A stretch of 64,000 nt of DNA from Owenia fusiformis (lineage: Eukaryota; Annelida; Polychaeta; Sabellida; Oweniidae), in contig CAIIXF020000012.1 in assembly GCA_903813345.2 (NCBI GenBank), forward strand, positions 16,360,020-16,424,019, written 5' to 3'. The number at the start of each line of letters is the position of its first letter. The stretch's first letter is position 1. This document shows positions 1 to 64,000 of the stretch, in pieces. The position numbers and the translations under genes are program-made. The notes below the pieces were generated by a model. That model did no database searches, was not told the DNA's origin, and saw nothing but the letters and a program-made list of their open reading frames with translations.

Positions 1-779
1 TGATTTTCATCGTCCAATCAGCGCAGCGGTCAAATGAGTACACTTTGGACTTTGGGGAAAGGTGAATAGCCTGGTGAGTGGAATGAATCAGCCAGAATGC
101 ATCAAGTCTTGGGCTTAAATTCTTTTCACACATTGCAAAATATCACCTAAAAGAACATATTTTCATTGAAACCTTTTTGCAAGGGTCAAGTTGGCAGAGT
201 TAATCTGTATAGTCAAGTTGTCACATTGACAACCATTCAACAAGACCTTGGGTGGGTTATTGGTTATATAATTCAATGCAGTTATATGAAAGACTGTTCA
301 GGGTGGCTTGATTCGGACACACCTTGCCTGGCTATGTGTTAAAGTACTATCTTTACTAGAAACAAGATATAACCTTCAATTACAGATGGGATTTGAGTAA
401 GTAAAAGGCTTAATTCCTTATTTCAAGGGTCTAGAACGAATAGAGAAGAGACGAGAGTAAGTTTACCCGTCAAAAAATTGACGAGAAAATAAATATCGTT
501 TTATGATTTATACTTCGAAACGTTATTATCCAATTTTGTTTACCAGAATCGGTCTTGAAGGTAACAACAAAGAATCACTTTAATATTATTCCGTAGTCTC
601 AATAATTCATTTCACCAATTAACTTCAATTCCTGCACTCACTGTCACCCTATTTTATTATTTCCAAATACGAAGAGTTCATCTACCATTTCAATAATTAA
701 TGGGATCTGGTGATTTTATACGTCATAGCAAATTCGTTGACAATATTTTGAATCAATCAAACTCGGGCAAGCGGTGAAC
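1..779. other. Upstream region of gene A
   Basis: AT-rich sequence without an open frame. It should hold the promoter and 5' UTR of gene A; I see no unambiguous TATA box or initiator. Confidence 0.3.
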
Positions 780-806
780 ATGGACGTCCAGAGAATTCAG
801 AATATT
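780..806 (+). CDS. Gene A exon 1 (start codon)
   Basis: ATG at 780-782 encodes MDVQRIQNI and is followed directly by a GTAAGT donor. It ends in phase 0 and joins exon 2 to complete a signal peptide. The 5' UTR extends upstream by an unknown distance. Confidence 0.65.
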
Positions 807-3800
807 GTAAGTATTACATCTTTATCTTTCATTTACTATCCTATTCTTGGTAATTTCATTTCATAGTGGAATCGCACATGTCATAATCGTATCATTTGAT
901 ATGTTGAAATATTTCATCATTACAACATTGAAATCTAAGATGAAGGAACATTATAGCGTCAAACCACTCGCAATTTTATGAAAATGACGTATGTATATTT
1001 ATCATATTCTAAAGAAAATCACAGCGAAATTCATTCTAAAACTGTTTTTTATTGCAAGTTAGACTTTTGTATGGGCATATCACTAGTGTTCCACACAATT
1101 ACTTTATCTATTTAAAAAACATGAAAGACTGTGAAGAACTTATTTTCTAGATTAAATAGAACATAGGCCTATAAATAGATGAAATGTATAAATGCTGCAC
1201 AACAATAATATTTTAGATGTGCCACTGTTCTGAAAGCGTTTTAGCACCCCAGACATATTTTTAGTATTCAGTCCATTTCTGTATTTTGACAACCACGTTG
1301 AACATCTTTGACATTGCTTGGAACGATTGCTCTGGACAGAAACAACAACAGTTCATAAATAATTTAAGATATCTCGAATGTTTCACCAAACGAAAAATTA
1401 CAAAACAATAGGAACTATTACAAACAATTAGAAATATCGTTCTGATATGTGAATGTGTAATGTAGTTTTGTTTATTTTCGTTTATAAGTTAACAATAGTC
1501 AATGGAATATAAAACAAAGCAAAACAAAGTACAACCAAGCTTTGGCTTAAAAGCACATTACAAAATATGCAATGACATAAAAAAATTCTTCACATTAGGA
1601 AGTAATTTACAATTTTCTTCTATTTGGATGACATATTTTCTTCAGCTTGGGCGGCTGACCTTGTTATAGTTTCAAAAATATACTTTTTATTTAATCCTAT
1701 TGTTGAGACGTCATTAAAAAACTTCTGATTTCGAAAATGTTTTTGTTTTTGAATTTTAACGTTTTAATGTTTTTAACGTTGGTTTCTTTTGTGTTAAATT
1801 ATTATATTGCTCACTCGTCAAAAGAAGTAGAACCCTCTGTACCAATAAGGTTTACTCAAAATAGATGAATGTCAAACAGATAATTATACCTTTTAGCATT
1901 TCGGAAAATCAACAGAGAGTTATGCTATGTATGCATGCATGTGTATTTATTCATTAATATTTATCTCACAAAAAAGCCTATAGAGGTAATTTTGATGAGT
2001 ACATCCAGCCTTTCCCGATTTATAAGAAACGACATCAAACATTAAAATTACTAAATCTATAACACTGCATTTATCTTTCGGTTCATACGTTAAGTTAAAT
2101 GTTTACTCATTGACGTTTCAGGGTTGGGTGTCTCTCGCCGTTATACTCCATACATTGGCCACACTTGCTGAATCATCAGGTGGGTGACACATCTTAATTC
2201 TTAATTTCTAAAAAAATAATAATTTGAAAAAAAACTTTGAAATATATAATGAATGAGGAAAATAAAAGCTTATTGTTACCTCGGTAACTCTTTTTGTATC
2301 ATTCAAATCTGATCAAAGGGTAGGGTTGGAAGATTGCCCGCTATAGGTAATGGACCTACCTTCTTAAAAACGCTAAGAAAATTTTACAATTTATTTGTGC
2401 CTCGGATGGTTTGTTATCAGCGAAAATAGTGTTCGAAGATTTTCTGCTTTTGGAGATGGAGCTATTTTTCTTAAAAACGTTAAGAAAACCTCACACTTTA
2501 TTTATACCTCAAATGTGTTTGTTATATCAATGAAAATAGGGCTGGGAGAATTGCTATTAGGATCGAGCTATATTTCTTAAAAATACAATGTTATGGATAT
2601 ATCATTTGGGGTGGGCTTCAGATTTGCTTGAAGTTGAATTACGATCTCTAGGAGTTATTCTTGAAAACTACAATAGCATACACCACACTTCATTAGTTTA
2701 TCAACCAAACGTTCCAAAGACTGTTTCTTTTTTTGGATTTGGTGTTGTGTTTTGTTTAGTGTAATGTGTTTACACCAATCAATAGATCAATCAAAATCAA
2801 ATGTTTTCCTATATTTAACAAATTAATTATAATCAAAACCAATAAAATTCTATGTTAGGATTTCTCCAAGGAATGTGCATGCAAAATGTGGTAACTTGAC
2901 TCTTAAAAGTTAAGAAATTAGAGTAAATATACAGACTTGGGACTTGTGTTGTCTTGGCTACTATATAGTTGTCACTTGACGTAGACATATTACATACAGT
3001 GTTGGCCGAAGCGTCTTCAATTTGTCAATAACTTGATTTTCTTTAATATTTTTGAATGAAATGCAGGAATTGCTTTTTTGTTAAATGAGATAGATATCAA
3101 TATTGAAAATATTGAGAGTTGTAAGACCAATTAGGAGGACTTGATGAACATCAAGTAAAAAGGAGTCCAACACTTCAGGGAATCCACGGGAAAACTGGTG
3201 TTGTCTTTCTTGGCCAGAATGATTATCACAGACTAAAGAAAATTTAAAACATTGTTTAATCAAGCACCTATAATAATTTTCCTTACGATAAATACAATAT
3301 CGGATAGCCTTTCCTTCCCTGTACAGGCAGATTTTCCCAAATAACATTTTCTTGAATCAATTTTTCTTCATCTGACTTATTAACCCAATGAACGAAATTC
3401 CTTGGCATGTAGAGAAGTCGTCCGTCTTTCCGTTTGTTCGTCTGTCCGTTCGTTTATTCGTTCATGTGTCCGGGTAATAACTCAAATACCAGTTGACAGA
3501 TATGATTCAAATGTTATATGCTTATGTCGTATGATGTAGAACCTTTGCTCGAGAAGGAATCGTCAATATGGCCGCATAATTCAAAATGGCCGCCGTTTAC
3601 CGTAAATTGTATTATGCTTATTGACAAAGGAGCCCTACTCTTATAAATTTTCAAGATGTCTGCTGAATTTCAAAATGGCCCCCATTTTTCATAAAAAGCT
3701 TAATACTTGATAAATCAATTTGGATTCGTTTCAAATTTTGTATGCTGGTGCTTAGAAACACGAGATTTCTGACAAGCAAAGAATTTTCAAGATGGCAGTT

Positions 3801-6800
3801 GAATTTTAAAATAGCCGCAATTTTTCGTAAAAGAACGTAATCAATGATATCTCAAATACCAGTGGACGGGTTTGGTTCAAGTTAAATATGCTGATGCCTA
3901 GAGTTAAAATAACTCTGCTTAAGAAGACATTTTAAGATGCCCACTGAATTTCAAAATGGCTATAATCTCAAATACAAACTGACGGATTTGGTTTCAAATT
4001 TGATATGCTGATGCCTACAGCAGGGACGAATTGAAGGAGCTCTGCTCAAGAGGAAATATTTACGATAACAGTAAATTTTAAAATTGCTGTCATTTTTGGT
4101 AGAAAAACATAATTTCTAATTGTGGACGGATTTGGTTCAAATCTTTTTATGCTGATATCTAGAGACAAAGGAGCTCTGATGGAGAAGCAATTTTCAAGAG
4201 GGCCGCTATTCATCAAAATATGTTTTATTCATTGGGATTTTCTAGTCCTTGGAGACGTTGGAGTTGTTGTTTTCTTGTTTGTCCTATCATGATACTTTTC
4301 ACATTCTATTTTTGTCTGAAAATAATATCAGAAGCTACTGAATATTTTACGTACCCTTTGTGTTTCTTTAATAGACTGGACAATATGTCATGCCGCCGGT
4401 ATAGAAATCTGAGGCATGACCAATATCCGTGTTTAACATTTGCTTCAATATTGTCTTGATTGAAAACTGTATATGTTCATATAGACCCTGGTATCTGTTT
4501 ACCCTTGCTTTTGTCGAAAATGATGCATTTCTAAAGTTGTAGCGTTGTGTAATATATTGATACGTATATGTTTGGTTTGAAGTAATAGGTACGTCGGTGG
4601 AAATTCGTCCGAAAAATTATCCCAAATCTGCGTTGTATGCCAAAGAAACTACGGATGTTTGGATAAAGCAGCCAACAAATAATGAAATTGTGTTGTGGAC
4701 AATAAAATCGCCAGGCAACACCCTTGTAGCTGATACTGTCTCTTTAGAGTACAAGGCGAGACCTGGATATTTCCTGCGAAGCTTTAACGGGTACCTTAGC
4801 ATTGAGAATGAGGCATCTGGGGCTGTTGACTGGGCACACGCCTCGACGTTCAGGCTGCTAAAAGACGAATATTTCCCTGGGACATATGCTATTGAATCAG
4901 CAGCGAATGCAAAACATGTGCGTCATGCTGGTGGTCGAGGGAGAACATGGGTTGTTGAAAATACAGATGCCTTCATTAATGATGCTAGCTTCTTTCTGGG
5001 TAAGACATGTTATACCAAGTCTACATGCATATCAAGTACAATGAGCAGTTTTAAAACTCAAGCTAATAAAGCAATGCACCCGGCAATGCACACGTCCTTG
5101 GATTATGGTCTGGTGTCGTTACAATGACGCATATGTCAACATAACTTTATTATCAAATGCATGATGACAAACTGGTCGACATAGCGAACAATACACATAA
5201 AGAAAGTGTAGTCTTGGATTGAAATTAACCAGGATTAGTGATTATTTAGGTGAGATTCAGCCAAAGCTTTTCAACCCCGAGATTCGATACACAAAGTAAG
5301 CCTACAACGAACATAATGGCAATTGTATTACCAACTGCACTTTAAGTTATTGAATGATTTGAAGTGCAATACAGGATATATTCTGCTCGAGAAATTTCGT
5401 ATTGGAACGAGACGAAGTCGAGTGCCAATACAGAATATCGAGACAGAATATATCCTGTATTGCACTTCAAATCATTCTATAACATTTTTATCGTGTGATG
5501 ATCAATGGGGACAATCTCAGTAGCAACACAGATTTGTACAGCACGAAAACTGACCAATGAGAAGGCTTCATTTTACAGATCATACGATAAAATGATATAT
5601 TGGTAGTCAACATAGCGTTGTAATACACATACTGAAACTGTATTATTAACAGCCATATGCCATATTGTTAACACAGCATACACTGCACACGATTAAATTC
5701 AAACAATGTCCATTTGATAATGTAATTTGGTAAAATAATTTTATTTCAGTACCCGAAGGCTACCCCATCCATGCAATGGGAGGTGCAGTGCAACCTTTAC
5801 CATTGGGCATGGCTGGATCAGCGCTGAATATATTCACAACATTTTCACTCGAAGCGCATGGCGAGATTCTAGAATGGCAATACTATGCTCAAAACACAAA
5901 TCCGTTTTGGGGAGGTATATGGAGACCTTTGCCTGACGGTCGATATATACTAGTTGGCAAGAATGAGATTATTCCCACTGGGACTGGTGAGTGCAATGTC
6001 TTATAATTAGCTTGTTTTCGCGAATGCAACTAATGGCTGCCGGCTACCGGATTAACTTACTTTTTATGATAAACTCATTTGAATATGAATGGAAAAGTGG
6101 CAGGTACTTTTTATATTTAAATGAGTGGCCCATGAAATAGTAGGTTAATCCGATAGCCGACAGCCGTTAGTTACATTCGCGAATAAAAACTTAGTTTATA
6201 GTAGTATATAAAGCGTATAATAAGCCGTGAAGTCCTCACCTTAGGACTATCTTCGGCTATTCTAGGACTATTTTCGGCTATTCTCGTAAAATTCCGGAAT
6301 ATTCCTAGTGATAATGAATGCTTCGACGTAAGTTTGACTACCAAGAGTGTACTCATGTTACGAGATGGCAGAGTGTGCGCTATCTATGGAATAGCCCTCG
6401 ATCGTGTCCCCCTCCCCATAATCGTGAAAATGTGCATAGTGCAAAGATTAACCATTTTTAAATACTTGTTGATCCATGCCCCTCGCTAAAAGTTAAGGCC
6501 CTCCCAAATATTTTATCCTATTTTCTAAATTTTTTGGGAATCACGTTCGCTATTGTTTGGTAACATGTTCACTATTGTTCAGTAGCACGTTCACTATTGT
6601 TCAGTAGCACATTCACTATTGTTCAGTAACACGTTCACTATTGTTCAGTAACACGTTCACTATTGTTCAGTAGCATGTCCATAATCGTTCACTGGCATGT
6701 TCACTATTGCTCAGTAGCATGCTCATTATTGTTCAGTAGCATGTTCACTATTTTTCACTAGTATGTTCAATAGCATGTTCACTATTATTCAGTAGCACGT

Positions 6801-9800
6801 TCACTATTGTTCAGTAGCACATTCACTATTGTTCAGTAGCTAGCACATTCACTGTTGTTCAGTAGCACGTTCACTATTTTTCAGTAGCATGTTCACAATT
6901 GTTCACTGGCATGTTCACTATTGCTCAGTAGCATGTTAACTATTTTTCACTAGTATGTTCACTACCATGTTCACTATTGTTCACAAGCATGTTCGCTATT
7001 TTCCCTAGCATGTTTTCTAGCATGTTCACTATTATTCAGTAGCATGTTTACCATCGTCCAGTAGCACGTTCACTATTGTTCACTAACATGTCAATATTGT
7101 TTACTAGCATGTTCACAATTTTCACGATCAGTAGTGTGTTCTTTATTGATCACTAACATGTTCACTATTGTTCAGGAGACGTGTTTACTATTGTTCACTA
7201 GCATTTTCACTAATGTTCAAATAAAGTAATGTTCAAATTTATATTAAATTTAACATACAAAAAATGTAAATGAAGCTTTAAAGGAATATTCCATGCCAAA
7301 CCATCTCTCTCGTCATATGGTAGCTATAACCATAAATATGCTTGCCATGTTTAGCAAAACACGCAAAAATGTTTTGATGTGGTCAAATTTGATCACTTAG
7401 AAATGTGATGCTCAATTCCAGTAAGCTGTCATCTTTTAAAATTTCACACAGGAAGTGATGTCATCGACTCTCAACTTTGCATATCGCATTAGGTGAGGAG
7501 CTATAAAGAATTACAAAACCAGCTAAACATTCTTTTTCAACTTTGTATCTTATTTAATCCTTCTGAAAATCTCTTCTTTTATTCTAAGTTGACAAGCCCT
7601 GAAAATATTTTTGCACAGAAAGTAATGATCACTTGTCTAGAAGTGATTTTGTGCTACTTTACTATACTGTTATGGACAAGGTTATAGAAGTTGAGAGTTG
7701 ATGACATCACTTCCTGCAAGAAATCTTAAAAGATGGCAGCTCACTGGAAATAAGCTCTAGATTTTTAAATGATCAATATTGACCATATTAAAACATTTTC
7801 CCATGTTTTGCTAAAAATGGAAACTACATATATGATTATAGCTACCATATCAAGAGAGAAAGGGTCTGGCAAGGAATATTCCTTTAACTTAAATTACATC
7901 AGTTTCAGTGGTTCAGTTGCCATATCACCCTTATTCATCTAATAGTTATGCAAATTAAAACATGTCCAGTAAAAGAAAATGTTATATGTCCAATACAAGA
8001 AAAGATATTTCACTTTTTGTGATTTTATAACATGGGGTCTATGAGGAATCTCCCCGAATTCGAAGTCAATATATAAGAATAAGTGCCAAAGGGAAAGGAC
8101 CAAAAGTTGTAATGGAACTCAGCAAGAAAAAGCTCTAAGTGCATACCAGTCAAGAAAAACAAACCCCATATAGCCCAAAACCATGATCTAACGTGAACAG
8201 AAACAATGTCTAATACCCCCTTTCCCCCACCATTCAAGAATCAATATCACAATCCAAGACCAGAAGACCAAGGGACATTTCATTCATACTAAAGTCATAA
8301 CAATACATGTTGAAGAAAAAATTAGAAATTGATAGCCAATTGTTAGCCAATACTCATAACCTCAAAAATTGTTGTAGATACAAGTACTCATACAAGATAG
8401 AGCATTCAGTCTCAAATGATGTGGGATGGATAAAATCCAGTCTCCAAGTCCATAGGCGTTTCAAAGGGTCAACATCAATTCACAAAAGCCGTCGCCATAA
8501 TCCATAAAACACAACAATTCACAATGGTCATCAGGAGATTTTTTTTTCAAATTTTCACATTATCAAATATAATTAAATTTTCAAAGTTGATAAGCAATTT
8601 TCGAAACCTTATCTAAAAATGTTCATCACTTTGGCTGATTTTTTAATATTTAATGGCGGAAATCAAGATTATTTCTACTCGCATCTAGTCTATTGCGGTA
8701 GGGTTTCAGCTAAACATTGAATAAAGGTGCACGTGGGCTATCGCAAACAATTTCAAAAGGTTATATCTTGGATTATGACTCTTTTCTGACAATGAAGACA
8801 AGTTTCTCTTTTAGATCGATTCATTATCTCAAAGAAAAGTATGCATAGTAATAATAAAGTCAAACAAACTCGGAGATATTTATCTAGCAATCAACCCATC
8901 AACACACTTTTTCAATATGTTGACCCCATTTTCACAATGTTTGATGCATTACTATTCTTTATTTTGATGTATCAAATAGTTCTTGAAAGAAAAACTTAAT
9001 TGCTTTAAGATAAGTGTTCCCCATGTTATTTCTCCATTGAAAAATTCCATGCTATCCATTAGTTTCAGTTCATTTTGGTCATCCAAATTCAGTATCTTTA
9101 AAGTCCCTGGAGCAATCAACTTTTCCTTTTAGGAAATCGAACATGTCTCAAAGCACTAATTATGCATTCAACACTATAATAAAAGTTTGCATTTTTGGTG
9201 AAAATTAGGTCAACATTTTGGAAAAAGTATGTAGATTGGTCCATTGCCCCTTCAATATCACTTAGGTCTGATTAACTAAATCATCATTCTATGTACTTTT
9301 CTTGAAGATAATTAATGGATCTAAAAGATACAACCATTTGGTTAGGTTTGTTTTTAAACTTCATTTGATTGAATGATGTAATTATTTAAGCAAGATAAAA
9401 ATTACGTTTTGTAACACCCTTATCTTATACTACAGGCTGGGCCAAAAACCACCCCCTAGCCAATATTCCCGATAAATATTTATTTTTTAACAATCACACC
9501 AATGATATATCATATAAAAGATAATTTAATTTGCAACAAATTGATATATACATCATTTTCAACAACCACATTATATTTAGACATAATACAATGTGTATTC
9601 ATTTCTTCTTCAGTCTGTCCAAATATGGCTCAATAGACCCCCCCGGACCCACCTTCTGATCGGATTATTGGCTTAAGACGCGAAAGCCATTGGTATAATT
9701 GATGGATCTTTACGGAAGCACCATCCAACTCCTAATTATTCATTCATTCAGTTTGTCTACACTCCCAGTGGGCTAGATATCTTCATAGACCAATTGTTCT

Positions 9801-12800
9801 AGATGCCCAAAGTACTATACAATATGTAATCAACAGGATACTCTGTATACACTCCCCTCCATAAGTTTGGCAATCTTAGCTCCCCCATCGAACTACGGGT
9901 TAAAGCCTCTTTATTTTTTATTTACATAACCTGCGATGAAAATACTTATACTATTAATGAAAACGTAATTTGACTTTATTTCCAATACCTCCAAAATTAT
10001 TCAATTTTTTCCTCAATTACTATAAGTCAAAAATTGATGATAAATTTGATTAATTTTTGAAAATCGACCTTCCCATGTTAACCAATGGGAAATGGTAGGT
10101 TTGCCGCAAGTCACATGACAGAATATCCATCAATCCGAGTCCTTGCAAAAATAAGAGTTAGGCAGGCAATTGAATTTGCTAACTTAATTTAACAAAAAAT
10201 TGATGTTTCTTCAGGTTCAACAAAATTATAGGACTTTAAAGTCAAAACTGTTTTTCAAAAACCTCTCTCATTGAAACAACACAGGAGGCGAAAAATTATT
10301 TTCAAAAATGACTTTGAAGCGCTGTAACTTTAGTATTCATCAAATAAACTAAACACTTAGTGTACAAAAAAGTTAGACAATTCAATTTTCTATATAACAT
10401 TTTTTTGCTGAATCTTTTACTGAAAAGATATCGGCCTGATTTCTGATTTGCCTCGAACCCTCCATTTCCCATTGGATTACATGGGAATGACGATTTTCAA
10501 TAAATCATCAAATTTATCATCAATTTTCGACCTATCGTAGTTGAGGAAAAAAATTTGGAGGTATTGGAAATAAAGTCAAGTTACGTTTCCATCAATATTA
10601 TAAGTCGCCAGTTAAGCTACGTTCATACCAACGGCACGGCTTGTAAAGCGCCACAAAAGCGTAACAAAGCTTAATTAAAGCGTCGGGTCGTAATAGGTCG
10701 TAGAAAAGCTCGGAATAAAGCGGGATATTCGGCAAGAGCGCCAAAAATTGTAAACTGTTTAAAAAATTTGGGCGCTCTGTTACGAATTGATTAAAGCGCC
10801 GAGGGCGTATCAAAGCTTAACAAACCGTAACAAAGCTCAGCAAAGCTTGATCCAAAGCGTAGGAAAGCTTAACAGAGCTTGGTTCAAAGCGGGGACCCCA
10901 GTCTCTCCACGGTCTGTTACCACTTGACACGCTTCGTTAAGATGTCTCAAGATTTGCTACGATCTGGCATGAAGATCTGACACGAGGTCAGACGCTTTCA
11001 TCAATATCTTACACTCTTTGTTACGCTTTCATGAATGACTCAAAGCTTTCAAACGGATTTAGACGCTTTTATCAAGGATTGAAACGTTTTGTTAGGCTTG
11101 TTACGCTTGACAAGCTTCCCCACGCTCTCTTACGCTCTTTCACGCCGTGCGACAAACATCATGTCTTCTTCAGAGAGGTCATGCTCCAGACCATCTGAAA
11201 TTTCTGGATTTTGTTGTTCTGCCATCGTGTTCTTGAGTCAAAGATGCAATGGTTTTATGGATCTACTGCATCTTTAAATAGTCATTGGATCAAAAGCTGC
11301 ATGAAATCGGCGATCTCGACATTTTCAAATGCGTGACAGACATAACAGAGTGTAACAATGCACAACAGAGCTTGGCAATCGTATCAGAGCCTGATTTAAA
11401 GCGTCATAATCGCATCAAAATTAATAATGCTTATCAAATCTTCAAGCGTAACAAAGCCTGGTCGAAGCGGGATCAAAGCGTGAGGAAACGTAACAAATCG
11501 GGAAATCAGAGCGTATCAGAGCGTAACATTAATAAGGAGATCGTGATATTTTTGGGAAAGTAAACAAAAATGACGGCACTTTGCTCTCTGATATAAAGCG
11601 TGGCATTCGCCGTTGGTGTGAACATAGCTTTATGTAAATAAAAGGAGGCTATAACACGTAGTTCAATGGGGGAGCTAAGGAAATAGGCAATTGTTCGCAA
11701 AATCGATGAAAATTGAGTTTTTTTACCCCCATGTCACATAAATGGTTATATCTCGAGCCAGGGTTGTTGAAAATTGTTCTATTATATATCATGTTTTTGC
11801 AAATTGAATTATCCTTAAAATGATATATCATTGTCGGTGTGCATGTTAAGAATTGAATATTTATCAGGACTATTGGCTAGGGATGGTTTTTTCGGCCCAC
11901 CCTGTAGAGCATGGATACTTAAGTCTTAAAGCCCCCGTCTAAAGTTTGAAAATATTTTTTATCATTCATTTACTATTTGTTATGACTTATAAAAGTTTTT
12001 GAAAAAAAAGTTTTGAGCATTTCTTTGCTCAATAATCAAATTTCCCGCCATTTTTCCAAAAAAAGTTGAAATCTTTTGAACACCTATGCAAAGATTGAAC
12101 AAAGGACACACTATTTCAATAATAAAATGCCATATTTAATGGGCCACTTCAATGTTTTAGCATATCAAAAATATTTTGCAACATTAGTGATGTCACTTTC
12201 GATGTCAAAATTTTCTAAATATGCTAGACTTCAATAATAAACCAATGTTGATTGTCTAACCAGGTTAAAAGGAAGAATGCTTTATATTTCAGATATCATT
12301 GTACCATTGGTTTCTATGAGAACTGAAATTGTGAAATGCATTTTTTCTCGGAACCATTTTCATGCACTGATTTGTTCATATCTCGCTTATTTATGAACCG
12401 ATTTTCTTAATTTTTTCGGCAAAAAACATGAATATGAATCGTGGCTAATTAAAAGATATGCGTGACCTCTAAAAGTTAGTTTTGAATAAATTCACACATT
12501 TTTGAACAAAAAGTCCTTCAAAAATCACTTTTTGAAATTAAAAAAAAGTTTCACATGTCACACTTTGATTACATTGGATAAGACTACTATATAAGCCAAA
12601 GTGGTTTATATGGGGACTTTAACATTTTAAGTGCTAAAGGACTCTGAGTGTCATAAATGAGGATTTCTTTAAGAGAACTCCTTGATAAATCGAGTAAAGC
12701 TACACGGTGCCCATGTCAAGCTGCGCGCCTATGTAGGCGCGCAGTTTGTTTCGATCACAAACTGCGTGCCTTACCACATTGCATCATTTAAGTTGGAGTC

Positions 12801-15270
12801 TGTATTTTGAAACGTAATTTAAGGACATTTATCCTGCATTGTTTTCTTGTTCAATGCGTTCATTCTGTGGCGAATATACAAATCTTGCAAATACTAGCAA
12901 AAACTATGTGCAAATGAATCTAAGTTTTAAAACATAAGCAGATTAATGGCATTTTCGTCACTGATTTAACGGGAATTTATACGTAAATCGATCTAGCACT
13001 TTAAACATAAATGACAAATACTTTAGACTCGTTTTATATTTAATTCCTTACGCATTTATCATGTATAATTCAAAATATTTCGAGATAAAACAGATAATCA
13101 GGAGATTAAAAAGAAATATTATCACATGCTCTGTAAAATTCCAGTAATCTGATTGGTTGATTACCGTGTGAGTTTTCCCGTCTCACACGGCCGTCTCACA
13201 CGTTACTAGAGGCAACCAGTGATGATCAATAGCAACGATGTGACGTCACTGATTATATCACTTCTAGCTAAGGAAAACAATATGACGTCATACTATTTCA
13301 CAAACAAGTACGAATACAACGGTATGACGTCATATTGTTTCAAAGCGAAATCAAAAATTATAATAGTTACCAGAAGTACTGAACACAATCATAACTGACC
13401 AAATCAAAATGCTTCAAAATTCCTAGACATGTGATAAAATCGTCATCACACGTTTCAGCTTATGTGATACAGGAAATATTCCACTCGGGTAACAATGTAT
13501 CACCACTCAAGCTTCGCTTTCGTGGATGATACAGTATTACCTTTCGTGGAATATTTCCTGTATCACATGCTGAAACGTGTGATAACTGATAAACCACAAA
13601 CTGCGCGCCTATTTTAGCCAGAAATTATAAACTGTGATCATACACTATTAAATCTACATATTATCATTGAAATTTTTACAGAGGCACGTAAAGGTGTTTT
13701 TCATATAGCTTTGGAAATTTTGCTTTATCGTCAGATTTTATGAGATTTTCATATTGAAAGTCAAAATGTATAATAGAAGTGACAATTAAGTTGGGAACGA
13801 AAGAAAGTATTTCATTTTCAGATCACCACTTGGTGGATGGACTCTCATAGTGTTTCAATTACAGGGTTCTACTATTAGACACAAATGTGCCTTACATATG
13901 GCGCTTACGTTTTCTAATAATACAAAACAAGCTTGGATAGGCAATTAGGCACGCAGTTTGGGAAATACATGTGCATATAGGCGCGCAGTTTGGCAAGAAA
14001 AATGTTTAAATCACGTGTATGGCGTATTATCGTTTTGAACACAAACTATGCGCTTTAATCAGATGGAGTGATCCTATATATTCTAGCATACACAGACACA
14101 ATGGCTGAATAAACGGCATATGACGATAAACATACAAAGATATAACTTTACACTGTAAATTTTGAGCACAGAAGTTAGTTAAGACCCTTGTATTAAGATA
14201 ACTAGGTTAACATCGGGAAAAACATTGAGTACTAAGAGCAAATTAAGTTCATCTTCACAGAATGGTACTATCTATAGAACGAGACTAACCTTGTATTTTT
14301 CGTATTTTGGCTCTTTTTGGGAGTCGTATCCTCCCCGTCTTCAATTTTGAAATATGCGCGCAGTTTGTCAGAGTTTCAAACTGCGTGCCTAGTAGGCACG
14401 CTGCTTGACATGGGCATCGTGAGCTACATGCACACAAATAGGTAAGCTATTATGCAGTAAGAATTGAATGTGTTCATGTGTGTGCTTTAGGTTACCAGTC
14501 CTACAAGGTCCCCTTCGCACAAACAATCATCGTAAGACCCGGGGATGTTACAGGAAGACACACAGCGGGTCAAAGGAATCTTGCACACTCAGCTTCGAAT
14601 AGTGAGTTTATCGTTTTCAATCTACAAGATAACTCTCTACCAACTGGGAAAATTCTAACTGGAGCCAAGAGTTGTTGCCGGATGTTTCCTCTAATGGCAT
14701 TTAGCCAACCAGGTATTCATCTTTGCTTGTTAGGATATATAGGGTATATGAGTTGACACTTAGTTTTGAGGTTTCTTTACAGTTTTTGGTCCTCTTCCTT
14801 TGGCACGACCTGTGCTTAGATATATTTTTTATCTGAATGTTTTTCTAGCTACACCCATTGTCTTCAACATGAAACATGGTGACGGACCTCTCCTGGAAAG
14901 GAACACACACATACTTACGGATGGTGAGCTCAACACCTGCGTTGACATCAAGATTGGAACCACCCTGAAATTTGACGAAGCCAATTCCGGTTACTCTGAA
15001 TACAGCATCGCTGTATACATGCGAGGTTTCAATGATTGCGTTTCGACTCACAACAACACTATCCATGTGTATCAAGAAACAATGGTAACTGGCGACTTCA
15101 TTGGATCATATAAAACCTGTGATTTTCTGGACTCTAAATATGTAGAAACACCAAGTGGTTATGTAACTGGTTGTATGTGGAGTTGTGGGTGCGAAGCGAA
15201 TGTTTGCAGCAAAGGCTATGTCTCAATTCTTGCCAAGAAAACACTGTGTGAGTTGTACATAAAATATTAA
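780..15270 (+). CDS. Gene A: secreted multidomain lectin-like protein (AbfB-like + unknown domain + fucolectin-like C-terminus), six exons
   Basis: Six exons (780-806, 2122-2179, 4589-4999, 5750-5986, 14491-14712, 14849-15270) join with compatible phases (0,1,1,1,1) into 1377 nt, or 458 aa plus TAA. Residues 10-27 are hydrophobic (GWVSLAVILHTLATLA) and form a signal peptide, so the product is probably secreted. Residues about 79-165 match the AbfB pattern: an aromatic PGYFLRS followed about 38 residues later by KHVRHAGG, with DASFFL at the end. AbfB is an arabinose-binding beta-trefoil (CBM42). Residues 166-318 contain WRPLPDGRYILVGKN and PGDVTG; I do not recognise this domain by name. Residues 319-458 are cysteine-rich with LTDGELNTC and end in TLCELYIKY, like the last strand of fucolectin/F5-8 domains. 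No catalytic residues are evident, so a sugar-binding role is inferred. Family assignments come from pattern memory, without a database search. Confidence 0.78.
2122..2179 (+). CDS. Gene A exon 2 (hydrophobic core of signal peptide)
   Basis: The acceptor is tgacgtttcag and the donor GTGGGT. It encodes GWVSLAVILHTLATLAESS and ends in phase 1. The hydrophobic run followed by AESSG is typical of a cleaved secretion signal. Confidence 0.7.
2310..2600. repeat. Three-copy tandem repeat, about 107 bp, in gene A intron 2
   Basis: The motif TTCTTAAAAACG recurs at 2361, 2468 and, degraded, at 2574. The flanking phrases (TTTATTTGTGCCTC / TTTATTTATACCTC, then TTTGTTAT) repeat with it. The small open frame across it is a by-product. 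Confidence 0.7.
3404..4215. repeat. Degenerate dispersed/tandem repeat with GTCCGTCC-like start
   Basis: It opens with a run of TCTGTCCGTTCGTT-like words, then GGGTAATAACTCAAATACCAG. After that, units of roughly 190-240 bp repeat phrases such as TTCAAGATGGCCGC, TGAATTTCAAAATGGC and GATATGCTGATGCCTA. The same opening occurs at about 18600-18690 and, reversed, at 60590-60690, so it is one dispersed family. Confidence 0.65.
4589..4999 (+). CDS. Gene A exon 3 (AbfB-like beta-trefoil segment)
   Basis: The acceptor is ttgaagtaatag and the donor GTAAGA. The 411-nt exon is open throughout and begins in phase 1 (G+GT). It holds most of the AbfB-like domain: two successive repeats with aromatic-PG/GT, a Y or F, and R-H/S motifs (PGYFLRSFNGYLSIE and PGTYAIESA...VRHAGG). 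The open frame runs on past the donor to 5127, but the next exon fits the phase at 4999. Confidence 0.85.
5348..5482. repeat. Foldback (hairpin) element in gene A intron 3
   Basis: The arms GATTTGAAGTGCAATACAGG and its complement face each other around about 60 bp. Flanks at 5169-5210 and 5600-5642 share a diverged direct repeat (ACATAGCG...AATACACATA). This has the form of a small non-autonomous element. Confidence 0.7.
5750..5986 (+). CDS. Gene A exon 4 (unknown domain, first half)
   Basis: The acceptor is ttttatttcag and the donor GTGAGT, phase 1 to phase 1. It encodes YPIHAMGG near the start and later WRPLPDGRYILVGKN. I have an impression of similar domains in other marine invertebrates but cannot name the family. 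Confidence 0.82.
6013..6188. mobile_element. Foldback MITE, about 176 bp
   Basis: The arms TTTTCGCGAATG...GGATTAACTTAC (6015-6061) and GTAGGTTAATCCGATAGCC...CATTCGCGAATAAAA (6140-6188) are inverted copies of each other, about 48 bp long with several mismatches. Confidence 0.75.
6540..7225. repeat. 22-bp minisatellite
   Basis: About 30 variable copies of GTTCACTATTGTTCAGTAGCAC occupy the stretch inside gene A intron 4. Variants such as GTTCACTAGCATG form interspersed higher-order patterns. No open frame. Confidence 0.9.
7277..7888. mobile_element. Long-TIR element, about 610 bp
   Basis: Arms of about 205 bp (7277-7480 and 7686-7888) are inverted. They start TTTAAAGGAATATTCC and include GGAAGTGATGTCATCGACTC against GAGTTGATGACATCACTTCC. 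Divergence between arms is moderate. No transposase is present. Confidence 0.85.
8040..8530 (-). repeat. Dispersed repeat, inverted relative of 30820-32060
   Basis: Read on the minus strand, the phrases CATGATCTAACGTG (complement), TCCAGTCTCCAAGTCCATAG and CAATTCACAA match 30820-31160, and 8040-8180 matches 31970-32060. Here the sequence is continuous; at 31169-31967 it is interrupted by another element. The small open frames are not conserved. Confidence 0.75.
8531..9430. other. Gene A intron 4, no recognisable feature
   Basis: AT-rich intron sequence. I see no open frame, strong repeat or splice-bounded exon. Confidence 0.4.
9944..10605. mobile_element. Third-level inverted-repeat element, left
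   Basis: Arms of about 160 bp: TGACTTTATTTCCAATACCTCC with TTTCCCATTGG on the left, and their complements at 10450-10605. It sits beside a separate third-level element inside the same host element. Confidence 0.8.
10614..11631. mobile_element. Third-level TIR element, right, with AAAGCG arrays
   Basis: The ends AAGCTACGTTCATACCAACG and CGTTGGTGTGAACATAGCTT are inverted. The interior carries dozens of AAAGCGTAACAAAGCTT-like words. They point one way at 10640-10890, are inverted at 10915-11140, then return at 11390-11600. The ends match the small foldback MITEs at 34518 and 34727. Confidence 0.8.
11907..12698. other. Gene A intron 4 stretch with a weak inverted pair
   Basis: Short inverted similarity links TTAAAGCCCCCGTCTAAAG (about 11928) with TTTATATGGGGACTTTAA (about 12605). 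This may be a decayed TIR element. There is nothing else clear here. Confidence 0.35.
12699..14424. mobile_element. 1.7-kb TIR element with AAACTGCGTGCCT motifs
   Basis: The left end GCTACACGGTGCCCATGTCA and the right end TGACATGGGCATCGTGAGC are inverted. Subterminal copies of CAAACTGCGYGCCT occur in both directions along the element (12762, 13597, 13945, 13979, 14348, 14376). Sequences related to its left 300 bp occur at about 59580-60000 and 61440-61570. Confidence 0.85.
13441..13587. repeat. Foldback inside the 12699-14424 element
   Basis: CACACGTTTCAGCTTATGTGATACAGGAAATATTCCAC-type arms (13446-13490 and 13538-13582) are nearly perfect complements around a loop of about 45 bp. Confidence 0.8.
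14491..14712 (+). CDS. Gene A exon 5 (unknown domain, second half)
   Basis: The acceptor is tgtgtgctttag and the donor GTATTC, phase 1 to phase 1. It continues the exon 4 domain with VRPGDVTGRHTAGQRN and a CC pair. An internal GTGAGT at 14600 could serve as an alternative donor, but the reading frame stays open through it. The intron before it (5987-14490, 8.5 kb) is full of mobile elements. Confidence 0.75.
14849..15270 (+). CDS. Gene A exon 6 (C-terminal Gal-binding-like domain and stop)
   Basis: The acceptor is gaatgtttttctag; the reading frame ends in TAA at 15268-15270. An alternative acceptor at 14781-14782 leads quickly to a stop and was not used. The domain has LTDGELNTCVDI, many cysteines and a final strand TLCELYIKY that resembles the LCEVEVY end of fucolectin/F5-8 domains. 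It looks like a complete terminal exon. Confidence 0.75.
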
Positions 15271-15283
15271 TATTGGGTACAAC

Positions 15284-15400
15284 AATATATTGTTGCCAAG
15301 GCAGCACTTTGTGAGGTAAATATCAAATATTAAAAGCCATTGGTTGTACGACAAAGGGTATATAGCAATTGTTGCCAAGGTCGGATATACATTATTGAAA
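15284..15400 (+). repeat. Duplicated 3' coding tail of gene A exon 6
   Basis: The segment from TTGCCAAG (about 15229) through the stop codon is repeated about 65 bp later, at 15294. Read in the same sense, the second copy gives AKAALCEVNIKY and its own TAA. A third, shorter start of the unit (TTGCCAAGGTCGG) follows at about 15374. The repeat lies just after the gene A stop, in the probable 3' UTR. Confidence 0.6.
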
Positions 15401-15490
15401 ACGGCAAGACAAATGAGACATTAAAAGTCCATCAACTCAAATGATGTATATTGTGTACAATTTTCAACAGAATATTTAATACCAGAGTAT

Positions 15491-15838
15491 TTGAACCTCT
15501 TTAACCAAGTGTGTAAAATAAAATCGGAATATCTTAAAATATGTAAAGCAATGATGCGACTTTCCGTAGATTGCCACAAACTTCGTATTAGAAATGATGG
15601 TATATGTTCAAGTTGTGATATGTATGAAGTTGAGTCAGTCCGTCTTTTTCTAATGACATACACAAAATGGCACGCCAAATTAAGGCTGATAACGGAGAAA
15701 TATAAACATGTACGAGAAAATATAAACGAAATAGAAATTTCATTTGCTTATTCGGGCGTAGAGGTTTCACAATATGATATCATAAACATGATCTATAGAA
15801 AACATGATGGTAAGACGGTCCCAAATAATGCACTGTAA
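15491..15838 (+). pseudogene. Possible LINE ORF2 tail remnant
   Basis: A 115-codon open frame contains RIRNDGICSSCDMYEVESV, which resembles the CxxC zinc-ribbon region (CxxC...E...HFL..C) at the end of non-LTR reverse transcriptases. The later His/Cys pair is not obvious and no RT catalytic core precedes it. It is a short 5'-truncated remnant at best. An AATAAA at 15517-15522 lies in it and could also serve gene A. Confidence 0.4.
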
Positions 15839-15839
15839 C

Positions 15840-16226
15840 TACTAAAGGCTGATTAAACAACTCCATCTAACATTGTAAATAACAATTTATTCATTTGTAC
15901 ATTTATTCGCACGGTAACATCGATGATATCTCACTGTCCTTACCACATTTTCATGTAAATAAGTTTATAAAATACTCAAATACTGGCAAATAAAGTAATA
16001 ATGATACAGTTAGAATATGAGTATAATCAAGTATAGATGTTATTTAATGGGAGGTTTTTGATACAGGGTATATCTGAGGGGAAATTCAATATATTTACCC
16101 GAGAGACAGTAGGGATCCCCTTAGGAACTCTAGGGTTAATGGGGCAAAACGGTACCGTACCCCTAAAACATATCGCTGAGCTCTATTATGAATATTATGA
16201 AGCAATTCTGCTTTGAGCTTTTTATA
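15840..16226. other. Intergenic stretch between genes A and B
   Basis: No open frame or repeat was recognised. An AATAAA at 15989-15994 might serve gene A with a long 3' UTR. Confidence 0.3.
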
Positions 16227-16833
16227 TACAGGGTGTCAAATAAATCCCTTCCCCCCCTCTACAGCCAAAACCAAGATATATGGTACAAATTGTGATATAT
16301 CATTGGAATTTGGAAAGGTCTTCTAAAGTTACATTGATTAGCATATATCCGACATATGTCAATCAATCTCAAATTTTTTTACATTGTATCAATTGAGGTG
16401 ACCATAGGCCCAGAAACATGGCAATTTTACGTATTTTGCAGGATTTTAAGAATCGTGTATAAGAAATTTAAGTTAACGGACCTGAAGATGACTACATATG
16501 TGAATGGCAATGAATTTAACAAATCTCTCGGTCAGGTTAGATGTGTAGATATTAGAGGTGCAAGGAAAGTGGTGAAAACCTTTTTGTAACAAGTATAATG
16601 TGAAAAAGTTTAACTTTTTCACATATTTCTGAGGTCATATCTTTTTAATTTTGACGCAAAAAAGCTGCTTAAATGAGGGTACGCTAAATATAAAGGTGAA
16701 TTTCATCCAAATACTTGAGAGTTGATGAGTTAACATAACTTTGGATGATCTTTCCAATGGCATATCACACTTGGTACCATCTATTAAGGTTTTAGCTGTA
16801 GCAAGGGGGACGGGACTTATTTGACACCCTGTA
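16227..16833. mobile_element. TA-flanked TIR element, about 607 bp
   Basis: The ends TACAGGGTGTCAAATAAATC and GACTTATTTGACACCCTGTA are inverted. Internal arms share GATATATCATTGGAATTTGG-like words with their complements near 16750. Mariner-like MITE form, no transposase. Confidence 0.85.
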
Positions 16834-18590
16834 GATGTCACTGTTATATATTTCTGTTTTTCATTACTAAGTATAGATGGCTCTATTTCAAGGTAAATAA
16901 CCACAGCACAAGCTGTGGAACTTTAGTTTTAGTTCTGATTCTGAGGAGATACAGGGTATTCTGAATAGACATTGATAACTGGAGACTGAAAACAGGGGTC
17001 TTGAGTAAAGACTGAAGACAGTCTGTATATTATGTATATTGTAGAACTGAATTTGATGTTAAATAAAACGAAAAGCCGTATTTAAGCTTTATCAAACTGA
17101 CATTTTTGAGTTCGTTATTTCTATATCAAGCACCAATAAATTTATGAACCTACACACATTAAGGCGTCAATTAATACCTGTGGAAAGTACATGTTTATCA
17201 TATCCCCAGTCCCCTGCTGCATAATTCATTACTGATAATACACATGAATTGTACAATTTCGAAAAATGTGCCACGTTATCTGGACCAAATTAGTCACAAA
17301 TTGGGCCTAAATTTTGGAAAGGATTGGTATCGATATGGTGAACACTTTGAACGCACGTTTCTCTTAAACTAGTCATCAAAAAGTTTTGAAAATTTTACAC
17401 ATCGTCAATTGAATGGTCATCTTTTGAATGGTAACAATATAATTTGAAAAATAAATATGTATTTTTCTCTATATTGTTTTAGAAAACACATCAGACACTT
17501 ATTTTGCTCTTGGTATCATATGTTCGGTAGGAAATGAAATATCTATCCGAACCTCATTGGAACAAAATGACATAAACACAACGTGGTGATAAACACAACA
17601 ACATTTTCTGGGCCCATCTTAGAACGGGGAGGTCCGGACCCCATTGGTGGATGAACCCGCCAGTGAAAGGACAATCCTGAAATCCAAAGGGGAAGGGACA
17701 AAACAAACGTCCGCGCTTGCACGGAGAAAAAAATTGGGCCCACATTTAAAAAACTGCCCAGTAACGCCAGTTTTTATTTTTAATCTAAATTGCCAGTTTA
17801 TGTGGGGAAAAGCAGGTTTTCCTTCAAGAAAGCAAAAAAGGTAGGTCCACATTTTTAGGAGATATCATGCTCGTACGAGCCCACCGAGCCCCCCCCCCCT
17901 GGTTACGGACCTGCTAATAGGGAGATTAAGTTACACGTTTTTAAGCGAACTTGTACGTGAACGTGTAGAATTGTGTTCCTCTTGGAATAAGTTCTTCCCT
18001 TTGTAGTATTCATTCGCCCAATTCAGTATAAAGTATTATAGTTGTAATTACCGCAGGTTCTTGAAAAATTCAATTGAGAGGTAGATAATAATCCCCGGTG
18101 TCATAAAATAATACGCATGGTACACGTACAAATTCTCCTAAAAACGTTACACTTAACTAAAGTATTAACGGCGTAATATATTTAAAACATTTAATTAAAC
18201 GTTTAGAAGAAAATCATATTTTGAAATTCATTTGGGAGATTTTCATTTTTTCAAATATTTGCATTTACCGCAATTTTATCAAAAGAGGGATACAATAAGA
18301 TGCGCCACTTACGGTTTCACGGTTCAGAAGGTCTTATATTTCAACTGAAATATCCACCAACACGACTGAGGTTTCAAACATTTTTAATGGATTTTTATTT
18401 CAGTTTAGGAGTCATACAATTTTATTATTACTAATTAAACGGTCATGTACAATTGACATGAATTGGTTTCAAAACATTATGCTCAATATCTTTGCTAGAC
18501 TATAATCCATCAATTACTCAGTAAAAGTAAATACTCTTTTGAATGATGTGTTAAAAACTTTTTTTATAAATCATTCGTTTAGTATTTATC
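16834..18590. other. Intergenic, low-complexity and unclassified
   Basis: Mostly unremarkable. At 17543-17852 several overlapping short frames on both strands cover a GC-richer stretch that ends in a C run and CTGGTTACGGACCTGC (17886-17916). A similar C-run/CTGGCTAAGGGCCTG end occurs at 47122-47166, so this is probably the end of a dispersed repeat. Confidence 0.4.
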
Positions 18591-18690
18591 CCAACGAAAG
18601 AAGTTTGGCAAGGATATAGTGAAGCCCTCCCTCCGTCCGTCAGTCAGTCCGTCTGTCCGTCCGGGCGATAACTCAAATACCGTTACCTAG
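18590..18690. repeat. GTCCGTCC-type dispersed repeat
   Basis: It contains CCCTCCCTCCGTCCGTCAGT and GGGCGATAACTCAAATACC, as at 3404 and (reversed) 60590-60690. Confidence 0.65.
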
Positions 18691-19189
18691 ATTTTTTCAA
18701 CATAAAAACAACAGTGTCACATAAAACATAAAAAGTTAATCGATAAGGCACTCCCTTGGTTGGACCAAGGCGAAGCTCTCTGTTAAGAAGTGAAGTCGAA
18801 CGAGTTCAAAGGGTATATTGTCATCAGGTGAAGTTAACATTTTGTGAGAACGGTATGGCAAAATGGAAAATTTGGGGTTTATTTGCCCATTTTGCGTCCC
18901 CATCCAATTAGATATTTCAATTTTTCTGTTTAAAAATATTAATTTCTTGAACGCTGTGAAGCGGGATGGGCGCTTATAAGAGGGTGGGAGATGGCGATTA
19001 CGGTACTTTGGTTAGGTATATCAGAATACATATATTTGTTAACTCTATAAAGGTATCATAAACACTTTTAAGACAATATAGTCGATAATTACTAATTGTT
19101 CGTTTATGGATGATACAAATCATATCTAAAAATAGGAATAATAAATTGCGGAAAGGTACTGTATATGACGATTGTTTCAATCTAAATTA

Positions 19190-19195
19190 TTTATT
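19190..19195 (-). promoter_or_regulatory. Candidate poly(A) signal for gene B
   Basis: The minus strand reads AATAAA about 100 nt after the gene B stop codon. It is the first canonical hexamer downstream of the stop and sits at a normal distance for a short 3' UTR. Confidence 0.5.
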
Positions 19196-19295
19196 GTGTC
19201 AATATATTACACTAACAATTATAAGGAGGGCATTATTTCAATACGCAATGTTGTGATGCAATTCATCTTGCGTTAACTGCAACTTGAATTTTAAA

Positions 19296-19560
19296 TCACG
19301 GCAATGTGAACGCATAAACATGGTCACTTAGATAAGGGAACATTCCGAAGAAATTGTTTCCGCCTGCAGTGAGAACAATATACTGCTTCCCATCAATTCT
19401 GTAAGTTATGGGGTTTCCCGCACCCATTCCTGCCATTGGATCTGGTGATTTGTAGAGCAGCTCGCCGGTGTCAATATTAAACACCCGAAGGTGTCGATCG
19501 TCCGTATTACCAGCTATTACGATCCCTCCTGCGGTAACTAGAATGCCGCCAGAGTACCAA
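19296..19560 (-). CDS. Gene B exon 15 (C-terminus and stop)
   Basis: The acceptor is gattctttttcag; the TGA stop is at 19298-19296. It encodes GGILVTAGGIVIAGNTDDRH, LRVFNIDTGELLYKS, ITYRIDGKQYIVLTAGG and ends HVYAFTLP. The M-TY..DGKQY.V..AGG motif is the usual C-terminal signature. Confidence 0.92.
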
Positions 19561-22500
19561 CTGAAAAAGAATCAATTCAGCTTTTGATCAAGATATTGAG
19601 AGAGCTTCGTCTCTAAAGAGATTTTAGTGCTAATGAAACCAGCAAATTACTATGAAGGAAGGGAGACATATTTTGATACATCAAAATTACATTACACGTT
19701 TTATATGCTCTTAATATTCTAGCAAATAATGATATAATGAGTAATTGCCGATTTACAGACCACTTTTATACGGGTTTGACGATACTAATCCCATCGCCCC
19801 TTATCAAAAGAATATATATCAAAAAGTATGATTGAGACAGTGAGGTCGCATTTACCTTGATCCGTCGTCTTCTGTGGATTCTGGAAAGTTGGAAGTTGTG
19901 CCGTGCGGAACGCTCCAAAGTTTACGGCCATTTGTCAGATCCACAGCGTGCAACTCGCCCCATGGTGGTTCGTAACACCTCTCCTTGAGTTTTAGAACAC
20001 CGTAACAATCCGCAAAGGGAACACCGACACTGTCTTTGTACTTGAATGCTTGACACCATGACGGCACCGATGACGAATTTTTGGGTAGCAACTGATAAAC
20101 TAAACATATAATAGTAGAAATGATTTGTCAGTTGCTCACAGATTTTCGATTTAATTTTCCCATTTCCACAAGTTGAAATTAAAAATAAACTGAACAACAC
20201 TGATGTTTATCACACAGATATACATGACAAGTACTGTATCAGTGCTAATTTTGCCTAATCATTTAATTTGCATATTGCCTAATTTTTGCAAGGTTCGGAT
20301 AATTGATTATAATGTCAGAAATATCATTTTCCTAATGTTATCCAATAAGGAGTTTCTTGTCATCAGAAAAATTAAAATTAGGAAAATGAAAATGAAAATT
20401 TGACCACTCGGCAAATTAACCACTCGGATTGCGACGTACCATATTCTATTCATCAGGTGTTGAACTTGAAGAGTTGTCATTTTCACTTTGAGAACACATC
20501 TATATACCACCTTTAACCATTGAGTAATTCTGCTTATGATTTTGGTAAGTGTCCAATTTTCAAACGAATAATTGACATGACACATTATCACCACGAAGTT
20601 CAGAAAACGATGCCTCCACATCAATATGTCACACATCTATGTGGTGACATAAAAACAAATGACTATTTTGTTGAAGCAGTGATAAAATTAGGATAGTATT
20701 TACGATAAGCAAATGTTTGTGTTGCTGCCACGACAATACTTCTATCAGTGTTCAGGGCAACGCTGCCTCCTAGATTCATACCACCTGCTACTCCGGGTAT
20801 CCATAGTGAAGGCTTACTTATTCTTGCGGATGAATATATCTGGAATCGAAACATTTTGATCTGACAGTTACATTAAGTGTTCGTTTCATAAGATTATCTG
20901 ATTATCACTGGTGGGTGTGTCAGTTTGCATTCCAATAAAGTTACATATTCCATAATGACCAATCACAATAAATGTGAGTTCATCTTTCGACCAATTAAAA
21001 TAGTATATAGAGCTATTACTGTAACGGTTTGTACTTATCACTCGGTGTAACCAAATCCGAGAATATGATGATCATTCATAACCATCTTTATCGTTATGTT
21101 ATTGTTACATGTAGGTTCGGGAGAGGGTGTTCGTTATAGTCGTTTACAAATATATTTGCAATGGAATAGAGATTGGGGACATCAATCATTGATGGTCATA
21201 ATATTACACATTCACGTTAAAGTACATGCAAAAACTTAATCTCCCTAATATGGCATACCTCTCCAATGGGATCAACCCCAGAACTGTTTATAAAGTCAAC
21301 ACAAGTTTGCTCTTGGTCACTCGTTCTTCCCCATAAATCTTTGCCTGGTCGCAAGTCAATTGAGGTCTTTGCCAATCTCAGGAAATCATCAATAGGGAAA
21401 GGTTGTGTTGGACTCAGGATCTCCCCTGGTACCTAGAGCATTATTTACATTATTGCTTAAGGCCCCCTCACATATGAGCGAAACCCCCTAAATGTCAACT
21501 TGCGTATAATGGCGAATAGAACATGAATCAAATTCGTTCTCATTAGTATATGTACGTGGCAGTACGTCGAACATAGGTGGTGGTGTTCGTTTGGATGCGT
21601 TTGTGAGCGTTTACATCCGTTGAAATTAGTCTTATTCGTCAGAAAATTTTGAACATGTTTAAAAATTTGCAGCGAATAAAAGTTTCGCTTGTCATTCGTT
21701 GTAATGCGTTTCAATGCGTTAACGATCGGTAAATCTTCGCATAGGCTGCGTCAACGTACCTCAAGTCGCGTTACACGGGTCCATATCTGACTTTTCCTGT
21801 CAGGTCATGATTACCTAATTTGGTTTCAAGCGAACGAGAACGATCCCATTACGAATCTTTGCGACAGTTGGCGAACATGTACGAACAGTAACGAATACTT
21901 ACGCATTGAAAATGGAGGTATTGCTTCTGTAAATAGCTTTAAAATCTCGTTTTAAAGTTATTTGTATAGATTTAGCTTTTCGAAAAGCTTCGTTCAGATT
22001 CGGTAGCATACGCACAATTGCGCTTAAGTTCGCATGTTTGCGTTGTTAATCGCTGAGGTGGAGATCAACGTTTTTGCGAGACCCAACGCATCTCTTGAAT
22101 AAAAGTAGCCATTCGTCACACTTCGTAAATCATTCCCAACAAATAGTTATCTAACATTACCAATCGTTATGTTTTGAAATTATGTAACAGATGTTGTAAC
22201 ATTCTCTCCCAAGATTCATCAGAATTGACAAAGGACGAGTGTCTTTAAGACCCCATATTAGCCCCCAAGATATTTAAAAGAAATCGTATAGGTTATCAAA
22301 GAAGGGAATTTGTTTGATAACCAGATCCAAAGATTAGGTCATTCTGACATTTATATTTCAAAATATAGGTCATTCTATTAACATGTATAGAATGACCTTT
22401 TGAAGGAAATATCACTCTTTTCACATCATTATTGTCACTGTTTCTAATTAATTATTATCAAAATAATCATTATTTACAGTCCTTCAAGACTTTTTTAAAT

Positions 22501-25500
22501 TGATCTTCTTGGTGAATAGTGACAAAGCGTAATGGGCAACATTCACATTCAATATTGACTAGTGATCTTCTTTATACTTCAATGAGATGTGTCAGAAATG
22601 TGTCAGAAAAGAATATTGAGTTTATTAATTTACATCACAATGAGAAAGAACAAGGGGCAATATTACAAAACACATTAAGTAATTGTATGTATGTATATTT
22701 ATTTATTTAAGTGCCACGTATAGAATACCCAGCCTATTTTAGGCTTATCGGGCGCATTGTACAATATATTTGAAAACAATATTATAAGATTATTAAACGA
22801 AGCTTGCTCTTTTGATAAGAGCAGCATTCAGGAATTTTCCAGTATGGCGCACTAATGTAAAATCATGTAATAAAAGTTTCAAAAGTTCATCATCAATAAT
22901 AAGTTCTTGTTTTTGTAAAATACGTTTAACAGACAAAAATAAGTCATCTCGTAAGTTGTTATATGATGGGCATACTAGTAAAAAGTGGAACTCGTCCTCA
23001 ATAATGGATATACGAGGGTTGATCATAAAGTTCTCATAATATCTCTCTAATTTCTTTATTTTTCAATATATTCCAATGAAATTTTCACAGAATGTACAGC
23101 ATAGAATGTCTTATTAATTCAGCAAAAAATATTTAGTTTAACAGAAATATTAAATAAGAAACGGTTGCCATAGTAGCGGGAAATCAAGGCACCCGGGGCA
23201 AATAAAAATAATTGAGAGATTGAGCTTCATTAACCATGTTTACACACATAATAAACTCTCATGAATTTCCAAACACGTTAAAATGTTAACTTTAATATGT
23301 TGTAAAGTGCTTTAACAATTAAATAAATCAATCGTGTAAATTAGGTGATGTCATAGGGGATGATTTCATGCTTCATTAGATGTGATACCAGAGTCTGACA
23401 CTCAAAGCTGATGATCAGAAATGACTGAGTAAGAGAATGCAATAGATGTAGAGATCTTCAGAAAAATAAAATTCATACTGATAAAATGTTATGTTAAGTT
23501 TATAAGATCCTTTGGTCAGACTAAACATGATCTAAAACAAATATATTTTTAAGATATCAACAAAGATACCCCCTGTTTGTGGTCTGTACATGTTAAAAAT
23601 GAACTAAAGGGGCAAAATCAATTTTCCTCAGGATATTTGACAAAAGTCATGGGGTCTAACAGTCACTTCTAATGAAGCATAACAATCATCCATTATGCGA
23701 TCACACAATTCACATGACCATTATAACATATCACAACAGTCAAGAGCACATATTATTATATTATTTGACAATTTAATGTGTTTGATAGCTTATTTGACAA
23801 CTTATTATGTATTTAAACATGGTTAATGGGGGCTATTCTATCTAGTTTTTTTATTTGCCCCGGGTGCCTTGATTTCAAGTTACTATGGCAACCATTTCTT
23901 ATTTAATGTTTGTGTTATTCTAAATATTGTTTGCTGGATTAATATACCATTCCATGCTGCACATTCTGTGAAAATTTCATAGAAAAGTATTGAAAAATAA
24001 AGAAATTAGAGAGATATTATGAGAACTTTATGATCAACCCTCGTATTATCATTCTTACAATGTAAGCAGTCTCTGGTCAACTGGGGTGGATCTATATCTT
24101 CCATTCTCCAGCATTAATGGTAGTGTGCCTGATCTTGATTTTGCAAGCAATGATCTGAATGTCCTTGGTAAACAGTTCTTGACATAATCTTCTGTTCCAA
24201 ATGATGTTTTAAATGTCCTATAAGTCCTTAGTTTTGGCATATTGGCGATCTTAAGTTTCTTCGATGTATCGTTGTAGTTCCGCTGTTTTAACAGAATCGA
24301 GGATGAGTAATAAACTATCTCCAAAGTGTCTCGTTTCATATTCACGTAGCAAATTAGCAGATATAAATATTTTACTTACATCCTTGCACCAACATTTGTG
24401 TCCTAAGATAGCATTTTCATAATCAAAGTCGAAAATTCTTCTAGTCAGCCTATCTCTAGGCATTTTGCTTAGTCTAATAAAGAGTCTCACCATCTAGATC
24501 TCCAATCGGTGTCTGATGTTAGGCGGTATCCATCCCATATCACCGTAAATTGCTGGAAGGGGAGCGTATTTACCAAGGCCAAGAAATGTTCGCATTGCTC
24601 GATTTTGTACTAGCTGTGGTTTGCTAAATTCCTTATATCCCCAAACTCCTGATCCATAGTCCATGATTGGGGCAATTGCACTGTCGTTGGTTAATTAACA
24701 AGTCAAAAATGCATATCAATTAATTATATATTGATCTGCTTTCTTGAGATCAATTGCTCACATACAGTTTGCATTAAAGTGGCAGTAAAATACTGAATTT
24801 ATTCACATCACAGTGAGGAAGCACAAAAGGGGACATTTGAAAACACATAAAATATAACAATTTCTAAAAGGTTACTCTGGACTTAAAACAAGTGTTGTAC
24901 TTCAATCTTTAAAAGTGTAGATGAGCACATTCATGTGTTTGTTCATCACAAGAGACTCTATGAGCCATCATTATTTTCTTTAGATGACAACATTTCAGGC
25001 ATATCTTTTGAATTTAAAATGTCAAACTTTGTGCATTCCTTTTGCTTTTATACCGTGTGCACATGAACCTACAGCCTTACTCCCAACTGGGCATGAACAA
25101 CATCCAGTGATTGTATCAGTACTATTACATACATCTCTGGATCTGAGTTGTGCTCCACCCATATAATGTATAGTGAGATTTCGAGAACACAAACCTTGTA
25201 CTGGATATTTACACAAATGAGGCCATATGTTTCTTTCTTAACAATGATGGTATATATCCCATATACTTGAAGGTGGTTGTCTGTGTATCGTTTAGATTGG
25301 TTGGCTTGATATACACCAAAGTGAGTTGACATACATCATCTTCAGTAAAATGCCCTCAAGAGAGTCCACTGCGATTTAGATGTGACCCTCTGTCTCCATA
25401 TAGGGGGCACTGAGTGATTGCAGTTCACTCATACAGCTCCCTTTGCTTTGGGCAATTTATTAGCAAATGTTATTTTCCTATCTCCTGATTGTGCCAAATA

Positions 25501-28500
25501 TTTTTTTCTGCACAATAAAGTTGAGCTGGATTTTTTTTAAATATGATCATCTCAATTTTGCATGTACATTTATATGAATGTATAGAAAGGAATTATATGT
25601 TATGTTGTTTAGAGCCATGGTGAAATACACGATTCTCTAGAAGTCATGCTTCAGTGCAAGCACACATATTAGTTCATGAAATGATCATATGAAGTAAGAA
25701 AATATACAAAAAAATAAATCAATTGTCACAATCATTATTTGGATTTTTAAAATGGCTGACATCATTTTACTAGAAATTGCATAAAAGTTCCATTTTTGCA
25801 CAACGCCTGGTCCTTACCTAGATTTTTACATATCTCAAGAAGTACCTTAGAAGTACACTATTCCCTTACTACGTTTAACTTTACTAGGTAAGAACCAGGC
25901 ATTATATGAACAAAGCAAAAAATAAGTAGGTCAACACAATTGCAAACATAACTAATCCCCACTCAATGACTATTGAAATATGACTATTTATTTGTATGGA
26001 ATATTAATCCAGTGAGTGTATAGAGTTATACAAATAAGCAATTGGACATCTGCCAAGTTTGGTTTATACATTCTGGAGACATTTTCTGAAACTGATAAAA
26101 ATGCCTATTCTCACAGGAAGTGATACATACATGTATCTCCAAAATCGACCAAAATATACATACATCGGGAATATTGAATGCTTTTTATTAGTATTTCTTA
26201 AAATATACATATTTATCTACAATTTGATCCTAGATATCAAGGATATTAACGACAATGCATTTTTCAAAAAATGTTAAGTGACCCAAGGGATGTCTATAGC
26301 CATTCGTTCTTTGCCCCATGTGCCAGGCTGCGTTTTTTATGGATTCACTCATATGTGAGGGGGCCTTAAACACGTTTTGTATCTATCAGAATAGTTCAGG
26401 CGGAAATTAATTGAACGATTCCGTACATGGATTTTAATAATGTGTTTTTAACATCTGTCAGACATCGTTTGTAAAATCCATCCAATCATTTGGCTCCTCA
26501 ATTACATACATCATCTGACCCGGATATCGTGTTATTTCGTTTGGTACACATTCTAAGCCCGGGGTAATAACCATTATTATTCTACATTTTTTAAGGTACA
26601 GCAATAAATACCTTAAATACATTTATATTATGTTTTTGTAAACATTGTTATTAAAAAAGATTTTAATAAGATAACTGTAACTGTGAAGGATTATCATTGC
26701 AGTTAAGACTTATGTATCTCTAGGAGCATTACTTGTGGTCGGTAGTACATTATCCTTACTCCTGCATTCTAAATGAAATTTTCAACTATCGAGCCACAGA
26801 TATTGAGACAATCTTATCCGGGAAAATGCAGATGTTTTTGGACAGAATCTCCGAAAATTACGTATAGTATGATAGTATTATTGCCCTTTTAACTCATTTT
26901 TCAAACCAATCGAAATACATAGATGAATTATTTTGATCAGGGCTAAGCCCCTGACATACCTCTGAGAATGAAGGAACTGGTTGTTCTTTTATGCCAAATA
27001 CAGGTTCACCGTTTGTGGCGTCTAACACAAATATGAATCCCATTTTAGTACCCTGAAATTTTACCAACATGCATATACTTAAGAAATTCAATCCACGATT
27101 TCCAGAATTAAGGACGGGAATTTTAATAAGACTTTCAACGAGAACAGACCCCCGAATTCAAAAGCTAGCATACATGGGTGCATTCAATCACTCACTCACA
27201 ATTCATTTCGTCTTGTGCTTAACTTTTTTCAAAATTGAAAAAATGTCACTAAAATATCATTGCACTAAAGCAATTTCACCAAGAAGAACAAAATGCAACC
27301 TTCGCAAGGTCAACGTTTTGACCTGCATTAGCACCTTCTTGGCTAATCATATGATAATTTTGTTCACTGAAATGCTAGCTTGAAATCACTATAAATTGAT
27401 GATCGGGTTGGTAACTTCACCTGAATCTTAAAAACAGTCATCAAATTCCCGATATAAATTCATATCAATGAACAAAAGAAATTAACATATAATGAAGTAT
27501 GTACAGTAATTAGAGGTTATGTCACTATCGTGGCATATATGCCCGAGGTCACAGTGATATATGGCCCGACCTTGGGAGGGACATTGATCTCTGAGAACCG
27601 AGGGCATATGTGCCACGATAGTGACATAAACGATTTATAACATACCTATGATGATGAAGACTGGTCAGAGAGTACCGTTTTCTTATAGAATTGACAAACA
27701 AATGGTTTGAAAATGATTGAAATGAGTTTAGAAAAATTGCTCGCGCAGTTTTATCTTCGATTGATTGGTTATGACGTCAGCGCCTTGACCAATTAGAAAG
27801 TTAGCGGGCGCGGGCTTTTCAAAAGTTATATTGGCCCGCTGTCTTGTGTACACTTTGCACTATACATCATCACAGGTATGTTATAATGTATGTTATTAAA
27901 TATCGAGGTTGGTGAAGCGATAATGTTGGAATATAATGGGATGATCTATAATGTAATTGGTGGTAGTTAGCCATGTATGCAAACCCAATTCTAAGAGGTT
28001 TTCCGAAATAAGCTTTAAGGATTAAGGACGGCTTAAAAACTTAAGATTAAGTTTAGAAACGAATTTCGATTTGTAAACATATAAATTGATCTTGAATGAT
28101 ATTATTTTTATACGTTTAGCTACAAAAGATATTTAAACTGATTTGAATTAATAACTATTGTTTTAACGATTAAGGAACAAAATTCAAATCAACAGGCTTT
28201 GGTGTGCTAAAAATAAGGACTTACGGTCCAAACTTATGGAGGGACTTTACTTCGTTACCTGGATAATAACTTTCCGTCTCTTGCCATCGCGTGTTATTTC
28301 ACCAACTATTGGTTGGTTGTTTATGTCCTGAAACAAGTTTCATTATAATGCACGTGATGTGAAAATATTAATAAATTTGATTCATATTTTCTCCATAAAT
28401 CCCATTTTGATAGTTTGATTGGTTAGAGATGTGTTCATTTTGATAAACAAGGTCCTGCAAAGCATGGTAATTTCTTTTAACTTAGACGTCTACCTAGTTT

Positions 28501-31500
28501 ACATGCTATGTTAGATGACAAGTAGTAACTATACGATAAAGAAAAAGGAGGATAATATATACGCGACCAAAACAATGGCAGCTCACTTTTCTGCAGTGGG
28601 TTGTTTTTTACCCCAGTCTCATTGATTTAAATAAATTAAAACTAAGACTAAGATACCCCTAAAATGGTATTTAGAATAATTTGCATGGTCAAACTTAAAT
28701 ACACTGAATGACCTTAGTTTTAATCCAAATGACCTAATTTCATTTAGGATATGTTCATAATTGATAAAAGTAACTATTTCCATGTTATTTTCAATGATCA
28801 CCGTATTCATTGATTGAATTAAAACTAATATAATTACTTTCTCTTCATAATTCCTAGCTTATTGATATTTTGATATATCGATTGATTGAATGGTCAACAA
28901 ACTTAAAATAGTCATGAGTTTAGACTAAGATATCCCTAAAATGATATTTAGAATAATTTGCATGGTCAAACTTAAATGCACTGAATGACCCTAAGTTTTA
29001 ATCTCAATTCTAATTTTGTTTTGGATATGTTCATAATTGATAAAAGCAACTATTTCCATGTTATTTTACAATGAAACCTTCGGGGGCATATTTAGGTACA
29101 TGGGGTAACGGATCCTTTGGATATTTTTGTTTTTTCTTTGATTTTTAAAGCAATTTACACGTAAGCCCACCGAAACAGTGACAGTTGACAGTCCTTTAGG
29201 CCATAGAAAAACAAACTACTGTAACCTGATAGATTGTGCGATGACATTCGAGCTTAGTTTTTTTCGTTTCAGTGTAGACATTTAATTGGTTACTTACATA
29301 GTCAAAAACATCATGTACAGTTGGTGCAATTTCCATTCAATCAGAAAAGTCATGCATTTAACTTACGTAGTCAAACACATCATGGTGCACAAATTGCCTG
29401 AACCAGACGATTTCCCCATTGCTGACATTCAAAGCAACAAGTGAATTGCAGTAGTGGTTGTCACCGATTCTATGTGTTCCCATGTGATCAATATTAGCGG
29501 AACTTGTTGGAAGGTAAACCAGGCCTAAAACCCAAAATAAATAAAAACACGAGTAGACACGCACAATGGCCGAAAAGATAATTTTAAAAGTTTAAGAATC
29601 CATTTTCTGACTATTGAAAACGGTTTCTACCAATACTCACCAACACGAATCTACTTGTTGAGACTTGATCAATTTGAGATTTCTAATTTTCACATATTTT
29701 GTTATGCATCAGTATATCTTTCGATCTAGATTTTTTCAAAAAAATGTAGAAAAGTCGGTCGACATTGAAGTTAACCCATAAAGGTATATACCTTGTACGC
29801 CCATTTCTCTTTTTTGCTTACTATAATTAGCAAAGTATGGGATAATATGGTCAATATTGATTATTTTGAGTTTGTAATCTTTAGTAGAAAGTAATCTGCC
29901 GACTTTTGAGGTTATAAAAACATGCTAACATTTACCCCCTCCTATCGACTTATAGCCAATCTTTCTGGCAAGAGCTTATCATTAGATTTTGTTTTATTTT
30001 CTATATATCTTTTTATTTGTGATTAGAGCAGAACATTTTACAAAAGTTTTACAGAGCCACAGGGTGTTCAAAAAACGCAACTCAAAGAAATCGCTATATC
30101 TTGAAAAATACTAATCCAATTATGTTCATATTTTCAGGATAGAAAGAAGAGACTGTGTATGTATAGCCCATTTTGTTAATTAGTTGTAAAACATGAAATC
30201 TTTGACACTTGCTCAAAAGACAGTTGTACTAGCAAAATACGAAAAACGTGAATGGAAAATTACTATATCTTGGAAAATACTAAATTTAATTATGTTCATT
30301 TTTTCAGGAAAAGAAAGAAGAGACTGTGCATGTATAGCTTCTGTCGTCAGTAAGTTGTAAATTAAAACATGATGCCTTGGACACCTGCTCAAGTGACAGT
30401 TGTACTAGGAAAATATGAAAACGCAGTCAGAGGTGACTGCCACAGCAATAAAACCAAATAACTTTCTAACCATGGTGTTTTGGCACTTCAAATTTAGCAC
30501 AAATTATCCTCATTCAATGCGTGGTAAATTTGTGGAGTTTCAATAAAATCACTCCAAGGACTTTACAGTCATGGTCAAAATGGCTTCATTAGGACAAGGT
30601 TATACTTGTAAAAAACTTAAGAAACCCTTTCTGGTCTTTGCTGGAAAGTACAAGTCATTAATTTTGAAATTCAAAATTTTACCACTTGAGATGCTGAAGG
30701 ATGTAGGATTGGTATAACAAATTGGCAATGAACTCACAATTTTTTCACTTGGCACCTTTTGAGGTGGATCCCGGCTATGGCATTAATGGTTGAGAAATAG
30801 GAATTGAAACCAGCCATAGTTTTCTCCTGATGATTATTGTGAATTGTTGTGTTTTATGGATTATGATGATGGCTTAGCGAACGGATGTTGACCCTTTGAA
30901 TTGCCTATGGACTTCGAGACTGGATTTTATCTATCCCACATCATTTGAGATTGATTACTCTATATTTTATGAGTACTAGTATCTACAACTATTTTTGATG
31001 TTATGAGTATTGGCTATCAATTTTTCAATTTTTCTTCAACATGACTTCAGTATGAATGAAATGTCCCTTGGTGTTCGGGTCCTGGATTGTGATATTGGTT
31101 CTCGATTGGAGGGGAGAGGGGGATGTTAGACATTGTTTCTTTTCACGTTAGATCATGGTTTTGGGATATATCGGATGTCCCAAAAAATGAGACACTTTTT
31201 GCCAAGTATTTTCTCGGCAACTAATAAACCAAATACACGGAGAATTTGTACAAATTAGCCTGATAGTATCATTAGCAAGTTGTACAAATATAAAAAAGAT
31301 CAAGTAAATATTGTGCGAGTAAGAAGAGATTCAAAATAGCATGTCAAAAATCACCATACCGGAGCTCTGCGATGAGACCTCTGTTATAGTGTTTGTACCA
31401 GCTATCAGGTGATAGCATTAATTTGTAAATAAGTCAAAATAGCTTGTCTGTGTGTCATTTCTACTTAATTCATTTCATTCTTCCCAAATATCCAAAATGC

Positions 31501-34500
31501 ATTCATTCTTAAAATTCATTGGAGGTGATATTGTTAGAATAAATACAGAATGGTATTTTGCATGAAAAGGATTAATAAGTGAGATTTACATCAATATTGG
31601 TTATTTTTACATACTGTTTTTAATTCAACAATTCACACATAATATCAAGCCAATCTAAAGTGCCTCAAGTAAAGTTTTCAAATAATTTGGCTCATCTATT
31701 GCTGAGAAATCACTTGTCAAATTCCTTCCCATTTTTTGGTACAAACGCGATGAAAATTCTCATTGTATTGCTCCGGTATGGGACATTTTGACATGCTATC
31801 TTGAATTTCTTAGTACTCATATAACATTTATCTGATCTTTGTCACATTTCTGTACCTTGCTAATGATACTCCTGGGCTACTTTGTGTAAGTTTTCAAAAA
31901 ATTTGGTTCATCAGTTGCCGAGAAAATACGTGGCAAAAAGTGTCTCATTTTTTTGGGACACCCGATATAGGGTCTATTTTTCTTATGACAGACTTACACC
32001 TACAGTTTGCTTTTCTTGTTGGGTTTCCTGAAAGTTTTAGTCACCCTTCCCTTATGGCATTTGTGCTTATATAGTCTCCCTGAACCAGGGCGTTTGACTG
32101 TGATTTAAAAGCATTTCAACCATAACTGTAAAGTCCCTGAAGTGATTTTGATTTCACTCTACAGATTTACCATACAGTGAATGAAGATGATTTTTGCCAA
32201 ATTTGAAGAGCCAAAACACTATGGTTAGGAAGTTATTTAATTTTTTGCGGTTGCAGTCACCCCTGACAGCGTTTTTCGTATTTTCCTAGTCAACTATCTT
32301 TTGAGCAGGTGTCCAGGGCATCATGTTTTACAACTAACCATTTACAGGAGCTGTACATACACAGTCTCTTCTTTATTTCCTGAAAATATGAATATAATTG
32401 AACCAGTATTTTTCAAGATATAGCGATTTCTTCGGGTTGCGTTTTTAACACCCTGTACTTGCATTGAATGGGCCTATGTGCAGAGTGTGGCATGGCCCCA
32501 AGGAACGCTACCCTCTAGCTTTCTTGGGTCACCCTGTCTATATCGACTCGGTAAACTGCAGTATATGTATGTATCTTACCGAGTTCGTTATCGCCACTTA
32601 AGGGAGCCCATGCGTTACCAGCGCCCACATTTTCTGTGCCATTGCTGTACGTTTTCATAGCTGGGTCGTTTGGGTCCGTGGGTACAATCACGAACTTCCA
32701 CATGAACTCTCCAGTCCGCGCATGAAAGGCTGGGACAACCCCCTTAGGAGTATCCAAGTCGCAGCTGTCATCGATGGCTTCAATACAAACACATACAAAT
32801 GCATCTTTCAATGTAAAGCAACGTTCACACCAACGGCGCTTTGATGGCGCTTTAATGCGACGTGCAAAGCGCCGTTGATGGGCGTGATTTTAATAAATTA
32901 TGTTCATAAATACAAAGCCAATACCAAAAAATTATAGGAGCTACTCACTTCTTCTGTCTTTTAAGTACATTTTCATGAATATTTACCTTGTCCAAGGATC
33001 AAAACATCTCTCACAACTGCTGGTGGATTCAGATACCACATGCATTTCACAGTCGGACTTGCTACCTTTAGATCGACAATCCCCTACAATATGTAATACG
33101 ATCGCGACTGCAATACATAATGATAAATATATCTTGTGTATTACTTAATAAATTTTCGTTTATTTTCTTTGGATATGATATGATAATGATATGATAATAA
33201 GACTCTGCTGAACTACATGATAGACTCCCATCAATGCGTTTGGCAAACAGAAGTTTCCACTTGATAGCATATCAAAGCTTGACAATGTATGAATCTTAAG
33301 TTTGCTTATGGAGGGCGTTGTTAAAGTTAAAACCAATTTGTAAAAGAACTAGGCTGCGTTTTTTAACTGCCCGCGGAGCTAGTGAATTGCATAATATTTA
33401 AGTTTTCCTCCTCGGTATCACGAAAAAGAACAATAATCCCCCTATGTGCAAATTACCTGGTCACACGTTTCCAACAAAAACAGCAGATCCAAGCGGACTT
33501 ACACCGCTAATTACGATGTGTCAATCTTGTCGGCTAACCGCGTATGTAAACCACGCCGGCTTGTTGCTAATGCACCACAGGAGTTTGATTGCAATTAACC
33601 ATGATGTCTTTCAAAAAAAATTACACAAGTGTAAATGCGCTTGAATGAGAAACACATGAGCATGTAATGAGCACTGTAGGGCTTATTGTTGTTTTTAGTG
33701 ATGCCTGGGAGAAAACTCATTAAAATATTGCGTAATTCACTAGCACCGCAGGCATACAAAAATACAGCCTAATGAAATGTAAATTAAACAATAAATAGAC
33801 TCGGCTAACATAACCCAAACGCAGTGCGTATGTGCATGTATGAAGATGTTTATACCATTCATACAATTGCATAATCAACAATGGCACTGCAACTGAAATT
33901 TTACCTTATCACCAAATTCCGTGCAATTCTGCCCAGTTGCAGCATCAACTGCTAGCAGTCTGTGATCTATCGTAGGGAGATAGATCGAACGTTTACACAG
34001 TGTACCACGTGACTTGGTTGGGTCAACCCATGATGCCACACCCCGACATGTGTTTGCATAGCCAACTCTGGAGACAAAAATTTGTTATTGCCGAACCTGA
34101 TAATTTATTAAGGTATCACATAGCCCGAGTAATATGAATAATCCAAAAGTTTGCAATCGGAAGTTGACATTTAAACTATTTTTAATTCAGAAGGATCGAC
34201 AACTTCATCCAGAATGCGAAAAGTCGTTTTTCTGGTGTTTGCAGCTTATCATATTTGAATCGTAACAAAGACAACGATCGATTCTATGATTTTTGGCAAA
34301 CATATACAATAAGCTCCGATTTTATTCTGCCTATTGCAAAAGACCTCAATCGCTCTGCAATTTCGATTCGGTCTTTTAACAATGATCAGAAAAAATCATC
34401 GGTCATTTATCGCGCCATAAATTATGACATCTCGGTCTTTATCCAATTGTTGAATAGTTTCAAACTACCAACGCAGTACCGCGTATATAACCCATGATTG

Positions 34501-37500
34501 TATATAGAAATTCTGAGTAAAGCTAAGTTCACACCAACGGCGCTTTGATGGCGCTTAAAAGCGCCGTGCAAAGCGACTTTGCACGCCACTTTAAAGCGCC
34601 GTTGGTGTGAACTTAGCTTTAAGGTTTAGTTGATAATAATTCACCGCAAGTGGGAACAATGGAACTAATAACGTTCTCGAATTTTCTCAATAACGTCAAT
34701 TAGCCATCTTAAGCCATTTAGCCATCTTAAGCTAAGTTCACACCGACGGCGCTTTGATGGCGCTTTAAAACGGCGTGCAAAGCGGCTTTACACGGCGCTT
34801 TAAAGCGCTATCAAAACGCCGTTGGTGTGAACTTAGCTTTACGGTGGACTAAGACCGCCACAAAGGTTTGAAAAGATTTGAGAAGCGATATGTTCTAATT
34901 CTTCTGCCATCTTGAATCAAGAAAGTAAACCTTAACATGCATTTCACACACCTATGGACTGTTACCCCATCATTGTTTCTCCAGACCTCGACACCAGTTG
35001 TTGGGTTTACTGCAACAATAGCTCACCATGGGGTGCAAAGTATCAATAGATCATTTCCTAGGATACAAAAATTAAACTGTGGGTCTCAATTTTCTTCAAC
35101 CTTTGCAGTCTCTCCACTTATGATCATGAATTATGATAAACATCATATGATGAATGTGCTCTACTTTCATTCAATTTAAGTTTTGTATTAATATCTCTCA
35201 TGTTTTATTTTTTAAGAATTTAAGAATGCAATGGAAAATTAAACTAGGCCCCCCTCTGGCGTGCCTCAATGATGAGAGAACATGTACTACTTACATCTTG
35301 GTGATAAAATACAAACTAGGAAATCAGAGACATTAATTATCTGTTATGAAAAATACTAAAATAATACCATGCTTCGAGCCGTCATCCACCATGATAGGAG
35401 CCTGTTGATCCTTTAGAAATAACCTGTCAGCTGCATACCCCCAGGGACTAGGGCCATATCGGAATGTCCAAGCTATCGTCAGATTGCCGACGTTGCCCGC
35501 ATTTATCTCGTCCAATTGTGAGTACCGCGTACCACCCAAGAGGTTACCATAGTGCTCCCAATATTCTAGAAAAATTTCGCACCACTATTTGAGCCAGGCC
35601 AGAGGAAAAGGGGTCTTATCACATATTTTTCAATATTTTGATTTTTTGTTTATCTTAAAAAGCACAAAGATACTTTTCAAATGAGCCATGATGTCTTAAC
35701 AATTTTTTCTTGCAGATATAGACCAAAAGACTGATTTGAATTTAGCACATTTTCCTCTTAATCTTGAGCACATTTTTGGCTCTGTAGCACAATTCTAATT
35801 TTTGTGATAAGACCGGTTTTCCAATGGCCAGGCTCATTTAAAGTGCACCTAATGAAGGCATTGCTAGAAGCTACTCAGATTAGGGCTGCGTTTTTGAACT
35901 TCCCGCGGTGCAATTCAGTGTATTGCATAAAATATATAATAAGTATTCCCCCTATGTATCACGAAAAAGAACCATATAATGAGCCCAAGCGTTGCAAATT
36001 ATATGCTTGCACGTTTTCAACAAGAACAGTTCATCCAAGCGCACTTAAACCGCTAATTACGTTGTACCAATCTTGTCCGCTGCTTGTGTGTGTCAACCGC
36101 GTCGGCTTGTTGCAAGTGCACCACAGGAGCTCGATTGCAATAAACCGTGGTGTCTTTCAAAATAATTATGTGAGTGCTACCGCGCCTGAATGAGCTGTTT
36201 TGTTGAAAACACACGTAGCGAGCATGTAATGAGGACTGCAGGGCTTATTGTTCTTTTTAGTGATACCTAAGGAGAAACCTTATTAAAACATTACGCAATG
36301 TACTAGCACTGTGGGCATACAAAAATACAGTCCAATTCTTGCAAATAGAAACCAGTCAGTATATTTCAAGAAGTATTGATTTGAGTAATGATATAGAATA
36401 TATGTAACTCAATACACTGTGTTTATAAGAAAAAGTTAATTAATGAAATTAGAAAAATGGTGTCACTCAATGGATATACTACTGATTATACATACCATTC
36501 AAAAGAATGCAATCACTCATTTTGAAGAATCCTTTTTGTTGTGAAATTAATTTGCCAGTGTTGTCAACTAAGATATGAATGAATTTTCGGGGTATTCCTC
36601 TAGAAGAGTTGATCTTTATCTAAATAAATAAATCCTAGGTTTAATGATTCAGTACTAATACATTATGTTATATTATCAGATTAGTCTCGGAATTTTGATC
36701 CCAGATATACATGGACAATATTAAGGGTATTTTTGCTATTATCAGTTATACATTGACACCAATGAAGTATAGTTTCCATCAACTGTTTTAGTAACAAATG
36801 TTTACAAATTGTGAGAAATTCTAGGATTAATTTCTAAACTACAGGGTGACCCAAAAAACGGAACCCTCTAAAAGTGTAATAATTTCTTAAATATCTGTCC
36901 TATCAACCCAATTTTTTATGTACAATATAAACTAGAATCTATGGATGATAACATGGTATCAAGTTTGTTACGCAAAATTGATTATTTGTGATATCATGGA
37001 TGATCTTAGAATGTCTCCAATTTCGGAAAATCAACATTGAGACTAAATAAAAATGAAGAATAGGCAATGGTAAAGCACCTGGTAAAAGATCAGATGACTT
37101 AAATTCCTGGCCTCTGAGCAAGAACACCTTAAACGCTGTACGATATTCCATCCAATGAATTCATTGAGAAATCATTGAGAGAATGATCAGTAGAATGATC
37201 AGTCAAGACCATTGCATTACATGTGATTTTAAAGTCAAATGTTAAATAATGGGCTGAAAGAGGAAGAAAAGAGAATTGTTAAACACCTGATTGGAAAAAA
37301 TGATCAGCTTACACCTATCGAGGGAGGTTTCTAAGAATGAGGATATGGGAAATTATTTCATTTTTGGAGGGTTCTGTTTTTTGGGTCACCCTGTATATGG
37401 CATATAAATCCCTTTGGTTTCATTCAGGTATATTGCAAGTGTATTATTAAGTACCTTAATACCGAAAATGTCTCCTCTTTTGACAAAATATTTGCATTTC

Positions 37501-38302
37501 CATTCATCAACATAGCCATACCTTGCGAGATAATCTGCTTTTACCTAAATAATGTATAAACGTCAATGTATTTTTTTATTTGGCATCTTTTATGTACTCC
37601 ATACATTTGAGATATAATTTGATGAAGATTTGGACATCTTTTTCGCAAAGGTTCCTAAAATGGGATTAAAAAATCTTCATACGTTTTTATTAAAAAAATC
37701 TCAGAAAAGTCACAAAGAATATATTAGACATTCGGAATCTAAGTGAAAATATGCATTTGTCAGAACAATATTTGAAGACACAGTTTTACAATGCTATAAC
37801 CATGCCTCAAATTATAGTCCAAGACCGACATCTTATACAGTTTGCCAAAAAGATACAAAGGATAAGGTGTCAAGTATATTAGAAGTCTCAAAAAAAGAAA
37901 TAAGTAAGATGAAGAAAAACTAGTTTAGCCTCAAGAAAAGGGGAATTGGGGAAATCTGCCTCTACGAGTATATTCAATTGTATACATATGTTGATCACCC
38001 CTAGAAGATTCTGATTGTTGATTTAGTCAAATCACTGGATTCCTTAATGTAGCCTATAATTGAAAGTTCATCACATTTTTCAGTTTTAAATACCATTTTG
38101 TATAGAAGTTAAACTTATATTTCGTGTGAAAATACCTCAAATAACTTACAGTTTTGCATATTTCGAAAAGGTCCTTGCTGTCGGTCACCTTATAATAATC
38201 AACTCCGTTACATTTGCTCTTCATCTGCTGTTTGAATAAGGATATGTTTCCTGCGAAGCAACATGTGAGACATGACATTACAAAGAAGTGGATTACAGAC
38301 AT
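19296..38302 (-). CDS. Gene B: PQQ-dependent quinoprotein dehydrogenase (membrane glucose dehydrogenase/PVA dehydrogenase-like), fifteen exons
   Basis: Fifteen minus-strand exons join in phase into 2250 nt (749 aa plus stop) if one TGA is set aside. The family oxidises alcohols or sugars with the cofactor pyrroloquinoline quinone in an eight-bladed propeller. Residues 1-17 (MSVIHFFVMSCLTCCFA) look like a signal peptide; residues 18-122 are unrecognised. From residue 123 the enzyme is clear: GGTRYSQLDEINAGNVGNL, TCRGVASWVDP, GVVPAFHARTGEFMWKF, GAGNAWAPL, LVYLPTSS, VHHDVFDYD, GTKMGFIFVLDATNG, VPGEILSPTQPFP, CYEPPWGELHAVDL and the C-terminal DGKQYIVLTAGG. Seven x-x-A/F-x-x-x-T/S-G-x-x-x-W/F propeller repeats are visible. 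Asp422 and Lys449 lie 27 residues apart, the spacing I recall for E. coli mGDH Asp466/Lys493. Codon 200 is TGA (see exon 5). Substrate is not predictable; neighbours give no PQQ biosynthesis genes. Confidence 0.9.
19856..20099 (-). CDS. Gene B exon 14
   Basis: The acceptor is atatgtttag and the donor GTAAAT; 244 nt, phase 1 to 2. It contains CYEPPWGELHAVDLTNGRKL, with the family's C..PPWG.L.AVDL.TG...W, preceded by a less conserved loop with two cysteines. Confidence 0.9.
20704..20839 (-). CDS. Gene B exon 13
   Basis: The acceptor is tttcgattccag and the donor GTAAAT; 136 nt, phase 0 to 1. It encodes PSLWIPGVAGGMNLGGSVAL and VVAATQTFAYR/L. This matches the P.L..PG..GG.NWGG...D......V.T motif of PQQ enzymes. 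Confidence 0.9.
21259..21432 (-). CDS. Gene B exon 12
   Basis: The acceptor is taatgctctag and the donor GTATGC; 174 nt, phase 0 to 0. It begins VPGEILSPTQPFPIDDF and contains DLWGRTSDQEQTC, the family's PGE.LSPTQPFP.........D.WG......C region. The 5.5-kb intron before it holds the TTAA-flanked element. Confidence 0.9.
22795..24690 (-). pseudogene. Non-LTR retrotransposon (LINE) ORF2 C-terminal remnant, split by a MITE
   Basis: Minus-strand frames read MDYGSGVWGYKEFSKPQLVQ, RAMRTFLGLGKYAPLPAIYG, GDMGWIPPNIRHRLEI, then RDRLTRRIFDFDYENAI and, after the MITE, IIEDEFHFLLVCPSYNNLRD. This is the connector and zinc-ribbon end of LINE ORF2. At least one stop and several frame shifts are present, and the RT core is missing, so it is dead. 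Confidence 0.8.
23011..24045. mobile_element. MITE with about 230-bp TIRs, inserted in the LINE remnant
   Basis: TACGAGGGTTGATCATAAAG at the left and its complement at the right. The inverted arms continue through GAAATTTTCACAGAATGT and CAAGGCACCCGGGGC (23011-23245, 23805-24045). The TA ends suit a mariner-type element, and the LINE frame resumes on either side. The internal 560 bp has no open frame. Confidence 0.85.
25022..25216 (-). pseudogene. SWIM-like zinc-finger fragment of a transposase
   Basis: The minus strand encodes TGCCSCPVGSKAVGSCAHG, close to the CxCxxG...GxCAH finger at the end of several eukaryotic DDE transposases. The upstream frame is interrupted. It may be what is left of the enzyme that moved the surrounding 4.9-kb element. 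Identification is by motif only. Confidence 0.45.
25803..25905. repeat. Short foldback
   Basis: CGCCTGGTCCTTACCTAG and CTAGGTAAGAACCAGGCAT are inverted around about 65 bp. Confidence 0.6.
26960..27052 (-). CDS. Gene B exon 11 (PQQ-contacting Lys)
   Basis: The acceptor is gtaaaatttcag and the donor GTATGT; 93 nt, phase 0 to 0. It encodes GTKMGFIFVLDATNGEPVF and KEQPVPSFSE. The Lys of GTK is 27 residues after the catalytic Asp, as expected for the family. Confidence 0.9.
27513..27890. mobile_element. Two linked foldbacks in gene B intron 10
   Basis: The first hairpin (27513-27630) has arms GTCACTATCGTGGCATATAT and GCATATGTGCCACGATAGTGAC. The second, overlapping one pairs TTATAACATACCTATGATGATG (27636) with CATCATCACAGGTATGTTATAA (27864). 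The pattern suggests one composite MITE or two neighbours. Confidence 0.65.
28259..28327 (-). CDS. Gene B exon 10
   Basis: The acceptor is aaacttgtttcag and the donor GTAACG; 69 nt, phase 0 to 0. It encodes DINNQPIVGEITRDGKRRKV and IIQ, the D..AQP.L.......G....V.. segment between the catalytic Asp and Lys. Confidence 0.85.
28646..29075. repeat. Tandem duplication, about 277-bp period
   Basis: The phrase from GACTAAGATACCCCTAAAAT through AACTATTTCCATGTTATTTT occurs at 28646 and again at 28923 with few changes. Confidence 0.8.
29296..29340 (-). pseudogene. Duplicated end of gene B exon 9 with splice donor
   Basis: Minus strand here reads CATGATGTTTTTGACTATG followed by a GTAAGT-like donor. 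This is a diverged copy of CATGATGTGTTTGACTACGTAAGT at the end of exon 9, 70 bp away. No acceptor or full exon accompanies it. Confidence 0.6.
29367..29524 (-). CDS. Gene B exon 9 (catalytic Asp)
   Basis: The acceptor is tttgggttttag and the donor GTAAGT; 158 nt, phase 1 to 0. It encodes LVYLPTSSANIDHMGTHR, GDNHYCNSLVALNVSNGEIV and FVHHDVFDY. The second Asp of HHDVFD corresponds to the catalytic base of E. coli mGDH as I recall the alignment. Confidence 0.9.
29525..30058. other. Gene B intron 8, unclassified part
   Basis: AT-rich intron DNA without recognisable structure. Confidence 0.3.
30059..32456. mobile_element. 2.4-kb long-TIR element in gene B intron 8
   Basis: Its ends ACAGGGTGTTCAAAAAACGC and GCGTTTTTAACACCCTGT are inverted. 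The arms run about 500 bp inward, with AAATCGCTATATCTTGAAAA, AGAAGAGACTGTG and ACTTTACAGTCATGG each matched by complements at 32110-32440. A copy of the first 100 bp repeats directly at about 30245. The middle shares sequence with 8040-8530 and holds a second element. Confidence 0.8.
31169..31967. mobile_element. TA-flanked TIR element nested in 30059-32456
   Basis: The ends TATCGGATGTCCCAAAAAAT and TTTTTTTGGGACACCCGATA are inverted; arms continue through GAGACACTTTTTGCCA and TTTTCTCGGCAACT. The related sequence at 8150-8180 lacks it (an empty site), which fixes the borders and supports a TA or TATA target duplication. Confidence 0.88.
32580..32777 (-). CDS. Gene B exon 8
   Basis: The acceptor is gtttgtattgaag and the donor GTAAGA; 198 nt, phase 1 to 1. 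It contains TPKGVVPAFHARTGEFMWKF, PTDPNDPAMKTY and GAGNAWAPLSGDNELG. These are the propeller repeat and the N-WAPMS-DEELG motif near the cofactor. Confidence 0.9.
32814..32885. mobile_element. Partial GCGCTTT foldback MITE
   Basis: It starts CGTTCACACCAACGGCGCTT like the complete copies at 34518 and 34727, and ends after AAAGCGCCGTTGATGG. It lies 37 bp before exon 8 of gene B. Confidence 0.7.
32987..33065 (-). CDS. Gene B exon 7
   Basis: The acceptor is gtcgatctaaag (weak pyrimidine tract) and the donor GTAAAT; 79 nt, phase 0 to 1. It encodes VASPTVKCMWYLNPPAVVRD and VLILGQ, corresponding to the YY.TSPP.V...V.V.G strand. The frame is fixed by both neighbours. Confidence 0.75.
33350..33771. 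mobile_element. TAGGCTGCG MITE, copy 1 (422 bp)
   Basis: The ends TAGGCTGCGTTTTT and AAAATACAGCCTA are inverted, followed by CTAGTGAATTGCATAATATT and AATATTGCGTAATTCACTAG. TA borders. A second copy is at 35880-36333, and its right part recurs at 38413 in the tandem duplicate. Confidence 0.85.
33905..34067 (-). CDS. Gene B exon 6
   Basis: The acceptor is ttttgtctccag and the donor GTAAAA; 163 nt, phase 2 to 0. It encodes YANTCRGVASWVD, IYLPTIDHRLLAVDAATGQN and CTEFGDK. This is the CRGV..W......C..RI...T.D.RL.ALDA.TG..C..FG signature of the mGDH-type family. Confidence 0.9.
34518..34622. mobile_element. GCGCTTT foldback MITE, complete (105 bp)
   Basis: It is almost a perfect palindrome: TAAAGCTAAGTTCACACCAA at one end and TTGGTGTGAACTTAGCTTTA at the other, with GGCGCTTT/AAAGCGCC words between. 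Confidence 0.88.
34727..34841. mobile_element. GCGCTTT foldback MITE, second copy (115 bp)
   Basis: Same ends as the 34518 copy (AAGCTAAGTTCACACC and its complement) and the same internal AAAGCG words. It is about 105 bp from its relative and 110 bp from gene B exon 5. Confidence 0.88.
34952..35057 (-). CDS. Gene B exon 5, with in-frame TGA
   Basis: The acceptor is ttttgtatcctag and the donor GTGTGT; 106 nt, phase 1 to 2. It reads GNDLLILCTPW, then TGA (35025-35023), then AIVAVNPTTGVEVWRNNDG, the expected first propeller repeat. The family pattern suggests Gly at this place, so GGA to TGA is one base change. A second acceptor (gctattgttgcag, AG at 35014-35013) has the same phase and would skip the stop with loss of about 15 residues. 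It may be a null allele, a sequencing error, or an exon that uses the inner acceptor. Confidence 0.75.
35368..35565 (-). CDS. Gene B exon 4 (start of PQQ propeller)
   Basis: The acceptor is gcgaaatttttctag and the donor GTATTA; 198 nt, phase 1 to 1. It encodes EYWEHYGNLLGGTRYSQLDE and then NVGNLTIAWTFRYG, the classic N-terminal signature of PQQ dehydrogenases (GGD..GTRYSPL.QIN..NV..L..AW). It ends MVDDGSKH, where the family has a short strand leading into the first propeller repeat. Confidence 0.9.
35880..36333. mobile_element. TAGGCTGCG MITE, copy 2 (about 454 bp)
   Basis: Clear relative of 33350-33771 across its whole length, with the same terminal inverted repeats. The tandem duplication breakpoint (35933) is inside it. 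The 129-codon frame that crosses it has no coding support. Confidence 0.85.
36496..36619 (-). CDS. Gene B exon 3, proximal copy
   Basis: The acceptor is tttatttag and the donor GTATGT; 124 nt, phase 0 to 1. It encodes INSSRGIPRKFIHILVDNTG and ends SDCILLN. Together with exon 4 the junction reads ILLN-EYWEHYGN, which leads into the PQQ domain. Confidence 0.7.
36840..37395. mobile_element. TA-flanked TIR element (556 bp) in unit 1
   Basis: The ends TACAGGGTGACCCAAAAAAC and GTTTTTTGGGTCACCCTGTA are inverted, with CGGAACCCTC/GAGGGTTCTG following. It lies in gene B intron 2. Confidence 0.88.
37455..37544 (-). CDS. Gene B exon 2, proximal copy
   Basis: The acceptor is cattatttag and the donor GTACTT; 90 nt, phase 0 to 0. 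It encodes VKADYLARYGYVDEWKCKYF and continues to GIK. This N-terminal region has no family I recognise. Confidence 0.65.
38150..38302 (-). CDS. Gene B exon 1, copy proximal to the catalytic exons (signal peptide)
   Basis: ATG at 38302-38300; the donor GTAAGT follows 38150. The 51 codons start with a 17-residue hydrophobic signal peptide ending CCFA before GNISLFKQQ. An internal acceptor (tgttgcttcgcag) lies exactly at the predicted signal cleavage site and would give phase 1, so this could instead be an internal exon spliced from 47227. I prefer the first-exon reading because the signal peptide is open and in frame. Confidence 0.65.
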
Positions 38303-38975
38303 CGCATCCCCAGGACTCCAAGGTTGTAAATAAGCAGAAAGTCGTAAAAATTGAGGACGTTACATTGTAAATGATCTATGGTTATTTAAACCGATAAAAG
38401 TTAAAGATTGATTATATAATAAGTATTCCCCCTATGTATCACGAAAAAGAACCATATAATGAGCCCAAGCGTTGCAAATTATATGCTTGCACGTTTTCAA
38501 CAAGAACAGTTCATCCAAGCGCACTTAAACCGCTAATTACGTTGTACCAATCTTGTCCGCTGCTTGTGTGTGTCAACCGCGTCGGCTTGTTGCAAGTGCA
38601 CCACAGGAGCTCGATTGCAATAAACCGTGGTGTCTTTCAAAATAATTATGTGAGTGCTACCGCGCCTGAATGAGCTGTTTTGTTGAAAACACACGTAGCG
38701 AGCATGTAATGAGGACTGCAGGGCTTATTGTTCTTTTTAGTGATACCTAAGGAGAAACCTTATTAAAACATTACGCAATGTACTAGCACTGTGGGCATAC
38801 AAAAATACAGTCCAATTCTTGCAAATAGAAACCAGTCAGTATATTTCAAGAAGTATTGATTTGAGTAATGATATAGAATATATGTAACTCAATACACTGT
38901 GTTTATAAGAAAAAGTTAATTAATGAAATTAGAAAAATGGTGTCACTCAATGGATTTACTACTGATTATACATAC

Positions 38976-39099
38976 CATTCAAAAGAATGCAATCACTCAT
39001 TTTGAAGAATCCTTTTTGTTGTGAACTTAATTTGCCAGTGTTGTCAACTAAGATATGAATGAATTTTCGGGGTATTCCTCTAGAAGAGTTGATCTTTAT
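38976..39099 (-). CDS. Gene B exon 3, distal duplicate copy
   Basis: Copy of 36496-36619 with a change KLIS to KLSS. It ends in phase 1. That phase also fits the internal acceptor of exon 1 in the proximal copy, so a long in-frame product carrying the N-terminal segment twice is possible. Confidence 0.5.
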
Positions 39100-39319
39100 C
39101 TAAATAAATAAATCCTAGGTTTAATGATTCATTACTAATACATTATGTTATATTATCAGATTAGTCTCGGAATTTTGATCCCAGATATACATGGACAATA
39201 TTAAGGGTATTTTTGCTATTATCAGTTATACATTGACACCAATGAAGTATAGTTTCCATCAATTGTTTTAGTAACAAATGTTTACAAATTGTGAGAAATT
39301 CTAGGATTAATTTCTAAAC

Positions 39320-39875
39320 TACAGGGTGACCCAAAAAACGGAACCCTCTAAAAGTGTAATAATTTCTTAAATATCTGTCCTATCAACCCTATTTTTTATG
39401 TACAATATAAACTAGAATCTATGGATGATAACATGGTATCAAGTTTGTTACGCAAAATTGATTATTTGTGATATCATGGATGATCTTAGAATGTCTCCAA
39501 TTTCGGAAAATCAACATTGAGACTAAATAAAAATGAAGAATAGGCAATGGTAAAGCACCTGTTAAAAGATCAGATGACTTAAATTCCTGGCCTCTGAGCA
39601 AGAACACCTTAAACGCTGTACGAAATTCCATCCAATGAATTCATTGAGAAATCATTGAGAGAATGATCAGTAGAATGATCAGTCAAGACCATTGCATTAC
39701 ATGTGATTTTAAAGTCAAATGTTAAATAATGGGCTGAAAGAGGAAGAAAAGAGAATTGTTAAACACCTGATTGGAAAAAATGATCAGCTTACACCTATCG
39801 AGGGAGGTTTCTAAGAATGAGGATATGGGAAATTATTTCATTTTTGGAGGGTTCTGTTTTTTGGGTCACCCTGTA
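39320..39875. mobile_element. TA-flanked TIR element (556 bp) in unit 2
   Basis: Duplicate of 36840-37395 carried by the tandem duplication, so it was present before that event. Confidence 0.88.
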
Positions 39876-39934
39876 TATGGCATATAAATCCCTTTGGTTT
39901 CATTCAGGTATATTGCAAGTGTATTATTAAGTAC

Positions 39935-40024
39935 CTTAATACCGAAAATGTCTCCTCTTTTGACAAAATATTTGCATTTCCATTCATCAACATAGCCATA
40001 CCTTGCGAGATAATCTGCTTTTAC
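39935..40024 (-). CDS. Gene B exon 2, distal duplicate copy
   Basis: Identical in coding sequence and splice sites to 37455-37544, 2480 bp away. Phase 0 to 0. Confidence 0.5.
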
Positions 40025-40628
40025 CTAAATAATGTATAAACGTCAATGTATTTTTTTTATTTGGCATCTTTTATGTACTCCATACATTTGAGATATAATT
40101 TGATGAAGATTTGGACATCTTTTTCGCAAAGGTTCCTAAAATGGGATTAAAAAAATCTTCATACGTTTTTATTAAAAAAATCTCAGAAAAGTCACAAAGA
40201 ATATATTAGACATTCGGAATCTAAGTGAAAATATGCATTTGTCAGAACAATATTTGAAGACACAGTTTTACAATGCCATAACCATGCCTCAAATTATAGT
40301 CCAAGACCGACATCTTATACAGTTTGCCAAAAAGATACAAAGGATAAGGTGTCAAGTATATTAGAAGTCTCAAAAAAAGAAATAAGTAAGATGAAGAAAA
40401 ACTAGTTTAGCCTCAAGAAAAGGGGAATTGGGGAAATCTGCCTCTACGAGTATATTCAATTGTATACATATGTTGACCCCTAGAAGATTCTGATTGTTGA
40501 TTTAGTCAAATCACTGGATTCCTTAATGTAGCCTATAATTGAAAGTTCATCACATTTTTCAGTTTTAAATACCATTTTGTATAGAAGTTAAACTTATATT
40601 TCGTGTGAAAATACCTCAAATAACTTAC

Positions 40629-40781
40629 AGTTTTGCATATTTCGAAAAGGTCCTTGCTGTCGGTCACCTTATAATAATCAACTCCGTTACATTTGCTCTT
40701 TATCTGCTGTTTGAATAAGGATATGTTTCCTGCGAAGCAACATGTGAGACATGACATTACAAAGAAGTGGATTACAGACAT
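40629..40781 (-). CDS. Gene B exon 1, distal duplicate copy
   Basis: Near-identical copy of 38150-38302 in the upstream tandem unit. It differs by one visible amino acid (QQIKSKC rather than QQMKSKC). ATG, internal acceptor and GTAAGT donor are all kept. It may act as an alternative first exon, be spliced to exons 2 and 3 of its own copy, or be unused. Confidence 0.5.
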
Positions 40782-40891
40782 CGCATCCCCAGGACTCCAA
40801 GGTTGTAAATAAGCAGAAAGTCGTAAAAATTGAGGACGTTACATTGTAAATGATTTATGGTTATTTAAACCGATAAAAGTTAAAGATTGAT

Positions 40892-42455
40892 TAGCATAGG
40901 CCTGAGTTATTTATTTATGATTATGAAATGAGTTACAAAATCGATTATTATATATTCCTATGTTGGTTTAAAACATAACATCTATCAACATACACTGTAG
41001 CACCATATGCAGCCGGTGCATGCAGAAAACCCTTGGTGTGGATATCATGTGCGCGCAGTGCGGAGTTAGCAGTCATTTTTGAATTTGAATTTGTTATATA
41101 TATATAAACTAGCCGTGTTTGGTATTCGATTATATTCACACATGTGAAGATAAAACCAAATAAAAATGAAGTATAAGTTGATAGTTGTGAACCTCATTTT
41201 ATAGCGACGCAATGACTTGAGGCAATAGAATAAGTAGACTAGATGATTTTTGGTAGATATTTTATATTTATGGGACAATTTACGATAATTGATATTTTGA
41301 AAACCTGTTGTTGTACTAGAGACTGCAACATATACAGTATGTTGATTTCATGTTGACTAGACTTTAAGCAATCATTACTACAAGGTACCTGTTTGGAATA
41401 TTGCTTATCTTTTTAAAAAATATCACTTTAATGATGGATTTTTAGACAATTAAGAATTTTTTTTCGGCAAATATAAACTCGGATTTCTTAACATAGAATG
41501 TATCGATTGCGTCGATATTTTTGAGCATGTTAATAAAATGTATGTGCTACCAACTCTTGAGAGCGGGATGTTTGATATGTCTTAGTCACATAATTAAGTA
41601 TGTTTTACTATATGTATACGATTTGTCAAATATTTGTATCCTCCAACACATCGGACATATTAATACACTATTGATGCATTATTTTGGTGAAAGCTATGCC
41701 CCAAGGTACATTTTGATGACACATCTTCGATTGCAGACGATGGAGATATATGATCGAGTGTAGGTATTTCTGTCGTGAATTCAAGTTGTCTAGATGAGCC
41801 TGTCCAATATTTTGTATCCTCCAAACATTAAAATATCATCTTTTGGAAAAAATATTTTTAGATTCTTATTTTGAGAAATGAAAAAACTTAATAAAAGTGT
41901 TTAGATCATCATTATTTAATTTTTGAATTATTTGAGTTGTCTTTGTAAAACTTTATTAGGTATGTGTTGGAGGATACAAAATGGCTTTAAAATTATGTGA
42001 AATATAAACGTACAATCAAAAGTTAGTTGTTTTCATATTTTTATGATTATATTTAAAATTACAGCAAAGAATGATTCATTGCCAAACCAAGAAACAATAT
42101 ATTTCACTCTCAGTTTCACATGTGATCATGTTATAACTTTGTGGGAATAGCGATGCATTTAACCTTTACATTTCTATTCACAATGCTATGCTTTCTTTTA
42201 TTTCAATGACCGACACATAACCATACAACTTTGAATGATGTTTTTCATTCCCTCATTGCCCACGCTGCGTGTCTTTTGATGATATCATATTTTGAATGCC
42301 ATTTGACGTTCCCTATGATGAATGTTTGGCCTTTACCCGAAATGATAAATGTTGCTTGCTAATCTTAGTCATTATAAGTGCCAGAATACTTTTATATCGA
42401 TTCCAAAGAAAATGATTGCATCCATTGCAATCTTTAATACTTCACATACGAGATA
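40892..42455. other. Upstream of the gene B duplicate; mostly unclassified
   Basis: It may contain the promoter of the distal first exon; no box is certain. A small inverted pair (TTTGTATCCTCCAACACAT at about 41635, ATGTGTTGGAGGATACAAA at about 41963) suggests a decayed foldback, with a third TTTGTATCCTCCAA copy at 41814. Confidence 0.4.
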
Positions 42456-43740
42456 TACAGGGTGGGCCAAAAAAACAATACCCAACTTTAAATCAGAATG
42501 AAAATAGCTATGTTCAATATCATACATTGATTTACAGGGTGGTCCAAAAAAGTGAAACCCTGCAACTGGCCATATTTCCCTTATTACTTGCAGGAACTTT
42601 TTTTCATTTTCACATGTTGTAGAGGAAGGTCTAAAATTTATGTTGATACCATACATTTTTCTTAGTCTTGAAATTTGCAGAAATTATAAGCCTTAACCAA
42701 ACATTACTGAAAATGGACAAATTGTGATTTTCAATATCCGCGATTCTTCAACCCTTTAACACCTTTCCCCTGAGAATTTTTTAAGCTGCTGTCTTAAAGA
42801 ACTAATATTTTCTGACTTTGTTCAATTTTAAATCTTGCACATTATGGCTTAAAACTAGCATCCTACATTTGTTAGTTGCAAAGTTATTGTGATCCAAAGA
42901 AATGTGCTGAGCTTCCACAGACGAAAACATTTTCCAGTGAAATCATGAACATACCCCTATATGATCTTGAAATGTCAATATCTTCATAAATCATGGACCA
43001 ATTCTTATGATATATGGCTCAAAACATTGAATATTGGATTTTCTTTTGATTTTTTAAAGATATTTGATGAAGGGGTTATCAGATTCCTGGTCACAGGGGG
43101 CAAGTTCCTTCCATAAGAGACCCCTCTCTAACTGTTGATGTAGGTAACATACCCCTGAACTGTTGAACAGTTAAAAATGCTTCAAAATGATCAATGAAAG
43201 TGTGAAATGTGTTTTCTGCTTGAATAGTGTCCCTTTTGTCATATGGTAGGGTTTTAAACTTATATCTCTAACTGAAAGCTGTTTAAGATTATCCAATGTG
43301 TTTCAACAATTTCCATGATTCACATTTGTAAAATTTTGTACAATATCTAATTTCCAGGCATGTTTGTTAAACGCTTGTAATTTTTTCAAAATTTAAGACT
43401 AAGAATAAATTATGGCATCAACCAAAATTTTAGACCTTTCTCTACAACATGTGATAATATGAGCCAACTCATGCATGAATTAAGAAAATTGTAGCCTGTT
43501 GCAGGGGTTCACTTGTTTTGGACCACCCTGTATATATCATTTTGAAGGTAATCCATTTTCGAACAATTTGGTATATAACACTATGTCATGAAATCAATAT
43601 TAAAGTTTTATTATGCTTATTTGGGAGGCCGGGTAGGTATTTAAGGTTTCCAGATTTGCGGAATAATGTTAATTTTTTTATTTATAGAATATCATTTTGT
43701 TAGGTGAATACATGCTTGTATATTTGCATATTGTGTGACT
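42456..43740. mobile_element. Outer element interrupted by a second TIR element
   Basis: It starts TACAGGGTGGGCCAAAAAAAC. After the inner element it resumes at about 43533 with AAGGTAATCCATTTTCGAAC and GGAGGCCGGGTAGGTATTTA, which match (reversed) 46256-46500. The right end is not clear, so the boundary is approximate. Confidence 0.65.
42533..43532. mobile_element. 1.0-kb TA-flanked TIR element nested in the outer one
   Basis: The ends TACAGGGTGGTCCAAAAAAG and TTTTGGACCACCCTGTA are inverted, then GTGAAACCCTGCAAC against GTTGCAGGGGTTCAC. It interrupts sequence that is continuous in the relative at 46256-46500. Confidence 0.88.
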
Positions 43741-43816
43741 AAACTTATTGTTTATGAATTTTAGTGTTGTTTATTAGACTCCAGATGTCAATCTGGAGTC
43801 TATTGTTTTTGCCAGT

Positions 43817-43858
43817 ATTCTTCTTATTCTTATTCTTATTCTTATTCTTATTATTCTT
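43817..43858. repeat. TTCTTA microsatellite
   Basis: Run of CTTATT units just inside the 43774 element. Confidence 0.85.
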
Positions 43859-45424
43859 TAGGAGTTTTTTCAATAACTATGAGGTATCCAGTAAGGACCA
43901 TAATACAGTTTATTTAGGTTCAGTATCTAGTTGGTGGGAAATTGGGTCAATTTTTTATCTAGGTCAAAGGTCAAGAACTAGGTCAAATCCAGTACTTTGT
44001 CACTTTTTTCGATTTTCTCGGTCGTCCTTCAATATTTTGGATCTGGTTTTTTTTCATTGTGTTCCTCATAAAAAAGTAGAAAATCTAGGGTCGATTTAGT
44101 TTTTTGGTATCTCAAACCGATTTCGAGATATCAGTGTCCGAAAACGAGGTCCAAAAAAAAGTTCTCCGAATCCAATGTCCATGATATCAGTCTTATAGGA
44201 AATTTTCTCAGGATTCCGAATCTGAAAACCAAATTTCGATCTGACTTCCGGTTCAGAAGTTATGGTGTTTTGAAAATTCAAAAATCGCTAAATTTGGTGC
44301 CCCATGTTAATTCAATGGGAAAAAATATTTTTTTGAAGTGTAAAATACGAGATATAAACTAAGCACAGCTAAACATAATGGAAGCCCATAGAAGAAAGGG
44401 ACCTCAAAACCTTCTTTTCATAAAAATTTGGACACCAAAATGCCTAGGTCAAAATCTAGGTCAAATTCAAAGTTTTTCCTTATTTTTGCGATTCTGACAC
44501 TACAGATTAATTATATTATTCGAAATTTTGTATACATGTAGCCAAGAGTGTGCTAATAGTGTTAGCCTTTTGCCGTCAGAAAGTATTTTGACCCACTTTT
44601 GAGATATGGTGTCCGAAAAGTAGGTCAAAATAAAAAATTCTCCAAATTTAACGTTTGAGTTATGAATTAAGTATAGAATTTTCTCAGGAATCCGAATCTG
44701 CAAACCAAATTTCGATCCGACTTCCGGTTCGGAAGTTATGACATTTTGAAAGCTCAAAAATCGCTAAATTTGGTGCCCCATGTTATGTCAATGGGATAAA
44801 AGATTTTTTTGAAGTGTAAAATACGAGATATAAACTAAGTACAGCTTAAAATAATGAAAGCCTATGAAAGAAGGGGACCTCGAAGGCTACCCAACTTCAA
44901 AATTTGGACACCAAAATCCCTAGGTCAAAATCTAGGTCAAATTCATAGTTTTTCCTTATTTTTGCGATTCTGACACTATATTTAAATGATTTGCTTCAAA
45001 ATTTTGTATACAGGTAGAAAAGAGTGTGCTAATAGTGTAAGCCTTTTGCCGTCAGAAAGTATTTCGACCCACTTTTAAGATATGGTGTCCGAAAAGTAGG
45101 TAAAAAAAAAAGTTCTCCAAATTTAACATATGAGTTATGAATTAAGGGTAGAATTTTCTCAGGAATTCGAGTCTGCAAACCAATTTTCGATCCGACTTCC
45201 GGTTTCGAAGAAATGGCGTGTCCAAAAAGTAGGTCAAAATAAAAATTCGCCAAATTTAACGTATGAGTTATGAATTAGGGGTTAAATTTTGTCAGGAATC
45301 CGAAACTTTAAATCAAATTTACATCCGACTTCCGGTTCGGAAGTTATGGCGTTTTGAAATTTCGGAAAATCGATCTGATGGTATCCTGATAGAAAGTCAA
45401 GAGTAGAGAAGAAAATATTGAAAA

Positions 45425-45605
45425 ATTCATCCATCCTTCCTATCTGATCCTATCCTATCCTATCCTTCCTTCGTATCCTTTCCTTCCTATCCTCTCCTAT
45501 CATATCCTTTCTTCCTATTCTGTTCTATCCTATCCTTCTTTCTTATTCTTTCCTATCGTTCCTTCCCATTCTATCGTATCCTACCTTCCTGTTTTATCCA
45601 TCCAT
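45425..45605. repeat. TCCTATCC simple repeat
   Basis: Variable CCTATCCTATCCTTCC units over about 180 bp near the end of the Helitron-like element. Confidence 0.85.
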
Positions 45606-46255
45606 CTTATTCTGGATGACGTAGCTTATTCTTGATGACTCGGCTTATTTTAGATGACTGGGCTTAAAAAAATCTGGATCTGGAGTCTGAAATTGAACTT
45701 CGTTCAATTTCCCAAGTCTAGTTATCAATAAGTACTCAAAGGGGGTCTGTTAAAAGACATTAAACATATATGTGACGAGGATTATTTTCCAACGAGACAT
45801 TGCCTCGTACCATAGATCAAAGGAGACATTGGCATTTCTTTGCAAACAAGGTGTCAATTTGATTGATCTCGATGCTTGGCCACCCAACAGCCCCGATGCT
45901 AATGTGTTAGATTACCATACATGAAGCCATCTCGAGGAAATGGTACAATCAAAAGCATCCAATAAACAGCATTGATGAGCTGAAACAAAGAATCCTAAAG
46001 TGCTGAAATGAATTGCAACAGAAATCTCTCAATAAGGCAATTGATAGATTGCGCTACCTCTTGAAGCTTATTGTTGATGCAGAGGGGAGGGGTGGGGGTA
46101 TATTGAGCAATTGTTAAAATCGTTTAAATAAATAAAGTGTAAAATGTTATTAAACAACACTGAAATCCATAAACAATAAATTTAGTCCCACAATGATGCA
46201 AATATCAATATCCAAGCATGTACGACTCGTTTTCACCGAACAAAAGAATGATATT

Positions 46256-46500
46256 CTATAAATAAAAAATTAACATAATCCGCAGATTCACTATTTTCTC
46301 CCTTAAATCTGGGGACCTTAAATAGCAACCCGGCTTCCCAAATAAGTATAATAAAACTTTACTATTGATTTCATGACATGGTGTTATATACCAAATTGTT
46401 TGAAATTGTATTACCTTTAAAGTGATGTAAGTCAATGTACCATATTGAATGTAACAATTTTTATCCTGATTTGTAGTTTTTTGTATATGGGTTCCTGAGA
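46256..46500 (-). repeat. Diverged relative of the outer element at 42456
   Basis: Reverse complement matches 42470-42532 plus 43533-43680, without the inner element. The small frame it carries is not conserved as protein. Confidence 0.7.
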
Positions 46501-46689
46501 AACTAAACATGGTATAGAATTAAATATAATATGAAAAATGAGATCTTCTATGCTTGATGTAGACTAGATACTGACATAGTATAATTTCTGTTATTACTAA
46601 ACTTTGACTTTAATTAGCTCTAGAGCTTTCAATTCTAGGCTCGGTTTCAAATCTAAAATATCTGGGAAGGGGGGGGGGGGAGCAGCCGC

Positions 46690-47100
46690 CCCCAACGCCC
46701 TCCCCTTCCGACGCCAATGTGATTTTGACATAAAAGAATTGATCAATTTGAAGCAAGTTGAAAAAAGACCTTTTTGACCTTGAGAAGGTAAAATATTTTT
46801 TTGACCTTGAGAATGTCATTGAAGGTCAAATCTATAGTCAGATTTGAACTTTTGAGAACTTCTAGATGATTTTGAAAAATGGATTGGTCAATTTGAAACA
46901 AGTTGAAAAAATACCTTTTTGACCCTTTTTGACCGCGCAAAGGTCAATGAAGGTCGAATCTCAAATCTAAAGTCAGATTTGAACTTCTGATAACTTGTAG
47001 ATGATTAGAAAAAAGAATTGGTCAATTTGAAGCAAGTTGAAATTTTTTTTTTGACCCTGAAAAGGTCACCGAATGTCAAATCTTAAAGGTCAAATAGAAA
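46690..47100. repeat. Degenerate tandem repeat with GACCTTTTTGACC words
   Basis: Three units of roughly 110-160 bp share ATTGGTCAATTTGAA, CAAGTTGAAAAAA, CTTTTTGACC and CAGATTTGAACTT. A 13-base G run and a C-rich stretch precede it (46668-46705). Confidence 0.75.
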
Positions 47101-47226
47101 GAATATTGTTCAAGATCGCACGAGCCCCCAATCCCCCCCACACACACAGCCTGGCTAAGGGCCTGGGTAATATAAATAATTAAATTGGTTAGATTCTAGG
47201 TTTGCTCTGTAACATATTTCACCTAC

Positions 47227-47302
47227 CTATAACGAGAATGACCAGAATAGTGGAACCAATTCTAAAGAAAATCTTAAAAGATACTTCTGGTGGAATGCGC
47301 AT
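47227..47302 (-). CDS. Candidate alternative first exon of gene B
   Basis: The minus strand has ATG at 47302-47300 and 25 codons (MRIPPEVSFKIFFRIG, then the hydrophobic STILVILVI), followed by a GTAGGT donor in phase 1. That phase matches the internal acceptor in exon 1 of both tandem copies, giving ...VILVI-G-NISLFKQQ. It would supply a signal anchor instead of the cleavable peptide. Only phase, hydrophobicity and splice consensus support it; chance is possible. Confidence 0.35.
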
Positions 47303-48950
47303 CGGTTTCTTTACGAAAACTAAGACTTTACTTTATCGTCTAGCTTAGACACATTTTATTTTGCTCGTACAGTGCTAGGTTTTTATTTTATTTAGCAAAA
47401 GGTAATGGTTAAAATAGAAATGAAATTTCATTGCTTCACAAAAAACGTTGTAGAAACGAACGTTTGATAATACAATACAATATTTCAGGATGTCAAAATC
47501 CACCTCATTCTAAAAAATGTGTCTAAATTCCATGATGATCACTTACAGAATAAAAAAGTTAGAAACTTCTTCTCTTTCCCATTTCCTCGTATGAGGAGAA
47601 GAAGTAATATTAGGGAGTTTAAGCTTGCATGTAAAATCGAAACGCCAACCTATGTATTGTGCCTTACCGTAACCGAACTTTATACCGTATACTACATTGA
47701 TAGTTTGTGAAGTCAGAACGAACAAATTCACGGTCAAGTTCACTGTCTAGGATGTTGTTACAGACATTTACATATAAAAATATCTAGAAACTAGATCAGA
47801 TCTTTCTGAAACGATGAAAACATCAGTTTGCTCAAATGTCATCACCCTCGTGTTGTACCTACAGTGCGCGTTCACCTGTCACGCTTAATTTGATAACACC
47901 CTGTGATAAAAGGACCCGGTCCATTCACTTTCAAAATTAAACTAATTGAAAGACTTAACATAATTAAACAAGGCGAAAGGAATATATTACATTAAAATAC
48001 CTTAAATGTGTATATAAAAGAGTAAAAATGAATAAGTATTTTGCTTTTCAACATTATCTATAATGTATGATGTTATAAAGTAGGCCATGTGATAGTAAAA
48101 GGGGTACTCTTGGAAGGATTAATGGAGTCTAATATAAATGTATCATCCAAAACAGATGTGTATTGGAGGATTCATGATTATTAGACACGATTTTCTGGAA
48201 AAAAACATATTAAATGAAGCAACAAACTTTGTCCTATAGTGAGGGCATCGGAGAAAAATTGTACATGTAAAATTGTATGAACGTATCTTGCCAATTTCTT
48301 AAGTTATCGCTTTTGACATAGGGGTTGTTCAAAATAATTTGCGGCTAATAATTTCAAACGGTAACGTTGCTCTATTTACATCTTTATTTTTACAATTCAA
48401 TACTAATATTCGAGGAAACATGTTTATTGTTTGTTTGACACACACATATGTGATAAGTAATATCCTATTTGAAATTAAACCAGACTTATTGAACGATTAA
48501 CGAAAATATGTTAATTTTTTATTCCTTTGAAAATTGCTCATGTTACGAAATGCCAATATAGTTCCAATGATGCCGCTTACGAATTTGTAAAATATAATGT
48601 GTTTCCTTTACAGTTCAAGAAAAATCCATCGTCATATGAATATTTTAATTTTCGAATTTTGTATTTTCGAAATATCAACTATCGTAAATTGACCCATATA
48701 TGTTTCAGTTTATAATACCTAACTTGCTAAGTAATATTTTATAATGAATTCAAACATACAAAGTGTTTCTCAGCTAATCTGCTTAGATCATCTCAGTGTG
48801 TTAATTTATTGATAAATGCATGAAATGAGTTTGCTGTACATTTAATTTTTGATAGATGCACTGACTGGGCAATGCTATTATTACAAAAGGGTGGCAGGAT
48901 ATCATCAGTGTGCTTATTCGGTCAATGCTATGATTTTCAAACTAAGTGTC
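47303..48950. other. Region before the assembly gap, unclassified
   Basis: Small frames at 47519-47743 and 48527-48715 show no family pattern or splice borders that I trust. No repeats stand out. Confidence 0.3.
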
Positions 48951-48954
48951 CCAT

Positions 48955-49155
48955 TTTTGTACCCTGAAATTATACCCACATGCATGTATCATATACTAAA
49001 GAATTTGAATCCACGATTAAGGGCGGACATTTGTAAGAGAGTACTTTGATTTAAGAACAGGTGTCTGAATTCAAAAGCTAGCATACAAGACATGGGTGCA
49101 TTCCTCACAATTCATTCATTCACAATTCATTTGGTTTTCACTATTTCAAAATTTT
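48955..49155 (-). pseudogene. Diverged copy of gene B exon 11 start and upstream intron
   Basis: CCCATTTTTGTACCCTGAAATT and AATTCAAAAGCTAGCATACA match 27040-27230 in order. Minus strand therefore repeats the acceptor ...AATTTCAG and GGTACAAAAATGGG (GTKMG), then the frame is lost after GTKMGHLV. The copy runs to within 30 bp of the gap. Confidence 0.7.
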
Positions 49156-49183
49156 TTGATATTTTCTCATAAAATTTTCACAT

Positions 49184-49683
49184 NNNNNNNNNNNNNNNNN
49201 NNNNNNNNNNNNNNNNNNNNNNNNNNNNNNNNNNNNNNNNNNNNNNNNNNNNNNNNNNNNNNNNNNNNNNNNNNNNNNNNNNNNNNNNNNNNNNNNNNNN
49301 NNNNNNNNNNNNNNNNNNNNNNNNNNNNNNNNNNNNNNNNNNNNNNNNNNNNNNNNNNNNNNNNNNNNNNNNNNNNNNNNNNNNNNNNNNNNNNNNNNNN
49401 NNNNNNNNNNNNNNNNNNNNNNNNNNNNNNNNNNNNNNNNNNNNNNNNNNNNNNNNNNNNNNNNNNNNNNNNNNNNNNNNNNNNNNNNNNNNNNNNNNNN
49501 NNNNNNNNNNNNNNNNNNNNNNNNNNNNNNNNNNNNNNNNNNNNNNNNNNNNNNNNNNNNNNNNNNNNNNNNNNNNNNNNNNNNNNNNNNNNNNNNNNNN
49601 NNNNNNNNNNNNNNNNNNNNNNNNNNNNNNNNNNNNNNNNNNNNNNNNNNNNNNNNNNNNNNNNNNNNNNNNNNNNNNNNNNN
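49184..49683. other. Assembly gap (500 N)
   Basis: Exactly 500 undetermined bases, a conventional scaffold gap of unknown true length. Confidence 0.99.
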
Positions 49684-50050
49684 CCATATACAAATTCATG
49701 TAGCCTTCTCATATAAATAGCCGTTCAAATCCAGTGTTTGTTTAGACTACACCATAGCGTGTAATGATTCTATAGTATGTCATTGATGCAGTTTTATAGC
49801 TGGTTTTCTAATACATATTTTAAACGAGCTCGTTTCGTAAGATTTTTGGCGCTAAATCATGCATGACATACATCATCGTGTTCGGCAAGAATTCAACTGT
49901 GCATCGAAATCAAAATTGACAGCATGGTGTTCAATAGACACGAGTAAAATGGTTCCCGTTGACCCAACGTCAAAATTTCAAATCTCCCGTTCTAACCCGA
50001 AACTCTGAAGCTGAAAGAGTATCTGAAGTAGACTAAGCGCGCATAAAACT

Positions 50051-50233
50051 ATGAGCGCTCGATACATTCCTTTGTTAATTTTTGTACTTTGCGTTCACGG
50101 TTACGTTGTGAAAAACATCGTTAGCTTAACCTCTCCACTAACCAATGAGAACGCAATACGGAAGTACGCAATTGCCAATTACATCGATTCAACGAAAGTG
50201 CTGAAGTCTATAAATTATCATTATAATTACTGA
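50051..50233 (+). CDS. Possible small secreted peptide or first exon
   Basis: ATG at 50051 opens 60 codons beginning MSARYIPLLIFVLCVHGYVV, a plausible signal peptide, then KNIVSLTSPLTNENAIRKYA. No family is recognised and no clear donor follows in frame. It could be a chance frame or the start of a gene broken by repeats. Confidence 0.25.
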   Translation: MSARYIPLLIFVLCVHGYVVKNIVSLTSPLTNENAIRKYAIANYIDSTKVLKSINYHYNY

Positions 50234-50634
50234 TTCAACATCTTAGTGTATTGAATATATCAACTAATACAATTGAATAACAAATGTTAATGTGTTCTGT
50301 GTATGTGTTACATGCAAAAACACACTTCAAGTGAGACATTATGACACATTTATAAACGAACCTACGTTCGTGGAGCTGATAAGTGACTTTTATAACCAAA
50401 TCAAAACTTTAAAAAATCACGAGTATTTATATATTGTTGTATTGGCAATCAGATTAACACATTTCAAATATTTTCATAAGTATCATTCAGCATTAACATG
50501 TAATAAACGTACTTAACCAAAATTTCATTTATTTTAGTACTTGAAGCACTAACTATATTGGTAATCCAGCAAAGTTTTACATTTAGAATCGATCTTTCGA
50601 CTAATCAAATTGAGGCTTTCTGTATCACGTTTAA

Positions 50635-50815
50635 ATCTGCGGTATATGGCATATTCCGCAGTGAGATATCTGGTAATCAATGAAATCAATGTATCGCATA
50701 TTGCCATACTCACGCGGAATATGCCATATACTAGTACCACACGTGAGTATGGCATATTCAACCGTATCACATATACCGCACAACCATAAATATATGCCAT
50801 ATTCCGCGTAACGTC
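50635..50815. repeat. Palindromic ATGGCATATTCCGC repeats
   Basis: The word TATATGGCATATTCCGC and its complement occur at least five times in alternating directions (50643, 50727, 50743, 50792), so the stretch can fold in several ways. Confidence 0.7.
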
Positions 50816-50865
50816 ATGCTCATATAGTTATTTTGCAGTATTTTGGAAAGCATTTCCATATCACA

Positions 50866-51352
50866 CCGGAATAGCCCGACTATGGTAAAGTCGGATACCG
50901 TTGTTACAAATGGCGGACATAACCGTCGCTTCAACTGTTTAATCACTTTGTCCTCATTTCATGGGATTTTATCGTCGTTAATTCTGTGCATGCATTAAGC
51001 TCTCGTGATAATGTATCATACGAAATCTCATTTCCATCAAATTGGGTCGTAAATCGCCACAATATAGCCTCTTCGATATCGTCAATGACAACGGAATCTG
51101 AATTTGAGTAATTTAATCAAAATGTCCATTGTCCCGTATCTCATTTTGATCGGTTAAATTAGACTATTTCGATGGTAGAACATTATTAACTGTACAATGA
51201 GTATTAAGACACTTTGATAGATTGTTGTTCCAAAGAAATTTTGTCTAGGTGCTCTATTAAACATACAGTTCATGAAAATCTAATTGAAGCGACGGTTATG
51301 TCCGCCATTTGTGACAACGATGTCCGATTTTACCGTAGTCAGGCTAACCCGG
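50866..51352. mobile_element. TIR element, about 487 bp
   Basis: Left arm from CACCGGAATAGCCCGACTAT to ACCGTCGCTTCAA and its complement at 51285-51352 (85-bp arms, CAAATGGCGGACATAACCGT shared). MITE form. Confidence 0.85.
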
Positions 51353-52780
51353 GGTGCATATACAGCATTTGAAATATTCTGATGACACCCCTTGTATGCA
51401 TATGTGCATCAGTATACTCCAATGAAACGTATAATTCGTTCCATCATTCATTATGTTCTAGATTTGAATGTCAAATTCAGGTCCGTGTACCACTCGATTA
51501 GGATATCAAACGCATTAGAAATAATGATTGGCAAATGTACGTGGTTATTGTACTCGTCCGAAAAAAGATTAGATCAATTACATTTAGTGGTTCAAAAATA
51601 TAATTTCACACTATTACTATCACACCAAACGTATTAACTTGTTGACCAACAAAGCAGTCTATATACTCAAAAGTTACCTGGTTGAAAGCCAAAATTCTCG
51701 CGCATGCAAAATTGAGGTAGGGTAGTACGAGTATTGAAGTGAATAGAGCTTTGGCCCGAGAAAATCAAAGAGAAACGAGGACGACATCTATAATATCAGC
51801 TTCATTTAGCTATTCAGAAACTACACCATTGAATATGTTCAATGGCGAATCATGAAATTAAGGGATTTCTGTCTGGTCTTTCCATATTTTGAACAGTAAT
51901 CTTGCTTGACCAAAACTTCTGAGATACTTTTTCAGTAAAACATGTATCAAATTTACAGTGGAGCCACAAAAAGGGTTATTGTAGAGGAGAGGGGACTCTA
52001 TACAAGTCTATGTAAAATGCGTCTCTAAGTGGTGCTCATTTAAGTCAGCTGTTCACTAGAGAGGTGTTCACAAAGTTAGGTTTCAATATAGCAACTTTAT
52101 CAATCACTAATTCAATTCTTAATTCTATTCCAACATTGGTTAAATTTCAGTTATATTTTCAAAAAACTGAAAAATATTTATATTGAAAAAATGTAATGCC
52201 AACTATTGACAGATTAAGTCTTCAATACTATTGGATAGTGGAATTGCCAATCATTTCTTTATTTTATGGACTTCAATAAAACAACAATACAAAACTGACC
52301 AATTTTATTTATAATGGAATATGAAAGTTTTTGTAAAATTCCTTAATTCACATTAAGACATTGACAAGCAAGTCAGAATATGTTTGTAATACAGATGTTC
52401 AATAGGAGTAAACAGTACAGTATTCAATAAATTATGTTTATTGTGCACATATTATATATAGCTCATTGCTATTATATATTAGATCACGATTTCTTCAACA
52501 CAGATTATGAAGTCGCCACCCATAACTATACCACCATCATTAGTCTAGGGTACAAAAGAAGGGTACGATAATATTTCTTCTACTCTACCTAACACCTAGA
52601 AATGCATAAGATACTTTGTTCGTCTAATTGTATTGTTTAGTATATTGTTGAAAGTGCCTTAGAAAAATCTAACATTCAACCAATAAACCATTAATAAGGA
52701 ACAGACAAATAAAAACAATTACATAATCATTACTTATAAGTCAAATGGGTTGCTCATGAACACCAAATGCAAGGTATAGT
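51353..52780. other. Unclassified stretch
   Basis: No credible gene or repeat. The small frame at 51392-51637 lacks any family pattern. Confidence 0.3.
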
Positions 52781-53850
52781 AGAGTGAATATTGTGTTCTC
52801 CAAGGTAAGGATTGTAATTTGTGGTGCCAAAGCAGAATATTATAAGGTGTCTCTAAGTTGAAGGTTGTACACAATATGTAATCGTACTCCTTAACAACAT
52901 TTTGGTGACAAAGTCATAAGTGTTGCCACAGAAGAGTAGAGTATGGTAATGTTGTTTTCTCCAAGTTGAAGGCTGTACAAAATATGTAATCGTACTCCAT
53001 AACAGCATTTGGATTACAAAATCATTAGTGGTGCCACAGAAGAGTACAATAATGTTCTTTTCTTCAAGGTGAAAGTTGTACACAATATGTAATCGCAGTC
53101 CATAACAACATGTAGGTCACAAAGTCATTAGTGATGCCACAAAAGAGTATGATAATGTTGTTTTCTACAAGTTACGGATTGCACACAATATATAATTGCA
53201 GTCAATTACTCAGTTCCAAGACCATTTTAGTCAAGGTAACAGAGTGATAAGTGCTGCGCCAGAAGAATATCATAAAATTGAATGTTGATTATGAAGATGA
53301 GAATTAAACACGATATTTAGTAGCAGTTCATAATTAAGCTCCATTATTAAAAGAATCATTGGTGTTGCAACCACATCAGATAATGTTGTCCCTTTTCAAG
53401 TTAATGATTTCACCCAATATGTGATCGCAGTTTTTAACTAATCTCGAAGTCCATTAGTCTTGGTAACAGTCTCCCAAGGTAAGGATTGCGCAAAATAAAA
53501 CTAAGTTCAAACACCATTGTGTCTAGGTTACAAGGTCTCTAGGTTTGCCACAGTATTGTGTGATAATACTGTTCTCTCCAAGGTAAGGATTGTGCGCAAT
53601 AAAACTAGGTTTCATCACCATTGTAGTCTAGGTTACAATGTCACTAATTGTGCCACAGAAGAATATGACGATGTTGTTTTCTCCATGGTAAGGATTGCGC
53701 ACAATAAAACTTCATTCCACGTCCATTGTAGACTAGGTTAAAAGGTCACTAGTTGTGCCACAGGATAGTAGGATAGTGTGATAATATTGTTCTCTCCAAG
53801 GTTAGTTCATCTGACCACCATCATTGCAGTCTAAAATCAAAATGATACAA
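52780..53850. repeat. Degenerate satellite, about 105-115 bp period
   Basis: About nine or ten units with CTCCAAGGTAAGGATTG, ACAATATGTAATCGTACTCC and TTAGTGGTGCCACAGAAGAG. The consistent GGTAAG and TTAG words come from the repeat and are not evidence of splicing. Confidence 0.85.
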
Positions 53851-54450
53851 TCTTTTCAGGGATGAGTATATCTTATGAGGAGAGCATTAACATGAAGAAT
53901 CCTTAAATGTCACCTTGCCATTTGTTACAGATGCCTAACTCATAATTACAATCAAACAGTCCTTAGGCCCATGTATTTTACATTCAAATTTGCCATTCTT
54001 TGCAAATTGCATTCTGCTATCAAGACATGTGTTCTTACTGAACACAAAAACCGACCATTATTGCTTACATACAACATTGATGGTTTAAAAACTCAGTTTA
54101 AATTGAAGAAAAATCCAAGGTCAAAAACAAGTCTCAACTCTTGAAAGAGGATCTAATCAGTCAGTTGTAACATTTTGCAAGTAGCTCCTTACCACAAAAC
54201 AAATGAGATATAAGATCTTAAGGAGAATCATATAATGATATCTAGATCAATTTAATGCTTAATAGAGCTGTGTGTAATCCTCACAACAACAAGTTTTTTT
54301 CCAAAATGCATTTGTCGTGTTTTCCCAAAAAATCACACTTTAATACAATGGTAGATTACTGTATAGTGGTAAAACATGTTTCATCTTTTAAAATTGAATT
54401 CCTTTGCACTGTCAAAGATCAACTGTAAACAATAAAATAAAACTTCTTAC

Positions 54451-54639
54451 TTAAACAGGATATAGAGACTTCTGTCCCCTCCTCCATGATGCAACTTTAG
54501 TTGAACAGATCTATCACTAGCGGTAACAATATGCCATGTAGATACAGACACTGCAAAGAGCTGACTTAGCTTGTCTATCTGTATCTTGTAAGTCTTATCT
54601 TTTATGTAACTTCACAACTGGGGTTAAAAGTGTAATGAC
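54451..54639 (-). pseudogene. Exon-like unit 1 (minus strand)
   Basis: Acceptor ttaagtactttcag, donor GTAAGA. A frame inside reads YKIQIDKLSQLFAVSVSTWH, IVTASDRSVQLKLHHGGGDR and SLYILF, but a stop lies near its start. It is related to the pieces at 57626 and 61077 by position of splice sites and by the shared A-F/V-S-x-x-H-I motif. I do not recognise the family. Confidence 0.4.
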
Positions 54640-57000
54640 CTGAAAGTACTTAAAAAAGGAAAAAAGTCAGCAATGATTTGACTTTTTTCCTTAATAGTGA
54701 TAAGTAGATATACCCGTCTCACTGGAATGGCCATTTTCAGATATGAGTATATTCACATATCACTTTTAAGAGAATTAATATGTAAAATGTCACCACTGGC
54801 CATTTGTTAAAGATGCAATCTGTTACAATGGATGAACACTAATTGCTAATCGCAATCCATAAAAAAAGATTTGTCCACAGAACTTTACATGTAACATTAT
54901 GTTACTACTTTTGGTGGTGACATAAAAAAGCTCACCATGTGAGCTAAAAATGAAATCATTGCTGAGTAAGTACAGTTTACTAAGAACTATGAACATATCA
55001 TTATATCATCGATGAATCAATTGGCAACTTGTTACTTTGAAAGTAAGCATCATAATATCGATCAAAATTAAATTGATAGAATAAGAACTATTTTCCCAGT
55101 AGTTGCAGAACATAAATTACCAAACACATGCAAACTGTTCCGCTGTGTTGCAGCCCCAAGACCTGCTTTGCTGGAAATACAAAAAAGATGCTGTAATACT
55201 TGTATATACTAAATATAACAATTTAAACGAATTGCCAAAAAATAATCAATTAGGAGGGATGGAGTAAGGTAGTAATACATTTTAACTAGGTAATACAAAA
55301 CTGCTTCCAGCACTGCATCATTTTGTGGCTACTACCAAGTTAAACTTCTGGCTTAATTGTGATTTTGTGCAAGGAGAAAATTGATTTATTAGTATCTACT
55401 ATGCAACAGTAGTAGTCGTTGTCCAGAGCAGTTGCAGTCATCATCTTTCTTAAAACCACCTATATTGAGAAATATGGTTTTAATGACTACCTTAACTCCA
55501 AAGCAAGCAAGGGATTATCATTTGAAAAACCGGAACAATTTGCTTTTAACAATCAGAGTCTAGGTCATAAATACCTTGACAGTTGATTGCTTTTTGGACC
55601 AAAATATGGTCACATTTACACTGACCTCAACATGAGAAAAAATAGTTGAAAACAAAAATGGGCTACAAATAGGCTACAACACAGAGGATCATCTTCCAAC
55701 TCGCACCAAAAAAAAGAATTGAAAATCGAAAACTGGAAAACTGAGACTTAACATACTTCGTATGTTAACTCTCAGGTAAAAGTGAATTTATAAAAACAAC
55801 AATATGAAGACAACATTTCCAAATATGGCGCACATCTCTTCCATTTTGAAATGAACCATTGGTGGATTCCATTATTCTTTCATTTCAGAACATAGAACCT
55901 GTTAGGAAGCTTTCAAGCCAATCATGCCTTAACAAAGGATCAAACATTGGGTGACCATCCCCTCGCTCATGCCGTATGCTGTCCAGAGAGATTGAGAAGA
56001 ATAACAAGAATGACATCCTCGGCCATGCATCATTAGGATACATCGCATTAAAAAGATGAAATACAAGACCAGACCACTATCAATTCCTGATGGTATCCTT
56101 ACTGTAACACTGATGAGCAATGTCTACCTACCTAAAGAGTACAAGGTAACATGTATCAACTCCAATGCCATTCCGCTCAGATCCATGTGAATCCTTGCTG
56201 CGTCCTCACAAGATCTTAAGAATCACACTATATCCGTCATAGCCAACTAATCGTCACTGATGCTTGAAAGCAAAAATGAGTGGACCATCACCAGAATTCA
56301 CCGAGACCCCTCGGGAACTATCGAATGCACACCGGCACCACAGCAAAACATTGACCTACATCCTGGTGGGTGCAGGTCGACCACGTTTACTAACGAGTAA
56401 CTGTGGCTTTTATCAGCCATCAGAATATAGGCGAAACAAGAACCAAGTTCAACAATAAGAATCCAACACGGAAACTGTTGGTTGGGACTTACAGGGAACT
56501 GATACCTGGAACCCATGCATCTAGAGATTGATAGACACTGATCATCAGAATCACAGTGGAGATACCACAAGGAACATCAAATGGTATGATCAAGTAAGCC
56601 AGAGCTCTCAATGCAATGGATCAGAATGACCCATGCTCAACGATGCCATCCTTAGATATTCCTCAAAATCAATCGGGACAACATAAACCATGAACAAAGG
56701 AAGGCCTCCCAACCCTTGATCCAGTGTTAAGCCATGTTTAGCCATCCAGCTTCGTAGCAGACTCCACATTCCTCCACTCCAGAATAATGGGTCGGCCAAC
56801 AAAATCCACCGGTTCATTCAAAATGGAAGGTGCCCCACTAACGAGCAGAACCTGCCTCCCACCCATAGATGGAAATTATTGTCTAGCTGGAGATGACCCT
56901 TTAAATGACTATCATAACATAAAAAATGACTAACATAAAAAAGCAAGATTACTTAACTTGGGTGACAGGAACATTGCAACTCTATTACATCCAGGGTCGT
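54640..57000. other. Unclassified stretch before the satellite arrays
   Basis: No gene is supported. Region 55920-56850 is GC-richer than its surroundings and carries overlapping short frames on both strands, perhaps an old retroelement that I cannot identify. Confidence 0.3.
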
Positions 57001-57530
57001 GTTGAAGTAGCTTTCAGTGTACGGGTCATCTTGGCTTGGCTTCCCATGTGTGGCTCATACTCCAGCAGGTCATTAATCCTCCAGAGGGCAGCTTGGTTTC
57101 CAGTAGGTGGGTCATCTTCACTTGGATTCCCATGGTTTCCATTTGTGGTTTGATGCTTATTTGTGGTTCCTCTTCAAGCAGGTGGCTATCCTCCAACAGT
57201 TGACTCATCCTCCAGAGGGCAACTCGACTTCCTGTCGGATGGCCATCTTGGCTTGGCTTCCCATGTGGTGGTGATAATTCTACCAGAGCGCAGCTTGGTT
57301 TTCAGTGGGTGGGTCATCTTCACTTGGACCCCTATGGGTGGCTAGGTTTCAGTTTGTGGCTCGATGCTCATTTGTGGCTAATCTTGCAGCAGATGACTCA
57401 TCTTCCAGAGGGCAGCTTGACTTCCTGTAGGATGACAATCTTGGCTTGACTTCCAATTGATGGCTCAGCTTCCGTTTGTTCCTCATCTTCCAGCAGGTGC
57501 CTCGGTCTTCCAGAGGCCAGCTTGGATTCC
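57000..57530. repeat. Tandem repeat rich in CTTCCAGCAGGTG/GGCAGCTTGG
   Basis: Several units of about 110-140 bp repeat CCTCCAGAGGGCAGCTTGG, GGTGGGTCATCTTCACTTGG and TTTGTGGCTCAT. Confidence 0.75.
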
Positions 57531-57548
57531 TGTTTGTGGCTCAGATTC

Positions 57549-57925
57549 TAGTGGGCTTCTAAACTCCAGGCTAAAGGTAATCTGAAAGAAATTCTGAACA
57601 TTAGGAAATGAAATACTGTACTTACTTGGACATGATCCTAGAGACATATCCCATCCTCGACCTGAATCACATAAAGATATCACCAGAAGTAGTCATAACA
57701 ATATGGTATGTTGATACAAATGCTGCAGACAGACTGTTCAGATAGTAGTTCCAATCCAACTTTACATCTCCAAGGTCAAAGGAGTGCATCTGAAAGTACA
57801 TATAAAATAGGAAAAGTTAGTAAAGCTCTGAGAAGCATTATATTTTACTAGGATGCTTACTTATACAATAACCTGAAATTGCCTGCTGTTCACTCATATG
57901 AGTATACACACAGAAGTGAGAAAAC
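57549..57925. repeat. Segmental duplicate, copy 1 (with exon-like unit 57626-57789)
   Basis: Matches 61000-61380 from CTTCTAAACTCCAGGCTAAAG to GAGTATACACACA. Its minus strand carries acceptor tatgtactttcag and donor GTAAGT around a frame that begins MHSFDLGDVKLDWNYYLN and later hits a stop (DIFM*). Confidence 0.8.
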
Positions 57926-58890
57926 TGTCAATCCAAGTATAAGATATTCGCTAAGTTCTGTAGAGCTATCTGTCATCAAACTTCCTCAAGAGCAAATTTA
58001 CACAAGTTCCTCAGACTGTCAATCGAAGTATAAGATATTCGCTAAGTTCTGTAGAGCTATCTGTCATCAAACTTCTTCAAGAGCAAATTTACACAAGTTC
58101 CGCAGACTGTCAATCCAAGTATAAGATATTCGCTAAGTTTCATAGAGCTATCTGTCATCAAACTTCCTCAAGAGCGAATTTACACAAGTTCCGCAGACTG
58201 TCAATCCAAGTATAAGATATTTGCTAAGTTCTGTAGAGCTATCTGTCATCTAACTTCTTCAAGGGCGAATATACACAAGTTCCTTAGACTGTCAATCCAA
58301 GTAAATAAGATATTCGCTAAGTTCTGTAGAGCCATCTGTCATCAAACTTGCTCAAGAGCGAATTTACACAAGTTCTACAGACTGTCAATCCAAGTATAAG
58401 ATATTCGCTAAGTTCTGTAGAGCTACAGTGTACATGTTCACTCATATGAGTATACACACAGAAGTGAGAAAACTGTCAATCGAAGTATAAGATATTCGCT
58501 AAGTTCTGTAGAGCTATCTGTCATCAAACTTCTTCTAGAGCGAATTTACACAAGTTCCTCAGACTGTCAATCCAAGTATAAGATATTCGCTAAGTTCTGT
58601 AGAGCTGTCATCAAACTTCTTCAAGAGCGAATTTACACAAGTTCTTCAGACTGTCAATCCAAGTATAAGATATTCACTAAGTTCTGTAGAGCTATCTGTC
58701 ATCAAACTTCCCCAAGAGCGAATTTACACAGGTTCCTCAGACTGTCAATCCAAGTATAAGATATTCGCTAAGTTCTGTAGAGCTATCTGTCATCAAACTT
58801 CTTCAAGAGCCAATTTATACAAGTTCCTCAGACTGTCAATCCAAGTAGAAGATATCCGCTAAGATCTGAAGAGCTATCTGTCATCAGGCT
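57915..58890. repeat. 91-bp satellite, about ten copies
   Basis: Units of 90-92 bp: ACTGTCAATCCAAGTATAAG, ATATTCGCTAAGTTCTGTAG, AGCTATCTGTCATCAAACTT, CTTCAAGAGCGAATTTACAC. Identity is high, with a copy of GTTCACTCATATGAGTATAC inserted at about 58436. Confidence 0.95.
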
Positions 58891-59500
58891 AAGTGAAGTC
58901 AATGGTCAGTCAATTATTCCATGCAGCAAATCGACTATGTTCTTCAGATAGCAGAAAACTTCTAAGTTTTGTAGATCCATAAATCATCTAAGTTTTGCAG
59001 TTCAATTACTTCCCTAAATACGCCAGTTAATTCATCTAGATTCCAACATCAGTGGCTTATAATCATCTGTGACTACATCCTCGGGCTAATGAAGTTCAAT
59101 AGGCAAGTCAATCATTCAATGCCATGAATTGATTAAGTCCTTCAGTTAGCAGAAAACTTCCTAAGTTTTGTAGTTCCAAGAATCATCTTAAGTTTTGCAG
59201 TTAGCAAAAACGACAAAGTTTTATAGTTCCTAAAATCCAGTAAATCAGAGCCACATAGTCCCGTTCGTCAAAAGTCAATGTGCAAAAGGCTCCCGAGTCA
59301 CCTCAGCCGCTATATTTATACTCCAACATGTATAGAACATGTATATCCAATCATAGCTCACGTGAGGCTAATGCAATAGTTGATCGGTCACGTAGCAAGC
59401 AAGCTTTTACAAGATATAAAATAGGAAAAGTCAGTAAAGCTCTAAGAAGTATTATATTTTACTAGGATGCTTATGCAATAACCTGAAATTGCCTGCTGTT
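58891..59500. other. Degraded repeat border with small frames
   Basis: Two related passages at 58890 and 59090 share CAATGAGGCAAGTCAAT-like and GCAGAAAACTTCCTAAGTTTTGTAG words, a two-copy duplication of about 200 bp. No gene. Confidence 0.4.
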
Positions 59501-59574
59501 CACTCATATGAGTATACACACAGTAGGAGTATCCTCATGTAGCATTATCAGCTTTTCCAATGAATAGTTATCAG

Positions 59575-60010
59575 GGCACGGTATCCAAACTGTGTGCATA
59601 CTATGCAAGCATTTTGAAACGCTAACAAACTGCATGCCTTTCAAAATAGCATCATACAACTTAGAGTCCATGTTTTTAAACATCATTTTAAGACATTAAT
59701 TCTGCATTGTTTTATAGTAAATAATCCATTCAGTGGCTATTATTTGATTTCAAAATGTGATAGCAAAAACTATGCCAAGGTGAACGTAGGATTTAAAATA
59801 TAAGCAGATTAATAAAAAATTGTCATCATATTTTTTTGGGATTACCATCACATAAGCTGATATCACACTTTTCACAGATATAGAAAATACTTGGGTTTTG
59901 TTTGAAAGGAAATCTCGACCCAGTTCTCTCGTACATGCACAATACAAAATATTTCCTATATAAGTCAGATTATCATGAGAGAAATAAGGTAATAAAACAC
60001 AAACTGTGTG
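59575..60010. repeat. Relative of the 12699-14424 element
   Basis: CAAACTGCATGCCTTTCAAA, CATTGTTTT, AGCAAAAACTATG and AAAATATAAGCAGATTAAT follow in the same order as at 12760-12960. It is a diverged partial copy. Confidence 0.7.
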
Positions 60011-60589
60011 CATCAAAAGATTTCAAATTACATTAATTGCTTATAAATCGGACCACTACGAACGATTTAAGAGTTGACGTTCATAGAATCGATTGTATCG
60101 TCAATCACTGATAATAGCTAAATAAATCATGAATTACAAATTGATTGTTATGAAAATGATACGCAATATCTGAAGGAGCAAAGTTAGTTCTGAAGCATTT
60201 GATGCAAATATTTAAATGGTTCGCGTTGATTTACGAACAAACAAGTTGTTCGTATTACACATAGCCAGCCATGTCAATCAACCACACGAATGCAAACCAT
60301 CTTTGCCATATATGGACCTGAAAGGCATGATTATAAATTATGAATGAATCGTAGTGACATATTGACCCGGGGATATGCGCAACAGATTTTGAAAGCTAGT
60401 TCCACTAACTCAAAGCACGAGAGAGATGAAAAGAAAATGTATAAATATTTGATTTTTCTGACATTTTTCACTTTTTGGTTGGTATTAGCTAAAGTAGGTG
60501 TGAAGAGAGTTTGAGAGTGGCTTTGAGGTAGGTGCATGGTAGGCGCAGTTTTCAGTTGAGGTGGGCGCTGCTCCACGGAAGAATATGCT

Positions 60590-60700
60590 GGGGAGATGAT
60601 AGCTGTATTTGAGTTATTACATGGACAAACGGATGGACGGACAAACAGATGGAGGAACGGAAGGCAACTTTCCTATATCCCCCTCGAACTTTGTTCTGTG
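60590..60700 (-). repeat. GTCCGTCC-type dispersed repeat, reverse copy
   Basis: ACGGATGGACGGACAAACAG and GAGTTATTAC are the complement of the repeat at 3404 and 18590. Confidence 0.6.
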
Positions 60701-60999
60701 AGATTGAATGTTTTAAGAACATAGTTAATGAGGTATTACCATAATGAATAGTACCGTTGTAACTGGGCTAGCATGGTGTTGTGTTACTAGTTTTCTGGAC
60801 AAAAAATCCAAACTGAAAACCTTTAAATTTGACTTATTATCATTTATGACTAGAAATCCCCAAAATTGCTGACAATAACATGTTTTCTGTATAGATGTTG
60901 AACAAAAATAACTCTAACAGGAATCTTATCAAGAGGTTTTAAAACACTCTGCATATTGTTCACAGACAAACAGCCATTTTAGACAGAGGTTTGACTTTT

Positions 61000-61380
61000 A
61001 ATGGCCTTCTAAACTCCAGGCTAAAGGTAAATCTGAAAGAAATTCTGAACATTAGGAAATGAAATACTGTACTTACTTGAACAGGATCCTAGAGGCATAT
61101 TCCATCCTTGATCTGAATCGACGAAGAATTCATAAGAATATGGTATGCGGATACAAATGCTGCAGACAGACTGTTAAGATTGTAGATTCTATCCAACATT
61201 TCTGGTACAATACAGAACTTTACAGCTCCAAGGTCAGAGGAGTGCACCTGAAAGTACATACAAAATATGAAAAGTCAGTAAAGCTCTGAGAAGCATTATA
61301 TTTTACTAGGACACTTACCAATGCAATAACCTGAAATTGCCTGCTGTTCACTCATGAGTATACACACATTAGTGAGAAAA
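61000..61380. repeat. Segmental duplicate, copy 2 (with exon-like unit 61077-61247)
   Basis: Related to 57549-57925. The minus-strand unit has acceptor tatgtactttcag and donor GTAAGT; its frame begins VHSSDLGAVKFCIVPEMLD and also ends in a stop (DGICL*). Confidence 0.8.
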
Positions 61381-61439
61381 TTCTTGTGCAGCCACTTTAT
61401 CCCCATATTAGTATCAGCTTTTCCAATGAATAGTAATCA

Positions 61440-61575
61440 GGGTGTGGTATCCAAACTGCGTGCATACTATGCGAGCAGTTTGAAACACTAACAAACTGCA
61501 TGCCTATGAACATTGCATCATACAACTTAGAGTATGTTTTCAAACGTCATTTTAAGATATTACGTATTGTAAATT
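61440..61575. repeat. Short relative of the 12699-14424 and 59575 elements
   Basis: Shares GTATCCAAACTGCGTGCATA, CTAACAAACTGCATGCCT and CATTGCATCATACAACTTAGAG with those copies. Confidence 0.7.
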
Positions 61576-61769
61576 AATCGAATTAAAATGAAATTTTTCG
61601 ATCCAAGAAGAAGATTTGAACAAAATTATAAACTCCGCTTGACATAATTCTTGTCACTCTATTGTCTTCTTGAAGAGACACATTGGAACTTGGGATTCAT
61701 AGCCATTCAACCAAGCCACAGAAAGTATTGTATATTATAGTTGTTCAACCAAGGGCGAACGTAATACCC

Positions 61770-62125
61770 GAGAGTCCTACAAAAATGTTTATTATGAAAA
61801 AATAGAAACATTTTATACCAGGAAAAAGGAGATGGCAATTTATCGAAAATAGCAAAAAATCATGAAATAACCGAATTTTTCAGTCGAAGCGTGGGTAAAT
61901 TTCACATGGGATTTGAGTCTCAAAATTTGGTGTTTGGGCTCCTAGTATTATTAAGTAATAAAGAGTCCTACAAAAATGTTTATTATGAAAAAATAGAAAC
62001 ATTTTATACGCGGAAAAAGGAGATGGCAATTTATCGAAAAAAGCAAAAAATCATGAAATAACCGAATTTTCCAGTCGAAGCGTGGGTAAATTTCCCATGG
62101 GATTTGGGTCTCAAAATTTGGTGTG
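61770..62125. repeat. Two-copy tandem repeat, 191 bp
   Basis: AGAGTCCTACAAAAATGTTT begins at 61771 and again at 61962; the second copy is almost identical and is followed by CAAAATTTGGTGT as in the first. Confidence 0.9.
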
Positions 62126-62244
62126 CAGGTGTTTTAGGTCATGGACAACAGTAAGTCAAATGAGGAAGATGATCCGAAAGAAAGTTGGTTTTTCGCCATA
62201 TTTTGGACCACCCTACTACGTAATGTTGTATTGTACATCGTACA

Positions 62245-63140
62245 CTAATTAACAGATAAAAACATCCCTGAGAATTTCAAATGAATCCCTCAAACGGTTT
62301 GGCTGGAAACCTGTAGACAAGCCTTGACAGACAAGATTTTAGGACGGAAAATCCAAAATGGCCGCCTTAACATTTACCCAGAATGCCGAAAAACTGATCA
62401 GTTCTGAAGTTTTATAGGTAGAAACATCCCTGAGAATTTCAAATGAATCCCTCAAACGGTTTAGCTGGAAACCTGTAGACAAGCCTTGACAGACAAGATT
62501 TTAGGACGGAAAATCCAAAATGACCGCCTTAACATTTACCCAGAATGCCGAAAAACTAATCAGTTCTGAGGTTTTATAGGTAGAAACATCCCTGAGAATT
62601 TCAAATGAATCCCTCAAACGGTTTGGCTGGAAACCTGTAGACAAGCCTTGACAGACAAGATTTTAGGACGGAAAATCCAAAATGGGCGCCTTAACATTTA
62701 CCCAGAATGCCAAAAAACTAATCAGTTCTAAACTTTCAAAGCTAGAAACATCCCTGAGAATTTCAAATGAATCTCAAATGGTTTGGCTGGAAACCTGTAA
62801 ACAAGCCTTGACAGACGTCAAGATTTTAGGACGGAAAATCCAAAATGGCCGCCTTAACATTTACCCAGAATGCCAAAAAACTAAGCAGTTCTAAACTTTC
62901 ATAGGTAGAAACATCCCTGAGAATTTCAAATGAATCCCTCAAACGGTTTGGCTGGAAACGTGTAGACAAGCCTTGAGAGACAAGATTTTAGGACGGAAAA
63001 TCCAAAATGGCTGCCTTAACATTTACCCAGAATGCCGAAAAACTAATCAGTTCTAAACTTTCATAGGTAGAGGAACACCCATGAGAATTTCAAATGAATC
63101 CCTCAAACGGTTTGGCTGGAAACCTGTAGACAAGATTATT
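62245..63140. repeat. 162-bp satellite, about 5.5 copies
   Basis: AACATCCCTGAGAATTTCAA starts at 62261, 62423, 62585, 62747, 62910 and (AACACCC) 63074, giving 162-164 bp spacing. Each unit has CAAACGGTTTGGCTGGAAAC and CCAAAATGGCCGCCTTAACA. Confidence 0.96.
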
Positions 63141-63206
63141 CGGAACGCCCGCCCATGCCAACCGCCCAACTGCCCGGCAAACTGATTACAATATAGCACC
63201 TTAGGG

Positions 63207-63650
63207 TGCGATAAATTTGTAGAAAATGATTGATATATCCAGTAAAAACATAAGGAATCCTTTCAATAATCGACATGCTGATTCAAACAACACTACAGAG
63301 CAAAGTTACCCAAAATGATAGCAATCCATCCACTAGTTGCTGAGAAATCTGAAGAACATGTAAAGAAGTGATTAAAATGCAAGAACCGACAATTTTTACC
63401 TCCAAATTATTCGCTCCCCAGAGTCGATTTCTTCCTCAAGACACGTCCACTGTTAAAAATGGTAGTTCCTAGAGTTCTTAGTTTCCTTAGGTTCATTCCC
63501 GTATATTATTTTTAAGGAAGGACAGCCTAATAACGACTGCTATACACAAAAAACTTTGCTCTGTAGTGTTGTTTGAATCAGCATGTTGACTATTGAAAGG
63601 ATTCCTTATGTTTTTACTGGATATATCTAACAATCATTTTCTACAAATTT
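63207..63650. mobile_element. Foldback element with about 98-bp arms
   Basis: AAATTTGTAGAAAATGATTG...CTACAGAGCAAAGTT (63208-63305) is complemented by AACTTTGCTCTGTAG...CAATCATTTTCTACAAATTT (63551-63648). Arm identity is very high. Confidence 0.9.
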
Positions 63651-63651
63651 C

Positions 63652-63802
63652 AGGAAGCATCAACAACGACCTCCCTTATACTCTTAATAACCAGTACACA
63701 CTAATCGGAGGGCTTGCCCGACCCCCCAGACAAGCCCCTGTGACCCTTAGAGTGAAGGAACAGGGTCATGGAATATACTTTAATGTGAAACATAACAGAT
63801 AA
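63652..63802 (+). CDS. Possible terminal exon fragment
   Basis: After ctacaaatttcag the plus strand is open for 50 codons: INNDLPYTLNNQYTLIGGLA, RPPRQAPVTLRVKEQG, then a stop. Base composition is more gene-like than its surroundings, but the acceptor is made by the neighbouring foldback arm. No family is recognised. Confidence 0.3.
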
Positions 63803-64000
63803 ATATTAAAGAGATCAAGATCTATCGGCAAACAAAGGAAAGACTAAAAATCGTGTTACTCTAATCATCGATGCAAACTTTTAATAAATTTAAATTTATC
63901 TATGAAACGGAAGCCCATGATTCACGACACAACATATGCGACACAAGGACAAAGCCTAAAGTTTGTAAAATTGCAATTCAAGTTGATACTTCTAGAAAAG
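63803..64000. other. Window end, nothing recognised
   Basis: AT-rich sequence with no frame or repeat that I can support. Confidence 0.3.

Follow-up and report, generated by a model that had tools for sequence, protein, structure and literature searches.

A nonsense-bearing, probably inactivated member of an annelid family of putative secreted quinoprotein dehydrogenases

It has long been disputed whether any animal enzyme truly uses PQQ, and a gene of Owenia fusiformis, read at first from its letters alone, raises the question anew: is it, as that sequence-only reading proposed, a gene for a PQQ dehydrogenase with an intact catalytic pair that an animal received from bacteria and whose product it secretes? 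We analysed the gene in its window, a stretch of 64,000 nucleotides to which all positions refer unless a contig is named, and then in the context of the whole genome. The answer that we favour, and hold with some confidence, is that the annelid has a family of secreted quinoprotein dehydrogenases, to which the window copy belongs as a member that recently, in all probability, became inactive.

Gene model of the window copy

The window copy consists of fifteen minus-strand exons that join in phase between 19296 and 38302, the final one closing with a stop codon. The first three exist twice, and the features on which our argument rests are the following.

35933-40893, strand not assigned: tandem duplication of about 2.48 kb holding exons 1 to 3 (99.4% identity)
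40629-40781, minus: exon 1, distal copy, with start codon and hydrophobic N-terminus (splice model; duplicate of 38150-38302)
39935-40024, minus: exon 2, distal copy (splice model)
38976-39093, minus: exon 3, distal copy (splice model)
38150-38302, minus: exon 1, proximal copy, the start chosen by the sequence-only reading (sequence reading and duplication offset)
37455-37544, minus: exon 2, proximal copy (sequence reading and duplication alignment)
36496-36613, minus: exon 3, proximal copy, start uncertain by two codons (sequence reading and duplication alignment)
35368-35565, minus: exon 4, first of the PQQ dehydrogenase domain, with a phase-1 junction to the N-terminal module (splice model)
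34952-35057, minus: exon 5, with in-frame TGA (splice model and paralogue comparison)
35023-35025, minus: premature TGA, codon 198 (paralogue codons CGA in A, B and C, CGG in D)
33905-34067, minus: exon 6 (splice model)
32987-33083, minus: exon 7 (splice model)
32580-32777, minus: exon 8, with the conserved Asp of the GxxDN stretch and a conserved Trp (splice model and alignment)
29367-29524, minus: exon 9, with VHHDVFDY and the catalytic Asp (splice model and alignment)
28259-28327, minus: exon 10 (splice model)
26960-27052, minus: exon 11, with GTK and the active-site Lys (splice model and alignment)
21259-21432, minus: exon 12 (splice model)
20704-20839, minus: exon 13 (splice model)
19856-20099, minus: exon 14 (splice model)
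19296-19560, minus: exon 15, with the terminal stop codon (splice model)

Our model was built with the distal exons 1 to 3, the edges of the proximal ones being read separately, and each of its 14 introns is bounded by GT and AG. Together with the terminal stop, this bears out the fifteen exons with matching phases that had been described. For exons 1 to 3 that description had taken the nearer set, which does exist, but had overlooked the near-identical one upstream: the two units of the duplication (35933-38414 and 38413-40893) differ by 10 mismatches over 2484 columns. Exon 3 may begin at either of two places two codons apart (atttag/ATAAAG or aaag/ATC). The exon outline behind the joined translation of 749 amino acids stands as well, but that exact length was not reproduced, as our model has 753 codons ahead of the terminal stop, including the TGA at codon 198. 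A signal peptide had also been proposed, and read by eye the N-terminus is hydrophobic from the proximal ATG (38302-38300, minus strand).

The window holds other features besides this gene. Short repeats with inverted copies, 83-90% alike and resembling a miniature transposable element, lie in intron sequence at 34517-34842. On the plus strand, an open reading frame at 4561-5127 carries an AbfB (alpha-L-arabinofuranosidase B) domain (25.9 bits, cut-off 22.8), and tandemly repeated open reading frames (KIFAKFCRAICHQTSSRANLHKF...) form a minisatellite-like array at 57.8-58.9 kb. A run of 500 N at about 49.2-49.7 kb is an assembly gap.

Paralogues, catalytic domain and active site

Searching the whole genome (498,259,871 bases in 525 contigs) with the 633-amino-acid catalytic part of the window copy gave 66 exon matches at E <=10, the window copy's own exons included. 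They define six further loci: A, B and C, clustered on C12 at about 12.08-12.16 Mb, D on C8, E on C6 and F, of two exons, on C3. As a whole-genome query, PF13360 missed the family and found one unrelated place only, on C5. The paralogues were modelled with splice sites picked by script or by eye, GT-AG being required. In D the frame is open over 15 exons, and in A it is open too, with a weak acceptor ahead of exon 10. E is open from exon 4 onward, that is, over the catalytic part, and of all copies it best keeps the bacterial active site; several candidates for its first exon were found, none of them convincing. The others are broken or partial. In C the frame breaks in exon 15, and the place where exon 14 begins is doubtful. 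B comprises exons 1-6 and 15 only, with a break in exon 2; its stretch includes 500 N, and the missing part may be an assembly gap. A relic of a further gene was found at C267:16893-18430: it has exons 1-3, the third with a stop, and some 5 kb further along a remnant of exon 4.

The catalytic part of the window copy, with X at the stop, matches PF01011 over the entire profile (1-595 of 595) with 552.1 bits (E 2.4e-165), and E does so with 562.9 bits; against the curated cut-off of 26.7 bits, the score of the window copy is far beyond chance. Compared by sequence with solved structures, it resembles quinohaemoprotein alcohol dehydrogenases (best 1yiq, E 8.8e-38; 25 distinct sequences at E <=0.001). 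The full quinoprotein fold that had been claimed is upheld at the level of sequence, and so is the motif pair: VHHDVFDYD and GTK are both present, and 27 residues, counted on the translation, lead from the Asp of VFD to the Lys of GTK, residues to which the glucose dehydrogenase literature assigns catalytic roles. Neither a haem domain nor a membrane anchor was seen in the model of the window copy.

Constraint on the family is visible in several ways. A set of 90 columns shows conservation in 94% or more of 50 bacterial proteins. Of these, 76 are retained in the window copy and likewise in A and in D, 78 in E, and 67 in C, which has 14 gaps there as its exon 15 was omitted. In six of ten pairs dN/dS lies at 0.15-0.25, dS being saturated in the four pairs with E, and by this measure the copies other than E are under purifying selection. 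In the active-site alignment the window copy, C, D and E retain the catalytic Asp, the Lys, all three residues of HHD, the NxW Trp and CRG. Copy A has Ser for the catalytic Asp and Gly for the second Asp; HHD, CRG and the Trp of NxW are kept in all five animal copies. Other positions have changed. The Trp of NWGG, which all 50 bacterial rows have, is replaced in the five animal copies by L, I, M, F and L, and D also lacks the Asn of that motif. Beside the conserved Asp, the Asn has been replaced in the window copy, A, C and D and survives in E alone. With these changes, binding of PQQ or of the metal may be altered. Four cysteine columns are shared by all five animal rows and are not the common residue in bacteria, as might be expected for a secreted animal protein.

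The in-frame TGA of the window copy (...LILCTPW-stop-AIVAVNPTTG... in exon 5) aligns with Arg in all four modelled paralogues, and a single C-to-T step at a CpG would explain the change from CGA. With this codon, the protein cannot be read by ordinary decoding; as the stop lies ten exons ahead of the last, decay of the message is to be expected, and a product, if there is one, would be without the active site. As assembled, the window copy is a nonsense-bearing member of the family, and what the assembly presents here is not an intact enzyme gene. We regard the copy as probably inactivated recently, and since at the conserved columns it shows no more decay than A and D, any loss would be very recent. 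A 17-base intron within exon 5 (gtgagc...ttgcag) was considered and rejected as out of frame and too short.

It is possible, though in our judgement unlikely, that the window copy still functions, the TGA being a sequencing or assembly error, a property of one allele, or bypassed in the mRNA through a cryptic acceptor, read-through or recoding as selenocysteine. Every other exon is open, the introns are GT-AG, dN/dS between the window copy and A, C and D is 0.20-0.21, and its count of conserved columns equals that of A and D. Also, an acceptor-like TTGCAG/TAAACC stands just past the TGA, at a distance (48 bases dropped) that would keep the frame. However, its use would cost the protein part of the propeller, 16 codons that are retained in the paralogues, and TTGCAG is absent from the corresponding place in A, B, C and D. 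We rejected selenocysteine, because the paralogues carry Arg and not Cys and in the window no Rfam family scored up to its cut-off, and the skipping of exon 5, whose 106 bases are not a multiple of three, so that the frame would be broken. A different doubt concerns the family as a whole, which could be made of empty quinoproteins that retain the propeller and have lost PQQ chemistry for a binding role, for instance in sugar recognition. Such a role would suit the loss of the NWGG Trp from all five copies, of the catalytic Asp from A and of the Asn next to the conserved Asp, which four copies lack, and NCBIfam has a bacterial group of that name (TIGR04528; E scores 172.5 bits against its cut-off of 650). 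Still, pure binding would not need the Asp, Lys, HHD, CRG and NxW Trp that the window copy, C, D and E keep, and we consider this explanation rather improbable. Our best reading is that D and E, and the window copy before its stop arose, are secreted quinoprotein dehydrogenases.

Bacterial relatives and origin of the family

A first scan of bacterial genomes, made with an alignment of animal rows only, returned 34 stretches, none of them related; the relatives were recovered in a second scan, with bacterial rows added to the query alignment, and at least 594 of the 595 matched stretches listed are relatives. The best 80 bacterial loci are 34-39% identical to the animal gene (36-39% for the ten best), and among the 557 plasmid records with a match the best identity is 37.6%. 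The sequence-only reading had called for a tree with such relatives, and we computed two, the first with 42 of the best 80 bacterial loci, 8 plasmid loci and five animal rows, the second with 33 bacterial and four animal rows. In both, bacterial rows were picked for their similarity to the animal gene and the eukaryotic rows are paralogues of one genome. The root was placed on glucose dehydrogenase rows, four of the six being annotated as such and two assigned by their place in the tree; one was confirmed by TIGR03074 (1033.5 bits). The animal rows form one clade with full support in both trees (100/100 in the second), and its stem measures 1.75-1.86 changes per column. A branch with support 100/99 separates them from the membrane glucose dehydrogenases, and they group with 24 other bacterial rows at 96/96 in the second tree (98 SH-aLRT in the first). 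Rooted in this way, the clade sits among bacterial PQQ dehydrogenases with no named donor. Eleven introns are common to E and to the window copy, A and D, in the same alignment column and phase (one is displaced by a local gap); the two extra introns of E are found in that copy only.

One animal clade on a long stem among bacterial rows, together with shared introns, agrees with a single old transfer, after which introns were gained and the family then diverged. Transfer from bacteria is the simplest reading, not a proven one: the ancient transfer and later splitting by introns that had been suggested agree with the trees, the many introns and the bacterial type of the domain, in trees that sample bacteria and one animal genome. 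Vertical descent of the gene from an early eukaryote, most lineages having lost it since, would account for the length of the stem and for the many introns common to all modelled paralogues, and in an excerpt of PMC13384848 such descent is argued for other eukaryotic PQQ propellers. We nevertheless find it quite improbable, as the animal rows take their place between members of a single bacterial subfamily and not outside all bacterial rows, with the root on glucose dehydrogenases and rows chosen by similarity. That the gene is bacterial contamination of the assembly, an idea to which the bacterial type of the domain might lend colour, has a negligible chance. The introns and the 36.7-Mb contig refute it, paralogues lie on C6, C8 and C12, and the best bacterial identity is 39%. 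The genome bears the marks of an animal, and of an annelid (42 matches for Wnt, 34 for innexin and three over the cut-off for the annelid haemoglobin linker PF16915); a search for COX1 gave no match. A contaminant scaffold had been judged unlikely from the start, correctly so.

With transfer as the preferred reading, the closest known systems are bacterial PQQ dehydrogenases without the long membrane N-terminus. Their best plasmid match is from Agrobacterium sp. T29 (WP_142781859.1) and chromosomal matches lie in Gammaproteobacteria, Acidobacteria, Gemmatimonadota and Bacteroidota. They share with the animal copies the whole of PF01011, HHD(L/I)WDYD, the Lys, CRG and, by position, three conserved cysteine pairs. 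The animal copies differ in their sequence (35-39% identity), their introns, at least four extra conserved cysteines and the changed NWGG Trp; all the modelled ones but E also have a host N-terminal module that the bacterial enzymes lack. The membrane glucose/quinate/shikimate dehydrogenases of TIGR03074 have the same domain, with catalytic Asp and Lys at the same positions. However, the window copy and E score only 430.6 and 441.1 bits against the cut-off of 832.65, the animal proteins are separate in the trees, and by sequence the membrane-spanning N-terminal part is absent from them, matches starting at profile position 157 of 783. Soluble glucose dehydrogenase, for its part, has a different fold. 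Likeness to the eukaryotic cases that follow is by description, not by sequence. Excerpts of PMC9151784 report centipede genes resembling PQQ sugar dehydrogenase as transfers from bacteria and cite work on soluble glucose dehydrogenase for their cofactor. PQQ-dependent activity is reported, in an excerpt of PMC13384848, for the six-bladed pyranose dehydrogenase of Coprinopsis and for Tc323 of Trypanosoma cruzi, which has six nine-bladed domains. Fusions of foreign and host sequence are described in parts of PMC13389597 as HGT chimeras of arthropods; its main text contains neither "PQQ" nor "annelid". In the open-licence literature of PubMed Central we found no description of annelid members of the family.

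The N-terminal module and the proposed history

The module encoded by exons 1-3, of about 120 amino acids, has no Pfam match (best 0.21). In the genome it is found at the PQQ loci, at C267 and in three tandem copies on C12 at about 4.396-4.411 Mb (within C12:4395000-4411200), with very weak matches at two places on C6 (E 0.04 and 0.6). Behind the first tandem copy lie carboxylesterase exons (three open reading frames that match PF00135 with 222, 68 and 45 bits), and in this copy, the one that was read, the junction is in phase 1, as in the PQQ genes. By eye, open reading frames resembling carboxylesterase also follow the second copy and, partly, the third; the first two copies look nearly identical. 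Since the module also heads carboxylesterase genes, its junction with them being likewise in phase 1 where it was read, it has the look of a secretion part of the host that was acquired through exon shuffling, which extends the earlier view of the N-terminus: it is not specific to the dehydrogenase. As E branches first in the trees and no module was detected in it, the module probably joined the dehydrogenase by exon shuffling after E had split off; alternatively, E may have lost it.

The history that we propose would begin with a single ancient transfer from a bacterium whose PQQ dehydrogenase lacked the long membrane part of glucose dehydrogenase. Introns would then have been gained and the host secretion module acquired, and the gene would have been duplicated, with copies decaying repeatedly. 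The working copies would be secreted propeller enzymes holding a metal ion and PQQ taken from the diet or from microbes; they would oxidise a hydroxyl of a sugar or an alcohol, with the Asp as base and the Lys beside PQQ, and pass the electrons on to an acceptor. Binding of PQQ and metal, substrate and acceptor are all presumed here by analogy with the family. A search for PqqC gave no match in the genome, but none in 14 control genomes either.

Tentatively, then, an annelid lineage may have adopted a bacterial PQQ dehydrogenase, joined it to its own secretion module, which also serves its carboxylesterases, and expanded it into an extracellular family that runs on PQQ from food or microbes. 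If this is true, PQQ would in effect be a vitamin-like cofactor for the worm. The shared N-terminal module would be an example of a foreign enzyme domain gaining a host secretion part via exon shuffling. In a worm with published developmental transcriptomes, the family offers defined proteins with which the use of PQQ by an animal can be tested, given the nearly complete bacterial active site of copy E and the purifying selection among the other copies.
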